A DNA stretch of 64,000 bases from NCBI GenBank assembly GCA_016177875.1, contig JACOUL010000020.1, positions 1-64,000 of the forward strand, given 5' to 3'. The stretch is from Burkholderiales bacterium (GTDB lineage: Bacteria; Pseudomonadota; Gammaproteobacteria; Burkholderiales; Burkholderiaceae_D). Shown one piece after another: positions 1-64,000 of this stretch. Both the position numbers and the translations under genes were made by a program. The notes below the pieces were generated by a model that worked only from the letters and a program-made list of their open reading frames with translations, made no database searches and was not told the DNA's origin. Each line of letters begins with the position of its first letter. The stretch's first letter is position 1.

Positions 1-23
1 ACGTTCTGATGAACACTACTCAT
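1..23 (-). CDS. Start of a gene running off the left edge, probably a transposase
   Basis: An ATG (positions 23-21, minus strand) follows AAGGAG (36-31) with seven bases between, a strong ribosome binding site. Only seven complete codons are visible, reading M-S-S-V-H-Q-N before the edge. Its position just inside a TGT-type element end and its orientation suggest a transposase. The family (IS481-like) is inferred from memory of the N-terminus and cannot be shown from this window. Confidence 0.4.
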
Positions 24-93
24 GGGGTTACTCCTTGGCGCTTTTAGCGCAGATTGATAAAGATTCGCACCTCTATCAAACCGGGTAACCCCA
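23..93 (-). promoter_or_regulatory. Leader inverted repeat that could mask the transposase start
   Basis: TGGGGTTAC (23-31) and GTAACCCCA (85-93) are perfect 9-bp inverted arms. Nested inside are GCGC-TTTTA-GCGC (38-50) and TTGATA (54-59) with TATCAA (74-79). In a leftward transcript the long arm pairs with the segment between the ribosome binding site and the ATG, including the A of the start codon. Such structures in insertion sequences form only in read-through transcripts from outside and block transposase translation. The repeat is seen; the function is inferred. Confidence 0.45.
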
Positions 94-108
94 CCCTTTG
101 GCAAGGTC

Positions 109-2958
109 TTACTGTACGATCAAGTCGGAACTACTACAGCTGATCTCCTTTAGCGATACTGCCTTTCTAGTATCCAATCTAAACAAAGGTTGATGTAGCC
201 CACGCTGAACGCCAAATTCCCGTGGTGAGTGAACATTGCCAAAAATGGCTGCCGTTACCTGACACACAGCATTTAGCTCGTTTTCGGTCGCCTTCGCTAG
301 CGAGTCGTTCGTACGAATTTCATTCAAAACGTTGTGCGCATGTTGGAGTTGTTTCAGCTTCCCATCGTCTGAACGAATACTGGCTTCAATCTCGATGAGT
401 TGCTCCCGTGCTTTCTGTTCAATCCCACCAAGCCGTTGCTCATTTGATGAGGCGGCTATATATTTTTCAGCGGCCGACACCGCGCTTCCCATTGGAGCAC
501 TTACTGTAGTAAGGCTAGCATTTTCGTCAATTTTTATAAACTCTTTGATGTAATCGAGATTCTCAATTGCTTGATCTATTGCAGCACACCGCTGCTCAGC
601 AATCGAAAGCATTCTCTCTTCAGGATTTTCTGAAGTTATTTCCGTTGCTGACTGAGATGCAGTAAGAAATTTCCGCTTTAACTCCTCAAGCGCCCGCTTT
701 TCTTCTGAGAGACGCTTCTCGAGCACCTTCCGTTCCTGATCAATAGTAAGCTTGGCTGCGCTAAGATCTGGTTGGGCGGAGATATCTATTCCGGAGGTCT
801 TCGCTCTAGTAATAAGCGCCTGAACCTGCACCTTCGAAAATCCAGCTTCAGCAAGAGCTTCCAACTGTTTGCGACTTCGCTCCAGCCTTTCCTCCGCGGA
901 TGAAATTTTCCCCTGCACTTCTGATATGTCTTTCAGAACATGGTCGAATCGGATGGACGTCGTATCAAGATTGCGCAATTCCGCATATCGCGAAGCGTCT
1001 CCAAGTAACGCTCTTCTTGCTTTGCATTGCGTCTGTTCCGTCATCAATAGATTGAGCCGCGCAGCGACAATCTCCAATGCTTTGTTGGCAGTTGATTCCA
1101 CACTTTCTTCAATCCTGTGGCGCAATTCGATCGCATCAAACTCGCTGCGACAAACTGGGCAGTGTTTCATGTCATGCTGAGACTCAGCAAGTCGCTTTGC
1201 AAGCCGTCGAATGTCCTGCAAAAGAACTTCATTATTCGCCTTGGTAAGCTGTAACGCCTCCAAACTGCTCTTGGTCGCCTGTATTTGGTCGGACAGCTGC
1301 CGCTCTCTTTCTATAACTTTATTAAACGCCTCATCGATAGAATCCTCCGAGAGATCGGCCTTACTCAGATCTTGAAAGGAATTAAGTAGAGGCGCGCTTG
1401 TGGCCAACTTTTTGTCGTCTGCTAGTTTTCGCTCTTCCTCCTCTATCGAACGGATGACATCAAACACGCCCGAAGCTACTGTGTTGCGTATCTCGTCAAG
1501 AAGGCTCAGTTTTTTCAGCCGATCTTGGAGAGTACTTTCAGTCCCTAAAATCTTTCTCTTTTCGGCAGAAATTTCGTTCGCCAAATTCCGTAATATCGTA
1601 ATTCTATTTTTTGCTTCTTCTCGTTGTTTTCGTATAATCCGAGGTACCACTGCCCCCTCAGCCCAATCGGCGTCGAGAATTTCACGTATTAGGGAGTACA
1701 GTCTTTGCAAATCCGGAAGAACCGCAACCTCAATGGATTGCTTTGTAAACTGATTTTTCCATTCAAGTCGCCGGAGATCTTCACTAAGCACGAGAAATGC
1801 ATGGTCGGCCTGGTTAGGTGACGCACTGGCGTTTGCAATTTGTTCCTGGGCCGTTCTCTTTTCAGCCGCCCATTTCAGAAGTCTGGTCTTTGTCTTAGAT
1901 ATTTCAGTTTCTATAGGATCGGCCAATTTAGTGATGTGACTCCAAAGATCGGCCGCCTGCGGGCCGGCGACAACCTTAGAAAGCAGATCATCGAAATCCA
2001 CATCAGGATTTTCTGCGAGAAGCGCAGCCTCATCGGTACTCAAAAAGTTATATCTTGCGAAGCTGTTCGCTAAGCTACTTCCACGCAAATCTTTAATACC
2101 GTACCACGTAAGATTTCGAGATTTCAGTTCGTCTATGGCTACGCTCGCATCAACTGGGACCTCCTCTGATTGTATATATCCACGAATGTCGGCCCTTTGT
2201 GTTGGCGAAATACGCGCGTTATCGCCACAGAATAGATATTCAATCGCTTCAAGAATCGAAGTTTTCCCGGTTCCGTTGCTACCGACTATAAGGTTTACGC
2301 TACCTAAATTGTCGAATGTGCGGTCTACCAAGTAATCTCTAAATCGCCTAATTTCAATTTTAGATATAAAGCCCTTAGCAAGAGAGTGAACGCCTTGAGT
2401 GCGCTTAACTGTGGCGCTACGCGTACGTTTTACTTGGTGTCCCTCTCCAATTACTCGAACTGATTCTGCAAGTCCTTTTTGTTCTAGAACGATATCTAGC
2501 TTCTCATTCATCAGACGTGACGTCCAACGACTTAGTACGTCACCCGCTGCCTTCGTTTCTGCTGCAGAAACGGCCAATTCTCTTTGCTGCAAGGCGTCAA
2601 TGAATTGCTGGTTAGTCAAAACAAATTTGCGCGCGTAACTTCGATCCGATTCGATCTTTGCCTTTTCTCTTATTCCTTCAGGAGAAGTTAGAATATTTTC
2701 GTCAGTAATAAAGTATAAATAATGATTCCACCGCAAATCGCCAGGCGTTTCGTAGTACGTACCTCCAAGCACCTGGTCCTGGAAATTGCCTAGCCCATCG
2801 GCCGCTTTAGTTAGGTCGGGCGCCATTGCAAAATAATGCAAGGCAAATAGCCGACCTTGGTCGTCCTTTTCCTCACATCGCAGAACATCCGGAGCAACAA
2901 CGCTCGGATTTTTCAAATATTTGGGTAAATTATTTTTGAAGATCTCGACGTTAATCAC
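109..2958 (-). CDS. Rad50-like zinc-hook ATPase, 3' end removed by an insertion
   Basis: This 949-residue frame starts with GTG, overlapping the upstream gene's stop by 4 bp (GTGA), so the two are translationally coupled. Residues 1-200 form an N-terminal region I do not recognise. A Walker A motif GSNGTGKTS sits at 226-234, followed by long coiled coil broken by a zinc hook C600-P-V-C603, as in Rad50. The C-terminal lobe begins (an IFGNVHSPREF segment), but the frame diverges after V-S-L-K-E-I-S, where the signature motif should be, and ends 10 residues later. Signature, Walker B and D-loop are all missing. In Rad50-type proteins both lobes are needed to bind ATP productively, so this copy is probably inactive. 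Genuine sequence ends at about 139; the tail is encoded by the inserted element. Confidence 0.8.
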   Translation of the reverse strand: MINVEIFKNNLPKYLKNPSVVAPDVLRCEEKDDQGRLFALHYFAMAPDLTKAADGLGNFQDQVLGGTYYETPGDLRWNHYLYFITDENILTSPEGIREKAKIESDRSYARKFVLTNQQFIDALQQRELAVSAAETKAAGDVLSRWTSRLMNEKLDIVLEQKGLAESVRVIGEGHQVKRTRSATVKRTQGVHSLAKGFISKIEIRRFRDYLVDRTFDNLGSVNLIVGSNGTGKTSILEAIEYLFCGDNARISPTQRADIRGYIQSEEVPVDASVAIDELKSRNLTWYGIKDLRGSSLANSFARYNFLSTDEAALLAENPDVDFDDLLSKVVAGPQAADLWSHITKLADPIETEISKTKTRLLKWAAEKRTAQEQIANASASPNQADHAFLVLSEDLRRLEWKNQFTKQSIEVAVLPDLQRLYSLIREILDADWAEGAVVPRIIRKQREEAKNRITILRNLANEISAEKRKILGTESTLQDRLKKLSLLDEIRNTVASGVFDVIRSIEEEERKLADDKKLATSAPLLNSFQDLSKADLSEDSIDEAFNKVIERERQLSDQIQATKSSLEALQLTKANNEVLLQDIRRLAKRLAESQHDMKHCPVCRSEFDAIELRHRIEESVESTANKALEIVAARLNLLMTEQTQCKARRALLGDASRYAELRNLDTTSIRFDHVLKDISEVQGKISSAEERLERSRKQLEALAEAGFSKVQVQALITRAKTSGIDISAQPDLSAAKLTIDQERKVLEKRLSEEKRALEELKRKFLTASQSATEITSENPEERMLSIAEQRCAAIDQAIENLDYIKEFIKIDENASLTTVSAPMGSAVSAAEKYIAASSNEQRLGGIEQKAREQLIEIEASIRSDDGKLKQLQHAHNVLNEIRTNDSLAKATENELNAVCQVTAAIFGNVHSPREFGVQRGLHQPLFRLDTRKAVSLKEISCSSSDLIVQ

Positions 2959-4694
2959 TTTTCAGGCTCCGTGATGTTGTTACCAAGCGGGACTGTTTTA
3001 TCGATAGGATTCGGCACGCGAGGCGAAAATATCTTCACCTCCGTTCCATCCTGATACACGACACTAAATCGGTCAGGCTTTTTGCCGCGTCGAGCGAACT
3101 CACCAGCCTTTGCATAGATTCCGGCAAGTTGATCCGGTCGCTTTCCAACCCCTGCATAAATTATGGTTGCCGGCTCTGGATTGCCCCCAACTGAGGTGAC
3201 GTTACAGTACGGATGAGCATGACCCCAACCGAATCTAAATTCGGCCTTTATGTCTTCAAGCGGATGTTTGAATGGAATATTCCCGATTAACGCTGCGAGC
3301 GCCTGCACTTGCGAGACGCCCTCATGTCGCGCATGCTCACCATCGGGGTCTTGTGTCACTGTTATGCGTTGGACGACCTCATCGATGCCTACCCTTGCAG
3401 TCTTGAGTTTGTCTGCCTTGTACCACTCTTCTTCAGGGGAGAACGTCCCTCCAGTAAGCTCGACAATCCGCTCCACAGCCAGCGGACTGGTCGTATGGGC
3501 CAACAGTAGTTGAGGCCCAGCTACGTTGTATCCATCACAGTATGCAGCGAATCCATCATCCAAGTGTTCAGTTCGGGGCTGCCACTGAAACGCTCCTTCA
3601 TCCCAGTGGAAAACTTGAGAAATTTCAGGGCCCAGGCGATAAGATTGGGCCGCCGGCACCCCTATATGCTTTACTTTCGTAGCCCGCAAAAGAAAGGCCG
3701 CCGGTCCGTACGAAAAGTGAAGTACGTGACATTTTTCGCTTTCATTTCTCGTGTAATAAAGGCCGGCACGATGATTACGTTCTACTCGCGCGTCGGCTGT
3801 ATCGACTTGGTTCGATCTGGTATGCCAGGCTGAACCTGCAATATTTGTTTTTATTACTTGAGTACCATTCTCGAAATGGTACTCGATACCGGCGGCCCAG
3901 TTCAAACAAACAAGCTCCGTTTTATCGCACCGAGATCCGAAAAGATGCCGCTTATACCGTGAGTAAACTTCAGCCCTAGGGTTGTCGTTCAGTTGAATAT
4001 GCAGCAGCAAAGTGTCTTCGTAACATTGAGTAAAAGTATCTTCTGGAAGACCTAAAACGTCAGAACATATAAACGTGATGAGGCGAATTTCTGATCGCGG
4101 TCCTTCAAAAATATAGATTTCCGTCCCTTTAACCATTGATTCAACTTCAGTGTTAGCAGGATCGCCGGACGGATGCGTCTTAAATTGAACCAGCATGACC
4201 AATCTATTTGAATCGTCTGCGTTGGCTTTGGTACGAAACAGGTAAATTAAAGGATTGTAGTAAACGGCGGTGTTTGGCTCCAACCGAGTAGGGTCAATGG
4301 ATTCGTGAATCACCGTTGCTTGATTAGCGAACCGCTGCTTTAGTCCTTGGGCCTCGCCGATGCTGAGACTCTCGCAACCTAGTACCCAGATTTTCCCTTC
4401 CTCAGGCCCACCGCCCGTCTGCAGCAGTGCTTCTATTACGCTCCAAGGAACGCTGTACTCCGGCGACACTAGAAGTTCGATTCTTTCTGCGATTGCCAAG
4501 TTAATCGCACCCGTTGCAAGACGCTCCGCGGTGTCACCGTTTAAGTTGCGAATTCCTGTCCGAGAAACAGAAATTTGCGCACGCGGCTGAACAAGTAACG
4601 CGGTATAAAGCGACTCGTCGGCCTTAAGAACCGAAAGCTGCGGATAAGCGAGGCCTTCTTGCTCAAGGACCTGTTTGACCGATGTGGGGACCAT
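2955..4694 (-). CDS. Nitrilase-fold (carbon-nitrogen hydrolase) protein, defence-associated
   Basis: The 579-residue product shows the three catalytic positions of the nitrilase superfamily in the right order and spacing: Glu79 in LVSPEYS, Lys172 in VQFKTHPS and Cys210 in TFICSDV. A later segment (LNWAAG around 264-269, then IAGSAW around 285-290) matches the N-x-x-G and G-S strands of the same fold. The last 250 residues form an extra domain I do not recognise. Nitrilase-fold enzymes hydrolyse or transfer amide and nitrile groups; the substrate here is unknown. The gene lies 172 bp downstream of the WYL regulator and overlaps the Rad50-like ATPase by 4 bp, so it is probably the enzymatic partner of that ATPase. 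The fold assignment rests on motifs only. Confidence 0.7.
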   Translation of the reverse strand: MVPTSVKQVLEQEGLAYPQLSVLKADESLYTALLVQPRAQISVSRTGIRNLNGDTAERLATGAINLAIAERIELLVSPEYSVPWSVIEALLQTGGGPEEGKIWVLGCESLSIGEAQGLKQRFANQATVIHESIDPTRLEPNTAVYYNPLIYLFRTKANADDSNRLVMLVQFKTHPSGDPANTEVESMVKGTEIYIFEGPRSEIRLITFICSDVLGLPEDTFTQCYEDTLLLHIQLNDNPRAEVYSRYKRHLFGSRCDKTELVCLNWAAGIEYHFENGTQVIKTNIAGSAWHTRSNQVDTADARVERNHRAGLYYTRNESEKCHVLHFSYGPAAFLLRATKVKHIGVPAAQSYRLGPEISQVFHWDEGAFQWQPRTEHLDDGFAAYCDGYNVAGPQLLLAHTTSPLAVERIVELTGGTFSPEEEWYKADKLKTARVGIDEVVQRITVTQDPDGEHARHEGVSQVQALAALIGNIPFKHPLEDIKAEFRFGWGHAHPYCNVTSVGGNPEPATIIYAGVGKRPDQLAGIYAKAGEFARRGKKPDRFSVVYQDGTEVKIFSPRVPNPIDKTVPLGNNITEPEK

Positions 4695-4866
4695 ATTTAA
4701 AGTTCGGCGCCTGTGCTTTAGTACAAATTCGGGAAATTGCGCTTAGCAGACGATTCTATCGACGAGATTACGTCTTTGCCACCCCATAAATCTGGTAGCG
4801 CCAAAATACCGCATGTGAATTGTTTGTCGAAATCACCGAATCAAGAGCGTCTCTTTTTAAACGACT

Positions 4867-5721
4867 TCACATTGGCACGATCTCTACAATGATCACTTGC
4901 TGGGCATTTGGCGATTTATCGACACCGTCCTCCACACCGAGACGTCTTTTTAAATAAAACAGGAGCGCACGGCGCACCACGATCTCAGCTTTACCGTTTT
5001 CCATCGCATAGTCTCGTTCGATAATTTCGTGCTGGCCTGCAGCTAACCCTGGATTCGCCGCAATGACCACACGGAAATGTTCGTTCCATTCTTCATCACG
5101 TTCTGGCGATACCTCGGCAGGACGACTTCCCCTAATATCAAGAATTCGTCCCAATACAAAATCGCGAAATGCTGATCTATGCTGACAATATGCGCGCACA
5201 TGCCAGCGCATGCCATCAGATGCAAGCGCATGCGGTTCAATCCATCGCCAACCAGGTAGGTCTGTACTAATCGACTGATACCTGATTTCTATAGCAGTTT
5301 TCGCCTTTATCGCTTGAACAATGGTACGCAGCGTAGAAAAGTCCATCCGCCTTTCGGGCGACGGAAGCACATCAAATGGTGGAGTAAAGTTCAAGACACC
5401 ATGAAGTCCTGACGGGGACTCATCGTGTTCGCTCATAGTCAATTGAGCGAAATAATTCTCAGCCGTTGGATTTATGAATACTGGCTTGAAGGCAGGAGTG
5501 GCGAAGTAAAACTTTCGACTTTTGTCGTATTCGACATTTGCAGGTGCCCGGGCTATGTATTCGCGAAGATCTAAGGATGCCTGGGGAACTGACACGCCGA
5601 AAACCTCAATAAGGTCGCCACGATTGATGCGGCCGTCCCACGTCAATCGAAAATCGATAAATCGCAGCCTTTGTAAAACGCTCCACGATGGATCTGAGCG
5701 TTGAATCTCTAATTCTTTCAT
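4867..5721 (-). CDS. WYL-domain transcriptional regulator (BrxR/CapW-like)
   Basis: The 284-residue length matches BrxR/CapW repressors. Residues 14-75 look like a winged helix-turn-helix. Residues 134-197 are a WYL domain with the typical run of IRYQS, IEPHAL, RWHVRAYC and FRDFVLGRI. Residues 216-262 resemble the C-terminal extension. BrxR and CapW bind palindromes at defence-gene promoters and release them on a ligand signal. This gene heads the leftward nitrilase/ATPase group and is divergent from jetA across 158 bp, so it could control either or both. An imperfect palindrome at 5768-5785 is a candidate operator. Family confidence is high; its targets are inferred from position. Confidence 0.88.
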   Translation of the reverse strand: MKELEIQRSDPSWSVLQRLRFIDFRLTWDGRINRGDLIEVFGVSVPQASLDLREYIARAPANVEYDKSRKFYFATPAFKPVFINPTAENYFAQLTMSEHDESPSGLHGVLNFTPPFDVLPSPERRMDFSTLRTIVQAIKAKTAIEIRYQSISTDLPGWRWIEPHALASDGMRWHVRAYCQHRSAFRDFVLGRILDIRGSRPAEVSPERDEEWNEHFRVVIAANPGLAAGQHEIIERDYAMENGKAEIVVRRALLFYLKRRLGVEDGVDKSPNAQQVIIVEIVPM

Positions 5722-5879
5722 AAGCCCAATATTAGCATAATAATTAGATTGACATATAAACTATACCCATGCCAAGATTGGCGTGTGAATTATATCAAGA
5801 TATTTTTTATACGGACCTCTTGGATTTCAGGTTTGAGATCTTCCTTCAAGACGGTATGCGGAATTTTGTGTAAATAACG
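5722..5879. promoter_or_regulatory. Divergent control region between WYL regulator and jetA
   Basis: This AT-rich 158-bp spacer separates two divergent defence operons. It holds an 18-bp imperfect palindrome at 5768-5785 (inner arms GCCAA and TTGGC around GA, one further outer mismatch) and a perfect ATATC-AA-GATAT at 5792-5803. Either would suit a dimeric WYL repressor. Leftward, a TATTAT-like hexamer lies near the regulator start. No strong ribosome binding site precedes jetA. Confidence 0.5.
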
Positions 5880-7226
5880 ATGAATTGGATACCTTTGCTG
5901 GCATCGGTGGCACGCCTACTGGATGTTCACGACTCACAGCGGACGTTGGGGACCGCGCCGGAATGGGCGAACGAAGTCCGTAACGGCCATAGGGACGGCC
6001 TTTATTTGGACATTGCCACCATCGTCATGGAAACAATCTCGGAAGCCGAGCGCAGCACCTCGGATGAATACGTATCGTTCGATGAAATAGTCAGAGCAGT
6101 GTTCGCACGAGATGTTCACGCCGGTCAAGAGGATGTTTTGTACGTGCTGAACGTGCTTCGATCACCGTCGGAGCTCTGGTACGTCGCCCGCAATCACGAT
6201 GTTCAAGCACTGCAATCAGACAAAAACACCGCGCTCATTGTTAAAACTACGAACGCCGCAGAATACAAACTGAGTCAAGCCGGGCGAGCCGCCGTCGCAC
6301 TAGCAAATTCGTATCAAAGCATCGCCTATATGGAGGGCGACGCACTAAAGATGTTACGTGCGATCGAGGAGAACGACTTTCTGCATTTCATACAATTCGC
6401 CGATGAACTGACTGCGCAAATCCGGCGGGAAATTCTGACGATCCGCGAGCATCTAGAAAAAACGGGACTTAACAACGGCGCAAACGAGTATATCCGCGAC
6501 TCAGCGCGATATCGAAGAATTACAGAAAACACCTTGTCGACCGTTAGTAGCGCAGAGCATGCTTTACACGCCCCCGACATCGCATCGCGGATCGAGTTGT
6601 GGCAGGGCTCTGATGGGCGTGGCATTACCTATGAAATGTTACGCGCAAGAGTAAGGCGCATCCGACAGGTTCTCGAGCAATTTTCACGACTACTACTTGA
6701 ATTGGTAAGAACCAGCCTTCAAAGCGGAAAGTCCTCGATCTCCCCACCCTCATTCATCGAACTCGGCATCTCATTTGTTCTAAATCCCCCGACCGAAGAC
6801 AAACTCGATTGGTTGCTGCGTCAATGGGGAGCACTGGAAACGCGTACCCCCTTTTTCTCGGCATTAGACGGTGAAGGGACTATCACAGGCTCAGGCGTTT
6901 CGCGCAAGCCGATTGGCGAAGTATTTAACGACGAAAAAATCCAAGCCGACGAATTTGTCGGAAGACTGCGATTTGTTGATTGCTATGCCTCTCAGATCAC
7001 CGAGGCTCTATCCGCAGGCCCACTAAATCTATCAACTGCAATCGACAACGGCTGGTTTATTGTTGGCGAAGCGGAGCAGATCGCTGACCTTATCGGAGTA
7101 TTTACATCGCCAGCCGCATTGAAATTGCCAGGCGTCCTCGAAATAAGATTGCAAGAACAGACGAGTACGCGGATCACAAACGCCGGCACCTTGCTGTTTA
7201 ACGATTTGGAGTTGCGACTGACATGA
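5880..7226 (+). CDS. jetA: Wadjet component JetA (MksF/kleisin-like)
   Basis: The 448-residue product is the first gene of a four-gene operon whose order and contents match Wadjet: kleisin-like JetA, small JetB, SMC JetC and toprim JetD. It is mostly helical with no catalytic motif, as expected for the MksF-type subunit that bridges the JetC heads. An upstream in-frame ATG at 5856 runs into a stop, so ATG 5880 is the first usable start, though no clear ribosome binding site precedes it. It overlaps jetB by 4 bp (ATGA). Wadjet recognises small circular DNA by loop extrusion and cleaves it, blocking plasmids. The assignment rests mainly on operon context plus JetC and JetD. Confidence 0.78.
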   Translation: MNWIPLLASVARLLDVHDSQRTLGTAPEWANEVRNGHRDGLYLDIATIVMETISEAERSTSDEYVSFDEIVRAVFARDVHAGQEDVLYVLNVLRSPSELWYVARNHDVQALQSDKNTALIVKTTNAAEYKLSQAGRAAVALANSYQSIAYMEGDALKMLRAIEENDFLHFIQFADELTAQIRREILTIREHLEKTGLNNGANEYIRDSARYRRITENTLSTVSSAEHALHAPDIASRIELWQGSDGRGITYEMLRARVRRIRQVLEQFSRLLLELVRTSLQSGKSSISPPSFIELGISFVLNPPTEDKLDWLLRQWGALETRTPFFSALDGEGTITGSGVSRKPIGEVFNDEKIQADEFVGRLRFVDCYASQITEALSAGPLNLSTAIDNGWFIVGEAEQIADLIGVFTSPAALKLPGVLEIRLQEQTSTRITNAGTLLFNDLELRLT

Positions 7227-7981
7227 GAATACAAGACGTAGGCCGGATCCACGGCTACCTGATTCGCCATCGCCAAATTGGCACGAAAAGCGAGCGTGGC
7301 GGGGTCGACAAGGAAGAGCGCGCAATCGCTATTTCTCTTCGTGACGCCGGTCCGGAGGCAAAGGCGCTATTGCGTCAACTATTTGAAGGACAAGGCTTAG
7401 TGCTGCACGAATTCGGCGAGTCAGATGTGAAAGGAACGGGTGGAGGCACCGTATTCGTTCTCGCGCGCTCACCGGAGTCTAGAGTTCCTTTTTTTGGATA
7501 TGAACAGCTCATCTTCAACATGAAGCAAAACAACGATACCCAAGCGGATGCAAAGACTTGGTTCGTACACATCTGGTTCGTGTTACTTGATCTGTTCTAT
7601 ACGAGCAGGCAGCGTGGTCCCGCCGAAATGCAAGGCTACGTCGACACTACTTTCACCACCGACGTCTTGGTGCAGTCAGTAAGGAAGTATCTCTATGATC
7701 ATGTCCGAAAGATAGACCGGCAGTCTATCTTGGATACATCAGTTTACGAAACCTTGTTATCTGAAAAGAAGAAGCGACTAGAGAGATACTGCTCGTCGTT
7801 TCTCGAACTGATGCTTGACGCTCACTTGATCGAGCGACGGGGTGTCGATACATATCGACAATCGCTTTTAAGCGCATACGAAATGAAATTGAATTTTGAC
7901 AGGCAGTTGGCGCTTCTTTTGCCGTCTGCTACGCCTATTGATGCGGCCCACGCTCTTCTAATCACGCCAGAAGACGCATGA
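7223..7981 (+). CDS. jetB: Wadjet component JetB (MksE-like)
   Basis: The 252-residue product has the size and position of the MksE-like winged-helix subunit that binds the kleisin in Wadjet and MksBEF condensins. It starts at the ATGA overlap with jetA and is followed 19 bp later by jetC. The N-terminal part (EERAIAISLRDAG, then LVLHEFGESDVKGTGGG) has no enzymatic motif; the C-terminal half is helical. Stoichiometric coupling with JetA is suggested by the overlap. The call depends on operon context more than on recognisable sequence. Confidence 0.75.
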   Translation: MRIQDVGRIHGYLIRHRQIGTKSERGGVDKEERAIAISLRDAGPEAKALLRQLFEGQGLVLHEFGESDVKGTGGGTVFVLARSPESRVPFFGYEQLIFNMKQNNDTQADAKTWFVHIWFVLLDLFYTSRQRGPAEMQGYVDTTFTTDVLVQSVRKYLYDHVRKIDRQSILDTSVYETLLSEKKKRLERYCSSFLELMLDAHLIERRGVDTYRQSLLSAYEMKLNFDRQLALLLPSATPIDAAHALLITPEDA

Positions 7982-8000
7982 TATTCACAAAGGAACAACG

Positions 8001-11000
8001 ATGCTTATCAATCAAATCGGCCTTACCAATTTTTTATGCGAAGGCTATGAAAAAGCCGAAAAAAAGACCGAGTGGATACCGCTATACCGCGGCAATGAGA
8101 TTTGGCTAGGCGGGCATTCCGCAGCCGTCCAACTCAGAAATGGCGCGGGCAAGACATCCATCGTGGACGCCTCACTTTACTTACTAAGCCGTCATTCCGA
8201 ACTAAAGACTCGCATTTTGAAGCGTCTTGCACCGTCTACTAAGACCTGGAGTCATGTTCGCATCCAGTTTTGTAAACGAACCGGCGATCCCAGACAAGCC
8301 GGCTTGACCTCCTTCGCAGAAGCGGACTTCCCTGGCGAAAAATACGTCGTCGGCATGTGCGGTTATCGCGACGAACAAGAGCCTCACTTCTACTACTATC
8401 CGGGCGACTTTGCCGCTGCGCCTACCTACCTGATTGAAGGTACCAAACGCCGGCTGGTCGACAACGACACCTTCAAACAAAGCGTAAAGCGCATCGACGG
8501 ATTTCGGTGGAATGCCTGGGGGCGCCTAAAGGACTGGCGTAGCTTCGTGGACGAGTTTATTTCCATTGACGTGGTTGACGAGAATGTGGATTTTCAGCTC
8601 GCCGGCGGCGGTGATGCGTCGGCGACCCTGCAAAAAGTCGTTTGCCGTCATGAGGAGGATTACGACGCTGCTTTTTTTCGGACGGTCATTGCACCTGAAC
8701 TGTTGAAAGACGCAATGGGCGAAGAAGGAGACGATGGAGAACGGCGGTTCGAAAAGACGGTCGTGCGCAGTCTTCAGGGCATAGCGCGTACAACAGTCGA
8801 AGCAGAAGCATTTGAGCGAGAGGCGCAGTCTGCAGAGCTCGCCTTGACGCATCTGGATCCGGTTATCGACCGCGCCAACTCAGTAATTGAGGCATCACGT
8901 GCCGAGGGCGCCGCCACCGACGAAATTGGGAAAGCTGCTTCATTCATTCAACATATCGCCGAAAAGGACCCTATTCCGGGATTACCCCGTTTACCAAACT
9001 GGAATTCGTTGGACAAACGCGTGGCGAACGTCCTGCAATACATGGTCCTCACATCATCGGATTGCCTATTAACAACTAGGGGACTAGAGGAATTAACTGG
9101 CGTTCTGGTGAAGCATATAAACGAAACCGCAAGCCGACAGAACATTTTCGGCAAGGAATTACCATCTCAAGTCCTTGATTTTAAATGCGACTTCAAGTTT
9201 TCGGAGGCGGCCGCGTGGGGCGGCACACGCAAACCTCAGACAGGCTATTCCGAAGAGGCCGCGCTAGCGCTTCTGACAAAATTGGAGGGCGCAGCGAAGA
9301 AAAATCTCGATGGCGTGCCGGCCGCCATAACCAACGCTTTCTTTATCGCGCGCGGCTTGGACACGAACCCTTACCGCACCAAGCTTGCCGACGCAAGAAA
9401 TCAGTTGGCCAAAGCCGCCGAAGCTCAGATACAGGCAGCGGCAGAATTTGAAGAAGCAGATTTGGAATTGAGCAAATATCACAAGCAGCAGGGTGAAGTC
9501 GCCGAGAACCAAACTGCCTACCAGGATTTCCTCAGCCATGCCAATGAATTCCCCGAGCACCTGCGCGATTCCCCACGACTGGCAGAAACCTGGATGCTTG
9601 CTGAGCGGAGTGCAAAACAAGAAGAACGGGATGTACACATAAGGAAGGAAGGAACATTGAAGGCGCCTTACGCCGACTGGCGCCACCTCAAGGAGTTTTA
9701 CGGCGACGTTCAACTGGTCGATGCTATGCAGGCCCTAAATGCGGATAAAGCCGCGTTAGAGCAAAGCAAGGCCCTCGCCGCAGCCGAAAAGGACACCGCG
9801 GACGAACGGCAGCGCCTGGCACATCAGGCACGGGAAGACCACATCGAAAAGAAGGTTGCACTATCGCCCAAGTTCGAAATTTGGAAAAATCTCAAAAAGC
9901 GATATCAGAATGCAGAGCTAACTGACGCTTTGCGTATGCTCGAGGGGGAGAAACCAATTTTAGAAGAAGGCAGAAATGCCGCCGCGACCAACGAACGAGA
10001 AATCCTGCAGCGTCGCGATGAATTGCAAATTCGGCTCAAAGCAAAAGACAGAGAATTGGAGGCGTGCCGGATAACGGTAGGCAAACTTGAAGACCTCTCA
10101 CAGTATTCCGCTGCGTTCCGTACTATTTTTGGGGACGTGGATCCCAATACGATTAATCCGCGGCAAGAAGAATCGCGGGCGCAAGCGCAGCAGCAGGCGC
10201 TAAAAATTGAATTGGCCGCGCAAGTACAGACGTCGGCTTCGCTTAAAAAGCTACGTGAGTCTGCCGATGCTTTTAGGAATGAATTTGGCGACGTAGATGC
10301 TCTAGCGCTTGATCCCAGCGCAGATCTTGATCGTCACAGGACTGCTATCGCAGACCTTAATTTGATTCTTCAAAAACACCAACCACTCGCAACAGCGCTC
10401 GTTTCGTTCGCCAAAACGTACCCGAACAAAGCGCCCGCCCAGTGGTTGATAGAAGCGGACATGAACCGAGGCGTCCTTTCCGCTCGTAAGGTCGAAGCTC
10501 AAACACAGATAGGCGAGTGTCAGCGGCAGTTAGATGCACTGGAAAACCATTCTGTCGCGGATGATCGGATATTTGCAGACGCATTGGCGGAGCTCGACAA
10601 AGCGGGGATCAAGTACTCTCGCCTATATGAAATAGTGAATCAGGAAGCGGCCAACGAAACCAAAAAAGCCGACCTATTGTCCGTATTTTCCGCCACTCTG
10701 TCGGCACCAATATTTGCAAATGTCGAATCTGCGCGTATGGCGGCAGTATTACTTGACGAGAAGAGGGTGACAGTTCCAGTCTTTCTTCTAGATCCACTGC
10801 GAGCTTTCTTCGCTCAGGCAACAATTCAAAAATATAGCGACTTTGCATCCGCAACCTTCTTTGCGGGCCGGCGCACCAGGCAAGTGGACATTCTTCTGAA
10901 CCCGAAATTGATTCAAGAAGAAAAGGTTCGCATTACAGAAAGTCTAAAGAGACTTACCAATTCGGTCCAACTCATCGACGACGAACTATCTAAAATTGAG

Positions 11001-13253
11001 GTGGCGGGCGAACAAGTCCAGTTCGCGCTATACGCAAAGCGCGCTGTCGACGAAGGCTCCGTGCCCATTGCGCAGCAAGCAGAGGCCGAATTGGCGGCGC
11101 TGAGCGTGCATAGCTCGGAACTAGAACGACGGGCCTCAAAGGAAAATCATGCACTCATTGCAGAGACGATTCGCTTTAATGAACTGGGAGGCCATGCCGC
11201 TCTAAATGTATTATTGGAGAAGAGTTTGCCCGAGCAGGAACGTGCCATCGAAAACGTAGAAAATATTCTCAATGAGGTGCGAAAGAAAACCACCAATGCC
11301 GCATTGACCGCGTTAAACAACGTTCGTTCATACCTTAGCCTTGGCGGCGACACCGAGTTAGAAGCTCGCCGGGCAGCCTTAACTACGCTGATGCAGGAGC
11401 ACGCCGAAATTGAAGAGCGATTTGAACTAATAAATACTCAATTCATTGAGGCCGCAGTTGCCAATAGACAGGCGGAGCGGATTCTTTCCGAATTCATGGA
11501 AACGTTTGAAAGCCAGCGACAACAGCTCGCCACCTCGATTGAATTCGAAATCAGTCATCTCGCATTCATGCAGACGGTCGAACAAACTGAAAGTACTCTT
11601 ACTCAATCCCTGGACTACGCAAAGGCGCAGGCTCGCGATGCAGACAAAGAAAGGTCGCGCGCTGAAAGTACTCTACTGAGCTTTATCGGGCAGTACGAGA
11701 ATGCCCATTCCAGGCTAAAAGCCGCGATTGAGTTTGAAACGAGTGAATTGGCTTTTATGCAAACCGCTAGTCAAACTCTGCGGACTATTAGCGCCACGCT
11801 CGACAGCATTGAATCGCTGCTGAAAATTAACTTCGAACGCGCTCAGTTGTACCGGGACCGAGACATCGCGGACGCCATAGATTACGCCACGCTTATAGGC
11901 AACGCAGAAGCGAAAAAGAAGCTGGCCTCGACCAAGGGAAAATTGGCCGTCGATGCGCAGCATGACGCGAACGGGTGGATAAATAAATGGAACACTCTTT
12001 CGATGTGCTTACACGAGCTCTGCCTTGGCATTGTCAAGCAAAGCAATAAACTGGCATCCGTCAAAGAAGTCGTTCAAGAGCGCACGGCGTTCCTCTCGCC
12101 GGACGCTCACCCATTAGCGCCTGAAATTGAAACACTCCGCCTTAGATTCCTAGCCAAGGAGCCGGCTGCTGACATTGAAAGCTTGATTCGCGACCTGAAT
12201 AATCAGTTTGAACAAATCAATATAGACGTCCAGGTGCGTGAACTGACTACGCAATCGGCCTTGTTAAGAAAGGCAAAAAGTGAATTCGACGCCAAGCGCA
12301 ATGAGTTTTGCTCAAAAGCGCGCAACAAGGAAATTAGTGGACTTTTTGAATTAGAGATTGCACATGTCGAACGCGCGAACACCCTGGCGGAGTTGACCGC
12401 AGTCCGTCAAATTAGCGCCGGCGTGCGTATTAGAATTGATGAAGCGCGCAAACATGTTGAAGACAAAAAGGCGACCATAGAAGAAGCGTCGAAAGCAACA
12501 ATCAGCAACCTCGTCAGCTTCGCGCGAGGCGCAGAAGCAAACTTGAAGACGTTAGACGCGGTAATGGCGCGGACGCCAAATGCACGCTTTTTTGTGGAAG
12601 CGGAAGTCGCAAGCGAGGAGACTATCCGCCAGATGGTTACATCGTTACTTGAACGAATTCAGGATCGCGAAAAGGGAGCGATTGCCAACTCAGCTGCGAC
12701 AGCATTGGCTACAACGCGGCGGGACGTAGAGTATATGCGCATGGTGCATGAGGTAATTTACGAAGATATTTTTATCGACGCACGGATACATTTCACGATC
12801 AACGCGATTTGGAAAGGCGACAAGTCCCGGCTTGTGGGGGATATCCCGTCGGGCGGGCAAAAAACTGCGCTGGGCATGCTTTGGATGATTAAGCAGTCGG
12901 ACTATGCGCTGGAAATTGTCTTACGTGATCGCGCGAGTTCTGCAAAAGAACGACAACGACTTGCCGGCCGTCGTGACCGTGTTCTGTTTTTCGATGGTCT
13001 ATTCAGCAATCTCACTGATGAACGGATCATTGACGATGTATTCCAGGGATTAAAGAACGTTGTCGGACATTTTCAATTGATCGGCTTGATACATAATCCA
13101 AACTATATAAATAACACCGACGTGTTTCCTGTTCATTTGGTCGGCGCGAAAATAGGCGAGACCTTTATGGCCGTCGAACCTTGGCAGGAAGGCGGCGAAA
13201 CGACCATCTTCAAGAGTTACTACAAGCCGAAGCAGAAAGATCTTCATGCCTGA
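8001..13253 (+). CDS. jetC: Wadjet SMC ATPase JetC (MksB-like), unusually long
   Basis: This 1750-residue SMC-type protein has an N-terminal head with Walker A (RNGAGKTS, 46-53), a very long coiled coil, and a C-terminal head with the ABC signature PSGGQKTALGM (1616-1626) and a Walker B-like RVLFFDG (about 1660-1666). The residue after the Walker B aspartate is Gly, where SMC proteins normally have the catalytic Glu. Length is far above the roughly 1,100 residues of the characterised E. coli JetC. Internal duplicates in the arm explain part of this, for example IEFEISHLAFMQT and IEFETSELAFMQT. AGGA at 7991-7994 lies six bases before the ATG. It overlaps jetD by 8 bp. Expected role: ATP-driven DNA loop extrusion to sense circular DNA. 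Confidence 0.87.
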   Translation: MLINQIGLTNFLCEGYEKAEKKTEWIPLYRGNEIWLGGHSAAVQLRNGAGKTSIVDASLYLLSRHSELKTRILKRLAPSTKTWSHVRIQFCKRTGDPRQAGLTSFAEADFPGEKYVVGMCGYRDEQEPHFYYYPGDFAAAPTYLIEGTKRRLVDNDTFKQSVKRIDGFRWNAWGRLKDWRSFVDEFISIDVVDENVDFQLAGGGDASATLQKVVCRHEEDYDAAFFRTVIAPELLKDAMGEEGDDGERRFEKTVVRSLQGIARTTVEAEAFEREAQSAELALTHLDPVIDRANSVIEASRAEGAATDEIGKAASFIQHIAEKDPIPGLPRLPNWNSLDKRVANVLQYMVLTSSDCLLTTRGLEELTGVLVKHINETASRQNIFGKELPSQVLDFKCDFKFSEAAAWGGTRKPQTGYSEEAALALLTKLEGAAKKNLDGVPAAITNAFFIARGLDTNPYRTKLADARNQLAKAAEAQIQAAAEFEEADLELSKYHKQQGEVAENQTAYQDFLSHANEFPEHLRDSPRLAETWMLAERSAKQEERDVHIRKEGTLKAPYADWRHLKEFYGDVQLVDAMQALNADKAALEQSKALAAAEKDTADERQRLAHQAREDHIEKKVALSPKFEIWKNLKKRYQNAELTDALRMLEGEKPILEEGRNAAATNEREILQRRDELQIRLKAKDRELEACRITVGKLEDLSQYSAAFRTIFGDVDPNTINPRQEESRAQAQQQALKIELAAQVQTSASLKKLRESADAFRNEFGDVDALALDPSADLDRHRTAIADLNLILQKHQPLATALVSFAKTYPNKAPAQWLIEADMNRGVLSARKVEAQTQIGECQRQLDALENHSVADDRIFADALAELDKAGIKYSRLYEIVNQEAANETKKADLLSVFSATLSAPIFANVESARMAAVLLDEKRVTVPVFLLDPLRAFFAQATIQKYSDFASATFFAGRRTRQVDILLNPKLIQEEKVRITESLKRLTNSVQLIDDELSKIEVAGEQVQFALYAKRAVDEGSVPIAQQAEAELAALSVHSSELERRASKENHALIAETIRFNELGGHAALNVLLEKSLPEQERAIENVENILNEVRKKTTNAALTALNNVRSYLSLGGDTELEARRAALTTLMQEHAEIEERFELINTQFIEAAVANRQAERILSEFMETFESQRQQLATSIEFEISHLAFMQTVEQTESTLTQSLDYAKAQARDADKERSRAESTLLSFIGQYENAHSRLKAAIEFETSELAFMQTASQTLRTISATLDSIESLLKINFERAQLYRDRDIADAIDYATLIGNAEAKKKLASTKGKLAVDAQHDANGWINKWNTLSMCLHELCLGIVKQSNKLASVKEVVQERTAFLSPDAHPLAPEIETLRLRFLAKEPAADIESLIRDLNNQFEQINIDVQVRELTTQSALLRKAKSEFDAKRNEFCSKARNKEISGLFELEIAHVERANTLAELTAVRQISAGVRIRIDEARKHVEDKKATIEEASKATISNLVSFARGAEANLKTLDAVMARTPNARFFVEAEVASEETIRQMVTSLLERIQDREKGAIANSAATALATTRRDVEYMRMVHEVIYEDIFIDARIHFTINAIWKGDKSRLVGDIPSGGQKTALGMLWMIKQSDYALEIVLRDRASSAKERQRLAGRRDRVLFFDGLFSNLTDERIIDDVFQGLKNVVGHFQLIGLIHNPNYINNTDVFPVHLVGAKIGETFMAVEPWQEGGETTIFKSYYKPKQKDLHA

Positions 13254-14370
13254 CCTTCACGATATTCTTGTCGAACGAGTTTATGCATGGCTTGTGCGAA
13301 AGACCAAGAGCAGTTCCAGCAATAAAATGAGAACATCCGGCCTGATGACCGCGCTGATGCGTGATATTTCCCCAGACCGCATTGGTGTGCGCGTGGCACT
13401 TCGAAGCTTGCGCGAGGTGGGATCGGTTAGCTACAAGAGCGACATTTCTGGCGAACCGCTTGAGGGGAGCATGATCGAGGTAGTTCCACCACTGAAGGAT
13501 GAGCCGCAGACATTGAAAAATTGGAAGGCGGCGCTTTTTTTGGAAGGCGGATCGCAATCGGACATGGACGCACTCTCGCCCTTGCATTCTGTTTTTTCAG
13601 GTGCCACCGTAGAGCAGATGCAGGCGTTTTTTTCAGGGCTGCGTCGACTAAGACATGAGCAGGCGGCTTGGTATGGGCGCCCTAGTTTTATGGTCAGCGC
13701 CGCATTTCTATGCGGCTCAGCGAAAGCGTTGTCTATGTTTGACAAAACCGCACTGCGAATATTTGGAATAGAAGTTTCACAGTTTCCTGCTCGCCCTCCG
13801 TACATTGTAATCGGAGGAAACTGCGAAACAAGCAGGTCAGTCGTGCTGATAGAAAACCCCGTCGCATTTGAAACCGCCGTTCAATCAAAGGCGGGCGAAA
13901 GCTGCGCTTTCCTTTGCACTTTTGGCCACGGCCTCAGCATAAGCGCTAGCGAACACGGCAATCAACTCGCGTCGGTCATCGAGGGCTCCACAGGAATACC
14001 GCTCTATCGCAATACGACATCCCGTCGCCCACTCCATGAGATTCTAGGTAGCCAAAGAATATTCTTTTGGGGAGACTTGGATATGGAAGGATTGCGGATC
14101 TTTGAGAGAATAAAAAATCGACTTCCGCTACTCGAACTAAGTGCTCTATATGAGCCGATGATTAATTCAATTCGAGATCCAATTTCAAGACACGAGTACT
14201 TGAGTCTCACCGGAAAAATTGGACAAAGGCCTTTTGAGGCGGTTACACAAGCCGGCAAGCTGATAATGCCAATGTGCACAAAATATGCAGTCGATCAGGA
14301 AACCGTCTCGACACAAGACATCAATTCTTTAGCGGAGAATGGACTAGATTTTGGTAGCTTTTCGCAATGA
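13246..14370 (+). CDS. jetD: Wadjet nuclease JetD (toprim, DUF3322-DUF2220)
   Basis: The 374-residue product ends in a toprim-type DUF2220 domain. Glu203 in VLIENPVAF and the D-x-D pair Asp277/Asp279 in FFWGDLDMEG are the metal-binding residues expected for JetD, a relative of the topoisomerase VI A subunit. The N-terminal 180 residues correspond to the DUF3322 arm. Start ATG overlaps the jetC stop by 8 bp. JetD cleaves plasmid DNA once the JetABC motor has stalled around a small circle. The toprim residues are intact, so cleavage should be possible if JetC works. A 90-bp gap without features separates it from the convergent tniQ. Confidence 0.87.
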   Translation: MPDLHDILVERVYAWLVRKTKSSSSNKMRTSGLMTALMRDISPDRIGVRVALRSLREVGSVSYKSDISGEPLEGSMIEVVPPLKDEPQTLKNWKAALFLEGGSQSDMDALSPLHSVFSGATVEQMQAFFSGLRRLRHEQAAWYGRPSFMVSAAFLCGSAKALSMFDKTALRIFGIEVSQFPARPPYIVIGGNCETSRSVVLIENPVAFETAVQSKAGESCAFLCTFGHGLSISASEHGNQLASVIEGSTGIPLYRNTTSRRPLHEILGSQRIFFWGDLDMEGLRIFERIKNRLPLLELSALYEPMINSIRDPISRHEYLSLTGKIGQRPFEAVTQAGKLIMPMCTKYAVDQETVSTQDINSLAENGLDFGSFSQ

Positions 14371-14460
14371 GTTTCCCTATTGGAATGGCCGGGACAGCAC
14401 ATATTTTCGAGTCGATTCAATGGCGGCGTACAATCTGTACTACGTCATTTATGCTGTGGA

Positions 14461-15471
14461 TCATAAACGGTCTCTCCAGTTAGCAAACTGCGCTACGATC
14501 TTGGTGTACCAATCTGGCCTATCTGCAAAATCCTTCAAGAGATGGTTGTAACGCACGGCCCTGCATCTCCATGCCTCACCCAATCTCCGCTCGAGGTCTA
14601 CGACCAGCCATCCGGACAACTGCAAGAGATGATGACGCTCCGCAATTGGCCTTGCCTCGAACGAGACCTTCCCGGGCGTGACCGGAGGGTTCGGAATACC
14701 CAGCTGCGTCGCCACGAATTCTCGCAGACAAAGATGCTTATACCGCGACGTCATCAGCGTACATAAGTGTCGTAGAACCTCGAGTTGGCCGATCTCCGTT
14801 TTTGCCGGCATTTCATCGGCGGGCAACTGGCACAATGCGCGCAATAAGGTCGAGGCGGCTTTGTCGTATTTTTCGGGCATTTCCACCGAGCTTGCTCGCA
14901 AGTCGAATCCACATTCGAAGCAATACGAGAGCGGCAGATCCTCGATCGCTTTCGACGTAGCCATGTCGAGTCGATGTACAGCAACCGCTGTCCCACACAC
15001 TGGGCAACGATCAAGAAGCATATTCCCGTGCCGCCTACATACAGTGACGAACGCAACTCTCCACTCCTTACGAAAATATGGAACAGCATCCGACGCAAGG
15101 CATACGGGGCAAAACTGTAGGCCAAACCCATTGCGCTTACGGTGATACATCTTGAGTGGCAATACCCAATGGAGCGTGCCTACGCTTCGAAACTGCCGGT
15201 ACAGCACGCCCTCGTAGGTCCGCAGTGTCGTGCCCCATGCGTCGATCAAGGGCGTACCGGTTCTACGGCTCAACTCATCGACGAGCCACATCGGCGCAAG
15301 TCGGTCTATATCACGGTTCCATACCTGATTTCTATTGCCAAAGATAAGATTGCAGAACGTCTGCACCTTCAGGCCATGACCATGCGCCAAGCGGACAAGC
15401 CAGCATGAGAGCAATTCATCGGGAAGCGGCTTGTAACGTATTGGCCACAGTGGTGACGTCAAGCCTCGCAT
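14461..15471 (-). CDS. tniQ: TniQ/TnsD-family target-selection protein
   Basis: The protein begins MRGLTSPLWPIRYKPLPDEL, the N-terminus typical of TniQ, and carries zinc-binding cysteine pairs: CPVC, a C-x2-H near CRRHG, CPVC and CFEC between about residues 115 and 195. TniQ/TnsD proteins choose the insertion site and recruit the TnsC ATPase. I place the start at ATG 15471, just after the tnsC stop; a frame-extending start at 15519 would overlap tnsC by 43 bp and adds nothing conserved. It is the last gene of the tnsA-tnsB-tnsC-tniQ operon. At about 336 residues it is a short TniQ, without the extended DNA-binding C-terminus of Tn7 TnsD. Confidence 0.88.
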   Translation of the reverse strand: MRGLTSPLWPIRYKPLPDELLSCWLVRLAHGHGLKVQTFCNLIFGNRNQVWNRDIDRLAPMWLVDELSRRTGTPLIDAWGTTLRTYEGVLYRQFRSVGTLHWVLPLKMYHRKRNGFGLQFCPVCLASDAVPYFRKEWRVAFVTVCRRHGNMLLDRCPVCGTAVAVHRLDMATSKAIEDLPLSYCFECGFDLRASSVEMPEKYDKAASTLLRALCQLPADEMPAKTEIGQLEVLRHLCTLMTSRYKHLCLREFVATQLGIPNPPVTPGKVSFEARPIAERHHLLQLSGWLVVDLERRLGEAWRCRAVRYNHLLKDFADRPDWYTKIVAQFANWRDRL

Positions 15472-15476
15472 GGCGG

Positions 15477-16379
15477 TTAGTGCCGCCTGTATTGCTTGCG
15501 CTTGGATGGCGGCACCCAAGGCAATGCATTGATACGATCAAGCGTGACGCATTCAACCTTGCTGCGGATGGCATCCACGGCCAACTCTTTCACCAGATCA
15601 CACATGTCGCCCAGTGTCCCTTCACTGCGGGTATGGATTGCCAACATCGTCGTCGGGTCTTTCAAGTTCGATGGCTTCCTCAGCGGAGTACGCAGTTCGA
15701 GCGTCGCCAAGAGGGAACCGAACTCGTTGCTCGCCTTCCAGAGAGGCAATTCCTCCGGCGGAAAGCGGCTGGACATCTGTGGATCAGTATTGAATGCGTT
15801 GTAAGCATCCTCGATCCCGGCCACTACCATGGTCACCATCGTCTCGTTCCCAAGGCTTTTCAAGGCGTTGCGAAATTCCTGCTGGCGGTTCAGGCTGCCA
15901 GCGATCAGGTGATGGATTTCGTCCACGATCAGCATCTTGACGTCCATCTGTCGGAACAGCTTCTTGATCTGCGAATATTTTTCCGTCACGGATGCTGTTG
16001 GCTTGTACGGCGCCATGAGCGCATCCAGGATGCGTGTATAGAAGTCTGCGATATCCGGCTTCGGCGGCGCCTCCACCATCACAACTGGGCAAATCGTTAC
16101 CTCATTGGCCGCATCCAGATCCGGCTCGTGAAGCGACATAAAGCGCCGAAGAATCGAGGTCTTGCCGTTGAACGACGGCGCGATTAACAACATATTCGGC
16201 ATACGCGTGATACGCGGATATGCAAGAAGTTCCTCCATTCGGACGAGGATCCGCTTGGCATTCTTGTAGCCGAGCCATGTTCCTTCACGGATGGCATATA
16301 TGCGATCCTCGTCGGTTCGCTCCACCAACGCCGCTGCGGCATCATTAAGGTGAGGATAAGATTTTTGCGTCGACATCAC
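15477..16379 (-). CDS. tnsC: TnsC/TniB AAA+ transposition regulator
   Basis: The 300-residue product is an AAA+ ATPase of the TniB/TnsC family. The P-loop is at 67-75 (APSFNGKTS, where the usual first Gly is Ala) and Walker B is at 150-154 (LIVDE, followed by IHHLI). TnsC polymerises on target DNA and links the target selector TniQ to the transposase. It overlaps tnsB by 4 bp (ATGA) and is followed at once by tniQ. Size and motifs are complete, so the gene looks functional. Confidence 0.9.
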   Translation of the reverse strand: MMSTQKSYPHLNDAAAALVERTDEDRIYAIREGTWLGYKNAKRILVRMEELLAYPRITRMPNMLLIAPSFNGKTSILRRFMSLHEPDLDAANEVTICPVVMVEAPPKPDIADFYTRILDALMAPYKPTASVTEKYSQIKKLFRQMDVKMLIVDEIHHLIAGSLNRQQEFRNALKSLGNETMVTMVVAGIEDAYNAFNTDPQMSSRFPPEELPLWKASNEFGSLLATLELRTPLRKPSNLKDPTTMLAIHTRSEGTLGDMCDLVKELAVDAIRSKVECVTLDRINALPWVPPSKRKQYRRH

Positions 16380-18283
16380 TCATCCTCTAGCGGAATCACA
16401 GCATCGGGATCGTAGCCGCGCACAGCTGGCGGCGGCGAAGTGGGAGTCTGCGTACTCACGTTCGGCAGGTCTTCGGCCTTTTGCTTGCGTGCCTTGGCAT
16501 GCTGTACGCGGCGCTGCTGTGCACGCCGGGCAGACTTCGTCTTTTCTGCCGCTTCGGCCTCGATCTCGCGCTGCTCGTTGATCAGGGCGAATACCGCCTT
16601 CTCGTTCTCGTGCGGAATGCCGCGCTCGTCGGCACGCCGATGCGCTTCGCGCAGCTCCCAGATGCTTACCGGCGGCAGACTTGTGTCCCGGTATGGAATG
16701 GCAAAATAGCGCTGGGCGATTTCCTCGAAGAAGTACAGAACACTTATGTCGCGCGGATCACGATGAAACCGGAACTTGCGCCGATGCTTCTTGAATTCCG
16801 GGTGCGCAGCGTTGATCCAGGGACGCAGTACGTCATGATAGTAATGCACGTCGTCGATGAGTACGCCATAGTTCTGCACCGTCCGCTCGAAGAACGGCAT
16901 GAAATTAATGCGAAGCCGCTCTTCATCCAGACGCCTAGCAGGCAGTCCACGACCAGGCTTACCTTTGGTGCCGAGCAGACCCTCTCGGTATTTCGCCAGC
17001 GGGCTCATGCCGATGCCGTCGTGTCTTTTCTGGTGATACTTCGCGAAGAATAGGATCAGCCATCGCTCGAGCTCACCGAAGGTCATGCAGGCATTGCCCT
17101 CGGCATCGTATTCACCTTTCTCGTTGGGGCCTGAGAACGTCGCGCCTTTTAATGTCTTGAGCCCTTGGGAAACCGTTCCCATCAGTCGCTCGATATGCGC
17201 CCCATAGCGCGGCTTCTTGACCGGACGAAGATGAAGATCGATGTCGTACTCTTTAGAGGCCACGCGCAACATCTCTCCACGAAATTCACGCGCATTGTCC
17301 ATGTGCAGCGCACCCATCGTGCCCCAGCATGGCCAGTCCGCCGATGTCACGCTAAGTCGCGCTAGCCACTTCTCCTTCGGCAGGATCGCGTGTGAAATGC
17401 ACATGCCGGCCGACATGGCAGACGGAGGATCAAGAGAGAGGTGCATGCCAAGGCATACGCGACTATTGACGTCGATTGCGAGCGTGATCCAGGCTCTTCG
17501 GATCGACTTGCGATGCACGTCGTCGACAATAATCACAGGCAGCAGCGTGTGGTCAATCTGAACGATCGCCAACGGCCAGTCGGCATCGGGGATGCTGCCC
17601 TTGATCGGATCGAACCGGTCGTGCGCTGCAGCTTCGCCCTGGCGCCTTGCGACGCGCTCGCGACCGTCTGTCTTTTCAAGACGGGCGCGGATTGTATTGA
17701 CGGCAGGCAGTTTCAGGTTGGCGTTCGAACAGCGTCTCCGAATCTCGGTGACGGTTTCGGCAATAGACTGACTTTGGTCCGTGTCGTGGAAATTTTCGAT
17801 GCAGTCCTGGATGATTGCTTCGACTTCGGCCGTAAGTCGCGACTTACCTTTCCCACCTCGCGCTGAGACGTTAGGCAACAGAGATGACAGTAGCCCGGTG
17901 TCGCGAAATGCTGCAACCCATCGATAGACCGTGGCTCGACTGACGCCCGCCTCTGCGGCGATCTGATCGGCCAAGGCGACCGATCGCCGGTAGTAGCTAT
18001 CGAGGAGCGGACCGATGAGTCGGCGGCGCTCCTCGGCAATAGCCCAATCTTCCTCGTTGATCGCCGCCAAATCTCGCTCGACTGCGGGTTCCGGATTCGC
18101 CTCGCCAATGACCTTTGGGGGCCCAATATCGCCGATCTTAAGCAACACCTTGACGTTCGACCCAGCTTCCTTGGCCAAGACCAGGTTGATGTCGGCAAGC
18201 GCCACGATGACGTAATCGCGACCGTTATTGGAAATCGTCGCCCCTTCCTGGATCCAGAGTAACTGGCGTTGGTCATTCTTCAT
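16376..18283 (-). CDS. tnsB: TnsB/TniA DDE transposase
   Basis: The 635-residue product is a Mu/Tn7-type DDE transposase. The catalytic triad is visible as Asp244 (VQIDHT), Asp329 (LHMDNAREF) and Glu365 (GAHIERLMGT). A helix-turn-helix around 105-125 (AGVSRATVYRWV) would contact transposon ends. The C-terminus is basic and Ala/Gln-rich, the region that in TnsB contacts TnsC. It overlaps tnsA by 4 bp upstream and tnsC by 4 bp downstream. TnsB performs 3'-strand cleavage and joining. The triad is intact. Confidence 0.92.
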   Translation of the reverse strand: MKNDQRQLLWIQEGATISNNGRDYVIVALADINLVLAKEAGSNVKVLLKIGDIGPPKVIGEANPEPAVERDLAAINEEDWAIAEERRRLIGPLLDSYYRRSVALADQIAAEAGVSRATVYRWVAAFRDTGLLSSLLPNVSARGGKGKSRLTAEVEAIIQDCIENFHDTDQSQSIAETVTEIRRRCSNANLKLPAVNTIRARLEKTDGRERVARRQGEAAAHDRFDPIKGSIPDADWPLAIVQIDHTLLPVIIVDDVHRKSIRRAWITLAIDVNSRVCLGMHLSLDPPSAMSAGMCISHAILPKEKWLARLSVTSADWPCWGTMGALHMDNAREFRGEMLRVASKEYDIDLHLRPVKKPRYGAHIERLMGTVSQGLKTLKGATFSGPNEKGEYDAEGNACMTFGELERWLILFFAKYHQKRHDGIGMSPLAKYREGLLGTKGKPGRGLPARRLDEERLRINFMPFFERTVQNYGVLIDDVHYYHDVLRPWINAAHPEFKKHRRKFRFHRDPRDISVLYFFEEIAQRYFAIPYRDTSLPPVSIWELREAHRRADERGIPHENEKAVFALINEQREIEAEAAEKTKSARRAQQRRVQHAKARKQKAEDLPNVSTQTPTSPPPAVRGYDPDAVIPLEDE

Positions 18284-18942
18284 TGTCGGCCTCGCGGCAC
18301 GGTCAGGAGGGAGTTGTGATCTAGCTGCTTATCCAGGTCAGTAATGACGTGCCGATGAAGCAAGGCGTGCCAGATCACGGGGAGCCAGTGCAGGCGGTCT
18401 TCATCACAAGCTGCTAAGCGCTCCAGAAGATGTCCGGGGGTAGCAGCACCGTCAGCGAGCCTCACAAGTTCGAGAATCCGATTTCGGTCTTCCTGCGCGG
18501 GCTCGATGTTGCGGTACTCGCGCAAGAACTTGATGTTCGCTAACCGCGGCGTGCGGATGTCGAGTTGTGTCGTGACCTGGAACTCCCAGCCTGTCTCGCG
18601 CGCGAACCGTTCCGCAGCCAAAAACTTGGGGGCATACTTCTCGGCGTTGCGGTGCAGGTCATCGGTATGCTTAACTTCAGTGAGCAATGGCCTTAGGATT
18701 TCGCCGGAATTCGCGTCCGGTCGGTAATGTACAAGGACATCGGGTGTGTAGCCTTTCGCCACACCGGGAACTGGGATCGTTATAGGCTGGGTGTCAAACC
18801 GTTCAACGCGCTCATCGAAGTCCAGGAGCAGCATGTACTCCTTTTCCAGCAGAGATTCGAACGCATCCATTTCCGCATTCTTGCGGCTCGCGAATCTGCC
18901 AGTGACGACCAAATGATTTTTGGGAATCTTCCGTATAGGCAT
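18280..18942 (-). CDS. tnsA: TnsA endonuclease
   Basis: The 220-residue product has the restriction-nuclease fold of TnsA, with Asp68 (GYTPDVLV) and Glu89-x-Lys91 (LTEVKH) in the expected order and an upstream Glu (29 or 35). TnsA cuts the 5' strands at the transposon ends, giving cut-and-paste rather than replicative movement. Its presence separates this element from Tn5053/Tn402-like elements, which lack TnsA. It is the first gene of the operon, about 200 bp from the presumed right end, the usual Tn7 layout. Overlap with tnsB is ATGA. Confidence 0.9.
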   Translation of the reverse strand: MPIRKIPKNHLVVTGRFASRKNAEMDAFESLLEKEYMLLLDFDERVERFDTQPITIPVPGVAKGYTPDVLVHYRPDANSGEILRPLLTEVKHTDDLHRNAEKYAPKFLAAERFARETGWEFQVTTQLDIRTPRLANIKFLREYRNIEPAQEDRNRILELVRLADGAATPGHLLERLAACDEDRLHWLPVIWHALLHRHVITDLDKQLDHNSLLTVPRGRQ

Positions 18943-19150
18943 ATCTCTCCCCAGATATGGCGAATAACGTCTTCTGATTTTTAATTCTTGTTGACCATTA
19001 TAAATGTCCCGGATGCAAGTATTTGATCACAGAAAAGATTCCCTATATTAATGAAAAATACTGATTGAGTAAGCTTAGTGCCCCTGCACTTGAGCTTCCC
19101 CAATTTTAAATTTTTCATTTCCCAAAAGCATAAACGTTGTCGCATACTAC
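18943..19150. mobile_element. Candidate right-end region of the Tn7-like element
   Basis: AT-rich non-coding stretch upstream of tnsA. Read inward from 19150 it begins TGTAGTATGCGACAACG, fitting the TGT...ACA ends of Tn7-like elements. Loosely similar internal blocks (GACAACGTTTATG, GGGACATTTATAATG, AGAAGACGTTATTCG on the minus strand) could be TnsB sites. The next five bases outside, CGTTT, would be the target duplication; its partner is not in the window. A second ACA at 19160-19162 is an alternative terminus. Confidence 0.35.
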
Positions 19151-19196
19151 ACGTTTGCCACAAGCCCGCGCTGTTCAAGCACAGAGGAGTATGCGA

Positions 19197-20459
19197 GTGA
19201 AATTTATTCATGCTGCCGACCTACATATAGACAGTCCACTTTGGGGGCTCGATGCATATGAGGGCGCTCCCATCGAACGGATTAGAGGTGCAACACGCGA
19301 GGCACTCATTGCTATGGTAGATTTGGCGCTAGAGCAAGAAGTCGACCTCGTTATTCTGGCCGGCGACATTTTTGATGGTGACTGGCAGGACTTTGGGACT
19401 GGCCTTTTCTTTCGCCAGCAAATGACCCGCCTTACCAAGCAAAACATTCGGGTATTCATCGCAAAGGGAAATCACGATGCGGATAGCCGGATTACAAAAG
19501 AACTGCCCTCTGTAGATAAACTTCATATTTTTAGTTCTAATAAGTGTGACACGATCACACTCGACGATCTAAACGTGGCAATACACGGGCGTAGCTTTCC
19601 CAAGAGTGGGGTTGATGGCTCATTCGCAGCAAGTTATACACCTGCAGTTCCAGGCAAATTCAATATCGGTGTACTTCATACCAGCCTAACTGGTAACAGT
19701 GACCACGTCACCTATGCCCCGACGTCATTGGACGTATTAAACGCCAAGGGATATGACTATTTTGCTCTTGGCCATATACATATTCGCCAGGTAGTTCAGG
19801 AGTCAAGTCCAAGAATCGTTTTTCCTGGCAACCTGCAGGGACGCCATGCCAAGGAAATCGGCCCCAAGGGGTGCGAATTGGTGACCGTAACATCCGGAAC
19901 GATCACGTCAGAATTTGTTCCATTGGATGTCGTTCGCTGGCATCAAGTCAAAATTGATGTAACTGGCGCCAATGATATTGAGGCGTTGCGTTTACTCTTT
20001 TTGGAGCAAGCGCGCGCAATCACTCAAGATCGGGGCGATCGCTTGCACGCCGTACGTGTCATTCTTGATGGCGAAACAGAACTGCATCGATTTGAAGCCG
20101 CACAGCCAGGGATGCTCGCTGCGACAATTCAAGCCGCGTGCCAAGACCTTAGCGGCGACAATCTGTGGGTCGAACAGGTGAAGCTGAATCTGCGTTTGCC
20201 GATAGACCGTTCGACCTTGATCAATCGGACGGATGCACTTGGCGATGTTGCACGCTTGGCAGATGCTATTGCCGCTGACGAAGTACTCATTCGGGAATGG
20301 ATCACAAAAAACTTGAGTGAACTGGGATCACTCTCAGGTGACTTGGCTGGGATTCATCCAAATTCGCTCGACGTGGCCGCCTTGCGCCAAATTCTGGCTG
20401 ATGCGGAAGCAACGGTATTCGCCCAATTATCAGATATCACTGCCGCAGGTTCGCAATGA
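19197..20459 (+). CDS. YhaO-like Mre11/SbcD-family nuclease
   Basis: A calcineurin-like phosphoesterase with all five metal-binding blocks: ADLHID near the N-terminus, AGDIFDGD, KGNHD, LHTSL and GHIHIRQ. It resembles YhaO, the SbcD/Mre11-type partner of YhaN, at about 420 residues. I prefer GTG 19197 (giving MKFIHAADL) because GAGGAG at 19184-19189 is seven bases upstream; ATG 19191 is only one base from it. The stop overlaps the next gene's ATG by 4 bp. The C-terminal 130 residues lack motifs and probably bind the ATPase. Expected activity: Mn2+-dependent nuclease acting on DNA ends with the YhaN-like ATPase. Located directly outside the presumed transposon end. Confidence 0.85.
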   Translation: MKFIHAADLHIDSPLWGLDAYEGAPIERIRGATREALIAMVDLALEQEVDLVILAGDIFDGDWQDFGTGLFFRQQMTRLTKQNIRVFIAKGNHDADSRITKELPSVDKLHIFSSNKCDTITLDDLNVAIHGRSFPKSGVDGSFAASYTPAVPGKFNIGVLHTSLTGNSDHVTYAPTSLDVLNAKGYDYFALGHIHIRQVVQESSPRIVFPGNLQGRHAKEIGPKGCELVTVTSGTITSEFVPLDVVRWHQVKIDVTGANDIEALRLLFLEQARAITQDRGDRLHAVRVILDGETELHRFEAAQPGMLAATIQAACQDLSGDNLWVEQVKLNLRLPIDRSTLINRTDALGDVARLADAIAADEVLIREWITKNLSELGSLSGDLAGIHPNSLDVAALRQILADAEATVFAQLSDITAAGSQ

Positions 20460-23400
20460 AGCTCACCCGTTTGCACTTATTGGCGTTTGGACCATTCACG
20501 AATAAGGTGCTGAATTTGGGCGAGAAAGAGCAGAGCCTAGTGATCGTCCACGGCCCTAACGAAGCAGGAAAATCAGCCATGTTGCGCGCCATCACTGATT
20601 TGCGCTACGGCATCCAATTGCACAGTAAGGATAATTTTGTCCATCGTAATCAAGATTTGCGCATCGGCGGAGAATTTTTGGATCAAAACGGAAACCGTTA
20701 TTCGATGCTGCGCACCAAGAGCCGCAAGGATTCTCTTACATACACTGACTTCACTGATGATGCGGCTCTACCAGGTGCCGCGGTTCCCCCATCCATTGAG
20801 AACTTAGTTACCGGTGGTTTGAGAAAAGAAGAATATGAAAAGATGTTTGGCCTTGACCACACTCGCTTGCGCGAGGGAGGCATCGAACTCGTGAAGGGAG
20901 AAGGGCAAATAGGCGCCGCGCTGTTTGAAGCCAGCGCTGGCATACGAAGCATCCGCTCAATTCTGGAAAATCTCGAAGGTGCAGCACGAAAATTTCACGT
21001 ACCCGGCGCGCGTGGCAAGAGCGGACGCATCAATGAGGCGCTCATTTTGTTAGGCAACCATCAGTCAGAATACAAAAAATCGCTATTCAAACCAGCGCAA
21101 TGGGCAGATCTCTCTAAGAAACGTACTGAAGCGACGGAAAAATTGACGGAGTTAGAAAAACGGCAACAAGAACTCAATAAGTCTTTGTCGCTAGCACGCG
21201 AACTGAGGGCAGTGGCTCCGATACTGCGTCGATTAGATCATGCTCTCAACGATTTGCGCGATTTGGAGGACTCACCATTGTTGTCAGAAACGGCGGCAAC
21301 TGAGCGGGCCGATGCTGAAGCCAAGTGCGCATCTGCCGCGAAAAGTGCCGAACTCGCAGCCAGCAACGCACAACGGCTGCGCGACGGCCTTGCCTCTATG
21401 AATAGAGACCTTCTCGCCATTGATGCTGGCAGCGCCATCGAAAGACTTGGAGCATCAGCGGAATCGATTGATGCGCACCTACGTGACCGTGACGACGCTA
21501 ACGCTGAAGTCAATCTGGAACAGAACCGAGTTGACGCGCTCGCCGCCAAGATAGACGCATCGCGCGACTCGGAGGCGCTGCTGAAATTGGCGCCTTCTGG
21601 ATCAGCTAAGGCCGACTTAGAGGAAAAAATAAAAGCCGCTGAAACGGCAAATCTGTCGCTGCAACATCACAATGAGACCTTGGCAAAACAGGATACCGAT
21701 TCTGAAGGGTCTGCATTGCCCGCTTTGCCGAATGAAGAATACCGGATTGCGCTACGTAGCGCCCTGGATGAAGTCACGCTGAGCGACGCAAAGCTCAAAC
21801 GATTGGAAAAACTACCGAGTGAGATTAAGGGGAATGAGCGCAAACTATTGGCCGACCTATCCGCTCTGAGCTTGTCGGATGCGACGGCGCTATGCGCGGT
21901 CAAACCCTTGCTGGACGCAGAAATTGATGAGGCGATCCAATTTCTGAATAGCCTAGCGACCAGAAAGGAAGGGCTTGAAGTCAGAATAGAAGCCCTCGAT
22001 ACTGCGATTAAGGAGGAAACAAAACTACATGACAATGTCCTGTCCGCTGGCGACGTCCCGACTGCGGAAGACATTGCTGCTGCGCGTGCACATCGTGATG
22101 CCGGATGGGCACTAATTCGCGACACGTACATCCGAGTCGTACCTGGAACTGAGGAATCGATAAAGGCATTTGCAGGAAATACCCCTCTACCCGAAGCATA
22201 CCAACAGGCAGTTGTCCGCTCCGATGTGCTTGCCGATGAATTCGCCAAGGACGTCGAACGTGCTGAACGCTTGCAAAGCTGTCTGGCCAAGATTAAAGAT
22301 TGCGAACGCGATCGCGATGGATTGCTGCAGTCCATCGCGGATATCGAAAAGGAAAAGGCGGCGTACGAGGAAAAATGGGGGAGCAAATTGCATGCCGCCA
22401 ATCTACCGCTTCTCGAACCTACCGCTTTGCGTGAATGGCAATCCCGACATTCCGCTGTACGCGTTGACTATGACGTTTTACAGGATAAACACACTGAATT
22501 TGAGGATGCCCAAGCAACTGAGAAGACGTTGACTAGCTCCTTGCGCAAGGCGATCAGCAACACCGGGATGGGGTCACCCTCGCTAGAGAGCAGCCTGAAT
22601 ACTCTAAAAAGTTTAGCGACTCAAATCAATACGGACTTAAAGAATCGAGAGGCATCACTTGCCAAGGCTGCCGGTGAGCGCCAAGAGCGCGAGAAGCAAG
22701 CCCTACGCATGGCTGCACACGAGAAGACTCTAAACGAACAATTGGCAGCCTCTTGCGAAGCACTCAAACCCGCCTTGACCGCACTTTTGCTGTCGCAGAG
22801 TGCCAGCGCTACAGTTGCACGAGCTCGTCTCAATGAATTCGATGCGCTGGTGGCCGCCAATACAGCTTTGCTTCAAGCTCAAGAAAAAGAACGCAAAGCG
22901 CGCGACATCTTGCAACGGTTGAATCAACAGGCCGAGACAATTGCCAGTGTATTGGGCGAAGAGAAAAAGGATCGTGACTTGCGACTATACATCGATTCCC
23001 TGAAAAAACGCTTGCAAACCGCAAGGGACGTGGAGAAGATCTACGAGGCCGATTTGCAATCGCAACGCCAGGCTGAAGAAAGTCAGAGAACATACCAAGA
23101 AGAAGCGCAAAAATTCACTGAAAAATTAGAAGCGCTTTGTAATGCAGCACAAGTAGAATCCATCGATAAACTGCCGTATGCCGAGGAAGAGTCTCGTCGA
23201 AAGCGCAACGCACAGCAGGAAGTTGATCGATCCAATAGCGAACTTGCGGAGGCGTCCCGCTACTCGATCGAGGAATTGCGGGATCTTCTCAAGGACAAAG
23301 ATTCAGCGACACTGGATTCAGAAGAGGCATCTGCAGATCAGGAATTGTCATCTTTGGTGGAAAAGCTTGCTGATGCACGTAAAACTGAAGAGCAGGCGCG

Positions 23401-23977
23401 TCTTGCGCTCGATGCAGTCGACAGCAGTGGCCTCGCCCTCTTTCATCGCGAGGCCATGGCGCGAGCGACGGCGGCGATCGAATCCAGTATGACGCCGTGG
23501 ATGCGGTCCCGGCTGGCACATGCGTTACTGTCCGAAGCATTGAAACAATTCCGTGAACGCGCTCAAGGACCGATGTTGGCCTCCGCAACCCGACATTTCG
23601 AAGGCATGACCGGCGGCGAATTTGTGCGATTGGTTAGTGACGATTTGGGCGACCGCCCTGTATTGCTGGCCGAGAGAGCAAATGACGACAAATTCATCGG
23701 CGTTGAAGCCATGAGTGAGGGTACCAGAGACCAACTCTACCTAGCATTGCGCCTTGCCGCCTTGGAGATACAACGCACTAAGGGCGTTGACTTACCAACC
23801 ATTCTTGACGATGTCTTGATGACCTCTGACGACCGGCGAGCAATATTGATTCTCCAGGCGCTCACCGAATTTTCTAAGGGAAGCCAAGTGATGGTCTTTA
23901 CCCACCATCAGCATCTTGTGGATCTCGCGAGGAAAAATCTGCCCTCAGAATCTTTAGCTGTGGTTTCGCTTCAGTAA
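20456..23977 (+). CDS. YhaN-like Rad50/SbcC-family ATPase
   Basis: The 1173-residue product has an N-terminal half-ATPase with Walker A GPNEAGKS (33-40) and a long central coiled coil. The C-terminal half has signature SEGTRDQ (about 1087-1093), Walker B TILDD (about 1115-1119) and a THHQH switch. The N-terminal FVHRNQDLRIGGEF region is typical of YhaN (AAA_27) rather than of SbcC. No CxxC zinc hook is evident, also as in YhaN. It is translationally coupled to the YhaO-like nuclease by ATGA. Together they should form an Mre11-Rad50-like machine. All ATPase motifs are intact, unlike the truncated Rad50-like protein at 109-2958. Confidence 0.87.
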   Translation: MKLTRLHLLAFGPFTNKVLNLGEKEQSLVIVHGPNEAGKSAMLRAITDLRYGIQLHSKDNFVHRNQDLRIGGEFLDQNGNRYSMLRTKSRKDSLTYTDFTDDAALPGAAVPPSIENLVTGGLRKEEYEKMFGLDHTRLREGGIELVKGEGQIGAALFEASAGIRSIRSILENLEGAARKFHVPGARGKSGRINEALILLGNHQSEYKKSLFKPAQWADLSKKRTEATEKLTELEKRQQELNKSLSLARELRAVAPILRRLDHALNDLRDLEDSPLLSETAATERADAEAKCASAAKSAELAASNAQRLRDGLASMNRDLLAIDAGSAIERLGASAESIDAHLRDRDDANAEVNLEQNRVDALAAKIDASRDSEALLKLAPSGSAKADLEEKIKAAETANLSLQHHNETLAKQDTDSEGSALPALPNEEYRIALRSALDEVTLSDAKLKRLEKLPSEIKGNERKLLADLSALSLSDATALCAVKPLLDAEIDEAIQFLNSLATRKEGLEVRIEALDTAIKEETKLHDNVLSAGDVPTAEDIAAARAHRDAGWALIRDTYIRVVPGTEESIKAFAGNTPLPEAYQQAVVRSDVLADEFAKDVERAERLQSCLAKIKDCERDRDGLLQSIADIEKEKAAYEEKWGSKLHAANLPLLEPTALREWQSRHSAVRVDYDVLQDKHTEFEDAQATEKTLTSSLRKAISNTGMGSPSLESSLNTLKSLATQINTDLKNREASLAKAAGERQEREKQALRMAAHEKTLNEQLAASCEALKPALTALLLSQSASATVARARLNEFDALVAANTALLQAQEKERKARDILQRLNQQAETIASVLGEEKKDRDLRLYIDSLKKRLQTARDVEKIYEADLQSQRQAEESQRTYQEEAQKFTEKLEALCNAAQVESIDKLPYAEEESRRKRNAQQEVDRSNSELAEASRYSIEELRDLLKDKDSATLDSEEASADQELSSLVEKLADARKTEEQARLALDAVDSSGLALFHREAMARATAAIESSMTPWMRSRLAHALLSEALKQFRERAQGPMLASATRHFEGMTGGEFVRLVSDDLGDRPVLLAERANDDKFIGVEAMSEGTRDQLYLALRLAALEIQRTKGVDLPTILDDVLMTSDDRRAILILQALTEFSKGSQVMVFTHHQHLVDLARKNLPSESLAVVSLQ

Positions 23978-24012
23978 GCGAGCTCAAATGTAATCCGATA
24001 TAAAACACGAAC

Positions 24013-25266
24013 ATGAATATAAACATGTCGGCTATTTGCGACACCTGTGAGGTGCAGACAAACATGCGTGTTGGCATGTCTAATCGCGATGTGCAGCCGT
24101 TTCGCTTTTGCTGTCAGTCATGTGGATCCCCAATCGATTTCACTATTGGCCGCAATCAGGGACAAGGAAAAGACTTCACGGGAGCGCGCCAAATTCCGGC
24201 CCGCGGCCCTTTCGATGAAAAGACAAATTTCGTGGACCTGCACCTCGACTTTCCAGTCAAGTTCGGCAAGTACGTTATGGGCAATACGCCATTTATGATG
24301 GCGATCCAGCAGATTGGGCATGATCGGTTGGCCATGCACAATCATAGACTGAACCAGTTGAACGCACTTTACAAAAAGCAGGGCGAAATTCAAAACCTTA
24401 TCAGGCTGTACTCGGGACGCGATCCACTGCTTTTCCGTATTAGGGTCGAGAAATTCCTCAGAACCAAGCTGAAGTCCAGCAAGCCACAGGACATCAATGC
24501 CGGCTTGTACCTGCTCGTCTCGAGAGTGTTTGAACCATTCATCAATGTTCATAGCGTCAAAGAGACAGTCGAAAGTTACACCGACTTCCTAATTAATCTC
24601 GCGAATAGAAATAGAGTCAAACTAGACGATTTCATTGACCATCTCGCCAACACACGGTTCCTGCGTAATGTTCAACTAGATGGGCTTGAGCTTTACCCGG
24701 CTGTTCTTGATGCCGAGCTGCCATTGCGTCCCGCACTGTTCCTTGATTTCGATAAGAAGTACGAAGGTGGCGGGTTATCACCGGCTCGTGTTTCGACGGA
24801 CAAGTTCAACGCGTATAAAGATCTATATAAAGACATTGCCGAAGTCCTGAATCGACAGTTAGTGATCGTGGCAGGCATCAATAACTTGCTGCATCGCGAT
24901 GATTACAACGCGTTTCCCGACCTGGGACGTAAGAAGCAGCCCACATCGCTCAACGACTTCGCGGACATTCCGTTCGGGTCCAAAATGGACTGGCTAGATA
25001 ACTGCTGGTTTTACTTCGACACAGACGCAGTGGACAATCAACTGCGCAACGCGATTGCGCACTTCAAGGCCGAGTACGACGATTCGACTCAGTTAATTAC
25101 CTACTTCCCGAAGCTTGAAGGCTTGGAGCAGGAAAAGGCTCAGACGATGTATTTTCTCGACTTCATGCGGAAGCTGCTAATCAGCTTCAGGGAAATGCAC
25201 TATCTACATCACCTCGTCAAATCGATTTACTACTACCGCATATTGATCCAGAAGAAGGACGGCTAG
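24013..25266 (+). CDS. Zinc-ribbon protein with HEPN-type RxxxxH motif
   Basis: The gene starts 35 bp after the YhaN-like gene on the same strand and is probably co-transcribed. The 417-residue product has an N-terminal zinc-ribbon pattern (C9-x2-C12 and C34-x2-C37). Near the C-terminus it has LRNAIAH with Arg345 and His350, the R-x4-H signature of HEPN RNases, set in predicted helices. The middle 250 residues are unrecognised. HEPN proteins often act as toxins that cut tRNA or mRNA during phage infection, so this may be an RNA-cutting effector triggered by the YhaO/YhaN-like complex. That role is inferred; R-x4-H also occurs in non-catalytic HEPN proteins. Two candidate starts exist (24013, 24025), neither with a clear ribosome binding site. 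Confidence 0.6.
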   Translation: MNINMSAICDTCEVQTNMRVGMSNRDVQPFRFCCQSCGSPIDFTIGRNQGQGKDFTGARQIPARGPFDEKTNFVDLHLDFPVKFGKYVMGNTPFMMAIQQIGHDRLAMHNHRLNQLNALYKKQGEIQNLIRLYSGRDPLLFRIRVEKFLRTKLKSSKPQDINAGLYLLVSRVFEPFINVHSVKETVESYTDFLINLANRNRVKLDDFIDHLANTRFLRNVQLDGLELYPAVLDAELPLRPALFLDFDKKYEGGGLSPARVSTDKFNAYKDLYKDIAEVLNRQLVIVAGINNLLHRDDYNAFPDLGRKKQPTSLNDFADIPFGSKMDWLDNCWFYFDTDAVDNQLRNAIAHFKAEYDDSTQLITYFPKLEGLEQEKAQTMYFLDFMRKLLISFREMHYLHHLVKSIYYYRILIQKKDG

Positions 25267-25407
25267 GATTTGAACTAACGACCCTGAGATTATGAATTCG
25301 AATGCCGCAGAAATATGCAATTGACATAGCACCGCAAAAAAATAGTCTCGTTAACTACTGCATTTCGTCTCACTAAATTCTGCATATTTGCATGAAAAAT
25401 GGCCCCT
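25267..25407. other. Non-coding spacer, no feature seen
   Basis: The AT-rich stretch between the HEPN-type gene and the repeat/pseudogene block shows no plausible frame, terminator or strong repeat. Confidence 0.5.
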
Positions 25408-25434
25408 TTTTCTCATTTACTTCTGATCGTTCAC
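25408..25434 (+). repeat. 27-bp direct repeat, left copy
   Basis: This stretch (TTTTCTCATTTACTTCT then GATCGTTCAC) matches 34139-34165 at 23 of 27 positions in the same orientation. The copies bracket the nuclease-fold pseudogene, the type I restriction operon and the Fic gene. It overlaps the left arm of the hairpin at 25417-25458. Confidence 0.5.
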
Positions 25435-25458
25435 ATCGGTGTAAACGATCAGAAGTAA
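25417..25458. repeat. Long perfect inverted repeat (15-bp arms)
   Basis: TTACTTCTGATCGTT (25417-25431) and AACGATCAGAAGTAA (25444-25458) are perfect 15-bp arms around a 12-base loop whose inner bases (ACA and TGT) can extend the stem. It lies exactly where the neighbouring pseudogene loses its reading, so it may mark a recombination junction. It lacks the GC-rich stem and T-tract of an intrinsic terminator. Confidence 0.75.
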
Positions 25459-25465
25459 TGTTACC

Positions 25466-25753
25466 CGCCGCGATGCAAACCAAACAGGGCGCGCTCCAGT
25501 CGATGGCGTCCGCCGCTGTCTTGCCAAGCTTTTCCATCACCAGCAGTTTGAATTCGGCCTGGTGGTCCATCAGCCAGTCAAGCTAGAACAGCCCTTGGTT
25601 GATGACGTTCTCCCCGACCGAACGCTTGTACTCCAAAATCACCGGGCTTTGTTTTCGTCCAGCCCCAACGAATCGATACGCCGCCGTGTGGCTTGCCGGT
25701 GAAGTATTCGGGCGCCAGGAAGCCTTGAGTTGGAAGAGTTTGATGTCGCTCAT
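25466..25753 (-). pseudogene. Remnant of a nuclease-fold (DUF91/NucS-like) protein gene
   Basis: Reading leftward from 25753 the frame begins MSDIKLFQL, then a different frame gives FLAPEYFTGKPHGG, and the first frame resumes with PVILEYKRSVGENVINQGLF. A TAG then replaces a tyrosine codon, and LDWLMDHQAEFKLLVMEKL follows. Together these pieces resemble a conserved family with a GRID...ILEYK nuclease-like core. The remnant shows an internal deletion after residue 9, at least two frameshifts, a nonsense codon and loss of the C-terminus at the hairpin. Family naming is from memory; the decay is directly visible. Confidence 0.7.
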
Positions 25754-25796
25754 GTCAAATTTCAGCACTTAGGATAGCAAGCTAAATCAAGTCTTG

Positions 25797-27425
25797 TCAG
25801 GGCAGCAAGGGCAATCCCAACTCCTTCAGGAAGGCGTTGTGCTTGTTCTTCGCCTTCACGATTTCCTTTTCGAGGTCGACAAGTTGCTGATGCACTGCCT
25901 TTAGGTCAACCTCCTCTTCCGCAACCGCCGTACTGACGTAACGCGAAATGTTCAGGTTGAAATCGTTCTGCTCGATTTCTTCCATGCTCACCCGCCGCGA
26001 GTAGCGAGACTCTTCCTTACGGTGTTGGTAGGTGTCGATGATCCTGTCGATATGCTCGGGCCGCAGCTGGTTCTGACGTTTGCTTTTCTCGTAGTGCTCG
26101 GCGGCATTGATGAAGAGCACGTCGTCCGGTTTCTTGCACTTCTTCAGAACAAGGATGCAGACCGGAATACCCGTCGAATAAAACAGGTTCGCCGGCAAAC
26201 CGATCACGGTGTCGATATGCCCGTCATCCAGTAGCTTGCGGCGAATGCGTTCTTCTGCGCCGCCGCGGAAGAGCACGCCGTGCGGCAGGATAATCGCCAT
26301 CACGCCGTCGTCCTTCAAGTAGTACAGCCCATGCAGCAAGAAGGCAAAGTCGGCCGCACTCTTGGGCGCTACACCGTGATTCTTGAAGCGCATGTCATCG
26401 CTCATCGCCTCGCCCGGCTCCCAGCGATAGCTGAAGGGTGGGTTAGCCACTACCGCGTCGAACTGCGGCTTCTTCGCGGGGTTCGTCTCGCGCAGGAAAT
26501 CCCAGTCGTTGGTGAGCGTGTCGCCGTGGTAGATCTCGAACTCCGTGTCCTTCACCCCGTGCAGCAGCATGTTCATGCGCGCCAGGTTGTAGGTTGTGAT
26601 GTTCTTCTCCAGCCCGAAGATCTTGCCGATGGTCCCGGCCGCGTCCTTCATGCGATGACGCACATTGAGCAGGAGCGAGCCCGACCCGCAGGCGAAGTCA
26701 AATACGCTATCCAGCTTGTTCCGCTTGCCGGTTTTCGGCTCCTGGCTGTCGAGCGTGACGATGGCAGACAGGATGCTTGAGATCTGCTGGGGCGTGTAAA
26801 ACTCCCCCGCCTTCTTCCCAGACCCGGCCGCGAACTGCCCGATCAGGTATTCGTACGCATCGCCGAGGGTGTCAGTGTCTGTCGAGAACAGCGCCATGCC
26901 GCGCGCGATTTCCGAGATGATCGAGCAAAGTTTGGCGTTGCGGTCGGCGTATTTCCGCCCGAGCTTGTCGGAGGCGAGGTTGATCTCCGAGAACAGCCCT
27001 TGGAAGTTGCTCTGGAAGGATTCTTCCTCGATATACTTGACCCCCTTCTGCAGCGTGTTGAGCAGCTCGTCGTTCTGCATCTTGGCCAGGTGAACGATGT
27101 TGCCCCATAGGTAATCGGGCTTGATGACGTAGTGAACTTTGCGGCGCATCTGCTTTTCAAACTCGGCCACGTCTTTCTTGTTCTCCTCGTACCAAATCTG
27201 GAGCGGCGTCGTGGCAGCCGTCTGCTCCATGACGTCCGATGCCACATCCGGATAATCCGGCCCCAGTTCCTTCTTTGCAGCCAACTCGTAGTTGTCGGAG
27301 AGGTAGCGCAGGAAGAGAAACGAAAGCATGTAGTCGCGAAAGTCGTCCGCGTTCATCGCCCCACGTAACTGGTCGGCGATGTTCCAGAGAATTTTGCCGA
27401 GTTGTTTCTGGTCTTGTTCGGTCAT
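25797..27425 (-). CDS. hsdM: Type I restriction-modification DNA methyltransferase subunit
   Basis: The 542-residue HsdM has the N-terminal helical domain (LWNIADQLRGAM), the SAM-binding motif FDFACGSGS (242-250) and the catalytic NPPF (328-331), which marks an N6-adenine methyltransferase. The AGEFYTPQQI segment (207-215) is characteristic of type I subunits. It is the last gene of the leftward hsdR-hsdS-prrC-hsdM operon, 6 bp after the PrrC-like gene. With HsdS it methylates the host target site and protects it from HsdR. The usual gene order places hsdM first, so the order here is unusual. All motifs are intact. Confidence 0.95.
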   Translation of the reverse strand: MTEQDQKQLGKILWNIADQLRGAMNADDFRDYMLSFLFLRYLSDNYELAAKKELGPDYPDVASDVMEQTAATTPLQIWYEENKKDVAEFEKQMRRKVHYVIKPDYLWGNIVHLAKMQNDELLNTLQKGVKYIEEESFQSNFQGLFSEINLASDKLGRKYADRNAKLCSIISEIARGMALFSTDTDTLGDAYEYLIGQFAAGSGKKAGEFYTPQQISSILSAIVTLDSQEPKTGKRNKLDSVFDFACGSGSLLLNVRHRMKDAAGTIGKIFGLEKNITTYNLARMNMLLHGVKDTEFEIYHGDTLTNDWDFLRETNPAKKPQFDAVVANPPFSYRWEPGEAMSDDMRFKNHGVAPKSAADFAFLLHGLYYLKDDGVMAIILPHGVLFRGGAEERIRRKLLDDGHIDTVIGLPANLFYSTGIPVCILVLKKCKKPDDVLFINAAEHYEKSKRQNQLRPEHIDRIIDTYQHRKEESRYSRRVSMEEIEQNDFNLNISRYVSTAVAEEEVDLKAVHQQLVDLEKEIVKAKNKHNAFLKELGLPLLP

Positions 27426-27431
27426 GGTGTC

Positions 27432-28601
27432 TTACTTTTTCTCTTCTGCGAAAAGTGCGGGATTGAAGTTATGACGCTCCACGAAGCCACGAAGAATCAT
27501 TTGAAAGTACTCCCTGGTCTGTTCCTGCATCTCCACTGGTTCGTACATCGAGTATTTTCCGTGACTCAGGATATCGACGAAGCGCTGATGCAGGATTCCT
27601 TCCGCATCATTCGCGTCTTTCTTGATGCAACTGGCAAAGTGCCCGTATCCATGGAAGAACGCCGTCTTCTCCAAGATGCTCCGAAGCACGTTGAAGTGAT
27701 ACGTGCTGATCTTCTCTTCCTTTGCCAATTCCAAAAGCTCTGCCAATGCTGAGACGTGGTAGAACTGGGGGGTGTCCCCCTTCTGCTCTTCCAAGCGATA
27801 ACTACCCGATGATTTGTCTCGTTTCAGCATGTACTGCGATTGCTTTCCAAGATGGTTCTTGATCTCGTAGTGCAGTACGTTGAAGAACAACGCGTGGTGC
27901 GTCGAGATGGCAGTGGGCACGTGCCGCTTGGCTTCTCGGTAGAGTTGGACTAGATGATTTCCAACAACGATCGCGTTGTGCTCATCGAGTGACGATATTG
28001 GATCATCGATATAGACGTACTTCACCCATTTATAGTCCTCGTGTCCGTCCAGCGTGAGTTGCAAGATCGCGAGGAAGAAGCACCAAATGAAGATGCTCTC
28101 TTCCCCGCGTGAAATCTTGATACCGAACGTGTCTTCCTCGTAATCGGCGCCAGCGGCGGTGTTTTTTTCCTCATTACGAAAGAAGACGACCTCGGCCTTC
28201 GTCAACTTGCCGTCTTTGTCCGTTTTTGAATCAATTCGGAAATCAAAATCGGCGTAGCGATGTAGCAGCGGGCGGATGCGAGTGTCCAGCTCCGTTGAGG
28301 CGAGCCCATCAAAGTACCGCGATTTTTCGTTGAGTTTGAGAAAGCGGTGCCTGTCTCCGGTTAGATCGTTATCCCAATTGAACAGATCTTCGGTGAAGGC
28401 GTTGAAATAGAGGGTGTCACGCTCCATAGTTACGCCTTCTTCGTTGATCTTTTTGCCCAAGTCCTTGAATGCGCCCGACAGTCGGGTCTTGCCTATGCCG
28501 TTGTAGGCGTAGAGCAGAATGAACTTCTTATTCGGTTTATCCAGTTCGTCGCGCAAATGCTGTGCGAGCGTAGGAAGGTCTTTGAAGAATGGGTCGGGCA
28601 T
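27432..28601 (-). CDS. prrC: PrrC-like anticodon nuclease (AAA_13 ATPase plus nuclease domain)
   Basis: The 389-residue length is close to E. coli PrrC (396), and the gene sits inside a type I restriction operon as prrC does. The N-terminal ABC-like ATPase has Walker A AYNGIGKT (32-39), a signature-like ISRGEES (163-169), Walker B VYIDDPISSLDEH (196-208) and a switch STHH (233-236). The C-terminal part has Arg307, Glu311 and His347 (RSILE, then LSHGKY). Order and spacing mimic the PrrC triad Arg320-Glu324-His356. PrrC is held silent by the restriction complex and cuts tRNA-Lys when phage disables restriction. Family assignment is strong; the triad match is my alignment by eye. The tRNA target here is unknown. 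Confidence 0.78.
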   Translation of the reverse strand: MPDPFFKDLPTLAQHLRDELDKPNKKFILLYAYNGIGKTRLSGAFKDLGKKINEEGVTMERDTLYFNAFTEDLFNWDNDLTGDRHRFLKLNEKSRYFDGLASTELDTRIRPLLHRYADFDFRIDSKTDKDGKLTKAEVVFFRNEEKNTAAGADYEEDTFGIKISRGEESIFIWCFFLAILQLTLDGHEDYKWVKYVYIDDPISSLDEHNAIVVGNHLVQLYREAKRHVPTAISTHHALFFNVLHYEIKNHLGKQSQYMLKRDKSSGSYRLEEQKGDTPQFYHVSALAELLELAKEEKISTYHFNVLRSILEKTAFFHGYGHFASCIKKDANDAEGILHQRFVDILSHGKYSMYEPVEMQEQTREYFQMILRGFVERHNFNPALFAEEKK

Positions 28602-28618
28602 ATTTAATTCTCCTCCGG

Positions 28619-29896
28619 CTACGGGAACAACTGATGCATGAGGCCCTTCTTGTGGGACTTGAGGGCTTCGAGTTTTTCTGATTCGGCGGCGATCTGAGTG
28701 TCGAGGCAGGTGAGGCAGTCGGCGATTTTTTGTTGTTCTGGTAAATCAGGCGCTGAAATCTGTAATTCAAGAACAGCAGACTTCGAGATATTTTTCATCG
28801 ACCCGGAGGTCCCGGTCGCCAATTCAGACAAGGAAGTCCTCCCTTTTTCTGAACCCAAGATGTAGGAAATAAATCTCAAATATCCATTTGAATTCGATTT
28901 TGCTGCCCAGAGTCGATCTGGGAGGAATATGTTGGCAAGATCGGCTTGGACATACGCGTTGGCTCCAACAAGTGCCGGCGTGTTCATTCTACTTATGATT
29001 ATTGTGTTGCTGCGCACAGGTTCTTTTACGCGCTCCAATTCTTCCGACTCCAAAACAACCTTATTTTCTGAAGGGTCAAAGACACCGCTTGTCACACAAC
29101 TTGTCTTTAGTATTCCGATTTCTGTATCGCTTGCAGGCCTATCTCCAGAATTTACGCTTACTCCCGCGTCCAATGCCGTTATAAATTTCGATAAAGCATG
29201 AGTTTCCCACTCCGGCGCATCGCGAAACTCGGGGAAGCGGAAGCGGGGAAGAGTTTCGCCGTCCCGGGGGAAAAGCTGCTGCATCAGCCCACGTTTGTGA
29301 GCCTTCAAGGCATCCACTTTCTGCCCCTGGGCGGCAATAACCTCGTCCAGCGACGTCAGGCAGTCGGCGATCTTCTGTTGCTCGGATGGGTCCGGCGTTG
29401 GTACCGGCATCCGCATGAAGGCACCCGTCGTGATGCTCATGCGATCGTGCCTCGCGCCCGTACTCGCGGCGCTTCTCAGATACGAGTGCCAACCCGTTGA
29501 CCTGAAGTAGTGCTCGTAGAAGTCAGTCTTGTCGGTAGAGAATCGAAAAACAGTGTAGAGCGGTGACATCAACCCTTTGCCGATGTTGTTCCGCGAGATC
29601 GGGCCAACAGGTGCAATCGCGGAAGTCCTCGGGTTATAGACATAGTCACCTTGGTCGACGATGTAATAGCCGTCGACCTTGCCTGCGGTGGCGATATCCC
29701 GGTCAAAGTAGTCTCGCTGATCTAAGACCCCGCGCTCGGCCGAGTTGGTCAGGACGCGCGTTACACCCCCATCCGAGTTTTTCGTAGAAACGCGTTCGGC
29801 AATGTCTTCGAGTGGAGCAGTTTCCCACCCCTCCGCGTTCCGAAACTCCGGAAACCGCAACCTCGGCGTCACCGTTGATTTGTCGTCCTTCGCCAT
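28619..29896 (-). CDS. hsdS: Type I restriction-modification specificity subunit
   Basis: The 425-residue HsdS has two target-recognition domains in tandem. Each begins with RFPEFR...W-E-T (near 14 and 220) and ends with a conserved helix (QQKIADCL..LD..IAA, then KRGLMQQLFP or KKGLMHQLFP). The repeats fold back to hold two half-sites of a bipartite target. The two recognition domains differ in sequence, so the site should be asymmetric. It lies 3 bp after hsdR and 17 bp before the PrrC-like gene. The DNA target cannot be read from sequence. Confidence 0.95.
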   Translation of the reverse strand: MAKDDKSTVTPRLRFPEFRNAEGWETAPLEDIAERVSTKNSDGGVTRVLTNSAERGVLDQRDYFDRDIATAGKVDGYYIVDQGDYVYNPRTSAIAPVGPISRNNIGKGLMSPLYTVFRFSTDKTDFYEHYFRSTGWHSYLRSAASTGARHDRMSITTGAFMRMPVPTPDPSEQQKIADCLTSLDEVIAAQGQKVDALKAHKRGLMQQLFPRDGETLPRFRFPEFRDAPEWETHALSKFITALDAGVSVNSGDRPASDTEIGILKTSCVTSGVFDPSENKVVLESEELERVKEPVRSNTIIISRMNTPALVGANAYVQADLANIFLPDRLWAAKSNSNGYLRFISYILGSEKGRTSLSELATGTSGSMKNISKSAVLELQISAPDLPEQQKIADCLTCLDTQIAAESEKLEALKSHKKGLMHQLFP

Positions 29897-29899
29897 CGC

Positions 29900-32800
29900 T
29901 TATTCCTCGTACGCGTTAAGCCCGGAGATGTCGCGCCCGCCGGCGCGCTTCTTCAGCAGCGGGACGAGATCGGTCATGAGTCCCAGTTCCTTCTGAGTGC
30001 GCGCCTTCCAGCCGAGGGCGAGCGGCGCGAGCAGTTCGGTGAGCTGCTCGCCGTCGAAGATCCTGCGGATGAGGATGTTGTCGACGAAGGCCTGAAGCGC
30101 CGCGGCGGGCAGGCCGTGTCTCGCGGAGAGGTCGGTCAGCTCGCGGGCGGCTTTTTCATCCTTGAACCGCTGATAGCCGGCGCGGATGGCGGATTCGTCG
30201 AGGCCCTCGCCGGCCTTGAGGCTTTTCACGTACTCCGTGATGTCGTCGCGCTCGCCGAGGAACTTGGAGTCGGCCGCGATTAGGCCGATCAACTGGTCGC
30301 GGCTCATGGTTGCCTTGCCCGGCTTCTTAGTGGAGAAGTCAGCGATGAGCTGCATGATGTAATCGTAGTCGATGGTGGCCGAGGCAAAGAGGACGAACTC
30401 GAAATCAAGCTGGTCGACCTTCTCGCTCCTTTGATCCCCCGGCTTGTTCTGCTCGAACTTGAGCCGCTGGGCAGTTTCGAGATAGGCGCCGCGGAAAGCG
30501 TTCAGTTCGTCCTTAGGCAGAATGGTCTGGATCGTTTCTTCCTGCTCGTCGGTAAGGTCGGTGTATTGGTCGAGCTGGGTCTGCAGCTTCTGCACTTTCT
30601 TGAAAAGATCGACGAAGGCTACGCGCGCTTCGTTTCCATTGAGGTTGGCGACGTCTTCGGGCTTGTCGGTGAGGCCTTGCGACTTCATGAAGCTCGCGAG
30701 ATCTTCCTTGGCGGCCTTGAGCTTGTCGATGACGACAGGAGCCTTATCGACAAGCCAGATTTCGCGGGCCTTGTCGATCTTTAGGCCGGAGAAGAGAGTA
30801 ATGGCATCTTTGACAGCGTCCTCCTGGCCGCGGAAGTCGAGGATGTGACCATAGGGTTTGGTGTCGTTCAGCACGCGGTTGGTGCGGCTGAAGGCCTGGA
30901 TCAGCGCGTGATACTTGAGGTTCTTGTCGACGTAGAGCGTGTTGAGGTACTTGGAGTCGAAGCCGGTCAGCAGCATGTCGACGACAATGGTGATGTCGAT
31001 CTTGTGCGCGTACTTCCCTTGCGGATCGGCTTTCCGCAAATCTTCGTTCGAATATTGCTGGTCCTTGATGCGCTTTTGTACATCCTGGTAGTAGAGGTCG
31101 AACTCCTCGATGCGGTGGTTGGTGCCGAAGCGAGCGTTGTAGCCGGCGATGATGTTTTGGAGGGCCTTTTTCTTCTGTTCGGGGTCGTGCTTGTTGTCTT
31201 CCTGTTCTTGCGGCAGATCTGCCTGTAGCTGCTTTACATCCGGACTCACATCGGCCGGTGGGGAGAAAACTGCAGCAATGTTAAGCCGGACGAAATTCGG
31301 GTCGTCCACCTGCTTCTCGTCCTGTGCCGCTTCAAAGATGTTGTAGTACTCGATCGCGTCGTTGATCGAGGCGGTGGCGAGGATGGCGTTAAACTTGCGC
31401 CCACCCGTGGCGGCGCCATGCTTAGTTAGGATGGCATCAACAACGGCCCGCTTGGCCACCGCCTCGCCTGGCTTGGGAACATTTTTGCCGTCGGGCTTGT
31501 AGTAATCGATGTGGAAGCGCAGGACGTTCTGATCCTCGATGGCGTCAGTAATGGTGTATGCGTGCAGCGATTTCTCGAAAAGATCCTCCGTGGTCTTGAG
31601 CATCTGGACGTCACCCTCAATACGCTTGTAGGTGGCGTTGTCATCAAAGATCGGCGTGCCGGTAAAGCCGAATAGCTGGGCGTTGGGGAAGAACTCCTTG
31701 ATGGCCTTATGGTTGTCGCCGAACTGCGAACGGTGGCATTCATCGAAGATGAAGACGATGCGCTTGTCGCGTATCGGTTCGAGAAGTTCCGTGTAGGTCG
31801 ATAGTCCTTTTTTCTCCCGGCTCTTGTTGCGTTTGCTGCTTTCATCAAGAGCCAAGCCGAGCTTCTGGATGGTACAGACTATGACCTTGTCGGCGGCGGC
31901 GTCGGAAAGCAGGCGACGAACGAGAGCGCCGGTATTAGTGTTCTCCTCGACGCAGCCCTCCTGGAAGCGGTTGAATTCTTCGCGGGTCTGGCGATCGAGG
32001 TCCTTGCGGTCCACGACAAAAAGACACTTTTCGATATTCGGATTGGCCTTCAGGAGCGTGGAGGTCTTGAAGCTGGTGAGCGTCTTACCACTGCCGGTGG
32101 TGTGCCATATGTAGCCGTTGCCGAAGTTCTTCTCGATGCACTCGACGATGTTTTTGACGGCGTAGATTTGGTACGGCCGCATCATCAGCAGCTTCTGCTC
32201 ACTGGCGACGAGGACCATGTAGCGGCTGATCATCTGCCCAAGGGTGCATTTGGCGAGGAAGGCGTCGGCAAAACGATCGATTCCGTTGATCTTTGAGTTG
32301 TCCGGAGCGGCGTATTGGTAAATCGGGAGAAAGCGCTCGTCGGCGTTGAAACTGAAGTGGCGGGCGTTGTTGTTAGCGAAATAGTAGGTGGAATCTCGGT
32401 TGCTGACAATGAAGAGCTGGATGAAGCACAGGAGCGTGCGCGTGTAGCCGTTGCCGGGGTCGTTCTTGTATTCAACGACCTGCTCGATTGCCCGGCGGGG
32501 ATTAATGCCGAGCGTCTTCAGCTCGATCTGAACAACAGGCACGCCGTTGATCAGCAAGAGAACGTCGTAGCGATGATGACTGTAGTCCGTATTCATTCGC
32601 AACTGGTTGACGACCTCGAACGTGTTCTTGCACCAATCGTCGACATTGACCAGCGTGTAGTTCAGCGGGGTGCCGTCATCGCGCGCAAACGCATTGCGGT
32701 TACGAAGTATGTGAGCGGCAGTGAAGACGTCGGGGCTGACGATTTCATCTAACAGACGCTGGAATTCACCGCCAGTGAGCGTGACGCGATTGAGCTCCTG

Positions 32801-32923
32801 AAACTTCTCGCGGAAGTTCGCTTCCAGTGCGGCGCGGTCGCGAATGTCGGGCCGGTAGGTATACTTGAGATCGCCCAGTTTGGCGATCAGGTCCAGCTCG
32901 ATTTGGTTTTCACTTGTTGTCAT
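29900..32923 (-). CDS. hsdR: Type I restriction endonuclease subunit R
   Basis: The 1007-residue HsdR has an N-terminal nuclease domain with Asp120 and the Glu134-x-Lys136 pair (YDVLLL, then QIELK). A superfamily 2 translocase follows, with Walker A TTGSGKT (275-281) and a DECH box in IFDECHRSQ. Later helicase motifs include GFTGTPIF, LLTGFDSK and QAFSRTNR. It cuts unmodified DNA after ATP-driven translocation. Its ATG overlaps the stop of a small frame just upstream (TAATG). It is the first large gene of the operon and lies about 100 bp from fic, which reads the same way. Confidence 0.95.
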   Translation of the reverse strand: MTTSENQIELDLIAKLGDLKYTYRPDIRDRAALEANFREKFQELNRVTLTGGEFQRLLDEIVSPDVFTAAHILRNRNAFARDDGTPLNYTLVNVDDWCKNTFEVVNQLRMNTDYSHHRYDVLLLINGVPVVQIELKTLGINPRRAIEQVVEYKNDPGNGYTRTLLCFIQLFIVSNRDSTYYFANNNARHFSFNADERFLPIYQYAAPDNSKINGIDRFADAFLAKCTLGQMISRYMVLVASEQKLLMMRPYQIYAVKNIVECIEKNFGNGYIWHTTGSGKTLTSFKTSTLLKANPNIEKCLFVVDRKDLDRQTREEFNRFQEGCVEENTNTGALVRRLLSDAAADKVIVCTIQKLGLALDESSKRNKSREKKGLSTYTELLEPIRDKRIVFIFDECHRSQFGDNHKAIKEFFPNAQLFGFTGTPIFDDNATYKRIEGDVQMLKTTEDLFEKSLHAYTITDAIEDQNVLRFHIDYYKPDGKNVPKPGEAVAKRAVVDAILTKHGAATGGRKFNAILATASINDAIEYYNIFEAAQDEKQVDDPNFVRLNIAAVFSPPADVSPDVKQLQADLPQEQEDNKHDPEQKKKALQNIIAGYNARFGTNHRIEEFDLYYQDVQKRIKDQQYSNEDLRKADPQGKYAHKIDITIVVDMLLTGFDSKYLNTLYVDKNLKYHALIQAFSRTNRVLNDTKPYGHILDFRGQEDAVKDAITLFSGLKIDKAREIWLVDKAPVVIDKLKAAKEDLASFMKSQGLTDKPEDVANLNGNEARVAFVDLFKKVQKLQTQLDQYTDLTDEQEETIQTILPKDELNAFRGAYLETAQRLKFEQNKPGDQRSEKVDQLDFEFVLFASATIDYDYIMQLIADFSTKKPGKATMSRDQLIGLIAADSKFLGERDDITEYVKSLKAGEGLDESAIRAGYQRFKDEKAARELTDLSARHGLPAAALQAFVDNILIRRIFDGEQLTELLAPLALGWKARTQKELGLMTDLVPLLKKRAGGRDISGLNAYEE

Positions 32924-33021
32924 TATGCAAGCCTTGATGTGATGTACGCATACAGGACTTCGATTAAAGGGCCACGCCCCCCGCTGGTCGGTGAAGCGTC
33001 AAGAGGCAACACGCTTGTCAT
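32923..33021 (-). CDS. Possible 32-residue leader ORF upstream of hsdR
   Basis: An ATG at 33021 opens a 32-codon frame whose TAA overlaps the hsdR ATG (TAATG), an arrangement typical of translational coupling. AGGAGG abuts the ATG with no spacing, which is poor for initiation. The peptide has no recognisable domain. It may be a coupling leader or chance. Confidence 0.25.
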   Translation of the reverse strand: MTSVLPLDASPTSGGRGPLIEVLYAYITSRLA

Positions 33022-33025
33022 CCTC

Positions 33026-34075
33026 CTATCGCAACTCATACCACACACCCCTGCCAGCACCATGCTGGCTAAGGTGGCCTTGCTCAACCAAGGCCCGGAA
33101 ATGCTGCTTGAGCGTATTGCGATTTCCGTTGGTGAGCCGAATCGCATCACCCATGGTGATACGCCCATGTTCCCGAGCAAACTCGACAATCTGTAGCGAA
33201 AGCTCAGGGAGCGAGGCCAGCACGAGCTTTTCACGCTCGACCTTGCGATTGAGGCGGCGGACTTGCTCGGCGAGCGCGCGCAGGAAGAACGTCAACCACG
33301 GCTGCCAATTCGGCGCACTGGTGCGGATCGTCCCTTGAGTTTGCCGCAAGGCCAGGTAATAAGCCTCCTTGCTCTGCTCGATCACGCTTTCCAATGAGCT
33401 ATAGGGTACGTAGGCATAGCCAGCCTGCAATAGCAACAAGGTGGTGAGAACCCGGCTAAGCCGACCATTACCGTCTTGAAATGGATGGATTTCGAGGAAG
33501 ACCACGACCCAGATGCCGATGAGCAGCAAAGGATGAAGCCGTGCTGCTTGCCGCTCCGCATTGAACCACTCAACGAGTTCAGTCATCAAGGGCGGCGTAT
33601 CGAATGGCGTCGCGGTTGCGAATACGACACCCAGTTGTTTTCCATCCTCGTCAAAAGCCACCACGCTATTCGTAGAGGTTTTGTAATTGCCGCGATGCCA
33701 GGCGTCTTTCTCACTGTAGGTCAGTAAATCGCGGTGCAGTTGCTTGATGTGGTTCTCGGTCAGCGCGATGTGCTGCCAAGATGAAAACACCAGCTCCATC
33801 ACCTCGGCATAGCCGGCTACTTCTTGTTCATCCCGCGTCGTGAAAGACTTGATCTGCAGGTTGGACAGCAGGCGCTCGACCTCGCGATCGGACAAGCTGC
33901 TACCCTCGATGCGCGTGGATGAACCGATGCTTTCAATGGTAGCGACCCGCCGGAGTGCGGATAGCCGATCCGGCGCAAGCGTGCCGAGCGCACGCCATGC
34001 ACCCTTGAACTCATCAACACCGGCGATGAGGCTTAGGATTTCTGGGGTTATTTGAACAGAGCTCGTAACGATCAT
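33026..34075 (-). CDS. Fic-domain protein (probable AMP transferase)
   Basis: The product of about 349 residues has the complete Fic active-site motif HPFQDGNGRLSR and an N-terminal inhibitory helix S-T-R-I-E-G fitting (S/T)xxxE(G/N), so it is a class II, self-inhibited Fic. Fic enzymes usually transfer AMP from ATP to a protein hydroxyl. The C-terminus looks like a winged helix (MGDAIRLTNGNRNTLKQHF), common in Fic proteins that may also bind DNA. I prefer ATG 34075 over 34096 because a good promoter hexamer lies between them. The gene is next to a restriction operon on the same strand; a role in defence or in regulating that operon is inferred. Confidence 0.87.
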   Translation of the reverse strand: MIVTSSVQITPEILSLIAGVDEFKGAWRALGTLAPDRLSALRRVATIESIGSSTRIEGSSLSDREVERLLSNLQIKSFTTRDEQEVAGYAEVMELVFSSWQHIALTENHIKQLHRDLLTYSEKDAWHRGNYKTSTNSVVAFDEDGKQLGVVFATATPFDTPPLMTELVEWFNAERQAARLHPLLLIGIWVVVFLEIHPFQDGNGRLSRVLTTLLLLQAGYAYVPYSSLESVIEQSKEAYYLALRQTQGTIRTSAPNWQPWLTFFLRALAEQVRRLNRKVEREKLVLASLPELSLQIVEFAREHGRITMGDAIRLTNGNRNTLKQHFRALVEQGHLSQHGAGRGVWYELR

Positions 34076-34083
34076 GGGCACCA

Positions 34084-34111
34084 ATATTACACCCATTTAC
34101 GCCCATTTCAA
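34084..34111 (-). promoter_or_regulatory. Promoter of fic with tandem repeats in the spacer
   Basis: Reading leftward, TTGAAA (34111-34106), 16 bases, then TAATAT (34089-34084) make a good sigma-70 promoter. Transcription would begin at or near ATG 34075, suggesting a leaderless message. Two 10-bp tandem repeats, ATGGGCGTAA and ATGGGTGTAA (34106-34087), fill the spacer and are a likely operator. Confidence 0.6.
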
Positions 34112-34138
34112 TATAGCAATCTAAATAATCGAGCCGTA

Positions 34139-34165
34139 TTTTCTCGTTTACTTCTAACGGTTCAC
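34139..34165 (+). repeat. 27-bp direct repeat, right copy
   Basis: Matches 25408-25434 at 23 of 27 positions in direct orientation. It lies 6 bp from the lysR stop, at the visible change from defence genes to ordinary chromosome, so it is a candidate boundary of the restriction/Fic segment. Confidence 0.5.
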
Positions 34166-34171
34166 CGTCGC

Positions 34172-35071
34172 TTAAATCTTCTTTGCCAGTGCCTCTTTAA
34201 GAAACGCCAACATCGTCTGACAACGCGACAAGCGCACTCGCTCCGGCAACCCGACCGCATAAATCTTGGTGCCGAATTGCGTTTCCGGTCGCCAGCTCGG
34301 CAACACCCGCACCAGCTTTCCGGATTCCAATTCGCGTGCGCACACATAATCGGGAAGCAGCCCGACGCCGATGCCGGCCATGACAGCATCCTTCACGGCA
34401 TTCGGATTGTTCACGCGATAGCGGCTGACGATGGGCACGATTTTCTTTTCATTCTTGCGCACCAAATGCCATGCCTGCTGACCGGTTTCGGACCAGTAGC
34501 TCAAGCAAGCGTGATGCATCAAATCGGCCGGCGACTTCGGCGCGCCGAATGTTTTGATGTACTTCGGCGAAGCGCACAATAAGCGTTCGAGACCGGAAAG
34601 CGGGATTGCCACTTGATCGGGCAAAGGCGCAATCGTCATGCGCAATGCAATGTCGATGCGCTCATGCGCCAAGTCCATGAGGCTATCCGAAAGTATCAGC
34701 TCCACTTCTATTTTTGGATAAGCCTGCAAGAACCTAGGAATAAGCTTGGCCAACACCTCCGTTCCCCACGACACCGGCGCCGTCATGCGCACCGGGCCGC
34801 TCGGTTCGCTGCGCAGCGAGGACAAGGCTTCGGTGCCCGCTTCCAGTTCCAGCATGATTTTTCTTGCGGTGTCGAGAAAGATTTCACCCGCCGGCGTGAG
34901 ATGCACGCTGCGCGTGGTGCGCCGGAAAAGCGGATGGCCAAGCCGCGCCTCCAGCTGGCCGATGCGCTTGCTCACCACGCCTTTGGCGATATTCGCCTCC
35001 GTCGCCGCCGCAGTGAAGCCGGCATGCTCGGCAACCAGAATAAACGTGGAAAGCATTTCCGAGGTCAACAT
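34172..35071 (-). CDS. LysR-family transcriptional regulator
   Basis: The 299-residue product has the N-terminal winged helix-turn-helix of LysR regulators (FTAAATEANIAKGVVSKRIGQLEARLG, here given as a region at about 19-45) and the usual periplasmic-binding-like effector domain. It is divergent from the acrylyl-CoA-reductase-like gene across 103 bp, the classic arrangement for a LysR regulator and its target. A 9-bp inverted pair in that spacer is a candidate operator. The effector is unknown. Confidence 0.92.
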   Translation of the reverse strand: MLTSEMLSTFILVAEHAGFTAAATEANIAKGVVSKRIGQLEARLGHPLFRRTTRSVHLTPAGEIFLDTARKIMLELEAGTEALSSLRSEPSGPVRMTAPVSWGTEVLAKLIPRFLQAYPKIEVELILSDSLMDLAHERIDIALRMTIAPLPDQVAIPLSGLERLLCASPKYIKTFGAPKSPADLMHHACLSYWSETGQQAWHLVRKNEKKIVPIVSRYRVNNPNAVKDAVMAGIGVGLLPDYVCARELESGKLVRVLPSWRPETQFGTKIYAVGLPERVRLSRCQTMLAFLKEALAKKI

Positions 35072-35174
35072 GATTGTTCTCGAATCGAGTTCAATATGTT
35101 TTTATATTACACGTTTATTCATCAATTCGAGAATGATAAGGTACAGTCAGTACAACGACATTTGGAGAACACCC
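35072..35174. promoter_or_regulatory. LysR/acuI divergent operator region
   Basis: TTCTCGAAT (35077-35085) and ATTCGAGAA (35125-35133) are perfect inverted 9-bp elements 39 bases apart, at the two ends of the divergent spacer. LysR tetramers commonly bind two such sites. GGAG (35164-35167) is the ribosome binding site for the rightward gene. Confidence 0.55.
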
Positions 35175-36182
35175 ATGACTTCGGCCCATACCTTCAACGC
35201 GATCGTCGTTCGGCAAGACGAGAATAAACAACTCCACAGCAGCATCGAAACATTGACCGTCGACGATCTGCCTAAAGGCGACGTGCTGGTTAAGGTGATG
35301 TATTCCAGCCTCAATTTCAAGGACGCGGCGGCATTAGCCAACCGCTCCATCCTCAGGCAATTTCCGATTATTCCGGGCATCGATTTTGCCGGCGTGGTGG
35401 AACACTCGACCGATGCGCGTTATCAGCCCGGCGATGAAGTCGTGTTAACCGGATGGCAGGTCGGCGAATTGCACTGGGGCGGCTTGTCCCAATACGCGCG
35501 CGTCAATGCCGACTGGCTGGTCAAGAAACCGAAAAAATTTTCCTTGCACGATTGCATGGCGATCGGGACGGCAGGATTAACCGCCATGCTGTGCGTATCG
35601 GCGCTCGAAGAACAAGGCTTGCGCCCCAATGAGAAGGAAGTGCTGGTGACGGGTGCCGTAGGTGGCGTCGGCAGCGTCGCCGTCGCGCTGCTTGCCCGCA
35701 AAGGGTATAAAGTTGCCGCCCTCACAGGCCGGCCTGAAGCGGACGCCTACCTCCATGAATTAGGCGCCACGTCCGTCGTGCCACGCGACGAGTTTTCAAC
35801 GCCCAAGCGCCCCGGCCGCATGACGATGGATAAGGAAACCTTCTCGGGAGCGATCGATGTTGTCGGCGGTGCAGTGTTGTCGGCGGTGTTGCCGCGGATT
35901 GCCTATGGCGGTTCGGTTGCCGTCTGCGGCTTGGCCGGCGGCGCCGATCTGGACACGACCGTCTTCCCTTTCATCCTGCGCGGCATACGCATGATAGGCA
36001 TCGACTCCGTGCGTGCCCCTACCGAGCGGCGTCTTCAGGCGTGGAACGCTCTGGCCGAGCTCGTTACCGCAGACGATTTGAAAAAAATGTATACCGACAT
36101 CACCCTCGATCAAGTGTTCGATACTTGCCCGCTTCTCTTGGCTGGAAAAGTGCAAGGCCGCTGCGTCGTTCGTCTTTGGTAG
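35175..36182 (+). CDS. acuI: Acrylyl-CoA reductase-like (AcuI/YhdH) quinone oxidoreductase
   Basis: The 335-residue product is a zinc-free medium-chain dehydrogenase. It has the substrate-domain segment SSLNFKDAAAL, the nucleotide-binding VTGAVGGVGSVAVALLARKGY, and the late GGSVAVCGLAGG segment, all typical of YhdH/AcuI. AcuI reduces acrylyl-CoA to propionyl-CoA with NADPH. The longer open frame extends back to 34746, but ATG 35175 with GGAG eight bases before it fits the family. Regulation by the divergent LysR gene is likely. Confidence 0.85.
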   Translation: MTSAHTFNAIVVRQDENKQLHSSIETLTVDDLPKGDVLVKVMYSSLNFKDAAALANRSILRQFPIIPGIDFAGVVEHSTDARYQPGDEVVLTGWQVGELHWGGLSQYARVNADWLVKKPKKFSLHDCMAIGTAGLTAMLCVSALEEQGLRPNEKEVLVTGAVGGVGSVAVALLARKGYKVAALTGRPEADAYLHELGATSVVPRDEFSTPKRPGRMTMDKETFSGAIDVVGGAVLSAVLPRIAYGGSVAVCGLAGGADLDTTVFPFILRGIRMIGIDSVRAPTERRLQAWNALAELVTADDLKKMYTDITLDQVFDTCPLLLAGKVQGRCVVRLW

Positions 36183-36259
36183 CGGATGTCCCTCGCGATG
36201 TCGCGCAGTTTGTCCTAAACAGCCGGCAATTGAAGCGATCGCCCGCTTTTACTCACTTC

Positions 36260-36736
36260 TTAAGTGGGCGCCTCATAAGTCTCGGCAAGCGCATAAAGCA
36301 CCTGAAGCTCTGCCGCCAACTCCGGCTGCGCCTCCAGCACATCGATCTGATACCGAACCAGGTGAAATTCACCTTCAGTCCTGATTTTTCCGCGTGCGAG
36401 AATTTTCTGTAGACGTTCGGCTTCTATCTGCAGGAAGCCTGGATACTCAGAAGAAATCGCGTCGTGCCACGCCTTTGCCACTGCCCACCGCCACTGCGCC
36501 TCCACTGCGCCGACCAAGGCTGGCATTTCCTTCAAGCCTTGCTCCAAACCTGAAGCGATTTGAGAAGAAGTCACTTGCGGCTGCTTCGATTTAGTATGCT
36601 CGACGAAACGAGGCACGCCCGCCGCCACGCGATATAGCTCTTGCGCTTTCGGATCGGGGATGGCTGCGATTCCTTGCGCAAAGCGCTCGTACGCAGCGAG
36701 TATTTTTTGCGCTTTAGTTTTTACGGCATGCTCCAA
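36260..36736 (-). CDS. Hypothetical protein, start uncertain
   Basis: A 158-residue, mostly helical frame without a family I recognise. Its first codon is TTG and an in-frame TGA lies two codons upstream, with no good ribosome binding site. A different frame across 36737-36850 encodes TETTLSGLALAKTY..., which looks protein-like, so the real gene may be frameshifted or N-terminally damaged. It converges with acuI. Confidence 0.5.
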   Translation of the reverse strand: MEHAVKTKAQKILAAYERFAQGIAAIPDPKAQELYRVAAGVPRFVEHTKSKQPQVTSSQIASGLEQGLKEMPALVGAVEAQWRWAVAKAWHDAISSEYPGFLQIEAERLQKILARGKIRTEGEFHLVRYQIDVLEAQPELAAELQVLYALAETYEAPT

Positions 36737-36852
36737 GAGTCAATTGCTTATACATCCGCATTGCATCCTTCCGCTGCGATGTCGACGCACAATACGTCTT
36801 CGCGAGCGCCAGTCCGGAAAGCGTTGTCTCGGTCTGATTGGGATGTTGAGAT

Positions 36853-37443
36853 TTAGCGCCTTGAAAAAACATCGATATCGTTGGTTACGAAATGGTTGAT
36901 GAGCGCGTCCATTCCTTCGGACTGACGCATTTGGTACTCGGCTTCGGTGATCGGAAATATCTGCAACAGCTTGACCAAATCGACCGAAGTCCTGATTTCA
37001 TTCCAGCCCGGATCGCCCAAAGAAGGATGAAACAAAATGCCTGTGCATGAGGGGAACGCGGGTATCGTCGGACATGGAATGGTATGGAAGTAATCGAAGT
37101 AGGTATTGAGCGCAAACGGCGTAGCCGCAACGTTCGCCATGAACTTCACCGCCTCATTCAAATCGGCTTCTTCCAGCTGCCCCCTCACCCCAAATTGAAG
37201 TTCCGCGCGAATTTCGCTTTCAGGCATTTTGTCGACGCACATCCCGATCGTGCTAAACGTCGTCACATCGACATCGGGCGTAGGTAACCAGACGAATATA
37301 TCGATTGGATTGGGAACCTTGCTTTGGGAATCATTTCCATCAAATCGAACCGAAAAGCTGGGCTCGCCGAAATTACGCAGGTATTCCGCATAAACTTCCT
37401 GAACGATTGGTGCAGCTTTTTCCATATGAGTTTTATCGATCAA
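36853..37443 (-). CDS. SUFU-like (suppressor of fused) domain protein
   Basis: The 196-residue product ends with FPITEAEYQMRQSEG, then DALINHF and DVFSRR, closely matching the C-terminal pattern of bacterial SUFU-domain proteins. These are often immunity proteins against polymorphic toxins. An IFVWLPTPDVDVTTFSTIG segment fits the central sheet. No toxin gene is adjacent, so it may be an orphan immunity gene or have another role. Confidence 0.65.
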   Translation of the reverse strand: MIDKTHMEKAAPIVQEVYAEYLRNFGEPSFSVRFDGNDSQSKVPNPIDIFVWLPTPDVDVTTFSTIGMCVDKMPESEIRAELQFGVRGQLEEADLNEAVKFMANVAATPFALNTYFDYFHTIPCPTIPAFPSCTGILFHPSLGDPGWNEIRTSVDLVKLLQIFPITEAEYQMRQSEGMDALINHFVTNDIDVFSRR

Positions 37444-37529
37444 GTTGACTGACGGTTGAATCCGGCCTCGGCGCGACGCGCTTATCCAACTGTCCGATTA
37501 GACATGGGTGCCGGCAATTTCTGCATTGC

Positions 37530-37808
37530 TCACTTGTCATTGTTGGATAACCCCATCACCACAACAATACCGAATGCTCCCACCGAGACGGTTCGGTCAT
37601 CGACAGTCGTGTACGAAAGCACGCCCAGGGAATGATATGTGGATACGAATGCCGCGAGTGCGCCGATACCGAGTACGCCGGCAATTGGACTGCGCTCTGC
37701 AATTACTTCCTTGATCCGAACCCGATGCCGCTCGGGAGAGGGATTAAGCAGGAAGGCTGCAACCATGATAATGGCGACAACGACGATGAGCTTGAGAGGT
37801 TTGGACAT
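37530..37808 (-). CDS. Small membrane-anchored protein (DUF4359-like)
   Basis: A 92-residue protein with an N-terminal hydrophobic segment (LKLIVVVAIIMVAAFLL) directly followed by NPSPERH, the pattern of small DUF4359-type proteins, and a second hydrophobic stretch near the C-terminus. It is probably anchored in the inner membrane facing the periplasm. Function is unknown and the family label is tentative. Confidence 0.55.
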   Translation of the reverse strand: MSKPLKLIVVVAIIMVAAFLLNPSPERHRVRIKEVIAERSPIAGVLGIGALAAFVSTYHSLGVLSYTTVDDRTVSVGAFGIVVVMGLSNNDK

Positions 37809-37875
37809 GATGGGGAATTTTCCGGATCACTTACGCAAGGAACAGAATGCTGCGCATTGAGAACGCCGCCCTGCC

Positions 37876-38565
37876 TTACTTTTCGGTTTTAGACGCTACT
37901 TTCGTCGGCGACCAGTCTTCCGCTTGCGCCTTACATTTTTCCAGAGATTCTTTTTCCATCGTGCGATTCATGCGCGCGATTTCGCGGCCTAGGATGGTAA
38001 GAAGAACATGATTTTGTTCGCCCACATATTTATTCGCGCGAAAATACCAGACACAGCTCAGCTGCGTATCGCGTTCCGTGACGTTGCCTTCACCATACAT
38101 GACGCCGAGCTTGAACATCGCTTCCGGCGATCCTAATTCGGCTGCTTTAGCGTAGAGATCTAACGCCTTCTTACTGTCCTTTTCGACACCCGATCCGGTT
38201 TCGTAAAGATAAGCCAGCGTGTGCGTGGCGAACGGCTGGTTCTGTGCGGCAGCCTTTTCATACCAGGGAAATGCTTCCTCGAACTTCCTTTCGCTCAAAT
38301 AGGAAGTGGCGATGATCGTCTGCGATTCGGCGTCGCCTTGCTCGGCAGCAGAGCGATACCATTTGAGCGCTTCATTTGGATCGCGCGGCGCCCCCTTGCC
38401 GGACCGATAAGCGCCGGCAATGCGAACTTGAGCTTGCACATCGCCCGCTTGCGCCTTGGATAATACATCTTGCATTTCCGGCGTCAGTTTGGCATCTGCG
38501 TAGGCGGTGCCTAGAGAGAATAGCAGCAGTGCGAAAGATACAAATGAAAAGCGGAAGCGCGTCAT
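37876..38565 (-). CDS. Sel1-repeat (TPR-like) protein, exported
   Basis: The 229-residue product has an N-terminal signal peptide (hydrophobic core about 7-20, then TAYADA). Sel1-type repeats of about 36 residues follow, for example AGDVQAQVRIAGAYRSGKG and AAELGSPEAMFKLGVMYGEG. Sel1 repeats form helical scaffolds for protein-protein contacts in the periplasm or membrane. Its partner is not evident from neighbours. Confidence 0.82.
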   Translation of the reverse strand: MTRFRFSFVSFALLLFSLGTAYADAKLTPEMQDVLSKAQAGDVQAQVRIAGAYRSGKGAPRDPNEALKWYRSAAEQGDAESQTIIATSYLSERKFEEAFPWYEKAAAQNQPFATHTLAYLYETGSGVEKDSKKALDLYAKAAELGSPEAMFKLGVMYGEGNVTERDTQLSCVWYFRANKYVGEQNHVLLTILGREIARMNRTMEKESLEKCKAQAEDWSPTKVASKTEK

Positions 38566-38842
38566 CAGTTCTCCCTAGCGTTGTGAGGTTTTGCCTGTCT
38601 CCGAATAATGAATATTACCAAAACCGGGCATTTTCGTAAGGGGGCTGAATGGCCGCTTTCTATAGTTCAACTTATTCGACTCAACCCATTTCGGCCGCCG
38701 ATGCCGGCTGCATTCCGCCCCATCTTGTCAGCCGGCGAATCGCCAATCCGGCTTCATCATGGCATTACCTCTTTGCATTATGATTAGAGGCTGATCTTGT
38801 GGAATAGCGCGTTTTTGACTGCATAAATTTTAAGGAAGGCAT

Positions 38843-39268
38843 ATGCCGATCTGGAAAAGAAATTTCAGCTTGGAAGAGCTGCAAAAGTGGAGCGCAAACA
38901 CGGCGGCGGAATCGCTTGCCATTGAGTTCACTGCGATAGGCGACGATACGCTCACCGCGCGTATGCCGGTCGATGCGCGCACGGTGCAACCGCTGGGTGT
39001 GCTTCATGGCGGCGCATCGGTGCTGCTCGCCGAAACCGTGGGCAGCTGCGCCGCCAATCTTTGCGTGGAAGGGATGGCCTACTGCGTCGGTTTGGATATC
39101 AATGCCAATCATTTGCGCCCGGTGCGCGACGGCTGGGTGACGGCGACCGCCAAGCCATTTCATATCGGCCGTACGACGCATGTATGGGAAATACAAATAG
39201 TCAACGATGCGGGCGACTTGGTTTGCATCTCGCGCATAACCATGGCAGTGGTCGACCGCAAGCAGTGA
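38843..39268 (+). CDS. Hotdog-fold acyl-CoA thioesterase (YdiI/PaaI-like)
   Basis: The 141-residue product has the hotdog thioesterase core LGVLHGGASVLLAETVGS, with the catalytic Glu in LAETVGS. The strand VGLDINANHLRPV is typical of YdiI/MenI- and EntH-like enzymes that hydrolyse aryl- or acyl-CoA thioesters. The substrate cannot be read from sequence. AAGGAAG lies a few bases upstream of the ATG. It stands alone, convergent with the c-di-GMP enzyme gene. Confidence 0.85.
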   Translation: MPIWKRNFSLEELQKWSANTAAESLAIEFTAIGDDTLTARMPVDARTVQPLGVLHGGASVLLAETVGSCAANLCVEGMAYCVGLDINANHLRPVRDGWVTATAKPFHIGRTTHVWEIQIVNDAGDLVCISRITMAVVDRKQ

Positions 39269-39302
39269 TTTTCAACCGCCATGCGGGCCGGCGATTCCGC
39301 TA

Positions 39303-42300
39303 TTACAGCTTGAAGTTGCGCATAAATACAGAAAATTCTACCGCGGGCAGCGGCTTGCTCAGCCAATAGCCCTGTATCTCGTCACAGCCCAAGGTGCGCA
39401 GGAACTCCAACTGCTGCTCCGATTCGACGCCCTCCGCAATCACGTCCAGATTCAGGCATCTCGCCAGGTTGATGATGGCGGCAGTGATTGCCGCATCGTC
39501 GGCGTCGACACTGATGTCGCGCACGAAGGATTGATCGATTTTGAGTTTATCGATCGGCAAACGCTTCAAATAGGAGAGCGAACAATATCCCGTTCCGAAA
39601 TCATCGATCGAAAGACTCACGCCGAGCTTCTTTAACGTCTGCAAGGTGGAAATGACGGATTGCACATCGCGCATGACGATGCTTTCAGTCAATTCGAGCT
39701 CCAGATACTGCGGCTCCAACCCGGACACCTCCAATGCCGCTTCGACTTGATCCAGGAAATCCGGCAGAATGAACTGAGGCGCCGAAATATTGACGGCAAT
39801 CGGCACCGCCGGACCGCCTTCCAATTGAAGGCGGCGATTGACCATGCAAGCCTCGTTCAGCACCCACCTGCCGATTTCGGCGATAAGCCCGCGATCTTCG
39901 GCAATCGGAATGAATTCACAGGGCGGCACCAGCCCTCTTTCCGGATGCTGCCAACGCACCAGCGCTTCCACGCCCACCAAGCGATTGTCCCGCAAGCGCA
40001 TTTGAGGCTGGAAATGCAGCACCAGTTGACTCCTCTGCACCGCATAACGAAGGGCGCTTTCCATCGCCAGCAGCTGCGCCGAATGCCGGCTCATGGCTTC
40101 GGTGTAAAACTGAAAATTGTTACGGCCGCTCTGTTTGGCGTGATACATCGCGGCATCTGCATGCTTGGTCAGGCTATCCATATCGTCCGCATCTTGCGGC
40201 AACACGCTGATGCCGACACTGATGGTCACCGTCAATTCCTTGCCATTCAATTCGTAAGGCGCGGACATCGCCTCGATCAGCTTGGCCGCCACTGCGGCAG
40301 CATCGTCGGGCATATGCAAGTTAGGCAGCACGATGATGAATTCATCGCCGCCCTGACGCGCTACCGTATCGCCTTCGCGCACGTGCGCCTTCAGGCGTTG
40401 CGAAGCGAGCTTCAGCAATTCATCGCCCCAATGATGGCCTAGCGTATCGTTGATGGTCTTGAAGTGATCGAGATCGAGGAACATGACCGCCATGCAATTG
40501 CCGGCGCGACGGGTCGACGTGATCGCCTGTTCCAAACGGTCTTGCAGCAGTATCCGATTGGGCAAATGCGTCAGCGCATCGAAGTGCGCAAGCTGTTCGA
40601 TGCGCGCCTCGGATAATTTGCGCGCGGAGATGTCGGTGAAAATGCCGACGTAATGCGTCACGTGCCCTTGCTCGTCCAATACGTGATTGATGGTCAGCCA
40701 CTCGGGATATACGGCGCCGTTCTTGCGCCTGTTCCACACTTCGCCCTGCCAAAAGCCTCCTGCTCGCAACGCCGTCCACATCTCTTGATAAAACTCGGCA
40801 TCGTGCCGCCCCGAGGCCAGCAGATGCGGCGTTTTGCCCAGAGCTTCTTCGATGGCGTAACCTGTCACGCGCGAGAAGGCTGCGTTGACCATGACGATAC
40901 GCTGGCCGCCATCCGTGATCATGATGCCTTCGCTACTGCTTTCCAGCACCTTGGCCGCCAGACGCAGCTGCTCCGTGCGCCTTCTTCGCTCGGTAACGTT
41001 GGCGCGCACGCCGATAATGCGCACGGGCTTTCCCTGGGAATCGCTCTCGATCGCCCTGGCACGCGCCAATATCCAGACATAAGAGCCGTCCTTACATTTG
41101 AGACGGAATTCCGACTCAAATCCGATCGCCGGATTTTCCTGGAAATGATCGAACGCGGCACGGCCGGCGGCACGGTCGTCGGGATGCATGTTGTCCAGCC
41201 ATTGCTCGTAAGTGAGCGCGCGCGGCATTTCCTCGGGCATGAATCCGAGCATGCCGGCTGCGCGAGGCGAATAAAAAATCTGGCCGGTCGCCAAATTCCA
41301 GTCCACTAAACCGTCGCCGCCGCTTTCGAGCGCGAACTGCCAGCGCCGCTCGCTTTCCCGTAATGCCGAGGTCATCGCGGTCGCGAGCCCGGCCGCCCTT
41401 TCCTTGAGGGCAAGCTGCGTCAGGAATACAAGAAACAGCAAGCTGCTGATCGCCAGTCCGCCGAATAATTCGAATGCAAGCGCGCGCTGTTCACTACGAT
41501 AATGCCGGTTCTTCTCGGGAAAATAACTATATGCTAGGCGCCATTTTTGCCCATGCAACTGCATAGTTTCTATCCTCTGAAATTGGGACGCGCGATCTGC
41601 ATCGGGCAAACCGGGGATATTATCGAATACGAGCGCGCCGGCCTTCGGACGCTGGTCGTCGTACATTTGGATCCGTATATTCGGCTCAAGATCGCTCAAT
41701 GCCGCGTGCATGAAGTCGCCTAGGCGAAACGCGCCTCCCACATACCCCTTCAATTCCGGCACGCCAGCGACGGGAAGCCCTTCGGCCCCGGCGAATACCG
41801 GCATGTACATAAGCACGCCGGGTTGCGAAACCTTCGTTTCTTCGGTGATCAATTCCAGGCTCTTCGTCATGCTGGGCTGCCCGGTATTGCGCGCACGCGC
41901 CATCGCCTCCCGCCGCGCCGCTTCGCTTGACATGTCAAAGCCAAGCGCGCGCAGATTTCTTTCGGAAAGCGGCTCGATAAACGTCACCGGGGTCACCTCA
42001 TGATTGCCGCCGGAAGGAAAGACGCGGTAGCCCGAAAATCCGGTTGCGCGCATTTGCATGGCATGCCGGTCGAGATCGTCCGCCCCGAGTCGGGGTGCCC
42101 AAAAAATCGCCTGCACTCCCGGATGGTTTTTTTCGATGTTCAATGCGTCTACGAATTGATGCCAATCCCGCTGCGTGAAGTTTGTCTTGACGGTTGCCAG
42201 CGCCGCGCCCGCGCGTAAGGCCACCTCGATCGCTGCCATGCGTTTTTCGATTGCATGATTGGCTTCGGCGACGCCGCGCCGGAAATCGAACTCGACCGTC

Positions 42301-42464
42301 TCGGCCATATGCAGATTCAACTGGCTCCAAACCAATATCGAGACAACCAATCCGAGGCCGAGCACCATCCACGCCCATAATGCGCGGCGGCCGAACAGGA
42401 ACTTGGGTTCCCAAAACCCACGAGGTATGAAAAGGGACGCGCGTTTTAGCTGAAGGGGAGACAT
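39303..42464 (-). CDS. CHASE-PAS-GGDEF-EAL cyclic-di-GMP enzyme
   Basis: A membrane sensor of about 1053 residues. Transmembrane segments (near 30-50 and about 335-355) flank a periplasmic CHASE domain. Two PAS domains follow (second with MITDGGQRIVMVNAAFSRVTGY), then GGDEF and EAL. The GGDEF site is RQGGDEF with an inhibitory RxxD (R-E-G-D) five residues before it. The EAL site is EALVRWQHP, with later catalytic segments such as SIDDFGTGYCSL. Both synthesis and breakdown of cyclic di-GMP are therefore possible. ATG 42464 is preferred to the upstream TTG 42494. It is divergent from a GAF/MshEN-type gene that may bind the same messenger. Confidence 0.92.
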   Translation of the reverse strand: MSPLQLKRASLFIPRGFWEPKFLFGRRALWAWMVLGLGLVVSILVWSQLNLHMAETVEFDFRRGVAEANHAIEKRMAAIEVALRAGAALATVKTNFTQRDWHQFVDALNIEKNHPGVQAIFWAPRLGADDLDRHAMQMRATGFSGYRVFPSGGNHEVTPVTFIEPLSERNLRALGFDMSSEAARREAMARARNTGQPSMTKSLELITEETKVSQPGVLMYMPVFAGAEGLPVAGVPELKGYVGGAFRLGDFMHAALSDLEPNIRIQMYDDQRPKAGALVFDNIPGLPDADRASQFQRIETMQLHGQKWRLAYSYFPEKNRHYRSEQRALAFELFGGLAISSLLFLVFLTQLALKERAAGLATAMTSALRESERRWQFALESGGDGLVDWNLATGQIFYSPRAAGMLGFMPEEMPRALTYEQWLDNMHPDDRAAGRAAFDHFQENPAIGFESEFRLKCKDGSYVWILARARAIESDSQGKPVRIIGVRANVTERRRRTEQLRLAAKVLESSSEGIMITDGGQRIVMVNAAFSRVTGYAIEEALGKTPHLLASGRHDAEFYQEMWTALRAGGFWQGEVWNRRKNGAVYPEWLTINHVLDEQGHVTHYVGIFTDISARKLSEARIEQLAHFDALTHLPNRILLQDRLEQAITSTRRAGNCMAVMFLDLDHFKTINDTLGHHWGDELLKLASQRLKAHVREGDTVARQGGDEFIIVLPNLHMPDDAAAVAAKLIEAMSAPYELNGKELTVTISVGISVLPQDADDMDSLTKHADAAMYHAKQSGRNNFQFYTEAMSRHSAQLLAMESALRYAVQRSQLVLHFQPQMRLRDNRLVGVEALVRWQHPERGLVPPCEFIPIAEDRGLIAEIGRWVLNEACMVNRRLQLEGGPAVPIAVNISAPQFILPDFLDQVEAALEVSGLEPQYLELELTESIVMRDVQSVISTLQTLKKLGVSLSIDDFGTGYCSLSYLKRLPIDKLKIDQSFVRDISVDADDAAITAAIINLARCLNLDVIAEGVESEQQLEFLRTLGCDEIQGYWLSKPLPAVEFSVFMRNFKL

Positions 42465-42736
42465 CGGCCGGACAAATGAAATAAAGGAACCCAAGCAATA
42501 TCATTCGAATTTTCGTCTTGATTGCGATAGATCAATTCTTTCCAGATCGCAAAGACAACTTATCACCGACACACGCCATGTGGGTGAACCGGCACCATTC
42601 GGCAAGAAAAGTAGGCAATTTATTCATAACTCGCTTTTATGCCACATCCGGCTATGGATCGATTTTCAAACGCGCTCGGCCTATGCTAAAGTGCAACGAC
42701 AATAACAATGCCAACATCTTGCGGGAGGTCGGAGAC

Positions 42737-43762
42737 ATGTTTGGGTTTTTTAAGAAAAAAGAAGAACAAGCGCCCGTCGATTTCCATAACACTGAATTGC
42801 GCCTGGAATTTTCCCAGCGCTTGCAAGCGGTGACCAACAAAATTCATGCCGCCGACAATTTGGACGAGCTGATGCTCGATATGTCGGAAGACATCTGCGG
42901 CCTGTTTAATTGCGACCGTCTAACCCTGTACGCGGTCAGCGGCGACAAGAAATGCATTTTCTCCAAGGTCAAGACCGGTTTGAACATCAGCAAAGAGCTG
43001 ATGCTGCCGATCGACGAGACCAGCGTTGCCGGTTACGTCGCACTGTCCGAGCGGACCATACGCATTCGCGACGTCTATGACGAAAAAGAACTGAAATCGA
43101 TTTCCCATGAGCTGCAGTTCCGCAAAGAAGTAGATAGCCTCACCGGCTACCGCACCAAGCAAATGCTGACCGCTCCCATTATCAATCCGAGCAGTCAGAC
43201 TGTGATGGGCGTACTGCAACTGCTGAATAATCGCAACGGCGAAGGCTTTGACGATATTGCCGAAGAGGGCTTGCAAGAACTATGTAAGACCATTGGCGTT
43301 GCGTTTGTCCAGCGTCTGAAGGCAGCGGCAAGGATGCGGTCCAAGTATGAACCCTTATTGATGGAGTCGATCATTTCGACCGCCGAACTGGATCTTGCCA
43401 TCAACTGGGCACGCCGTAAAAATGTCGATGTCGAAGAAGCCTTGGTCAGCGAATTCCAAGTCAAGCCGGAAGCCATCGGCAAAGCTTTGGCCAAGTCCTA
43501 TAATCTGCCTTATGAGCCCTTCATTGCAGGCCGCCAAAAGCCTGCGGAAGCAATCAGAAAAGTCGACCGCAAATTTGTCGAACGCTACCAAAGCATTCCG
43601 ATTGAAGAAAAAGGCCACGATATCGTCTTGATGACCACCGACCCGGAGATGGGGAATCGCATTCGCATGATTCGCGAAACCTTCCCCTATAACAATCTGT
43701 ATTATCGCGTCACGACGCAACGCGAATTTCGGCAGACGGTGGATCAATTTTTCCCTGCCTGA
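42737..43762 (+). CDS. GAF-domain protein with MshEN/GspE N-terminal-like domain
   Basis: The product is 341 residues from ATG 42737, chosen because GGAGG (42724-42728) lies eight bases upstream; the open frame extends further back without support. Residues 20-190 form a GAF sensor domain (CDRLTLYAVSG, TSVAGYVALS, MGVLQLLNNRNG). Residues 210-341 resemble the GspE/MshE N-terminal domain (VEEALVSEF, LAKSYNLPYEPF), some members of which bind cyclic di-GMP. Divergence from the GGDEF-EAL gene supports a signalling link, but no diagnostic binding motif is clear. Confidence 0.78.
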   Translation: MFGFFKKKEEQAPVDFHNTELRLEFSQRLQAVTNKIHAADNLDELMLDMSEDICGLFNCDRLTLYAVSGDKKCIFSKVKTGLNISKELMLPIDETSVAGYVALSERTIRIRDVYDEKELKSISHELQFRKEVDSLTGYRTKQMLTAPIINPSSQTVMGVLQLLNNRNGEGFDDIAEEGLQELCKTIGVAFVQRLKAAARMRSKYEPLLMESIISTAELDLAINWARRKNVDVEEALVSEFQVKPEAIGKALAKSYNLPYEPFIAGRQKPAEAIRKVDRKFVERYQSIPIEEKGHDIVLMTTDPEMGNRIRMIRETFPYNNLYYRVTTQREFRQTVDQFFPA

Positions 43763-43764
43763 CT

Positions 43765-45102
43765 TCACGCCTCATGTAGATTATCAGCCGCTTTCAGCTT
43801 AGGAAACACTTGCACAGCGCCGATCCGCATGCCGTGCATTTTCCGGATCACGATGTCGAATTGAGCAAATGCGATTCGCCGCCCTTCCTGCGGAATCTCA
43901 CCGAGTTTTTCCAAAATCATGCCGCCGATCGAATCGGCGTCTTCCAAATTCATTTCCTCGTTTTCGATATCGATGGCGAGCGCGCGCTCCAGCGTGTAAA
44001 TCGGTAAGCTGCCTTTGCCGATGAATGTGCCGTCCGGTTGAGGTGCCCACTCTTGTTCGTAGGGACGAAATTCATCGTGAATCGCCCCGACCAATGCGCC
44101 CAAGATATTATCCAAGGTAATGAAACCATGAGGCGTTTCACCTTTCTTGCCGACGATCGCAAAATGCGGCGCGCCCGCACGAAAGCGTTGGAATAAAACA
44201 CGTGCCGCCATGCGCGGCGAGACATACTGGATCGGACGCAGAAAAGACGTTAGATTTTCGATCGGCTTTCCCTGCTGCTGCGCCAGGAATAAATCTTTCA
44301 AGTGAATCACGCCGAGTACATTACGCCCATCGCGGTCGAAATAAGGATAGCGGCTGTAACGATGGCGCAAGATGACATCGAAATTTTCTTCAAGGCTTGC
44401 GCTCTGACGCAGGGCGACCATTTCATGGATGGGCCGCATTAATTCGGACACATCGAGCTCGCCGAAGTCGAGCATTTGCGCCATGACATTTAATTCTTCC
44501 TCGCTGGCGCCGCTATCGACGCGGTGTCCGCGCAAAATTAATTTCAATTCATCGGCGGAGTAACCGGCTTCATGCACATGCCCGCTGCCGAACTTCGTCA
44601 AGCGCAATACCCAATTCGCGCTAAGGTTGAGCGCGCGTATCGCGGGATACATCAACCAATAAAACCCATAAAGCGGCGTGGCGGTCAGCAAGCTGACACC
44701 TTCCGGATGACGAAGAGCGAGCGACTTCGGCACCAGTTCGCCGACCACGATATGCAGAAACGAGATCACCGAAAAAGCGAGGGCAAACGAAATGCCGTGA
44801 ATCACCTGCGGCGACGCGATGCCGGCCAACTGAAATAATGGCGCAAGCAAGCTTGCAAACGCAGGCTCCCCTATCCATCCCAATCCCAAGGAAGTCAGCG
44901 TGATGCCGAGCTGGCATGCCGAAAGATAGGCGTCGATCTGACGATGCACATCCGCCAAAATCTTCCCGCGCCAACCATGTCGCTTGGCAATGGCCCGCAC
45001 GCGTGTCTGCCGCAACTTAACCAATCCGAATTCGGCAGCGACGAATACGCCGTTGAGCAAGACTAGCAAGAGCGCGACAAACACAAATAAGAAATTTTCC
45101 AT
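43765..45102 (-). CDS. CNNM/CorC-HlyC family transporter
   Basis: The 445-residue protein starts with a DUF21/CNNM membrane domain (four hydrophobic segments; LNGVFVAAEFGLVKLRQTRV is the family hallmark). Two CBS domains follow (about 215-335) and then a CorC/HlyC C-terminal domain. CNNM/CorC proteins act in Mg2+ or Co2+ efflux; 'hemolysin' labels for this family are historical. It converges with the GAF gene, with two bases between the stops. Confidence 0.9.
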   Translation of the reverse strand: MENFLFVFVALLLVLLNGVFVAAEFGLVKLRQTRVRAIAKRHGWRGKILADVHRQIDAYLSACQLGITLTSLGLGWIGEPAFASLLAPLFQLAGIASPQVIHGISFALAFSVISFLHIVVGELVPKSLALRHPEGVSLLTATPLYGFYWLMYPAIRALNLSANWVLRLTKFGSGHVHEAGYSADELKLILRGHRVDSGASEEELNVMAQMLDFGELDVSELMRPIHEMVALRQSASLEENFDVILRHRYSRYPYFDRDGRNVLGVIHLKDLFLAQQQGKPIENLTSFLRPIQYVSPRMAARVLFQRFRAGAPHFAIVGKKGETPHGFITLDNILGALVGAIHDEFRPYEQEWAPQPDGTFIGKGSLPIYTLERALAIDIENEEMNLEDADSIGGMILEKLGEIPQEGRRIAFAQFDIVIRKMHGMRIGAVQVFPKLKAADNLHEA

Positions 45103-45227
45103 ATCTCAGCGAAAAATGGTTGATTCGGAAGTAAGAGCGCTCAAAAGCGAGTTTTCAGTATAGAAAACAACGCGGCACTTATAATGACAAGGCATTCGTT
45201 ACCAACCATCATACCAAGCTTGAGTTC

Positions 45228-46076
45228 ATGCTGACTTCGCTGATCCGCCGATTCGATGCCTTGCTGGCTATTCCGGATTCACCTGCGAGCCTCGCCGGCT
45301 GGCGACGCTTCTTGCTGGAGTTTTGGATGTTCGGCATCAAGGAAGCGCGTGCCTGCTTGTTCGCCGGACTTTTCTTTTGTGCGCTATTCGCCTCACACAA
45401 GTTGAAAGGCTTGGGAATTCCGCGTTATGACCTGCTGCTGATCATTGCGATCGCCATTCAGGCATGGATGCTGCACGCCAAGCTGGAAACCTGGGATGAA
45501 TTCAAAGCGATCCTGGTGTTTCACATGATCGGCATCGCGCTGGAAATTTATAAGACCAGGATGGGATCGTGGGCCTATCCCGAGTTCGCCTACACCAAAG
45601 TGTATGGCGTGCCTTTGTATGCCGGCTTCATGCATGCGGCGGTAGCGAGCTACATCATTCAAGCATGGCGTCTGCTCGATTTACGCATCGAACGTCATCC
45701 GCCTTACTGGATGGCCGGCGCCGTCGCGGTTCTCATCTATGCGAATTTTTTCATGCATCATTTCATCGGCGACTATCGCTGGTATTTGATTGCATTGGCA
45801 TGCGGTTTGTATGCGCGCACCGAAGTGGTGTTTCGTCCTTATGACCGTGAACAGCGCATGCCGCTTTTACTGGGATTTATTTTGATCGGTTTTTTTATCT
45901 GGGTAGCCGAAAATATTTCGACTTTTTTCGGCGCGTGGCGCTATCCGAATCAGATCGGCGCCTGGGCATTGGTTCATGTCGGGAAGTGGAGCTCATGGTC
46001 GCTATTGGCGATGATGACTTTTATCATCGTAGTGGAGCTGAAGCACATTAAGGCGCGGATTCAGTTGGCGCCTTAG
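45228..46076 (+). CDS. DUF817 family integral membrane protein
   Basis: The 282-residue protein has about seven hydrophobic segments. Conserved-looking acidic and histidine motifs (LHAKLETWDEFK, FHMIGIALEIYKTRMGSW, ENISTFFGAWRYPNQ) match the DUF817 family. These residues in membrane helices suggest metal- or lipid-dependent chemistry, but no function is established to my knowledge. It is a single gene, convergent with tlpA. Confidence 0.82.
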   Translation: MLTSLIRRFDALLAIPDSPASLAGWRRFLLEFWMFGIKEARACLFAGLFFCALFASHKLKGLGIPRYDLLLIIAIAIQAWMLHAKLETWDEFKAILVFHMIGIALEIYKTRMGSWAYPEFAYTKVYGVPLYAGFMHAAVASYIIQAWRLLDLRIERHPPYWMAGAVAVLIYANFFMHHFIGDYRWYLIALACGLYARTEVVFRPYDREQRMPLLLGFILIGFFIWVAENISTFFGAWRYPNQIGAWALVHVGKWSSWSLLAMMTFIIVVELKHIKARIQLAP

Positions 46077-46080
46077 CGTC

Positions 46081-46605
46081 TTATCCCAATGCGTTGTTCA
46101 GCAACCGATTCAATCCATCCCAATCCGGCTCGCCGAGATAGCGCTTGAGGACGTGCCCATTTTGGTCGATGACAAAGGTGGTCGGCGTCATTTGCACGTC
46201 GCCAAATGCTTTGGCTAAATCGCCTTTCACATCGAGCGCCACGCGAAACGGCAATTGGCGCGTCTCCGCATAGTTCAATACGTAATTCGGCGGATCGTAG
46301 CGCATTGCCACGGCGACGAATTCCAAGCCTCGGTCTTTATACTTGTTGTACGTTTCCACCATGCGCGGCATTTCTTTCACACAAGTGGTACAACTCGTTG
46401 CCCAAAAATTCACCATCACCACCTTGCCGCGCAGATCCTGCGAAGTGAATTTTTTGCCCTGAATATCGGTGAAGACAACGTCCGGCGCTGTTTGGCGATC
46501 GAATACGGCGAAGTAGCCGACTACGGCAATGGCGGAGATGAAAACGGCGGCGATGGCTAAGAGCCAAGGCCGGCGCGGCGAGGGAGTGGGAACTTGGTCG
46601 GACAT
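46081..46605 (-). CDS. TlpA/ResA-like membrane-anchored thioredoxin
   Basis: The 174-residue product has an N-terminal anchor (WLLAIAAVFISAIAVVGYFAVF) and a thioredoxin domain with FWATSCTTCVKEMP, where C-T-T-C is the redox pair. The VQMTPTTFVID cis-proline strand is also present. Such proteins reduce periplasmic disulfides, for instance in cytochrome c maturation. ATG 46605 is preferred over an upstream TTG at 46620. Confidence 0.88.
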   Translation of the reverse strand: MSDQVPTPSPRRPWLLAIAAVFISAIAVVGYFAVFDRQTAPDVVFTDIQGKKFTSQDLRGKVVMVNFWATSCTTCVKEMPRMVETYNKYKDRGLEFVAVAMRYDPPNYVLNYAETRQLPFRVALDVKGDLAKAFGDVQMTPTTFVIDQNGHVLKRYLGEPDWDGLNRLLNNALG

Positions 46606-46678
46606 GGCAAGGACATGCAAAAACGGCGACGATGTTGTTTATTATAGGCCGAGGCAAACATTCGCGCTTCGTTGGCGC

Positions 46679-47221
46679 CTACAGTTGCGCGGCCTTCTTA
46701 AAGCCGGTCATGCCAGCAACCAACGAGCTGGGAAATTGTTCGATCGCGGCATTGTATTGCGTGACGCTGTCGTTATAGACCTGGCGCGCAAAATCGATCT
46801 TGTTTTCGGCGCCGACCCGCTCTTCGTTCAACTGTATCATGGTCTGATCCAGGTTCAATTCGGGACAGTCCTCCAATAGCGCGAACAGTTTGTCTAAAAA
46901 TGTGGTCAAGGCGCTTTCGGCAGCAGCCCATTGCTGCATGGCGGAGATATCGGTTGGCATGCTCGCCGCGCCGGCGCTGAGCGCCATGGCTTGGTTGCGC
47001 GCGGCGACGACTGCTTCGATCGTCTCGCCCTCTTGCTTCACATAGCTCTTTGCAATTTCCACTAAATGGGAAGCCAATTCATAACGGGGTTTCAATTGCG
47101 CGCCGAATTGCGCAACGGCGTTCTTCATGCGGCTGCGCATGCCTGCCAGCCTGCTGTAGGCGCCCACCGACCAGAACACGATGAGCAAGGCTAAGCCGAC
47201 GACAACAATCATTGAATTCAT
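46679..47221 (-). CDS. lemA: LemA family protein
   Basis: The 180-residue product has an N-terminal transmembrane helix (IVVVGLALLIVFWSVGAY). A LemA coiled-coil domain follows, with NAVAQFGAQLKPRYELASHLVEIAK and the usual late YNAAIEQFP...AGMTGF segment. LemA proteins form helical bundles at the inner membrane; their role is poorly known. An intrinsic terminator of the upstream operon separates it from dolP. Confidence 0.9.
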   Translation of the reverse strand: MNSMIVVVGLALLIVFWSVGAYSRLAGMRSRMKNAVAQFGAQLKPRYELASHLVEIAKSYVKQEGETIEAVVAARNQAMALSAGAASMPTDISAMQQWAAAESALTTFLDKLFALLEDCPELNLDQTMIQLNEERVGAENKIDFARQVYNDSVTQYNAAIEQFPSSLVAGMTGFKKAAQL

Positions 47222-47249
47222 GACGTGCCCTTTGCTATGACGGCTGAAT

Positions 47250-47282
47250 AAAAAAGCCGCTGGGAACGAACCCCGGCGGCTT
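47250..47282 (-). terminator. Intrinsic terminator after dolP
   Basis: Leftward: AAGCCGCCGGGG and CCCAGCGGCTT arms with one mismatch around a short loop, then TTTTTTA. It should end the lpoA-yraN-diaA-dolP transcript before lemA. Confidence 0.8.
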
Positions 47283-47330
47283 CGCGCCTATCCCAGTAGG
47301 CCCTAATATAACACCTCTTTTCGGCAGTTC

Positions 47331-48552
<1,222 letters not shown>

Positions 48553-48676
48553 TTATAAAGGAGACGCAAGAAAACGCCGTATTGTTGTTTCAGAATGAAA
48601 CATTCTAGGACTTACGCAAAATTATTTCAGCAAGGATTGCGACGACGGCGGTTTTGTGTAAATTTTAATATTGATA

Positions 48677-49027
48677 TTATGCCTCGATGGCGTTCTTGAG
48701 CCACTCCAGTTCATCGCCATCGATGGCGATCACGTCGAAACGGCAAGCCGGCACTTGACGATAACGCAGCAAGTAAAATTGCGCGGCATTGATCAATCGG
48801 CGCTGCTTGGCCGGCGTAATGCTGGCGGCCGCACCGCCATGCATACGATCGGCGCGCTGGCGTACTTCGACGAACACCAGGCTGTCTTTGTCTTGCATGA
48901 TCAAATCAATCTCGCCGCCCTTGCAGCGGAAATTGCGATTGACCAGCGTGAGGCCGTTGCGCAGCAAATAGCGTAATGCCGCTTCTTCACCGGCCTGCCC
49001 CTGAATTTGCTTTTGCGTCTGCGCCAT
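48677..49027 (-). CDS. yraN: YraN family (UPF0102) nuclease-fold protein
   Basis: A protein of about 116 residues of the UPF0102 family. The restriction-nuclease-like core is visible as GGEIDLIMQD and LVFVEVRQR (Glu-x-Asp, then Glu-x-x-x-Arg where Lys is common). I use ATG 49027 rather than the upstream TTG at 49033, which overlaps the lpoA stop. It is coupled with the preceding lpoA-like gene. Function is poorly established. Confidence 0.9.
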   Translation of the reverse strand: MAQTQKQIQGQAGEEAALRYLLRNGLTLVNRNFRCKGGEIDLIMQDKDSLVFVEVRQRADRMHGGAAASITPAKQRRLINAAQFYLLRYRQVPACRFDVIAIDGDELEWLKNAIEA

Positions 49028-49029
49028 TC

Positions 49030-50253
49030 TCAATGACGTCCCTGATACGGCGCCACCATGCCATTCTGGTAGATCGCGGGCTGTGCGGTACGCTCGAATT
49101 GAGCGGATGTCTTGGTGAATTTGATCGTCAACCGTCCGGTGACGCCATCCAAGTCAAACACGCTCCGGCGATTGGCAATTTCGCGCGCGATGCGATAAGC
49201 ATCGATGCCAAGAGCATACAAACGTTCCAGATCGGGATTGGCGCGCTGGTCGGGAGTAGGCGCCGCACGTGGATAGACCATCACCGCAAGATGGTCGGGC
49301 TGCAGCAACCAAGGGAGATCCAGCAACCGCACGCCGTTCATCTCTGAGCGACGCTCCGCGGCACGCCAATCGGTCGCAGTAAAGGGGTTGAGTTGGGAAG
49401 TGCCGTAGACAACGTTCTCGCGTCCCAGCGCCAATTGCAATTGGCGCGCCTGAGCGGCATCGAGCGCATAAAACAATAAGGAAGGTTTTTCTTCGGCGAT
49501 GCGTTTTTTGAGTTGGACTAAGCTCGCCGCGCTGATGTAGCCGCTTGCAGCGGTAATTTCGATTTGTTGCGGCTCCAAGCCCAGACGCTGCCATTCGTTC
49601 GAGAAGGCGCGTGCGACCCGGCGCTGCCAAGCGGTATTGGTGGAAATAACGAATGCCTTCGTGTTTTTCCGGCCGAAACCTGCCCAGCTTGCCAATTGGC
49701 GCGCTTCTTCTTCGATCGATAAGCCGACCGCCAGCATGTTGGGCGGTAGAACAATTTCAGTGTCGCCGGTATTCTCGGGCAGTGCAAGCGCAAGCGTCGG
49801 CTTGCTTACCTTGCCGCTTTGCGCAACGGCGGCCACATCGGCGCGCCCCAAGGGGCCAACCACGATATCGGATTGCGGCAAGGCATCGGTATAAGCCAGC
49901 ACGGCATTCTGCGGGCCATCGGCCGTTTCTAGGATGGTAATTTCAATGCCGTCCGGCTCTCGGTCATACGCCACTTGAAAGCCGGCGCGCACGGCTTGGG
50001 CCGCATTGCCGAAAATTTCTGAGCGCAAGGGCAATAGAAGAGCGATTTTGACCGGAGGAACGACCGGTTTGAATTTGTCGGTTGTGGGAGCGGTCGCCGG
50101 TTTCAGGGTATCGGTATCCTTTAGAGGAGCAGGCTGTGCACTTGCTTGCGCAACTTGGCCGGGCTGCGTCGTCTCGGTTGAATTTGCGCACGGGGGAGCG
50201 CACAATCCGCACATCGCCATCAGCAGAAATTTCCGCGTCAATCCAACCAGCAT
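49030..50253 (-). CDS. lpoA: LpoA-like penicillin-binding protein activator, short form
   Basis: The 407-residue exported protein has a signal peptide, a Pro/Thr-rich linker, and a periplasmic-binding-type domain (VKIALLLPLRSEIFGNAAQAVRAGF, then SDIVVGPLGRADVAAVA) typical of the LpoA/LppC C-terminal domain. E. coli LpoA also has an N-terminal TPR domain, absent here, as is common in betaproteobacteria. It activates PBP1A from the outer membrane in E. coli; no clear lipobox is visible here. GAGGAGG precedes the ATG. It is divergent from rsmI with only 11 bp between. Confidence 0.85.
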   Translation of the reverse strand: MLVGLTRKFLLMAMCGLCAPPCANSTETTQPGQVAQASAQPAPLKDTDTLKPATAPTTDKFKPVVPPVKIALLLPLRSEIFGNAAQAVRAGFQVAYDREPDGIEITILETADGPQNAVLAYTDALPQSDIVVGPLGRADVAAVAQSGKVSKPTLALALPENTGDTEIVLPPNMLAVGLSIEEEARQLASWAGFGRKNTKAFVISTNTAWQRRVARAFSNEWQRLGLEPQQIEITAASGYISAASLVQLKKRIAEEKPSLLFYALDAAQARQLQLALGRENVVYGTSQLNPFTATDWRAAERRSEMNGVRLLDLPWLLQPDHLAVMVYPRAAPTPDQRANPDLERLYALGIDAYRIAREIANRRSVFDLDGVTGRLTIKFTKTSAQFERTAQPAIYQNGMVAPYQGRH

Positions 50254-50264
50254 GCCGCCTCCTC

Positions 50265-51170
50265 ATGAATTCATCCGAACCCAATTTTCTTCCCGACCTG
50301 CCGTTGCAGGATGAATTATCCCGGCAAGCCTTTCCGCTTAGCGCATTATATGTGGTGGCAACGCCCATCGGAAATATTGCCGACATCAGCTTGCGAGCAC
50401 TCAAAGTGCTGACGCTGGCCGACGCGGTGGCTTGCGAAGATACGCGTAATACCGCCTTGCTATTGCAGCGGTATGGCATCTCGAAACCCCTGATCGCGGC
50501 GCATGAACACAATGAACGCGAAGCGGCCGAGGGTTTGATTGCGCGCTTGGCCGCCGGTGCGCGAATTGCCCTGGTATCGGATGCGGGCACGCCGGGCGTG
50601 TCTGACCCTGGCGCACGGATTGTCGATGCGGTACGCGATGCCGGATACAAGATCGTGCCGGTGCCCGGCGCATCGGCTGCCGTCACCGCGTTATCGGTTT
50701 CCGGTTTTCTTCATGCGCATTTTTATTTTGCAGGCTTTTTGCCGGCCAAGGCGAAGCAGCGTGACGCGGCGATTAGCGCCTTGCGTCCCATCGAAGCGAC
50801 GCTGGTGTTCTACGAAGCGCCGCACCGCATAGTCGAAACCGTCGAAGCGCTCGCCGACAATCTTGAACCGACACGGCAAGTCGTATTTGCGCGCGAACTC
50901 ACCAAGCTATTTGAAGAAATCCACCGCTGTTCCTTGGCCGAAGCCGGTGCATGGATCGCGGCAGACCCGCATCGGCAAAAAGGCGAATATGTGGTGCTGG
51001 TCGAAGGCGCTGCGGCACAAGGCGAGGCCGATGCAGCCGATGCGGAACGCATCTTAAAAATCTTATTGGCGGAATGCCCGGTCAAGCAGGCGGCGAGCCT
51101 TGCGGCGCAAATCACGGGGCAAAAGAAAAATGCGCTCTACGAGCGCGCGCTGCAATTGAAGGACGAGTAA
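50265..51170 (+). CDS. rsmI: 16S rRNA 2'-O-ribose C1402 methyltransferase RsmI
   Basis: The 301-residue product has the tetrapyrrole-methylase-like core of RsmI: LYVVATPIGNIADIS, ACEDTRNTALLL, ALVSDAGTPGVSDPG and VPVPGASAAVTAL. It methylates the ribose of C1402 in 16S rRNA with SAM. I use ATG 50265, giving the family length; the open frame extends back into lpoA without support. No Shine-Dalgarno precedes it. Its promoter must lie within the divergent lpoA coding region. Confidence 0.93.
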   Translation: MNSSEPNFLPDLPLQDELSRQAFPLSALYVVATPIGNIADISLRALKVLTLADAVACEDTRNTALLLQRYGISKPLIAAHEHNEREAAEGLIARLAAGARIALVSDAGTPGVSDPGARIVDAVRDAGYKIVPVPGASAAVTALSVSGFLHAHFYFAGFLPAKAKQRDAAISALRPIEATLVFYEAPHRIVETVEALADNLEPTRQVVFARELTKLFEEIHRCSLAEAGAWIAADPHRQKGEYVVLVEGAAAQGEADAADAERILKILLAECPVKQAASLAAQITGQKKNALYERALQLKDE

Positions 51171-51203
51171 AAAAACGGATACAGGGCGGAAATTAAAGCC
51201 GAT

Positions 51204-52343
51204 CTACTTTTGCACAATGAGCGGCTTACCGGCGCCGCTATCGTGCATCCTTTGCGCGACCATCTCCGCATCTGCACGGCTCGCAAAAGGGCCGCTATAA
51301 AGTCGGTACAAACCGTTTTGCGCAATGACTTCCGTCGGCATCAGCACCCCCGCCCATTTCTGTTCCAGCTGCGTGCGTAAACTTTCCGCATTGGCGGCTT
51401 GCGAAAACGCGCCCAGCTGCAAATAAAAGCCGCCGGTCGATGTGCCGGCCACCGGCGCCGGCACGACTGTAGCGCTTGACGCGACGCTCACTACGGGCAC
51501 CGGAATAGCGATGGCCACAGGCGGTTCGGATGGCGCCGGCGGCTTGCTCGCTTGGTTATTGTCCGGCGCCGGGGCAGATACAGAATGCATCACCGGCCGA
51601 GCACTTGCGTCGACCACCGGCGCAGCAGCTGGGGCCGGCTGTGCTTGCTCGCTATTGGCGGTATTCGACTTCGCGGCATTGATGCGCGCAATATCTTCCG
51701 GCAATAGGCGTTCCACTTCCAGTTCGCTGCTACCCTGACTCAAGTAACCCAGCTTCAGCGCCGCCGTGTAAGACAAGTCGATGATGCGGCTGGCATGGAA
51801 AGGTCCGCGGTCATTGACGCGCACAATAACCTGCTTGCCATTCGTAAGGTTGGTAACACGTGCATAAGAAGGAATCGGCAAGGTCGGGTGCGCGGCGGTC
51901 ATCTTATACATGTCGTAGATTTCGCCGGACGAGGTTTTTTGTCCATGAAATTTCTTGCCGTACCAGCTGCCCTTGCCGCGTTGTTTGAAGGCTTGGTTGT
52001 TCACCATCGGCACATAAGTCTTGCCGAACACAACGTAGGGCTTGTTGCCGCGCGTTGCATACGGTTCCACTTTCGGTTCCGGATCCGGCGTGGCAAGTAA
52101 GCCGTCGGGAATCTTGTCGCCGGGGCCGTCGTCTTGGTAATAGCCGCCGCGGCCGGAACCGGCCGGCGGCAAAGCCGGCGTTGTCGAAGAAGGTTTAGAC
52201 AGGGAAGCGCGCTGGCCGCCTTCGTCAATCGTTGCAGGTGCGCGCTCTATGCTGCCGCAGCCGATTAATATACCTGCGGGCAGTATGACGGCTGCATGCC
52301 AGGCAAGGCGTGACCACCAGCTGGATAGGTTAGGCATGGGCAT
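51204..52343 (-). CDS. rlpA: RlpA septal-ring lytic transglycosylase-like lipoprotein
   Basis: A 379-residue lipoprotein with signal peptide ending in the lipobox LIGCG. A double-psi beta-barrel (about 125-205; GKGSWYGKKFHGQKTSSGE and VNDRGPFHASRIIDLS) carries the residues needed to cleave naked glycan. A Pro/Ala-rich linker and a C-terminal SPOR domain (about 305-379) bind denuded peptidoglycan at the septum. ATG 52343 has GGAG six bases upstream. It lies downstream of rodA with a 96-bp gap. Confidence 0.92.
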   Translation of the reverse strand: MPMPNLSSWWSRLAWHAAVILPAGILIGCGSIERAPATIDEGGQRASLSKPSSTTPALPPAGSGRGGYYQDDGPGDKIPDGLLATPDPEPKVEPYATRGNKPYVVFGKTYVPMVNNQAFKQRGKGSWYGKKFHGQKTSSGEIYDMYKMTAAHPTLPIPSYARVTNLTNGKQVIVRVNDRGPFHASRIIDLSYTAALKLGYLSQGSSELEVERLLPEDIARINAAKSNTANSEQAQPAPAAAPVVDASARPVMHSVSAPAPDNNQASKPPAPSEPPVAIAIPVPVVSVASSATVVPAPVAGTSTGGFYLQLGAFSQAANAESLRTQLEQKWAGVLMPTEVIAQNGLYRLYSGPFASRADAEMVAQRMHDSGAGKPLIVQK

Positions 52344-52439
52344 CACAAGCTCCTGAAATATCGGACAATTTCCAAACGATAATGTTGCTGCGGAAATTGT
52401 ACCGGTGTTTCAGCATGCATTCCATGCGAAAACCAAATG

Positions 52440-53555
52440 TCAGGTTTGCATCAGCTTGCGGTGCCGATAGATGCTCATGAGTATCCCGATGCCGAGCCCG
52501 AGCGTCACGAAAGCGGTGCCGCCGTAACTCATGAAAGGCAGCGGTACGCCAACCACCGGTAGGATGCCGCTCACCATACCCATGTTGACAAAAGCATAGG
52601 TAAAAAACATCAGCGACAAGGCGCCGGCCAAAAGGCGCGAAAACAGGGTCGGCGCGTTGGCGGCGATCAGTAAGCCGCGCCCGATCAACAGCAGGTACAA
52701 CACCATCAACACGATATTGCCGATCAAGCCGAATTCTTCGGAATACACGGCGAAAATAAAGTCGGTGCTGCGCTCGGGGATGAATTGCAAATGACCTTGC
52801 GTGCCGTTCATCCAGCCCTTGCCGGTAATGCCGCCTGAACCGATGGCAATCGTCGACTGGATGATGTGAAAGCCCTTGCCCAAGGGATCGGAACTCGGGT
52901 CGATCAAGGTCATGATCCGGTGACGTTGGTAGTCATGCAAGGCATGCCATGCAAACGGCAACATGGCGGCAAATGCAACGGCAAGCCCGATCAACACCCG
53001 CCAGGACAAGCCGGCCAGGAAAATCACATAAAATCCCGCCGCAGTCACCAGCATGCCGGTACCGAGGTCGGGCTGGCGGATGATCAACGCCGCCGGAATC
53101 GCCAGCAGCACGCCGGCCACCGCGAATTCCTGCCAACTGATCGTCCCTTCCCGCCGCTGGAACCACCAGGCGAGCATCATCGGCAAGGCAATTTTCATGA
53201 TCTCGGACGGCTGGATCACGAAACCGATATTGATCCAGCGCCGCGCGCCGAGCTTGACGATGCCGAATAGGGCCACGCCGACCAATAAGGCCACGCCGAT
53301 CACGTAGGCCGGCAAGGCCAAGCGCATCAGCATCTGCGGCGGCACCAGCGCTGCAAACCAGATCAGCAGCAGCGCAAGAACGATGTTGCGCAGATGCGCT
53401 TCCATCCTGCCCGGGAATTCGGCACTGGCGGAAAACATCACAATCGTGCTGGTCAGCAGGATAAGCGCGACGATTAAAAGCAAGGTGCCGTCGAAAACCG
53501 TCAAATATGGTTTGACGGTCGCCCACAGGTTTTTTTTTCCGGACAGCGGATGCAT
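52440..53555 (-). CDS. rodA: RodA peptidoglycan glycosyltransferase (SEDS)
   Basis: The 371-residue SEDS-family protein has about ten membrane segments, with typical segments such as GARRWINIGFVIQPSE, QPDLGTGMLV and SIAIGSGGITGKGW. RodA polymerises glycan strands during lateral wall growth, together with PBP2. It follows mrdA by 15 bp in the mreBCD-mrdA-rodA operon. Confidence 0.95.
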   Translation of the reverse strand: MHPLSGKKNLWATVKPYLTVFDGTLLLIVALILLTSTIVMFSASAEFPGRMEAHLRNIVLALLLIWFAALVPPQMLMRLALPAYVIGVALLVGVALFGIVKLGARRWINIGFVIQPSEIMKIALPMMLAWWFQRREGTISWQEFAVAGVLLAIPAALIIRQPDLGTGMLVTAAGFYVIFLAGLSWRVLIGLAVAFAAMLPFAWHALHDYQRHRIMTLIDPSSDPLGKGFHIIQSTIAIGSGGITGKGWMNGTQGHLQFIPERSTDFIFAVYSEEFGLIGNIVLMVLYLLLIGRGLLIAANAPTLFSRLLAGALSLMFFTYAFVNMGMVSGILPVVGVPLPFMSYGGTAFVTLGLGIGILMSIYRHRKLMQT

Positions 53556-53570
53556 CGTGTTCGTTCCCGG

Positions 53571-55505
53571 TCAGTCGCCACTGAGATTGCCGTTGGCATC
53601 GAGTGACGGTTCGCTCGCCTTGGCATCTGCCTTCTTCGTTTCTTCGTTAGGGCGCTTGCCAAGCAAATAATAATCGATCGCGCGACGTGCGATCGGCGCC
53701 GCCGCTGCCGCGCCGAAGCCGGCGTTTTCGACGATCACCGCCAACGCAATGCGCGGATTTTCATACGGCGCAAACGCGATGTACAGCGAATGGTCGCGAT
53801 GGAATTCCGCCATCTTGGTGGCATTGTACTTTTCATTTTGCTTCAAACCGATCGCCTGCGCGGTGCCGGTCTTGCCGGCCGATATATAAGCCGCGCCGGC
53901 GAAGGCACGCGCCGAGGTGCCTTCCTTCGGTACGTGGGACATCGCAAACTTGACGAAGTCGATATTCTCCTGCTTGAGCGGAATGCGATAACTTTCCGTA
54001 CGCACCAGCTCCTTTTTTTCCTTGGTGACGACATCCTCGATCGTTTTGACCAGATGCGGCCGCATCACGACGCCATTGTTTGCCAGATTGGCCATCGCAT
54101 GCGCCAGTTGCAGCGGCGTGAAGGCGTTATATCCCTGGCCGATGCCGATCGACACCGTCTCGCCGGCATACCATTTCTTTTGTTCGGGACGCTTGTAGGT
54201 GTCGCGCTTCCATGCCGGCGACGGCAACACGCCGCGCCGCTCGTTTTCCAAGTCGATGCCGGTCAGTTGGCCGAAACCAAGCGGCTTCATGAAGTCATGG
54301 ATCGCATCGATGCCCAAATCCGTCGCCAACATGTAGTAGTAGGTATTGCATGATTGCACGATGGATTTGTACATGTCGACGCTGCCGTGGCCGCCGACCT
54401 TGTCGTCGCGGAAGCGATGGCCGCCGAACATGTAATAACCGGGGTCGGAGATCGCTTGGTTCGGCGTTCTCTTGCCGAGTTCGAGCGCCGCCAAGGCCAT
54501 GTAGGGTTTGAAGGTCGAGCCGGGCGGATAGGTGCCGATTAAGGGGCGGTTCAGCAGCGGCTTGTTGATCGAGGTAGTCAACTCCTCCCAGTTCTGGCTG
54601 TCGATGCCGTCGACGAACAAGTTCGGATCGTAGGTCGGCTTCGATACATAGGCGAGGACTTCGCCGGTAGCCGGTTCGATTGCGACCAGCGCGCCGCGGC
54701 GGTCGCCGAAGGCTTCCTCGATGATCTTCTGCAGCTCGATATCGATCGAGAGGGTCAGGTTGTTGCCGGGTATGGCAGGACTGCGCGCGAGCGTGCGCAC
54801 GGCGCGCCCGCCGGCGGTGACTTCCACCTCTTCGTAGCCGGTCTTGCCGTGCAAGATTTTTTCATATTTCTTTTCCAGGCCTTCCTTGCCGATGTAATCA
54901 GTACCGGCATAGTTGGCCGACTCGTCTTCCGGCCATTCGGCAATCTTTTCCGCATCCTTCTGGCTGATGCGGCCGATGTAGCCGACTACGTGGGACGCGG
55001 TTTCACCCAGCGGATACTGACGGAACAGCCTGGCCTGAATTTCGACGCCGGGAAAGCGAAAGCGCTGCGCGATGAAGCGCGCGACTTCCTCGTCGGTGAG
55101 GCGAGTGCGGATCGGCACGCTTTCGAAGTTCTTAGCCTCTTCGAGCAAGCGCTTGAAGCGCTTTTTGTCCTTGTACTGGATCTCGACTAGGGCCGACAGG
55201 TGGTCGATGACATCCTCCAGCGGTTCGGCCAGCTTGGATGGCGTGATCTCCAGTGTGTAGGCAGAATAGTTGCGTGCCAGGACGACGCCGTTACGGTCGA
55301 GAATCAAGCCTCGGTTAGGCACCACCGGCACCACCGATATCCGGTTGTCCTCCGCCTGCGCAACATAGTCGCTATGCTTAATCATCTGCAGCCAGATAAA
55401 GCGCGTCAGCAGCAAACCGAAGCAAATGAACACGAACACCGCAGCCGCGGATAAACGCAGGCGGAAAAAATGAAGTTCGCGCTCGGTATTCTTAAACTCG
55501 GTCAT
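53571..55505 (-). CDS. mrdA: Penicillin-binding protein 2 (MrdA)
   Basis: A 644-residue class B PBP with N-terminal membrane anchor (about 18-38), a dimerisation domain, and a transpeptidase domain with the S-x-x-K serine in YPPGSTFKP, an S-x-N-like motif (QSCNTY), and the K-T-G triad in SAGKTGTAQ. It crosslinks peptidoglycan made by RodA. It overlaps mreD by 4 bp. All catalytic motifs are intact. Confidence 0.96.
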   Translation of the reverse strand: MTEFKNTERELHFFRLRLSAAAVFVFICFGLLLTRFIWLQMIKHSDYVAQAEDNRISVVPVVPNRGLILDRNGVVLARNYSAYTLEITPSKLAEPLEDVIDHLSALVEIQYKDKKRFKRLLEEAKNFESVPIRTRLTDEEVARFIAQRFRFPGVEIQARLFRQYPLGETASHVVGYIGRISQKDAEKIAEWPEDESANYAGTDYIGKEGLEKKYEKILHGKTGYEEVEVTAGGRAVRTLARSPAIPGNNLTLSIDIELQKIIEEAFGDRRGALVAIEPATGEVLAYVSKPTYDPNLFVDGIDSQNWEELTTSINKPLLNRPLIGTYPPGSTFKPYMALAALELGKRTPNQAISDPGYYMFGGHRFRDDKVGGHGSVDMYKSIVQSCNTYYYMLATDLGIDAIHDFMKPLGFGQLTGIDLENERRGVLPSPAWKRDTYKRPEQKKWYAGETVSIGIGQGYNAFTPLQLAHAMANLANNGVVMRPHLVKTIEDVVTKEKKELVRTESYRIPLKQENIDFVKFAMSHVPKEGTSARAFAGAAYISAGKTGTAQAIGLKQNEKYNATKMAEFHRDHSLYIAFAPYENPRIALAVIVENAGFGAAAAAPIARRAIDYYLLGKRPNEETKKADAKASEPSLDANGNLSGD

Positions 55506-56014
55506 ATCGGTCGAGTCTCATCCCGATCGATGGCGCGCCGCTGCGGCGCCAACAAGAGCCAGCTCACTACCGGCCACAATGCGGTTGACGTAAAACTCTC
55601 GACATAATAAAACCATCCGGGGAACTTATTGCTGACCAGCCAGCGTACGATGAGTTGTACTGTCTGCATGAGCAGTAGCAACGGCAACACATGCAATGCC
55701 TGCGTGCCGAGCGGGAACCACAACACGCGGCGGTGAATCATGATGGCGAAATACGACAGGAGCGTGTAAGACAAGGCATTCTCGCCGAGCAGCGCCGAAT
55801 TGTGCACGTCCATCAAAAGCCCCATGAAAAATGCAACGCCGATGCCGACCTTGCGGGGTTGATGGATGCTCCAAAACACCAGCACTAGTGCGACGCAATC
55901 GGGGATGCCGACCCAACCGCCCCAAGGCAGCAAGTTGAGTACGAAGGCAAGCACCAGGCTCATGAGAATGAACGCGGGACTGACCGGCAGCAGGATGTAT
56001 TGCGGCTGATTCAC
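55502..56014 (-). CDS. mreD: Rod shape-determining protein MreD
   Basis: A 170-residue integral membrane protein with five to six hydrophobic segments and the SLVLAFVLNLLPWGG and FFMGLLMDVHNSALLGENAL segments typical of MreD. It is part of the elongasome with MreC, RodA and PBP2. It overlaps mrdA and mreC by 4 bp each, so the genes are tightly coupled. Confidence 0.93.
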   Translation of the reverse strand: MNQPQYILLPVSPAFILMSLVLAFVLNLLPWGGWVGIPDCVALVLVFWSIHQPRKVGIGVAFFMGLLMDVHNSALLGENALSYTLLSYFAIMIHRRVLWFPLGTQALHVLPLLLLMQTVQLIVRWLVSNKFPGWFYYVESFTSTALWPVVSWLLLAPQRRAIDRDETRPI

Positions 56015-57306
56015 TGCGTCTCCTCCATCGGCTTCTGTACGTCCTTGGGCGCTGTTTGATTAACCGGCTGATTGCGCGGCTGATTGAGCGGCGCTGCAAG
56101 CGGCTTGGGCATTGCCGGCTTGGCCGGCGCAACCGCGGCCGGTTTGTTTGTCACCGCTACCACGGGTTTGTTCTGCCCTGCCTGGTTAGGGGCGGCACGG
56201 TTCGCCGCAGCGTTATTCGGCGCAGCATTGCTTGCTCCGGGCTTAGGTGTCTGCGGAACGTCCGCCGGCTTGCGCGGTTCGGTGGTCGCTTTGACCGGCG
56301 CGCCGGTCGCTGGTGCAGGCTGCGCCGGTCCTTGCGCTTCGTTCGCTTCCTTGGGCGGCTTGGCCGTTTCCCTGGGCGGCTCTTTAGCGTCCTTGCCGTC
56401 CTTCAAAGTCAGCGTAGCGCGCTTGTGGTGCTTTTTGTCCTTGACCTCCTCAATCGGAGGCTCCAGCGGCGGGTTGGTATCGGTCAAGAGAACCAGCAAT
56501 TGCCTGTTGCGATCGATGCCGGCCGCCGGTTGGCATAAAATGCGCGCAAACGCGTCGGTGGACTTGGTTTCCACCTGCACCACCTTCGCTACTGCCAAAC
56601 CTGCCGGAAAAATTCCGTCAATGCCGGACGTGACCAGCATATCGCCTTTGCGGATGTCGGCATTGGTCGCCATGAAACGCAGCTCAAGCACACCGGATTG
56701 ACCGCGACCGTAGGCGACCGCGCGCAAACCGCTGCGCACGACTTGAATCGGGATGGCTTGGTCCTTATCCGTCAAGAGCGTGGCTTCGGAAGTAAACGGA
56801 AACACGCGTGTCACTTGGCCGACCACGCCGGCATCGTCGATCACCGGCTGCCCGGCCGCCACACCGTTTCGGCTGCCGCGGTCAAGCACGATCTTGCGCG
56901 TGAAGGGATCGCGCGCGTCGTAAAGAATTTCCGTCATCAGGGACTTCGCCGCCAAGCGCTCGCTGGCATTCAAGAGCTTGCGCAGCTGCGTATTTTCCGC
57001 TATCAGCTGCTGCGAGTGCTGCAAAGCCTGCGCGTTAGCGATTTGCTGATTTTTTAAGCGCAGGTTTTCTTTCTGCAAATTGCTCAAGGAAGCGAAATAG
57101 TCGCTGATGCCATAGGCGGCATCGCGCGGCAGCAGCGCTGCTCTCTGAAGAGGGTACAACACGATGGCGACGGCCTTGCGGATCGTCGGCAGCGCATGCA
57201 GACGCGCATCGGCAATCAGGAGCCCGATTGCAAGCAGAGAGAAGATCACCACCTTGGCGCGAGCGGAAGCGCCTTGCTTGAAGAGTGGCGGTGGGCTGTA
57301 TTCCAT
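56011..57306 (-). CDS. mreC: Rod shape-determining protein MreC with long C-terminal tail
   Basis: The 431-residue protein has an N-terminal transmembrane helix, a coiled coil (SLSNLQKENLRLKNQQ) and the MreC beta-domains (LDRGSRNGVAAGQPVID, MLVTSGIDGIFPAGLAVA). After about residue 285 it carries a low-complexity tail of some 145 residues rich in Pro, Ala, Asn and Lys, about half as long as the folded protein. MreC activates PBP2 in the periplasm. The tail may reach through the wall; its role is unknown. Confidence 0.94.
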   Translation of the reverse strand: MEYSPPPLFKQGASARAKVVIFSLLAIGLLIADARLHALPTIRKAVAIVLYPLQRAALLPRDAAYGISDYFASLSNLQKENLRLKNQQIANAQALQHSQQLIAENTQLRKLLNASERLAAKSLMTEILYDARDPFTRKIVLDRGSRNGVAAGQPVIDDAGVVGQVTRVFPFTSEATLLTDKDQAIPIQVVRSGLRAVAYGRGQSGVLELRFMATNADIRKGDMLVTSGIDGIFPAGLAVAKVVQVETKSTDAFARILCQPAAGIDRNRQLLVLLTDTNPPLEPPIEEVKDKKHHKRATLTLKDGKDAKEPPRETAKPPKEANEAQGPAQPAPATGAPVKATTEPRKPADVPQTPKPGASNAAPNNAAANRAAPNQAGQNKPVVAVTNKPAAVAPAKPAMPKPLAAPLNQPRNQPVNQTAPKDVQKPMEETQ

Positions 57307-57433
57307 TAGAGGATGTTTTCCCGACGATGAAACCTGGCGTACCGTGAAACACGAAGGCTATGCCAATTTCATAGCCTCATTTCAAGCGGAACAAATTGTC
57401 TTGTAATGAATGCAGCGCAAACCGCGGCAGTCT

Positions 57434-58703
<1,270 letters not shown>

Positions 58704-59006
58704 ATGTCTCTCGAATTGACCGATGTGAAACGCCTTGCCCGTCTGGCACAACTAGACTTGACCGACGAACAAGCCTCCAAGACACTAGCCAAGCTCAATG
58801 GCATCTTTGACCTGGTCGAACAATTGAAGGCGGTCGACACCAGCGGCATCGAACCCTTGAACCATCCGATCGCCGCCCACCAGAACGACTTGGCTTTGCG
58901 CCTACGCGAAGATGCGGTCACCGAACCCAATCGCCGCGAGGATTATCAAAAAGTCGCGCCTGCCACGCAAGACGGCTTATATCTCGTACCCAAGGTCATC
59001 GAGTAA
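58704..59006 (+). CDS. gatC: Glutamyl/aspartyl-tRNA amidotransferase subunit C
   Basis: The 100-residue product from ATG 58704 has the GatC pattern [16 protein letters not shown] and the C-terminal [20 protein letters not shown] stretch. GatC wraps around GatA and stabilises the amidotransferase that converts Glu-tRNA-Gln and Asp-tRNA-Asn to the cognate amides. It is first in gatCAB, 16 bp before gatA. Confidence 0.95.
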
Positions 59007-59022
59007 TTCACTCTTCACTCTC

Positions 59023-60483
59023 ATGCATAACAAAACCCTCACCGAGCTGTCGGCACTCTTGCAATCGCGGCAAATTTCCGCCACCGAACTGGCCAAGCAC
59101 TTCCTGGACCGCATCAGCAAGAGTGACTTGAATGCCTTCCTGCACGTGGATGAAGCCTTGACGCTTCAACAAGCCACGGAAGCCGAAGGCCGCCTAGCCA
59201 GCGGACAAGCCACCCCTTTGACCGGCATCCCGATCGCCCACAAGGATATTTTCGTCACGCGCGGCTGGCGCTCGACGGCGGGCTCGAAGATGCTTGCCGA
59301 CTACATCAGTCCCTTCGACGCCACGGTGGTCGAACGGTTCAATGCCGCCGGGACAGTCACGCTCGGCAAGCTGAACTGTGATGAATTCGCCATGGGCTCA
59401 TCCAATGAGAATTCCCACTTCGGCCCGGTGAAAAACCCTTGGGACAAGGCGGCCATTCCGGGCGGTTCCTCGGGCGGGTCTGCCGCTGCGATCGCCGCGC
59501 GCCTGGCTCCTGCCGCAACAGCAACCGACACCGGCGGCTCGATCCGTCAGCCGGCCGCTCTTTGCGGCGTGACCGGCATCAAACCCACCTACGGCCGCGT
59601 ATCGCGCTTCGGCATGATCGCCTTTGCCTCTTCGCTCGACCAGGGCGGGCCGATGGCGCAAACCGCGCAAGATTGCGCGTTCTTGTTGAACGCCATGGCC
59701 GGTTTCGACGAACGCGACTCCACCAGCTTGGATCGTCCGGCGGAAGACTTCGGCCGCGACTTGAACCAGTCTTTGCAAGGATTGAAGATCGGCGTGCCGC
59801 GCGAATACTTCGGCGAAGGCTTGGCGGCGGATGTCGAACAAGCCATCCGTGCGGCATTGAAGGAATATGAGAAGCTGGGCGCCACCCTGGTCGATGTCTC
59901 CTTGCCGAAAACGGCATTGTCGATTCCAACCTATTACGTCATCGCCCCGGCCGAAGCCTCGTCCAATCTCTCTCGCTTCGACGGCGTGCGCTACGGCCAT
60001 CGCGCGAAGGAATACAAGGACTTGGCGGATATGTATTGCAAGACCCGCGCCGAAGGTTTCGGCGAAGAGGTCAAGCGCCGTATTTTGGTCGGCGCTTATG
60101 TGCTGTCACACGGCTATTACGACGCTTATTACCTGCAAGCGCAGCGTATCCGCCGCTTGATCGCCAACGACTTCCAGCAAGCCTTCAAGCAATGCGACGT
60201 CATCATGGGACCGGTGGCGCCCACCGTGGCATGGGACTTGGGCGACAAGGCCGACGACCCGGTGGCGAACTACCTGGCCGATATCTTTACGCTATCGACC
60301 AGCCTGGCCGGCTTGCCCGGCATGTCGATTCCCTGCGGCTTCGGCCAGGGCGAGAAGAATGGCAAGCGTCCGGTGGGTCTGCAAATCATCGGCAATTATT
60401 TCAATGAGGCGAAGTTGCTCAACGTCGCACATCAGTATCAACAAGCGACAGACTGGCATCGGCAGGAGCCACCCCATGCTTGA
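59023..60483 (+). CDS. gatA: Glutamyl/aspartyl-tRNA amidotransferase subunit A
   Basis: The 486-residue amidase-signature protein carries the catalytic Ser-cisSer-Lys: Lys in [12 protein letters not shown], and the serines in the [15 protein letters not shown] and [11 protein letters not shown] segments. It releases ammonia from glutamine for GatB. ATG 59023 matches family length. It is followed by a 101-bp spacer with two perfect palindromes before gatB. Confidence 0.96.
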
Positions 60484-60496
60484 ATCTGCTATGGGA

Positions 60497-60518
60497 GTAT
60501 CCGCTTGCAAGCGGATAC
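60497..60518. repeat. 22-bp perfect palindrome between gatA and gatB
   Basis: Arms GTATCCGCTTG and CAAGCGGATAC abut with no spacer. It lies 14 bp after the gatA stop. In RNA it would form a strong hairpin without a T-tract, more like a processing or stability element than a terminator. Confidence 0.85.
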
Positions 60519-60529
60519 CGTTACGCTGC

Positions 60530-60547
60530 CGGACGGCATGCCGTCCG
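60530..60547. repeat. 18-bp perfect palindrome between gatA and gatB
   Basis: Arms CGGACGGCA and TGCCGTCCG abut with no spacer, 11 bp after the first palindrome and 37 bp before the gatB ATG. The two in tandem resemble a small repetitive extragenic element. Confidence 0.85.
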
Positions 60548-60584
60548 AAACCGCAGCTTCACCACCAACCGGAAGGAATCTGAC

Positions 60585-62048
60585 ATGCAATGGGAAGTCG
60601 TCATCGGGATGGAAACGCATGCGCAGTTGACCACCCAATCCAAAATTTTCAGCGGCGCCTCGATTAAATTCGGTGCCGATGCCAATACCCAAGCATGTCC
60701 AGTCGACCTGGCATTGCCGGGCGTGCTGCCGGTCATGAACAAAGGCGCGGTGGAACGTGCGATTCAATTCGGCTTGGCCGTGGGCGCGACGATTGCGCCG
60801 CAATCGATTTTCGCGCGCAAAAATTACTTCTACCCCGACCTGCCCAAAGGCTACCAAATCAGCCAATACGAGATTCCGGTCGTGCAAGGCGGCACGGTGT
60901 CCTTCGTGCTGGAAAAGGATGGCAAGGCGGAATTGAGGACCGTGCAATTGACGCGCGCGCATCTTGAAGAAGATGCAGGCAAATCCTTGCACGAGGATTA
61001 TCACGGCATGAGCGGCATCGACTTGAATCGCGCCGGTACGCCGCTACTGGAAATCGTCACCGAGCCGGATATGCGCAGCGCCGCCGAGGCAGTCGCCTAC
61101 GCGAAAGCGCTGCATTCCTTGGTCGTGTGGCTGGGCGTGTGCGACGGCAATATGCAGGAAGGTTCCTTCCGTTGCGACGCCAATGTCTCGGTGCGCCCGG
61201 TCGGGCAAAAAGAATTCGGCACCCGCTGCGAAATCAAGAACCTGAACTCATTCCGTTTCTTGGAAGAAGCCATTAACTATGAGGTGCGTCGCCAGATTGA
61301 ATTGATCGAAGACGGCGGCAAGGTGGTGCAAGAAACCCGGCTGTACGATCCGGATAAAAAAGAAACGCGTTCGATGCGCAGCAAGGAAGATGCGCAAGAT
61401 TACCGCTACTTTCCCGACCCGGATTTGCCGCCGCTGGTGATCGCCCAGGACTGGATAGCGCGCGTCAAAGCGGCGATGCCGGAATTGCCGGGCGCGATGC
61501 GCGAACGCTTCGCGCGCGACTATGGTTTGCCGGAATACGATGCAGCCGTGCTGACGCAATCCAAAGCGATGGCGACTTATTTCGAGGCGGTGGTCGGCAA
61601 GGCCGGCCGCGAGCAAGCCAAGCCCGCCGCCAACTGGCTGATGGGTGATGTGTCCTCGACATTGAATCGCGCCGGCGTCGACATCGCCGACGCGCCGGTC
61701 AAAGCCGAACAACTCGCCCTGCTGCTCCAGCGCATTGCCGACGGCACCATCTCCAACAAAATCGCCAAGGAAATTTTCGGCGCCATGTGGGAAGCGCCGA
61801 GCGATAGCCCCTCCTTGGTCGACGACATCATCGAAGCCAAGGGTTTGAAGCAAATTTCGGATACCGGCGCGCTCGAGAAGATCATCGATGAAGTCTTGGC
61901 GGCGAATGCCAAGTCGGTGGAGGAGTTCCGCGCCGGCAAAGAAAAAGCGTTCAACGCTTTGATCGGTCAAGCGATGAAAGCCACCAAGGGCAAAGCCAAT
62001 CCGGCTCAGTTGACTGATTTATTGAAGAAGAAACTCACAGCAGGTTAA
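60585..62048 (+). CDS. gatB: Aspartyl/glutamyl-tRNA amidotransferase subunit B
   Basis: The 487-residue product starts [15 protein letters not shown] at ATG 60585, with GGAAGGAA upstream. The kinase-like domain has [22 protein letters not shown], and [20 protein letters not shown]-terminal YqeY-like helical domain binds tRNA. GatB phosphorylates the misacylated tRNA and uses ammonia from GatA. An intrinsic terminator follows. Confidence 0.96.
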
Positions 62049-62066
62049 GAGAAGACTACCCCAAGG

Positions 62067-62104
62067 CGGCCGCGCGCGATATCCGGCGCGGCCGTGTCTT
62101 TCTT
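62067..62104 (+). terminator. Intrinsic terminator after gatB
   Basis: CGGCCGCGC (62067-62075) and GCGCGGCCG (62086-62094) form a perfect 9-bp GC stem around a 10-base loop, followed by TGTCTTTCTT. It overlaps the stop of the convergent DUF4124 gene by two bases. Confidence 0.85.
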
Positions 62105-62810
62105 ACTTGGATGCGGCTGCCGATGCTGCCACAGCGGATTGCGATTTTGCCGGTGCGGCAGCGGCGGATGCCGATGAAGACGCTTGAGCACTGGCGGACG
62201 CCGCCGCAGCAGCTTGCGGATTCAACTCCCGAAAACGTTTAAGCGTTTGGTCATATTTAGCATCGATCTGCGCGATCTCGCCTTGCTTTTCCTTGATCAG
62301 TTTTTTGCTGGCGGCGATGGCCAACTCCGAGTCCTCGATCTTGCGCTGCAAGGAGTTGGGTAATGTTTTATTTTTATAAAACTCGCTCTCCTTTTGCGCG
62401 TCCTTAAGACTCTTTTCTTTGGCGACGATAACCAACTCTTCGCGCTTGATCTGATCCTGCACCAATTCCAAGTCCCGTTTGCGCGCCGTATCGATATCCG
62501 CTTCGGTCTTGAAGCGTGCCCGCAACGCGCGGTCTTGACGCTTTTGCTCTTCGGCGGCCAAGGTGGCTGCCTTCTTTTTGGCATTTTCCGCTTCAGCCTG
62601 CTTTTTTTGCTCAGCGGTTAAGGGCGGAGCGATTTCGCGCTTGGTGGTGCCGTTCTTACCTAGCACTCTTTGCGTACGGTCATTACATTCAGGAATGGGC
62701 CGGTCGGAGGTCAAGGTACGGCCATTGACGTCCTTGCAAATAAAAATTTCGGCATGTGCCCCATTCGCGAACAAGAGTGCAAACAAGGTGGCGCTAATCT
62801 TCTTTTTCAT
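62103..62810 (-). CDS. DUF4124-domain exported coiled-coil protein
   Basis: The product is 235 residues from ATG 62810, with AGGGGGAA just upstream. A signal peptide (MKKKISATLFALLFANGAHA) precedes a DUF4124 domain (IFICKDVNGRTLTSDRPIPEC). A charged coiled coil follows (about 65-185), then a Ser/Ala-rich tail. It is probably periplasmic; function is unknown. It follows pyrE by 23 bp on the same strand. Confidence 0.8.
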   Translation of the reverse strand: MKKKISATLFALLFANGAHAEIFICKDVNGRTLTSDRPIPECNDRTQRVLGKNGTTKREIAPPLTAEQKKQAEAENAKKKAATLAAEEQKRQDRALRARFKTEADIDTARKRDLELVQDQIKREELVIVAKEKSLKDAQKESEFYKNKTLPNSLQRKIEDSELAIAASKKLIKEKQGEIAQIDAKYDQTLKRFRELNPQAAAAASASAQASSSASAAAAPAKSQSAVAASAAASK

Positions 62811-62833
62811 GCTTCCCCCTAATGTGGACTGTG

Positions 62834-63499
62834 CTACTTGACCCCGTACCGATCGCGGTATGCCGTGATGGCATCCCGATAACTTGCCAACTGCGGATTC
62901 ACGCCCGCCGTTGAAATATACTCCATCAAATCCGCCAGATTGCCAATCGAAATCACGGGAATCCCATACAACTGGCCCACTTCCTGTACAGCGGAATGGC
63001 CCGATAATGCATCGTCTTTTCCTGAACGCTCCATTCGGTCCAACGCGATCAGCACAGCGCACGGCTGCGCGCCGGCTTGCCGAATGATCTCCACCGATTC
63101 ACGCACCGAAGTGCCGGCCGATATTACATCATCCACAATCACCACCCGACCTTTTAAGGCGGCGCCGACGATGGTGCCGCCTTCGCCGTGATCCTTGGCT
63201 TCCTTGCGGTTAAAGGCGAACGGCACATTACGTCCTTTGTCGGCAAGCGCCACCGCAGTAGCGGAGGCCAGCGCAATGCCCTTGTAGGCCGGGCCGAACA
63301 GCATGTCGAACTCGACGCCGGAATCCAATAGCGTCTGCGCATAAAAATCGGCGAGGCGACCCAGGTTGGCGCCATCGTTGAACAATCCGGCGTTGAAAAA
63401 ATAAGGCGATGTGCGGCCGGCCTTGGTGACAAATTCGCCAAAGCGCAGCACGCCTGCGCCGACGGCAAATTCGATAAACTGCTGACGTAAGGGTTTCAT
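62834..63499 (-). CDS. pyrE: Orotate phosphoribosyltransferase
   Basis: The 221-residue product from ATG 63499 has the PRPP-binding loop VVIVDDVISAGTS, the GPAYKGIALA segment and the FNRKEAKDHGEGG flexible loop. It makes orotidine 5'-phosphate in pyrimidine synthesis. The longer open frame upstream overlaps the divergent xth gene and is not supported. Confidence 0.95.
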   Translation of the reverse strand: MKPLRQQFIEFAVGAGVLRFGEFVTKAGRTSPYFFNAGLFNDGANLGRLADFYAQTLLDSGVEFDMLFGPAYKGIALASATAVALADKGRNVPFAFNRKEAKDHGEGGTIVGAALKGRVVIVDDVISAGTSVRESVEIIRQAGAQPCAVLIALDRMERSGKDDALSGHSAVQEVGQLYGIPVISIGNLADLMEYISTAGVNPQLASYRDAITAYRDRYGVK

Positions 63500-63575
63500 A
63501 AAGTCGCGATAAACAGGTAAAGCGGCATTGTAATCGGATATCCTATGACTCCCGAATTTGTCACCGCATTTCCCT

Positions 63576-64000
63576 ATGCTGAAGATCATTTCCGCCAACT
63601 TGAACGGCATCCGCTCCGCCGCTAAAAAGGGCTTTTTCGAGTGGATGGCAAAGCAGCAAGCCGACTTTATCTGCGTGCAGGAATTGAAAGCCCAAGCGGC
63701 CGACATGACGCCGGACTTTCTCAATCCTCGCGGCTACCTGGGCCATTTCCATTATGCGGATAAGAAGGGCTATTCCGGCGCCGGTATTTATTGCCGCACA
63801 AAACCCGACAATGTGCAGATCGGCTTCGGCTGTACGGAATTCGATGCGGAAGGCCGCTACGTGCAGTGCGACTTCGGCAAGCTCTCCGTGATTTCCGTGT
63901 ATTGCCCGTCCGGCTCATCCGGCCCCGAACGACAGGAAGCGAAGTTCCGCTTCATGGAAGTTTTTTTGCCGCACCTGACGGCGTTGCGCGCGTGCGGACG
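63576..64000 (+). CDS. xth: Exodeoxyribonuclease III, 5' part
   Basis: From ATG 63576 the frame reads MLKIISANLNGIRSAAKKGF, then ADFICVQELKAQ and YSGAGIYCRTKP, the hallmark segments of the ExoIII/AP endonuclease family (Asn and Glu metal ligands visible). It acts in base-excision repair at abasic sites. About 141 codons are present before the window ends. It is divergent from pyrE, a pairing common in betaproteobacteria. Confidence 0.93.
   Translation, partial: MLKIISANLNGIRSAAKKGFFEWMAKQQADFICVQELKAQAADMTPDFLNPRGYLGHFHYADKKGYSGAGIYCRTKPDNVQIGFGCTEFDAEGRYVQCDFGKLSVISVYCPSGSSGPERQEAKFRFMEVFLPHLTALRACG

Follow-up and report, generated by a model that had tools for sequence, protein, structure and literature searches.

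A probable two-gene Lamassu (ABC-3C) locus with a nitrilase-fold effector and a Middle Component 1-LmuB fusion in a Burkholderiales genome

The window analysed here comprises the first 64,000 bases of a contig from a Burkholderiales bacterium (GenBank assembly GCA_016177875.1, contig JACOUL010000020.1), and opens with the end of an insertion element followed by three minus-strand genes, encoding a truncated LmuB-like ATPase, a 579-aa LmuA-like protein and a WYL-domain regulator (Table 1). The open-reading frames are as the original prediction described them and its observation was confirmed as a whole, including the four bases shared by the lmuA and ATPase genes (2955-2958), which read GTGA on the minus strand. 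Its interpretation stood in part: the fold, the catalytic triad, the Rad50-like ATPase, the break and the intact pair elsewhere were all borne out, whilst the unnamed module, the unrecognised N-terminal domain and the linkage to the regulator were not.

Table 1 Features of the lmuA-lmuB locus and its surroundings in the window.
Feature	Position	Strand	Basis
IS481-type insertion element end, at start of contig C46; interrupts lmuB	1..138	.	Repeat copies and plasmid DNA similarity
lmuB-like ATPase gene, truncated; native part of a 949-aa ORF (109-2958, GTG start)	139..2958	-	PADLOC LmuB, alignment with relatives' ORFs, repeat-match boundary
ATPase N-terminal domain, residues ~1-193, ABC-3C Middle Component 1 (LmuC part fused to LmuB)	2380..2958	-	PF20289 MComp1
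lmuA-like effector gene, 579 aa	2955..4694	-	AlphaFold2 fold, conserved residues, PADLOC LmuA match
WYL-domain regulator gene, 284 aa; upstream of lmuA, divergent from Wadjet	4867..5721	-	Pfam WYL
Wadjet system, apart from the lmuA/lmuB pair	5880-14370		

The first 138 bases of the window recur at five other places in the genome (98-100% identity), all of them contig ends, and are ~85% similar to Burkholderia plasmid DNA, with an IS481 family transposase annotated in 17 of the 20 plasmid matches listed. The ATPase frame enters this IS481-type element inside the ABC signature, so that its last nine residues are element-derived, and 89 residues are missing in comparison with the 1030-aa ATPase of a relative (L006, Polaromonas eurypsychrophila). 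This is the break that had been foreseen in the local copy: the Walker A motif (GSNGTGKT) and the CPVC zinc hook are kept, the ABC signature and Walker B are gone. The last 104 residues of the L006 ATPase served as query for the lost end in the same genome; two weak matches (E 0.0013 and 0.04) lay well within other contigs and were taken as unrelated. As the element cuts LmuB, the copy of the system in the window is probably dead, and Lamassu in this genome is most likely inactive.

The AlphaFold2 model of the 579-aa protein (mean pLDDT 88.2) has the predicted nitrilase fold. In the PDB it comes closest to a glutamine-dependent NAD+ synthetase (239 residues aligned at rmsd 3.8, Z 17.5), 213 of 1000 aligned chains have a Z of at least 8, and the best 50 listed are nitrilase-superfamily entries (top Z 14.5-17.5). 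The nitrilase-fold domain (residues ~25-352) is followed by a C-terminal region (~353-560), which may serve as a docking part. Alignment upheld the proposed Glu79-Lys172-Cys210 triad: E79, K172, E183 and C210 are each identical in all 40 aligned LmuA sequences (the window protein and 39 relatives), although whole-protein identity to the window protein falls to 20%. Sequence and predicted fold together place LmuA in the nitrilase superfamily, as an effector whose catalytic set is intact.

Family profiles reach few of these proteins. The window protein matches PADLOC LmuA (E 7.1e-4), and among 35 LmuA members the PADLOC LmuA model PDLC03850 matches six (E 0.1; weak, best 6.3e-5), RTasNitrilase five (weak, best 8.5e-4) and Pfam CN_hydrolase (PF00795) three at E up to 1 (weak, best 0.0064), most members matching none of the three; for the LmuA of L002, on a Polaromonas naphthalenivorans plasmid, and that of L003, neither PADLOC (E 0.1) nor Pfam (E 1) has any matching family. 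No Pfam ABC-3C CTD was matched in the window protein or among the families listed for the 35 members, and no solved structure was matched by the LmuA sequence up to E 1. Our family alignment (A3) holds 35 of the 40 sequences, with L002, L003, L007, L010 and L032 left out. The window's genome also encodes two ordinary members of the nitrilase superfamily, and hhalign aligned these weakly to LmuA, the first at E 0.003 and 10% probability, where E and C align but K does not, the second at E 2.2e-4 and 45%, where only the C region aligns.

For the window ATPase the top match is PADLOC LmuB (E 2.1e-18), which is also top for the ATPases of a Polaromonas plasmid (2.5e-30) and a haloarchaeon (6.1e-33), and the best matches of the LmuB profile among PDB sequences are Rad50 heads (6e-14); together with the CPVC hook these agree with the predicted Rad50-like zinc-hook ATPase. 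In the motif counts, from which L026 was set aside, the CPxC zinc hook is found in 35 of 35 readable ATPase sequences, the ABC signature S-x-G-Q in 34 of 34, and the strict Walker A pattern in 35 of 36 (the exception, L002, reads APNGMGKT). The Walker B motif is DDP in 32 of 34 ATPases and DEP in two. Passages of PMC10586767 report a Walker B change from Glu to Gln as general for LmuB; a glutamine form occurs in none of these 34 ATPases, and the change is a common trait of LmuB, not a defining one.

The ATPase N-terminus, described in the original prediction as an unrecognised 200-residue domain, is recognisable as ABC-3C Middle Component 1. PF20289 MComp1 is found in 22 of 23 N-terminal ATPase fragments with scores near the curated cut-off (best E 1.3e-6; alignment A4 uses 23 of 37 N-termini), and the window fragment, at 26.2 bits, fell short of the 27.3-bit cut-off but passed it, with 27.4 bits, in the genome search. 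In two other ABC-3C operons MComp1 has a gene of its own, flanked by a large putative ATPase and by an effector of the trypsin-CTD4 or Mrr-CTD3 type, and the fused domain aligned to the separate MComp1 of L065 by hhalign with 77% probability; its alignment to the counterpart in genome G023 was weak (13%). Sequence and fold prediction describe LmuB as a zinc-hook ATPase of the SMC/Rad50 type whose N-terminal end is Middle Component 1 (LmuC). For the MC1 domain the model had no clear match in the PDB (the best being middling, Z up to 7.4), no solved LmuC being among the matches listed. A weak resemblance of this model to nuclease-type cores, including EME1 and a Lamassu LmuA nuclease (9hr5, Z 5.3), was also seen.

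Homology search found the intact pair in relatives, as anticipated, with conserved pairing to a full-length ATPase. An LmuB of 994-1045 aa directly follows lmuA in 34 of 39 relative loci, and of the other five, three hit a contig end, one has LmuB cut short and one is rearranged (L043, a fragment without a usable ORF, was left out of all counts). Spacing between the two genes in the 34 loci ranges from an 8-base overlap to 14 bases downstream, with a 4-base overlap in 14. LmuA and LmuB distances track each other (Mantel r 0.977, a value reached in none of 2000 permutations; 35 rows including the window, L022 and L026 left out), and lmuA and lmuB are, on this sequence evidence, inherited together. 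The 579-aa protein might instead be a metabolic amidase or nitrilase which shares an operon with the ATPase by chance, and its nearest folds do belong to enzymes of metabolism, N-carbamoylputrescine amidohydrolase and NAD+ synthetase among them. We rejected this reading, which we consider very improbable, on the conserved LmuB pairing and the tracking distances; LmuA moreover carries its extra 200-residue C-terminal region, and no other conserved neighbour of the pair was seen by eye in the gene-order listing.

The relatives lie in Pseudomonadota, Acidobacteriota, Nitrospirota and archaea, and their tree (L010 and L032 left out) mixes phyla, with the archaeal L008 grouping with the Nitrospirota locus L009. 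Distribution is patchy: among 148 relatives' genomes searched only the window's own gave a match, 369 genomes of the class yielded that genome and two weak partial matches (6.0e-4 and 8.1e-4), and relatives occur in two of 72,556 plasmid records. No relatives were found in viral contigs by a single-protein scan or an alignment scan, nor was any matched in phage records. Neighbour scans, run without a control set, covered 113 of 120 chosen neighbours (seven large ones left out), with seven loci not sampled (contig ends, near-duplicates and L026); among the 25 families listed, those from PADLOC included type I restriction, LmuB and GajB/UvrD-helicase with two members each (E 1e-15), and those from Pfam included ResIII (four), Phage_integrase (three) and HSDR_N, Methylase_S and Mrr_cat (two each). 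The Rad50-head matches, and the want of any sequence match between LmuA and solved structures (up to E 1), would suit a module for Rad50-like repair or recombination, with the nitrilase protein kept as a structural partner and no longer an enzyme. Catalytic residues identical in 40 of 40 proteins, whose overall identity to the window protein drops to 20%, argue against this, whilst the patchy spread, the phylum-mixing tree and the MC1 domain speak for a conflict system, and a repair module is quite unlikely.

The 284-aa protein matches Pfam WYL (E 3.4e-14), and its gene lies on the same strand as lmuA with 172 bases between them. The pair had been placed under a BrxR/CapW-type regulator, a class that joins a winged helix to a WYL domain and controls the neighbouring defence operon; the WYL domain is present but conserved linkage is not: phmmer at E 0.01 found no WYL protein near lmuA in any of 39 relative loci (ORFs of at least 150 aa in the fetched flanks, 35 of 39 loci having at least 9 kb upstream), which leaves control of lmuA-lmuB unproven. 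Since that search used one sequence, a profile was also built from 21 WYL domains, of which the relatives' own genomes supplied 20, and at E 10 it matched none of 944 ORFs of the 39 loci (the window WYL protein scored 3.2e-28 but is in the profile). A single three-part defence module of WYL regulator, nitrilase protein and ATPase would account for the shared strand and short spacing, and a search of 38 relatives' genomes or records (L014 left out) did find WYL proteins elsewhere in 27; as a general rule the three-part module is largely refuted by the 39 loci, the WYL gene is also divergent from Wadjet and therefore could serve Wadjet, and we give such a module very little chance. By sequence, the WYL regulator is outside the conserved lmuA-lmuB module. 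In L020 a WYL gene lies on a contig equal in length to that of lmuA (216,269 bases), ~18 kb from lmuA and beyond the fetched flank. Near the WYL gene in the window a pattern scan found a 20-base imperfect direct repeat, which is no more than suggestive.

With PADLOC LmuB and MComp1 present, the conserved pair is probably a form of the known Lamassu / ABC-3C systems (including DdmABC) and not the unnamed module first proposed. Like these, it joins in a tight operon an effector LmuA, with an N-terminal enzymatic domain and a C-terminal domain, adjoining LmuB, a middle component and a zinc-hook, SMC-like LmuB with an ABC head. Some Lamassu / ABC-3C systems have no middle component (LmuC); the zinc hook of LmuB is frequent among them, and they guard against phage or plasmid, probably through abortive infection. 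The present pair is unlike the others in its two-gene form, where LmuB itself carries the middle component, in its DDP/DEP Walker B, and in an effector subfamily of which PADLOC v2 LmuA models catch few. C-N hydrolases are named as LmuA effectors in passages of a review (PMC10586767), and a distant relative is in PADLOC, so the nitrilase LmuA family belongs to a known kind, as a subfamily that is poorly catalogued. The PDLC03850-type LmuA of G023, a genome of the same family, aligns with LmuA over the nitrilase domain (hhalign E 2.6e-6, probability 88.7%), its FPE, PKL and LCFD motifs aligning with E79, K172 and C210, and is likewise followed by an ATPase with fused MC1, but at 22% identity in the aligned part it is distant and belongs to a separate subfamily.

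Membership of Wadjet was rejected, as LmuB and not JetC was named by PADLOC among the 25 matches listed and Wadjet lies apart. DRT1 (reverse transcriptase-nitrilase, class 3 UG/Abi) shares a nitrilase effector but the partner here is LmuB, and identity with DRT1 was rejected, no reverse-transcriptase family being among the window proteins' matches. Nitrilase-superfamily enzymes (Nit2, N-carbamoylputrescine amidohydrolase and the NAD+ synthetase glutaminase domain) share the fold and the E-K-C residues, but LmuA has its added C-terminal region and a dedicated ATPase partner. The claim that nitrilases are rare in defence fits the DRT1 paper (PMC13275509), but C-N hydrolases were already among the Lamassu effectors listed in PMC10586767. 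In passages of PMC13275509 the DRT1 nitrilase is an abortive-infection effector that needs a tetramer, its largest assembly, the filament, being the dormant state. In open-licence literature we found no paper joining a nitrilase with Lamassu or ABC-3C or naming Lamassu-Amidase, and Lamassu appears in none of the open-licence papers on C-N hydrolase, amidase or nitrilase among the matches listed.

We consider it likely that the locus pair is a compact two-gene Lamassu (ABC-3C) defence system, its effector a nitrilase-fold protein and its sensor an MC1-fused LmuB, that would work as follows. LmuB dimers would sense DNA ends or structures from a phage or plasmid; at rest, the MC1-LmuB unit would keep LmuA inactive via the LmuA C-terminal part, and upon sensing LmuA would be let go and oligomerise into an active nitrilase. 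Nitrilases usually need oligomerisation for activity. This putative step is modelled on the Cap4-type LmuA, which forms a homotetramer upon activation according to passages of PMC12409362. Active LmuA would then hydrolyse a C-N bond, amide or similar, in some essential small molecule, and the infected cell would stop growing, as in abortive infection. As the DRT1 filament is described as dormant, the idea that assembly switches LmuA on need not hold in its simple form. More tentatively, the family may be a broadly spread immune effector, on which we found no experiment, in which an SMC-type sensor with a built-in middle component holds inactive nitrilase subunits and frees them to form an active oligomer that destroys an essential metabolite or makes a toxin from it; with DRT1 this could be a recurring mode of killing, and in Methanosarcina (L026) the sensor may have been further recombined with a STAND-TPR-like receptor.

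The nitrilase LmuA family would be a second nitrilase effector besides DRT1, on a different sensor. Two nitrilase effectors side by side offer a direct route to the substrate and to testing assembly as a switch, and the MC1-LmuB fusion ties the middle component to the sensor, which should ease structural work.

The 579-aa effector (LmuA) is predicted to adopt the nitrilase fold first proposed from its sequence. Its AlphaFold2 model (pLDDT 88.2, 35 family sequences) resembles nitrilase-superfamily structures over the first 350 residues (Foldseek E 2.8e-8; structure match Z 17.5, 239 residues, rmsd 3.8), and the suggested E79, K172 and C210 triad is invariant in 40/40 sequences, as is E183, which presumably sits at the place of the nitrilases' second glutamate. 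Existing profiles match the family faintly: PADLOC LmuA PDLC03850 in six of 35 members, RTasNitrilase (DRT1, a reverse transcriptase-nitrilase system) in five and CN_hydrolase in three, and the LmuA proteins of two relative loci (L002 and L003) matched none of the three. Aligned by hhalign to the PDLC03850-type LmuA of G023, a genome of the same family as the window's, our family gave E 2.6e-6 and kept E, K and C in register; similar comparison with two ordinary members of the nitrilase superfamily from the same genome yielded weak alignments (E 0.003 and 2.2e-4).

Scanning genome_contigs (84,980 species according to the tool's description) with a three-sequence alignment returned 38 loci, which, minus a fragment (L043) and plus two plasmid loci, make up the relative set of 39; the family was scanned by two short peptide patterns and the locus count is a lower bound. 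Full-length LmuB, the Rad50-like ATPase (994-1045 aa), adjoins LmuA in 34/39 loci, from an 8-base overlap to 14 bases downstream, so that the pairing is conserved and not peculiar to the window genome; 14 of the 34 have a 4-base overlap. In the other five, the contig end is reached (L007, L010, L032), LmuB is cut near a contig end (L022) or the locus is rearranged (L026). The 303-aa LmuB of L022 ends early near 12651 (138 bases from the contig end) and the 469-aa LmuA of L032 near 11389 (24 bases), perhaps through further insertions. Pairwise distances among the effectors correlate with those among the ATPases (r 0.977, 35 rows; 0/2000 permutations as high), which shows joint inheritance but not contact, because common ancestry alone yields such agreement. 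The family has members in Pseudomonadota, Acidobacteriota, Nitrospirota and archaea; searches of viral contigs and of phage records gave none, and no WYL protein turned up in the flanks fetched for the 39 loci.

LmuB was the top PADLOC match of the window ATPase (2.1e-18) and the ATPases of two intact relatives matched at best at 2.5e-30 and 6.1e-33, although the relatives have DDP or DEP in Walker B instead of the glutamine form, which counts against a Lamassu reading. The ATPase N-terminal domain, called unrecognised in the original prediction, did find a match: Pfam MComp1 (Middle Component 1, MC1) covers residues 71-124 and occurs in 22/23 homologous fragments, with scores near the curated cut-off of 27.3 bits (window fragment 26.2, genome search 27.4). 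Two further ABC-3C operons encode MComp1 as a protein of its own (180-189 aa), placed between the large ATPase (named by reading only) and an effector whose C-terminal domain is a Pfam ABC-3C type (trypsin-CTD4; Mrr-CTD3). Because of these matches and this separate gene, the domain most likely represents LmuC, joined to LmuB in one protein, although the profile matches are weak and the MC1 model lacks a clear solved relative. By its profile matches, the fusion is also present outside this LmuA subfamily, since the G023 system holds MComp1 and an SMC/AAA_23 start within a single protein. In Methanosarcina sp. KYL-1 (L026), whose LmuA has a very long branch in the tree, a rearranged form of the locus encodes three proteins in a row with MC1 and ABC head in different proteins, so it seems that the two can be separated and linked to a receptor-like part.

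Features of the window, of L026 and of the G023 locus (L064).
Locus	Feature	Position	Strand	Remark
Window	WYL-domain protein	5721-4867	minus	first in reading order, start of contig
Window	579-aa protein (LmuA)	4694-2955	minus	second
Window	ATPase frame, 949 aa (LmuB)	2958-109	minus	third
Window	Imperfect 20-base direct repeat	5746-5794		spacing 29
Window	Wadjet-like operon	5880-14370		divergent from WYL gene
Window	Tn7-like transposition genes	14461-18942		TniQ 1.9e-30, TnsB 4.3e-33
Window	440-, 1173- and 417-aa proteins	19137-25266
Window	Type I restriction-modification genes	25797-32923		methylase, specificity and restriction subunits matched
Window	389-aa gene	27432-28601		between restriction-modification genes
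L026	1687-aa protein	4866-9929		begins with a P-loop NTPase (by reading STAND-like); also TPR repeats and an LmuB-type ABC head lacking the CPxC hook
L026	Nitrilase LmuA	9959-11719		second protein
L026	560-aa protein	11742-13424		MC1-like domain joined to TPR repeats
L064	PDLC03850-type nitrilase Lamassu	3206-9955		appears broken
L064	Transposase-like frame (by reading)	6018-7133		inside ATPase gene

In the window, the predicted coupling was read on the minus strand as a GTGA overlap between the apparently intact effector gene and the ATPase frame, which is indeed broken. Native sequence stops within the ABC signature, where relatives go on to S-x-G-Q and Walker B, and the frame terminates in foreign DNA (1-138) that has five further copies in the genome, every one at a contig end, and resembles Burkholderia plasmid DNA (IS481 family transposase annotation in 17/20 of the matches listed). 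The remainder did not turn up in other parts of the assembly, and this copy is therefore most likely dead. The G023 system also looks broken, with lmuA split over two frames and the transposase-like frame inside its ATPase gene; two separate insertions into the ATPase gene in one family hint, anecdotally, at a costly system.

The repeat between the WYL and Wadjet-like genes is possibly an operator, or chance. JetD of that operon was matched (Pfam JetD_C 5.8e-7, PADLOC 9.1e-13); its other three genes had no PADLOC match and are named from position and size only. Beside TniQ and TnsB lie two genes without match at the usual TnsC and TnsA places; the Mu-transpos_C match is the single one in the genome, and the window's defence genes may be Tn7-like cargo. 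Beyond, the 440-aa protein weakly matches a PADLOC effector endonuclease (1.1e-6) and the 1173- and 417-aa proteins have no PADLOC match at E 1e-5, possibly a further defence system.

Nitrilase-type LmuA is a kind known in outline, because a review's list of LmuA effector domains already includes 'C-N hydrolase' (PMC10586767). Apparently new, as far as searched, is the subfamily itself, which the LmuA models of PADLOC v2 mostly miss, together with the residues invariant in it, the fold predicted for it, the MC1-LmuB that it is paired with and its distribution. We consider the system very probably a nitrilase Lamassu; the demonstrated side comprises its parts, pairing, predicted fold and invariant catalytic residues. 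For Lamassu, the review regards it as likely that DNA structures are sensed in an SMC-like way and that infection is abortive (PMC10586767), Cap4-type LmuA is reported to be released on activation and to tetramerise (PMC12409362), and the DRT1 nitrilase needs a tetramer and causes abortive infection, its filament being the dormant state (PMC13275509). Together, these parallels suggest that LmuB-MC1 would hold LmuA units apart at rest and that sensing of DNA structures by LmuB, in the SMC manner, would free them to assemble, a step to which, by analogy, we give an even chance. We lean somewhat towards hydrolysis of a small molecule by LmuA as the killing act, and the outcome for the infected cell would be abortive infection.
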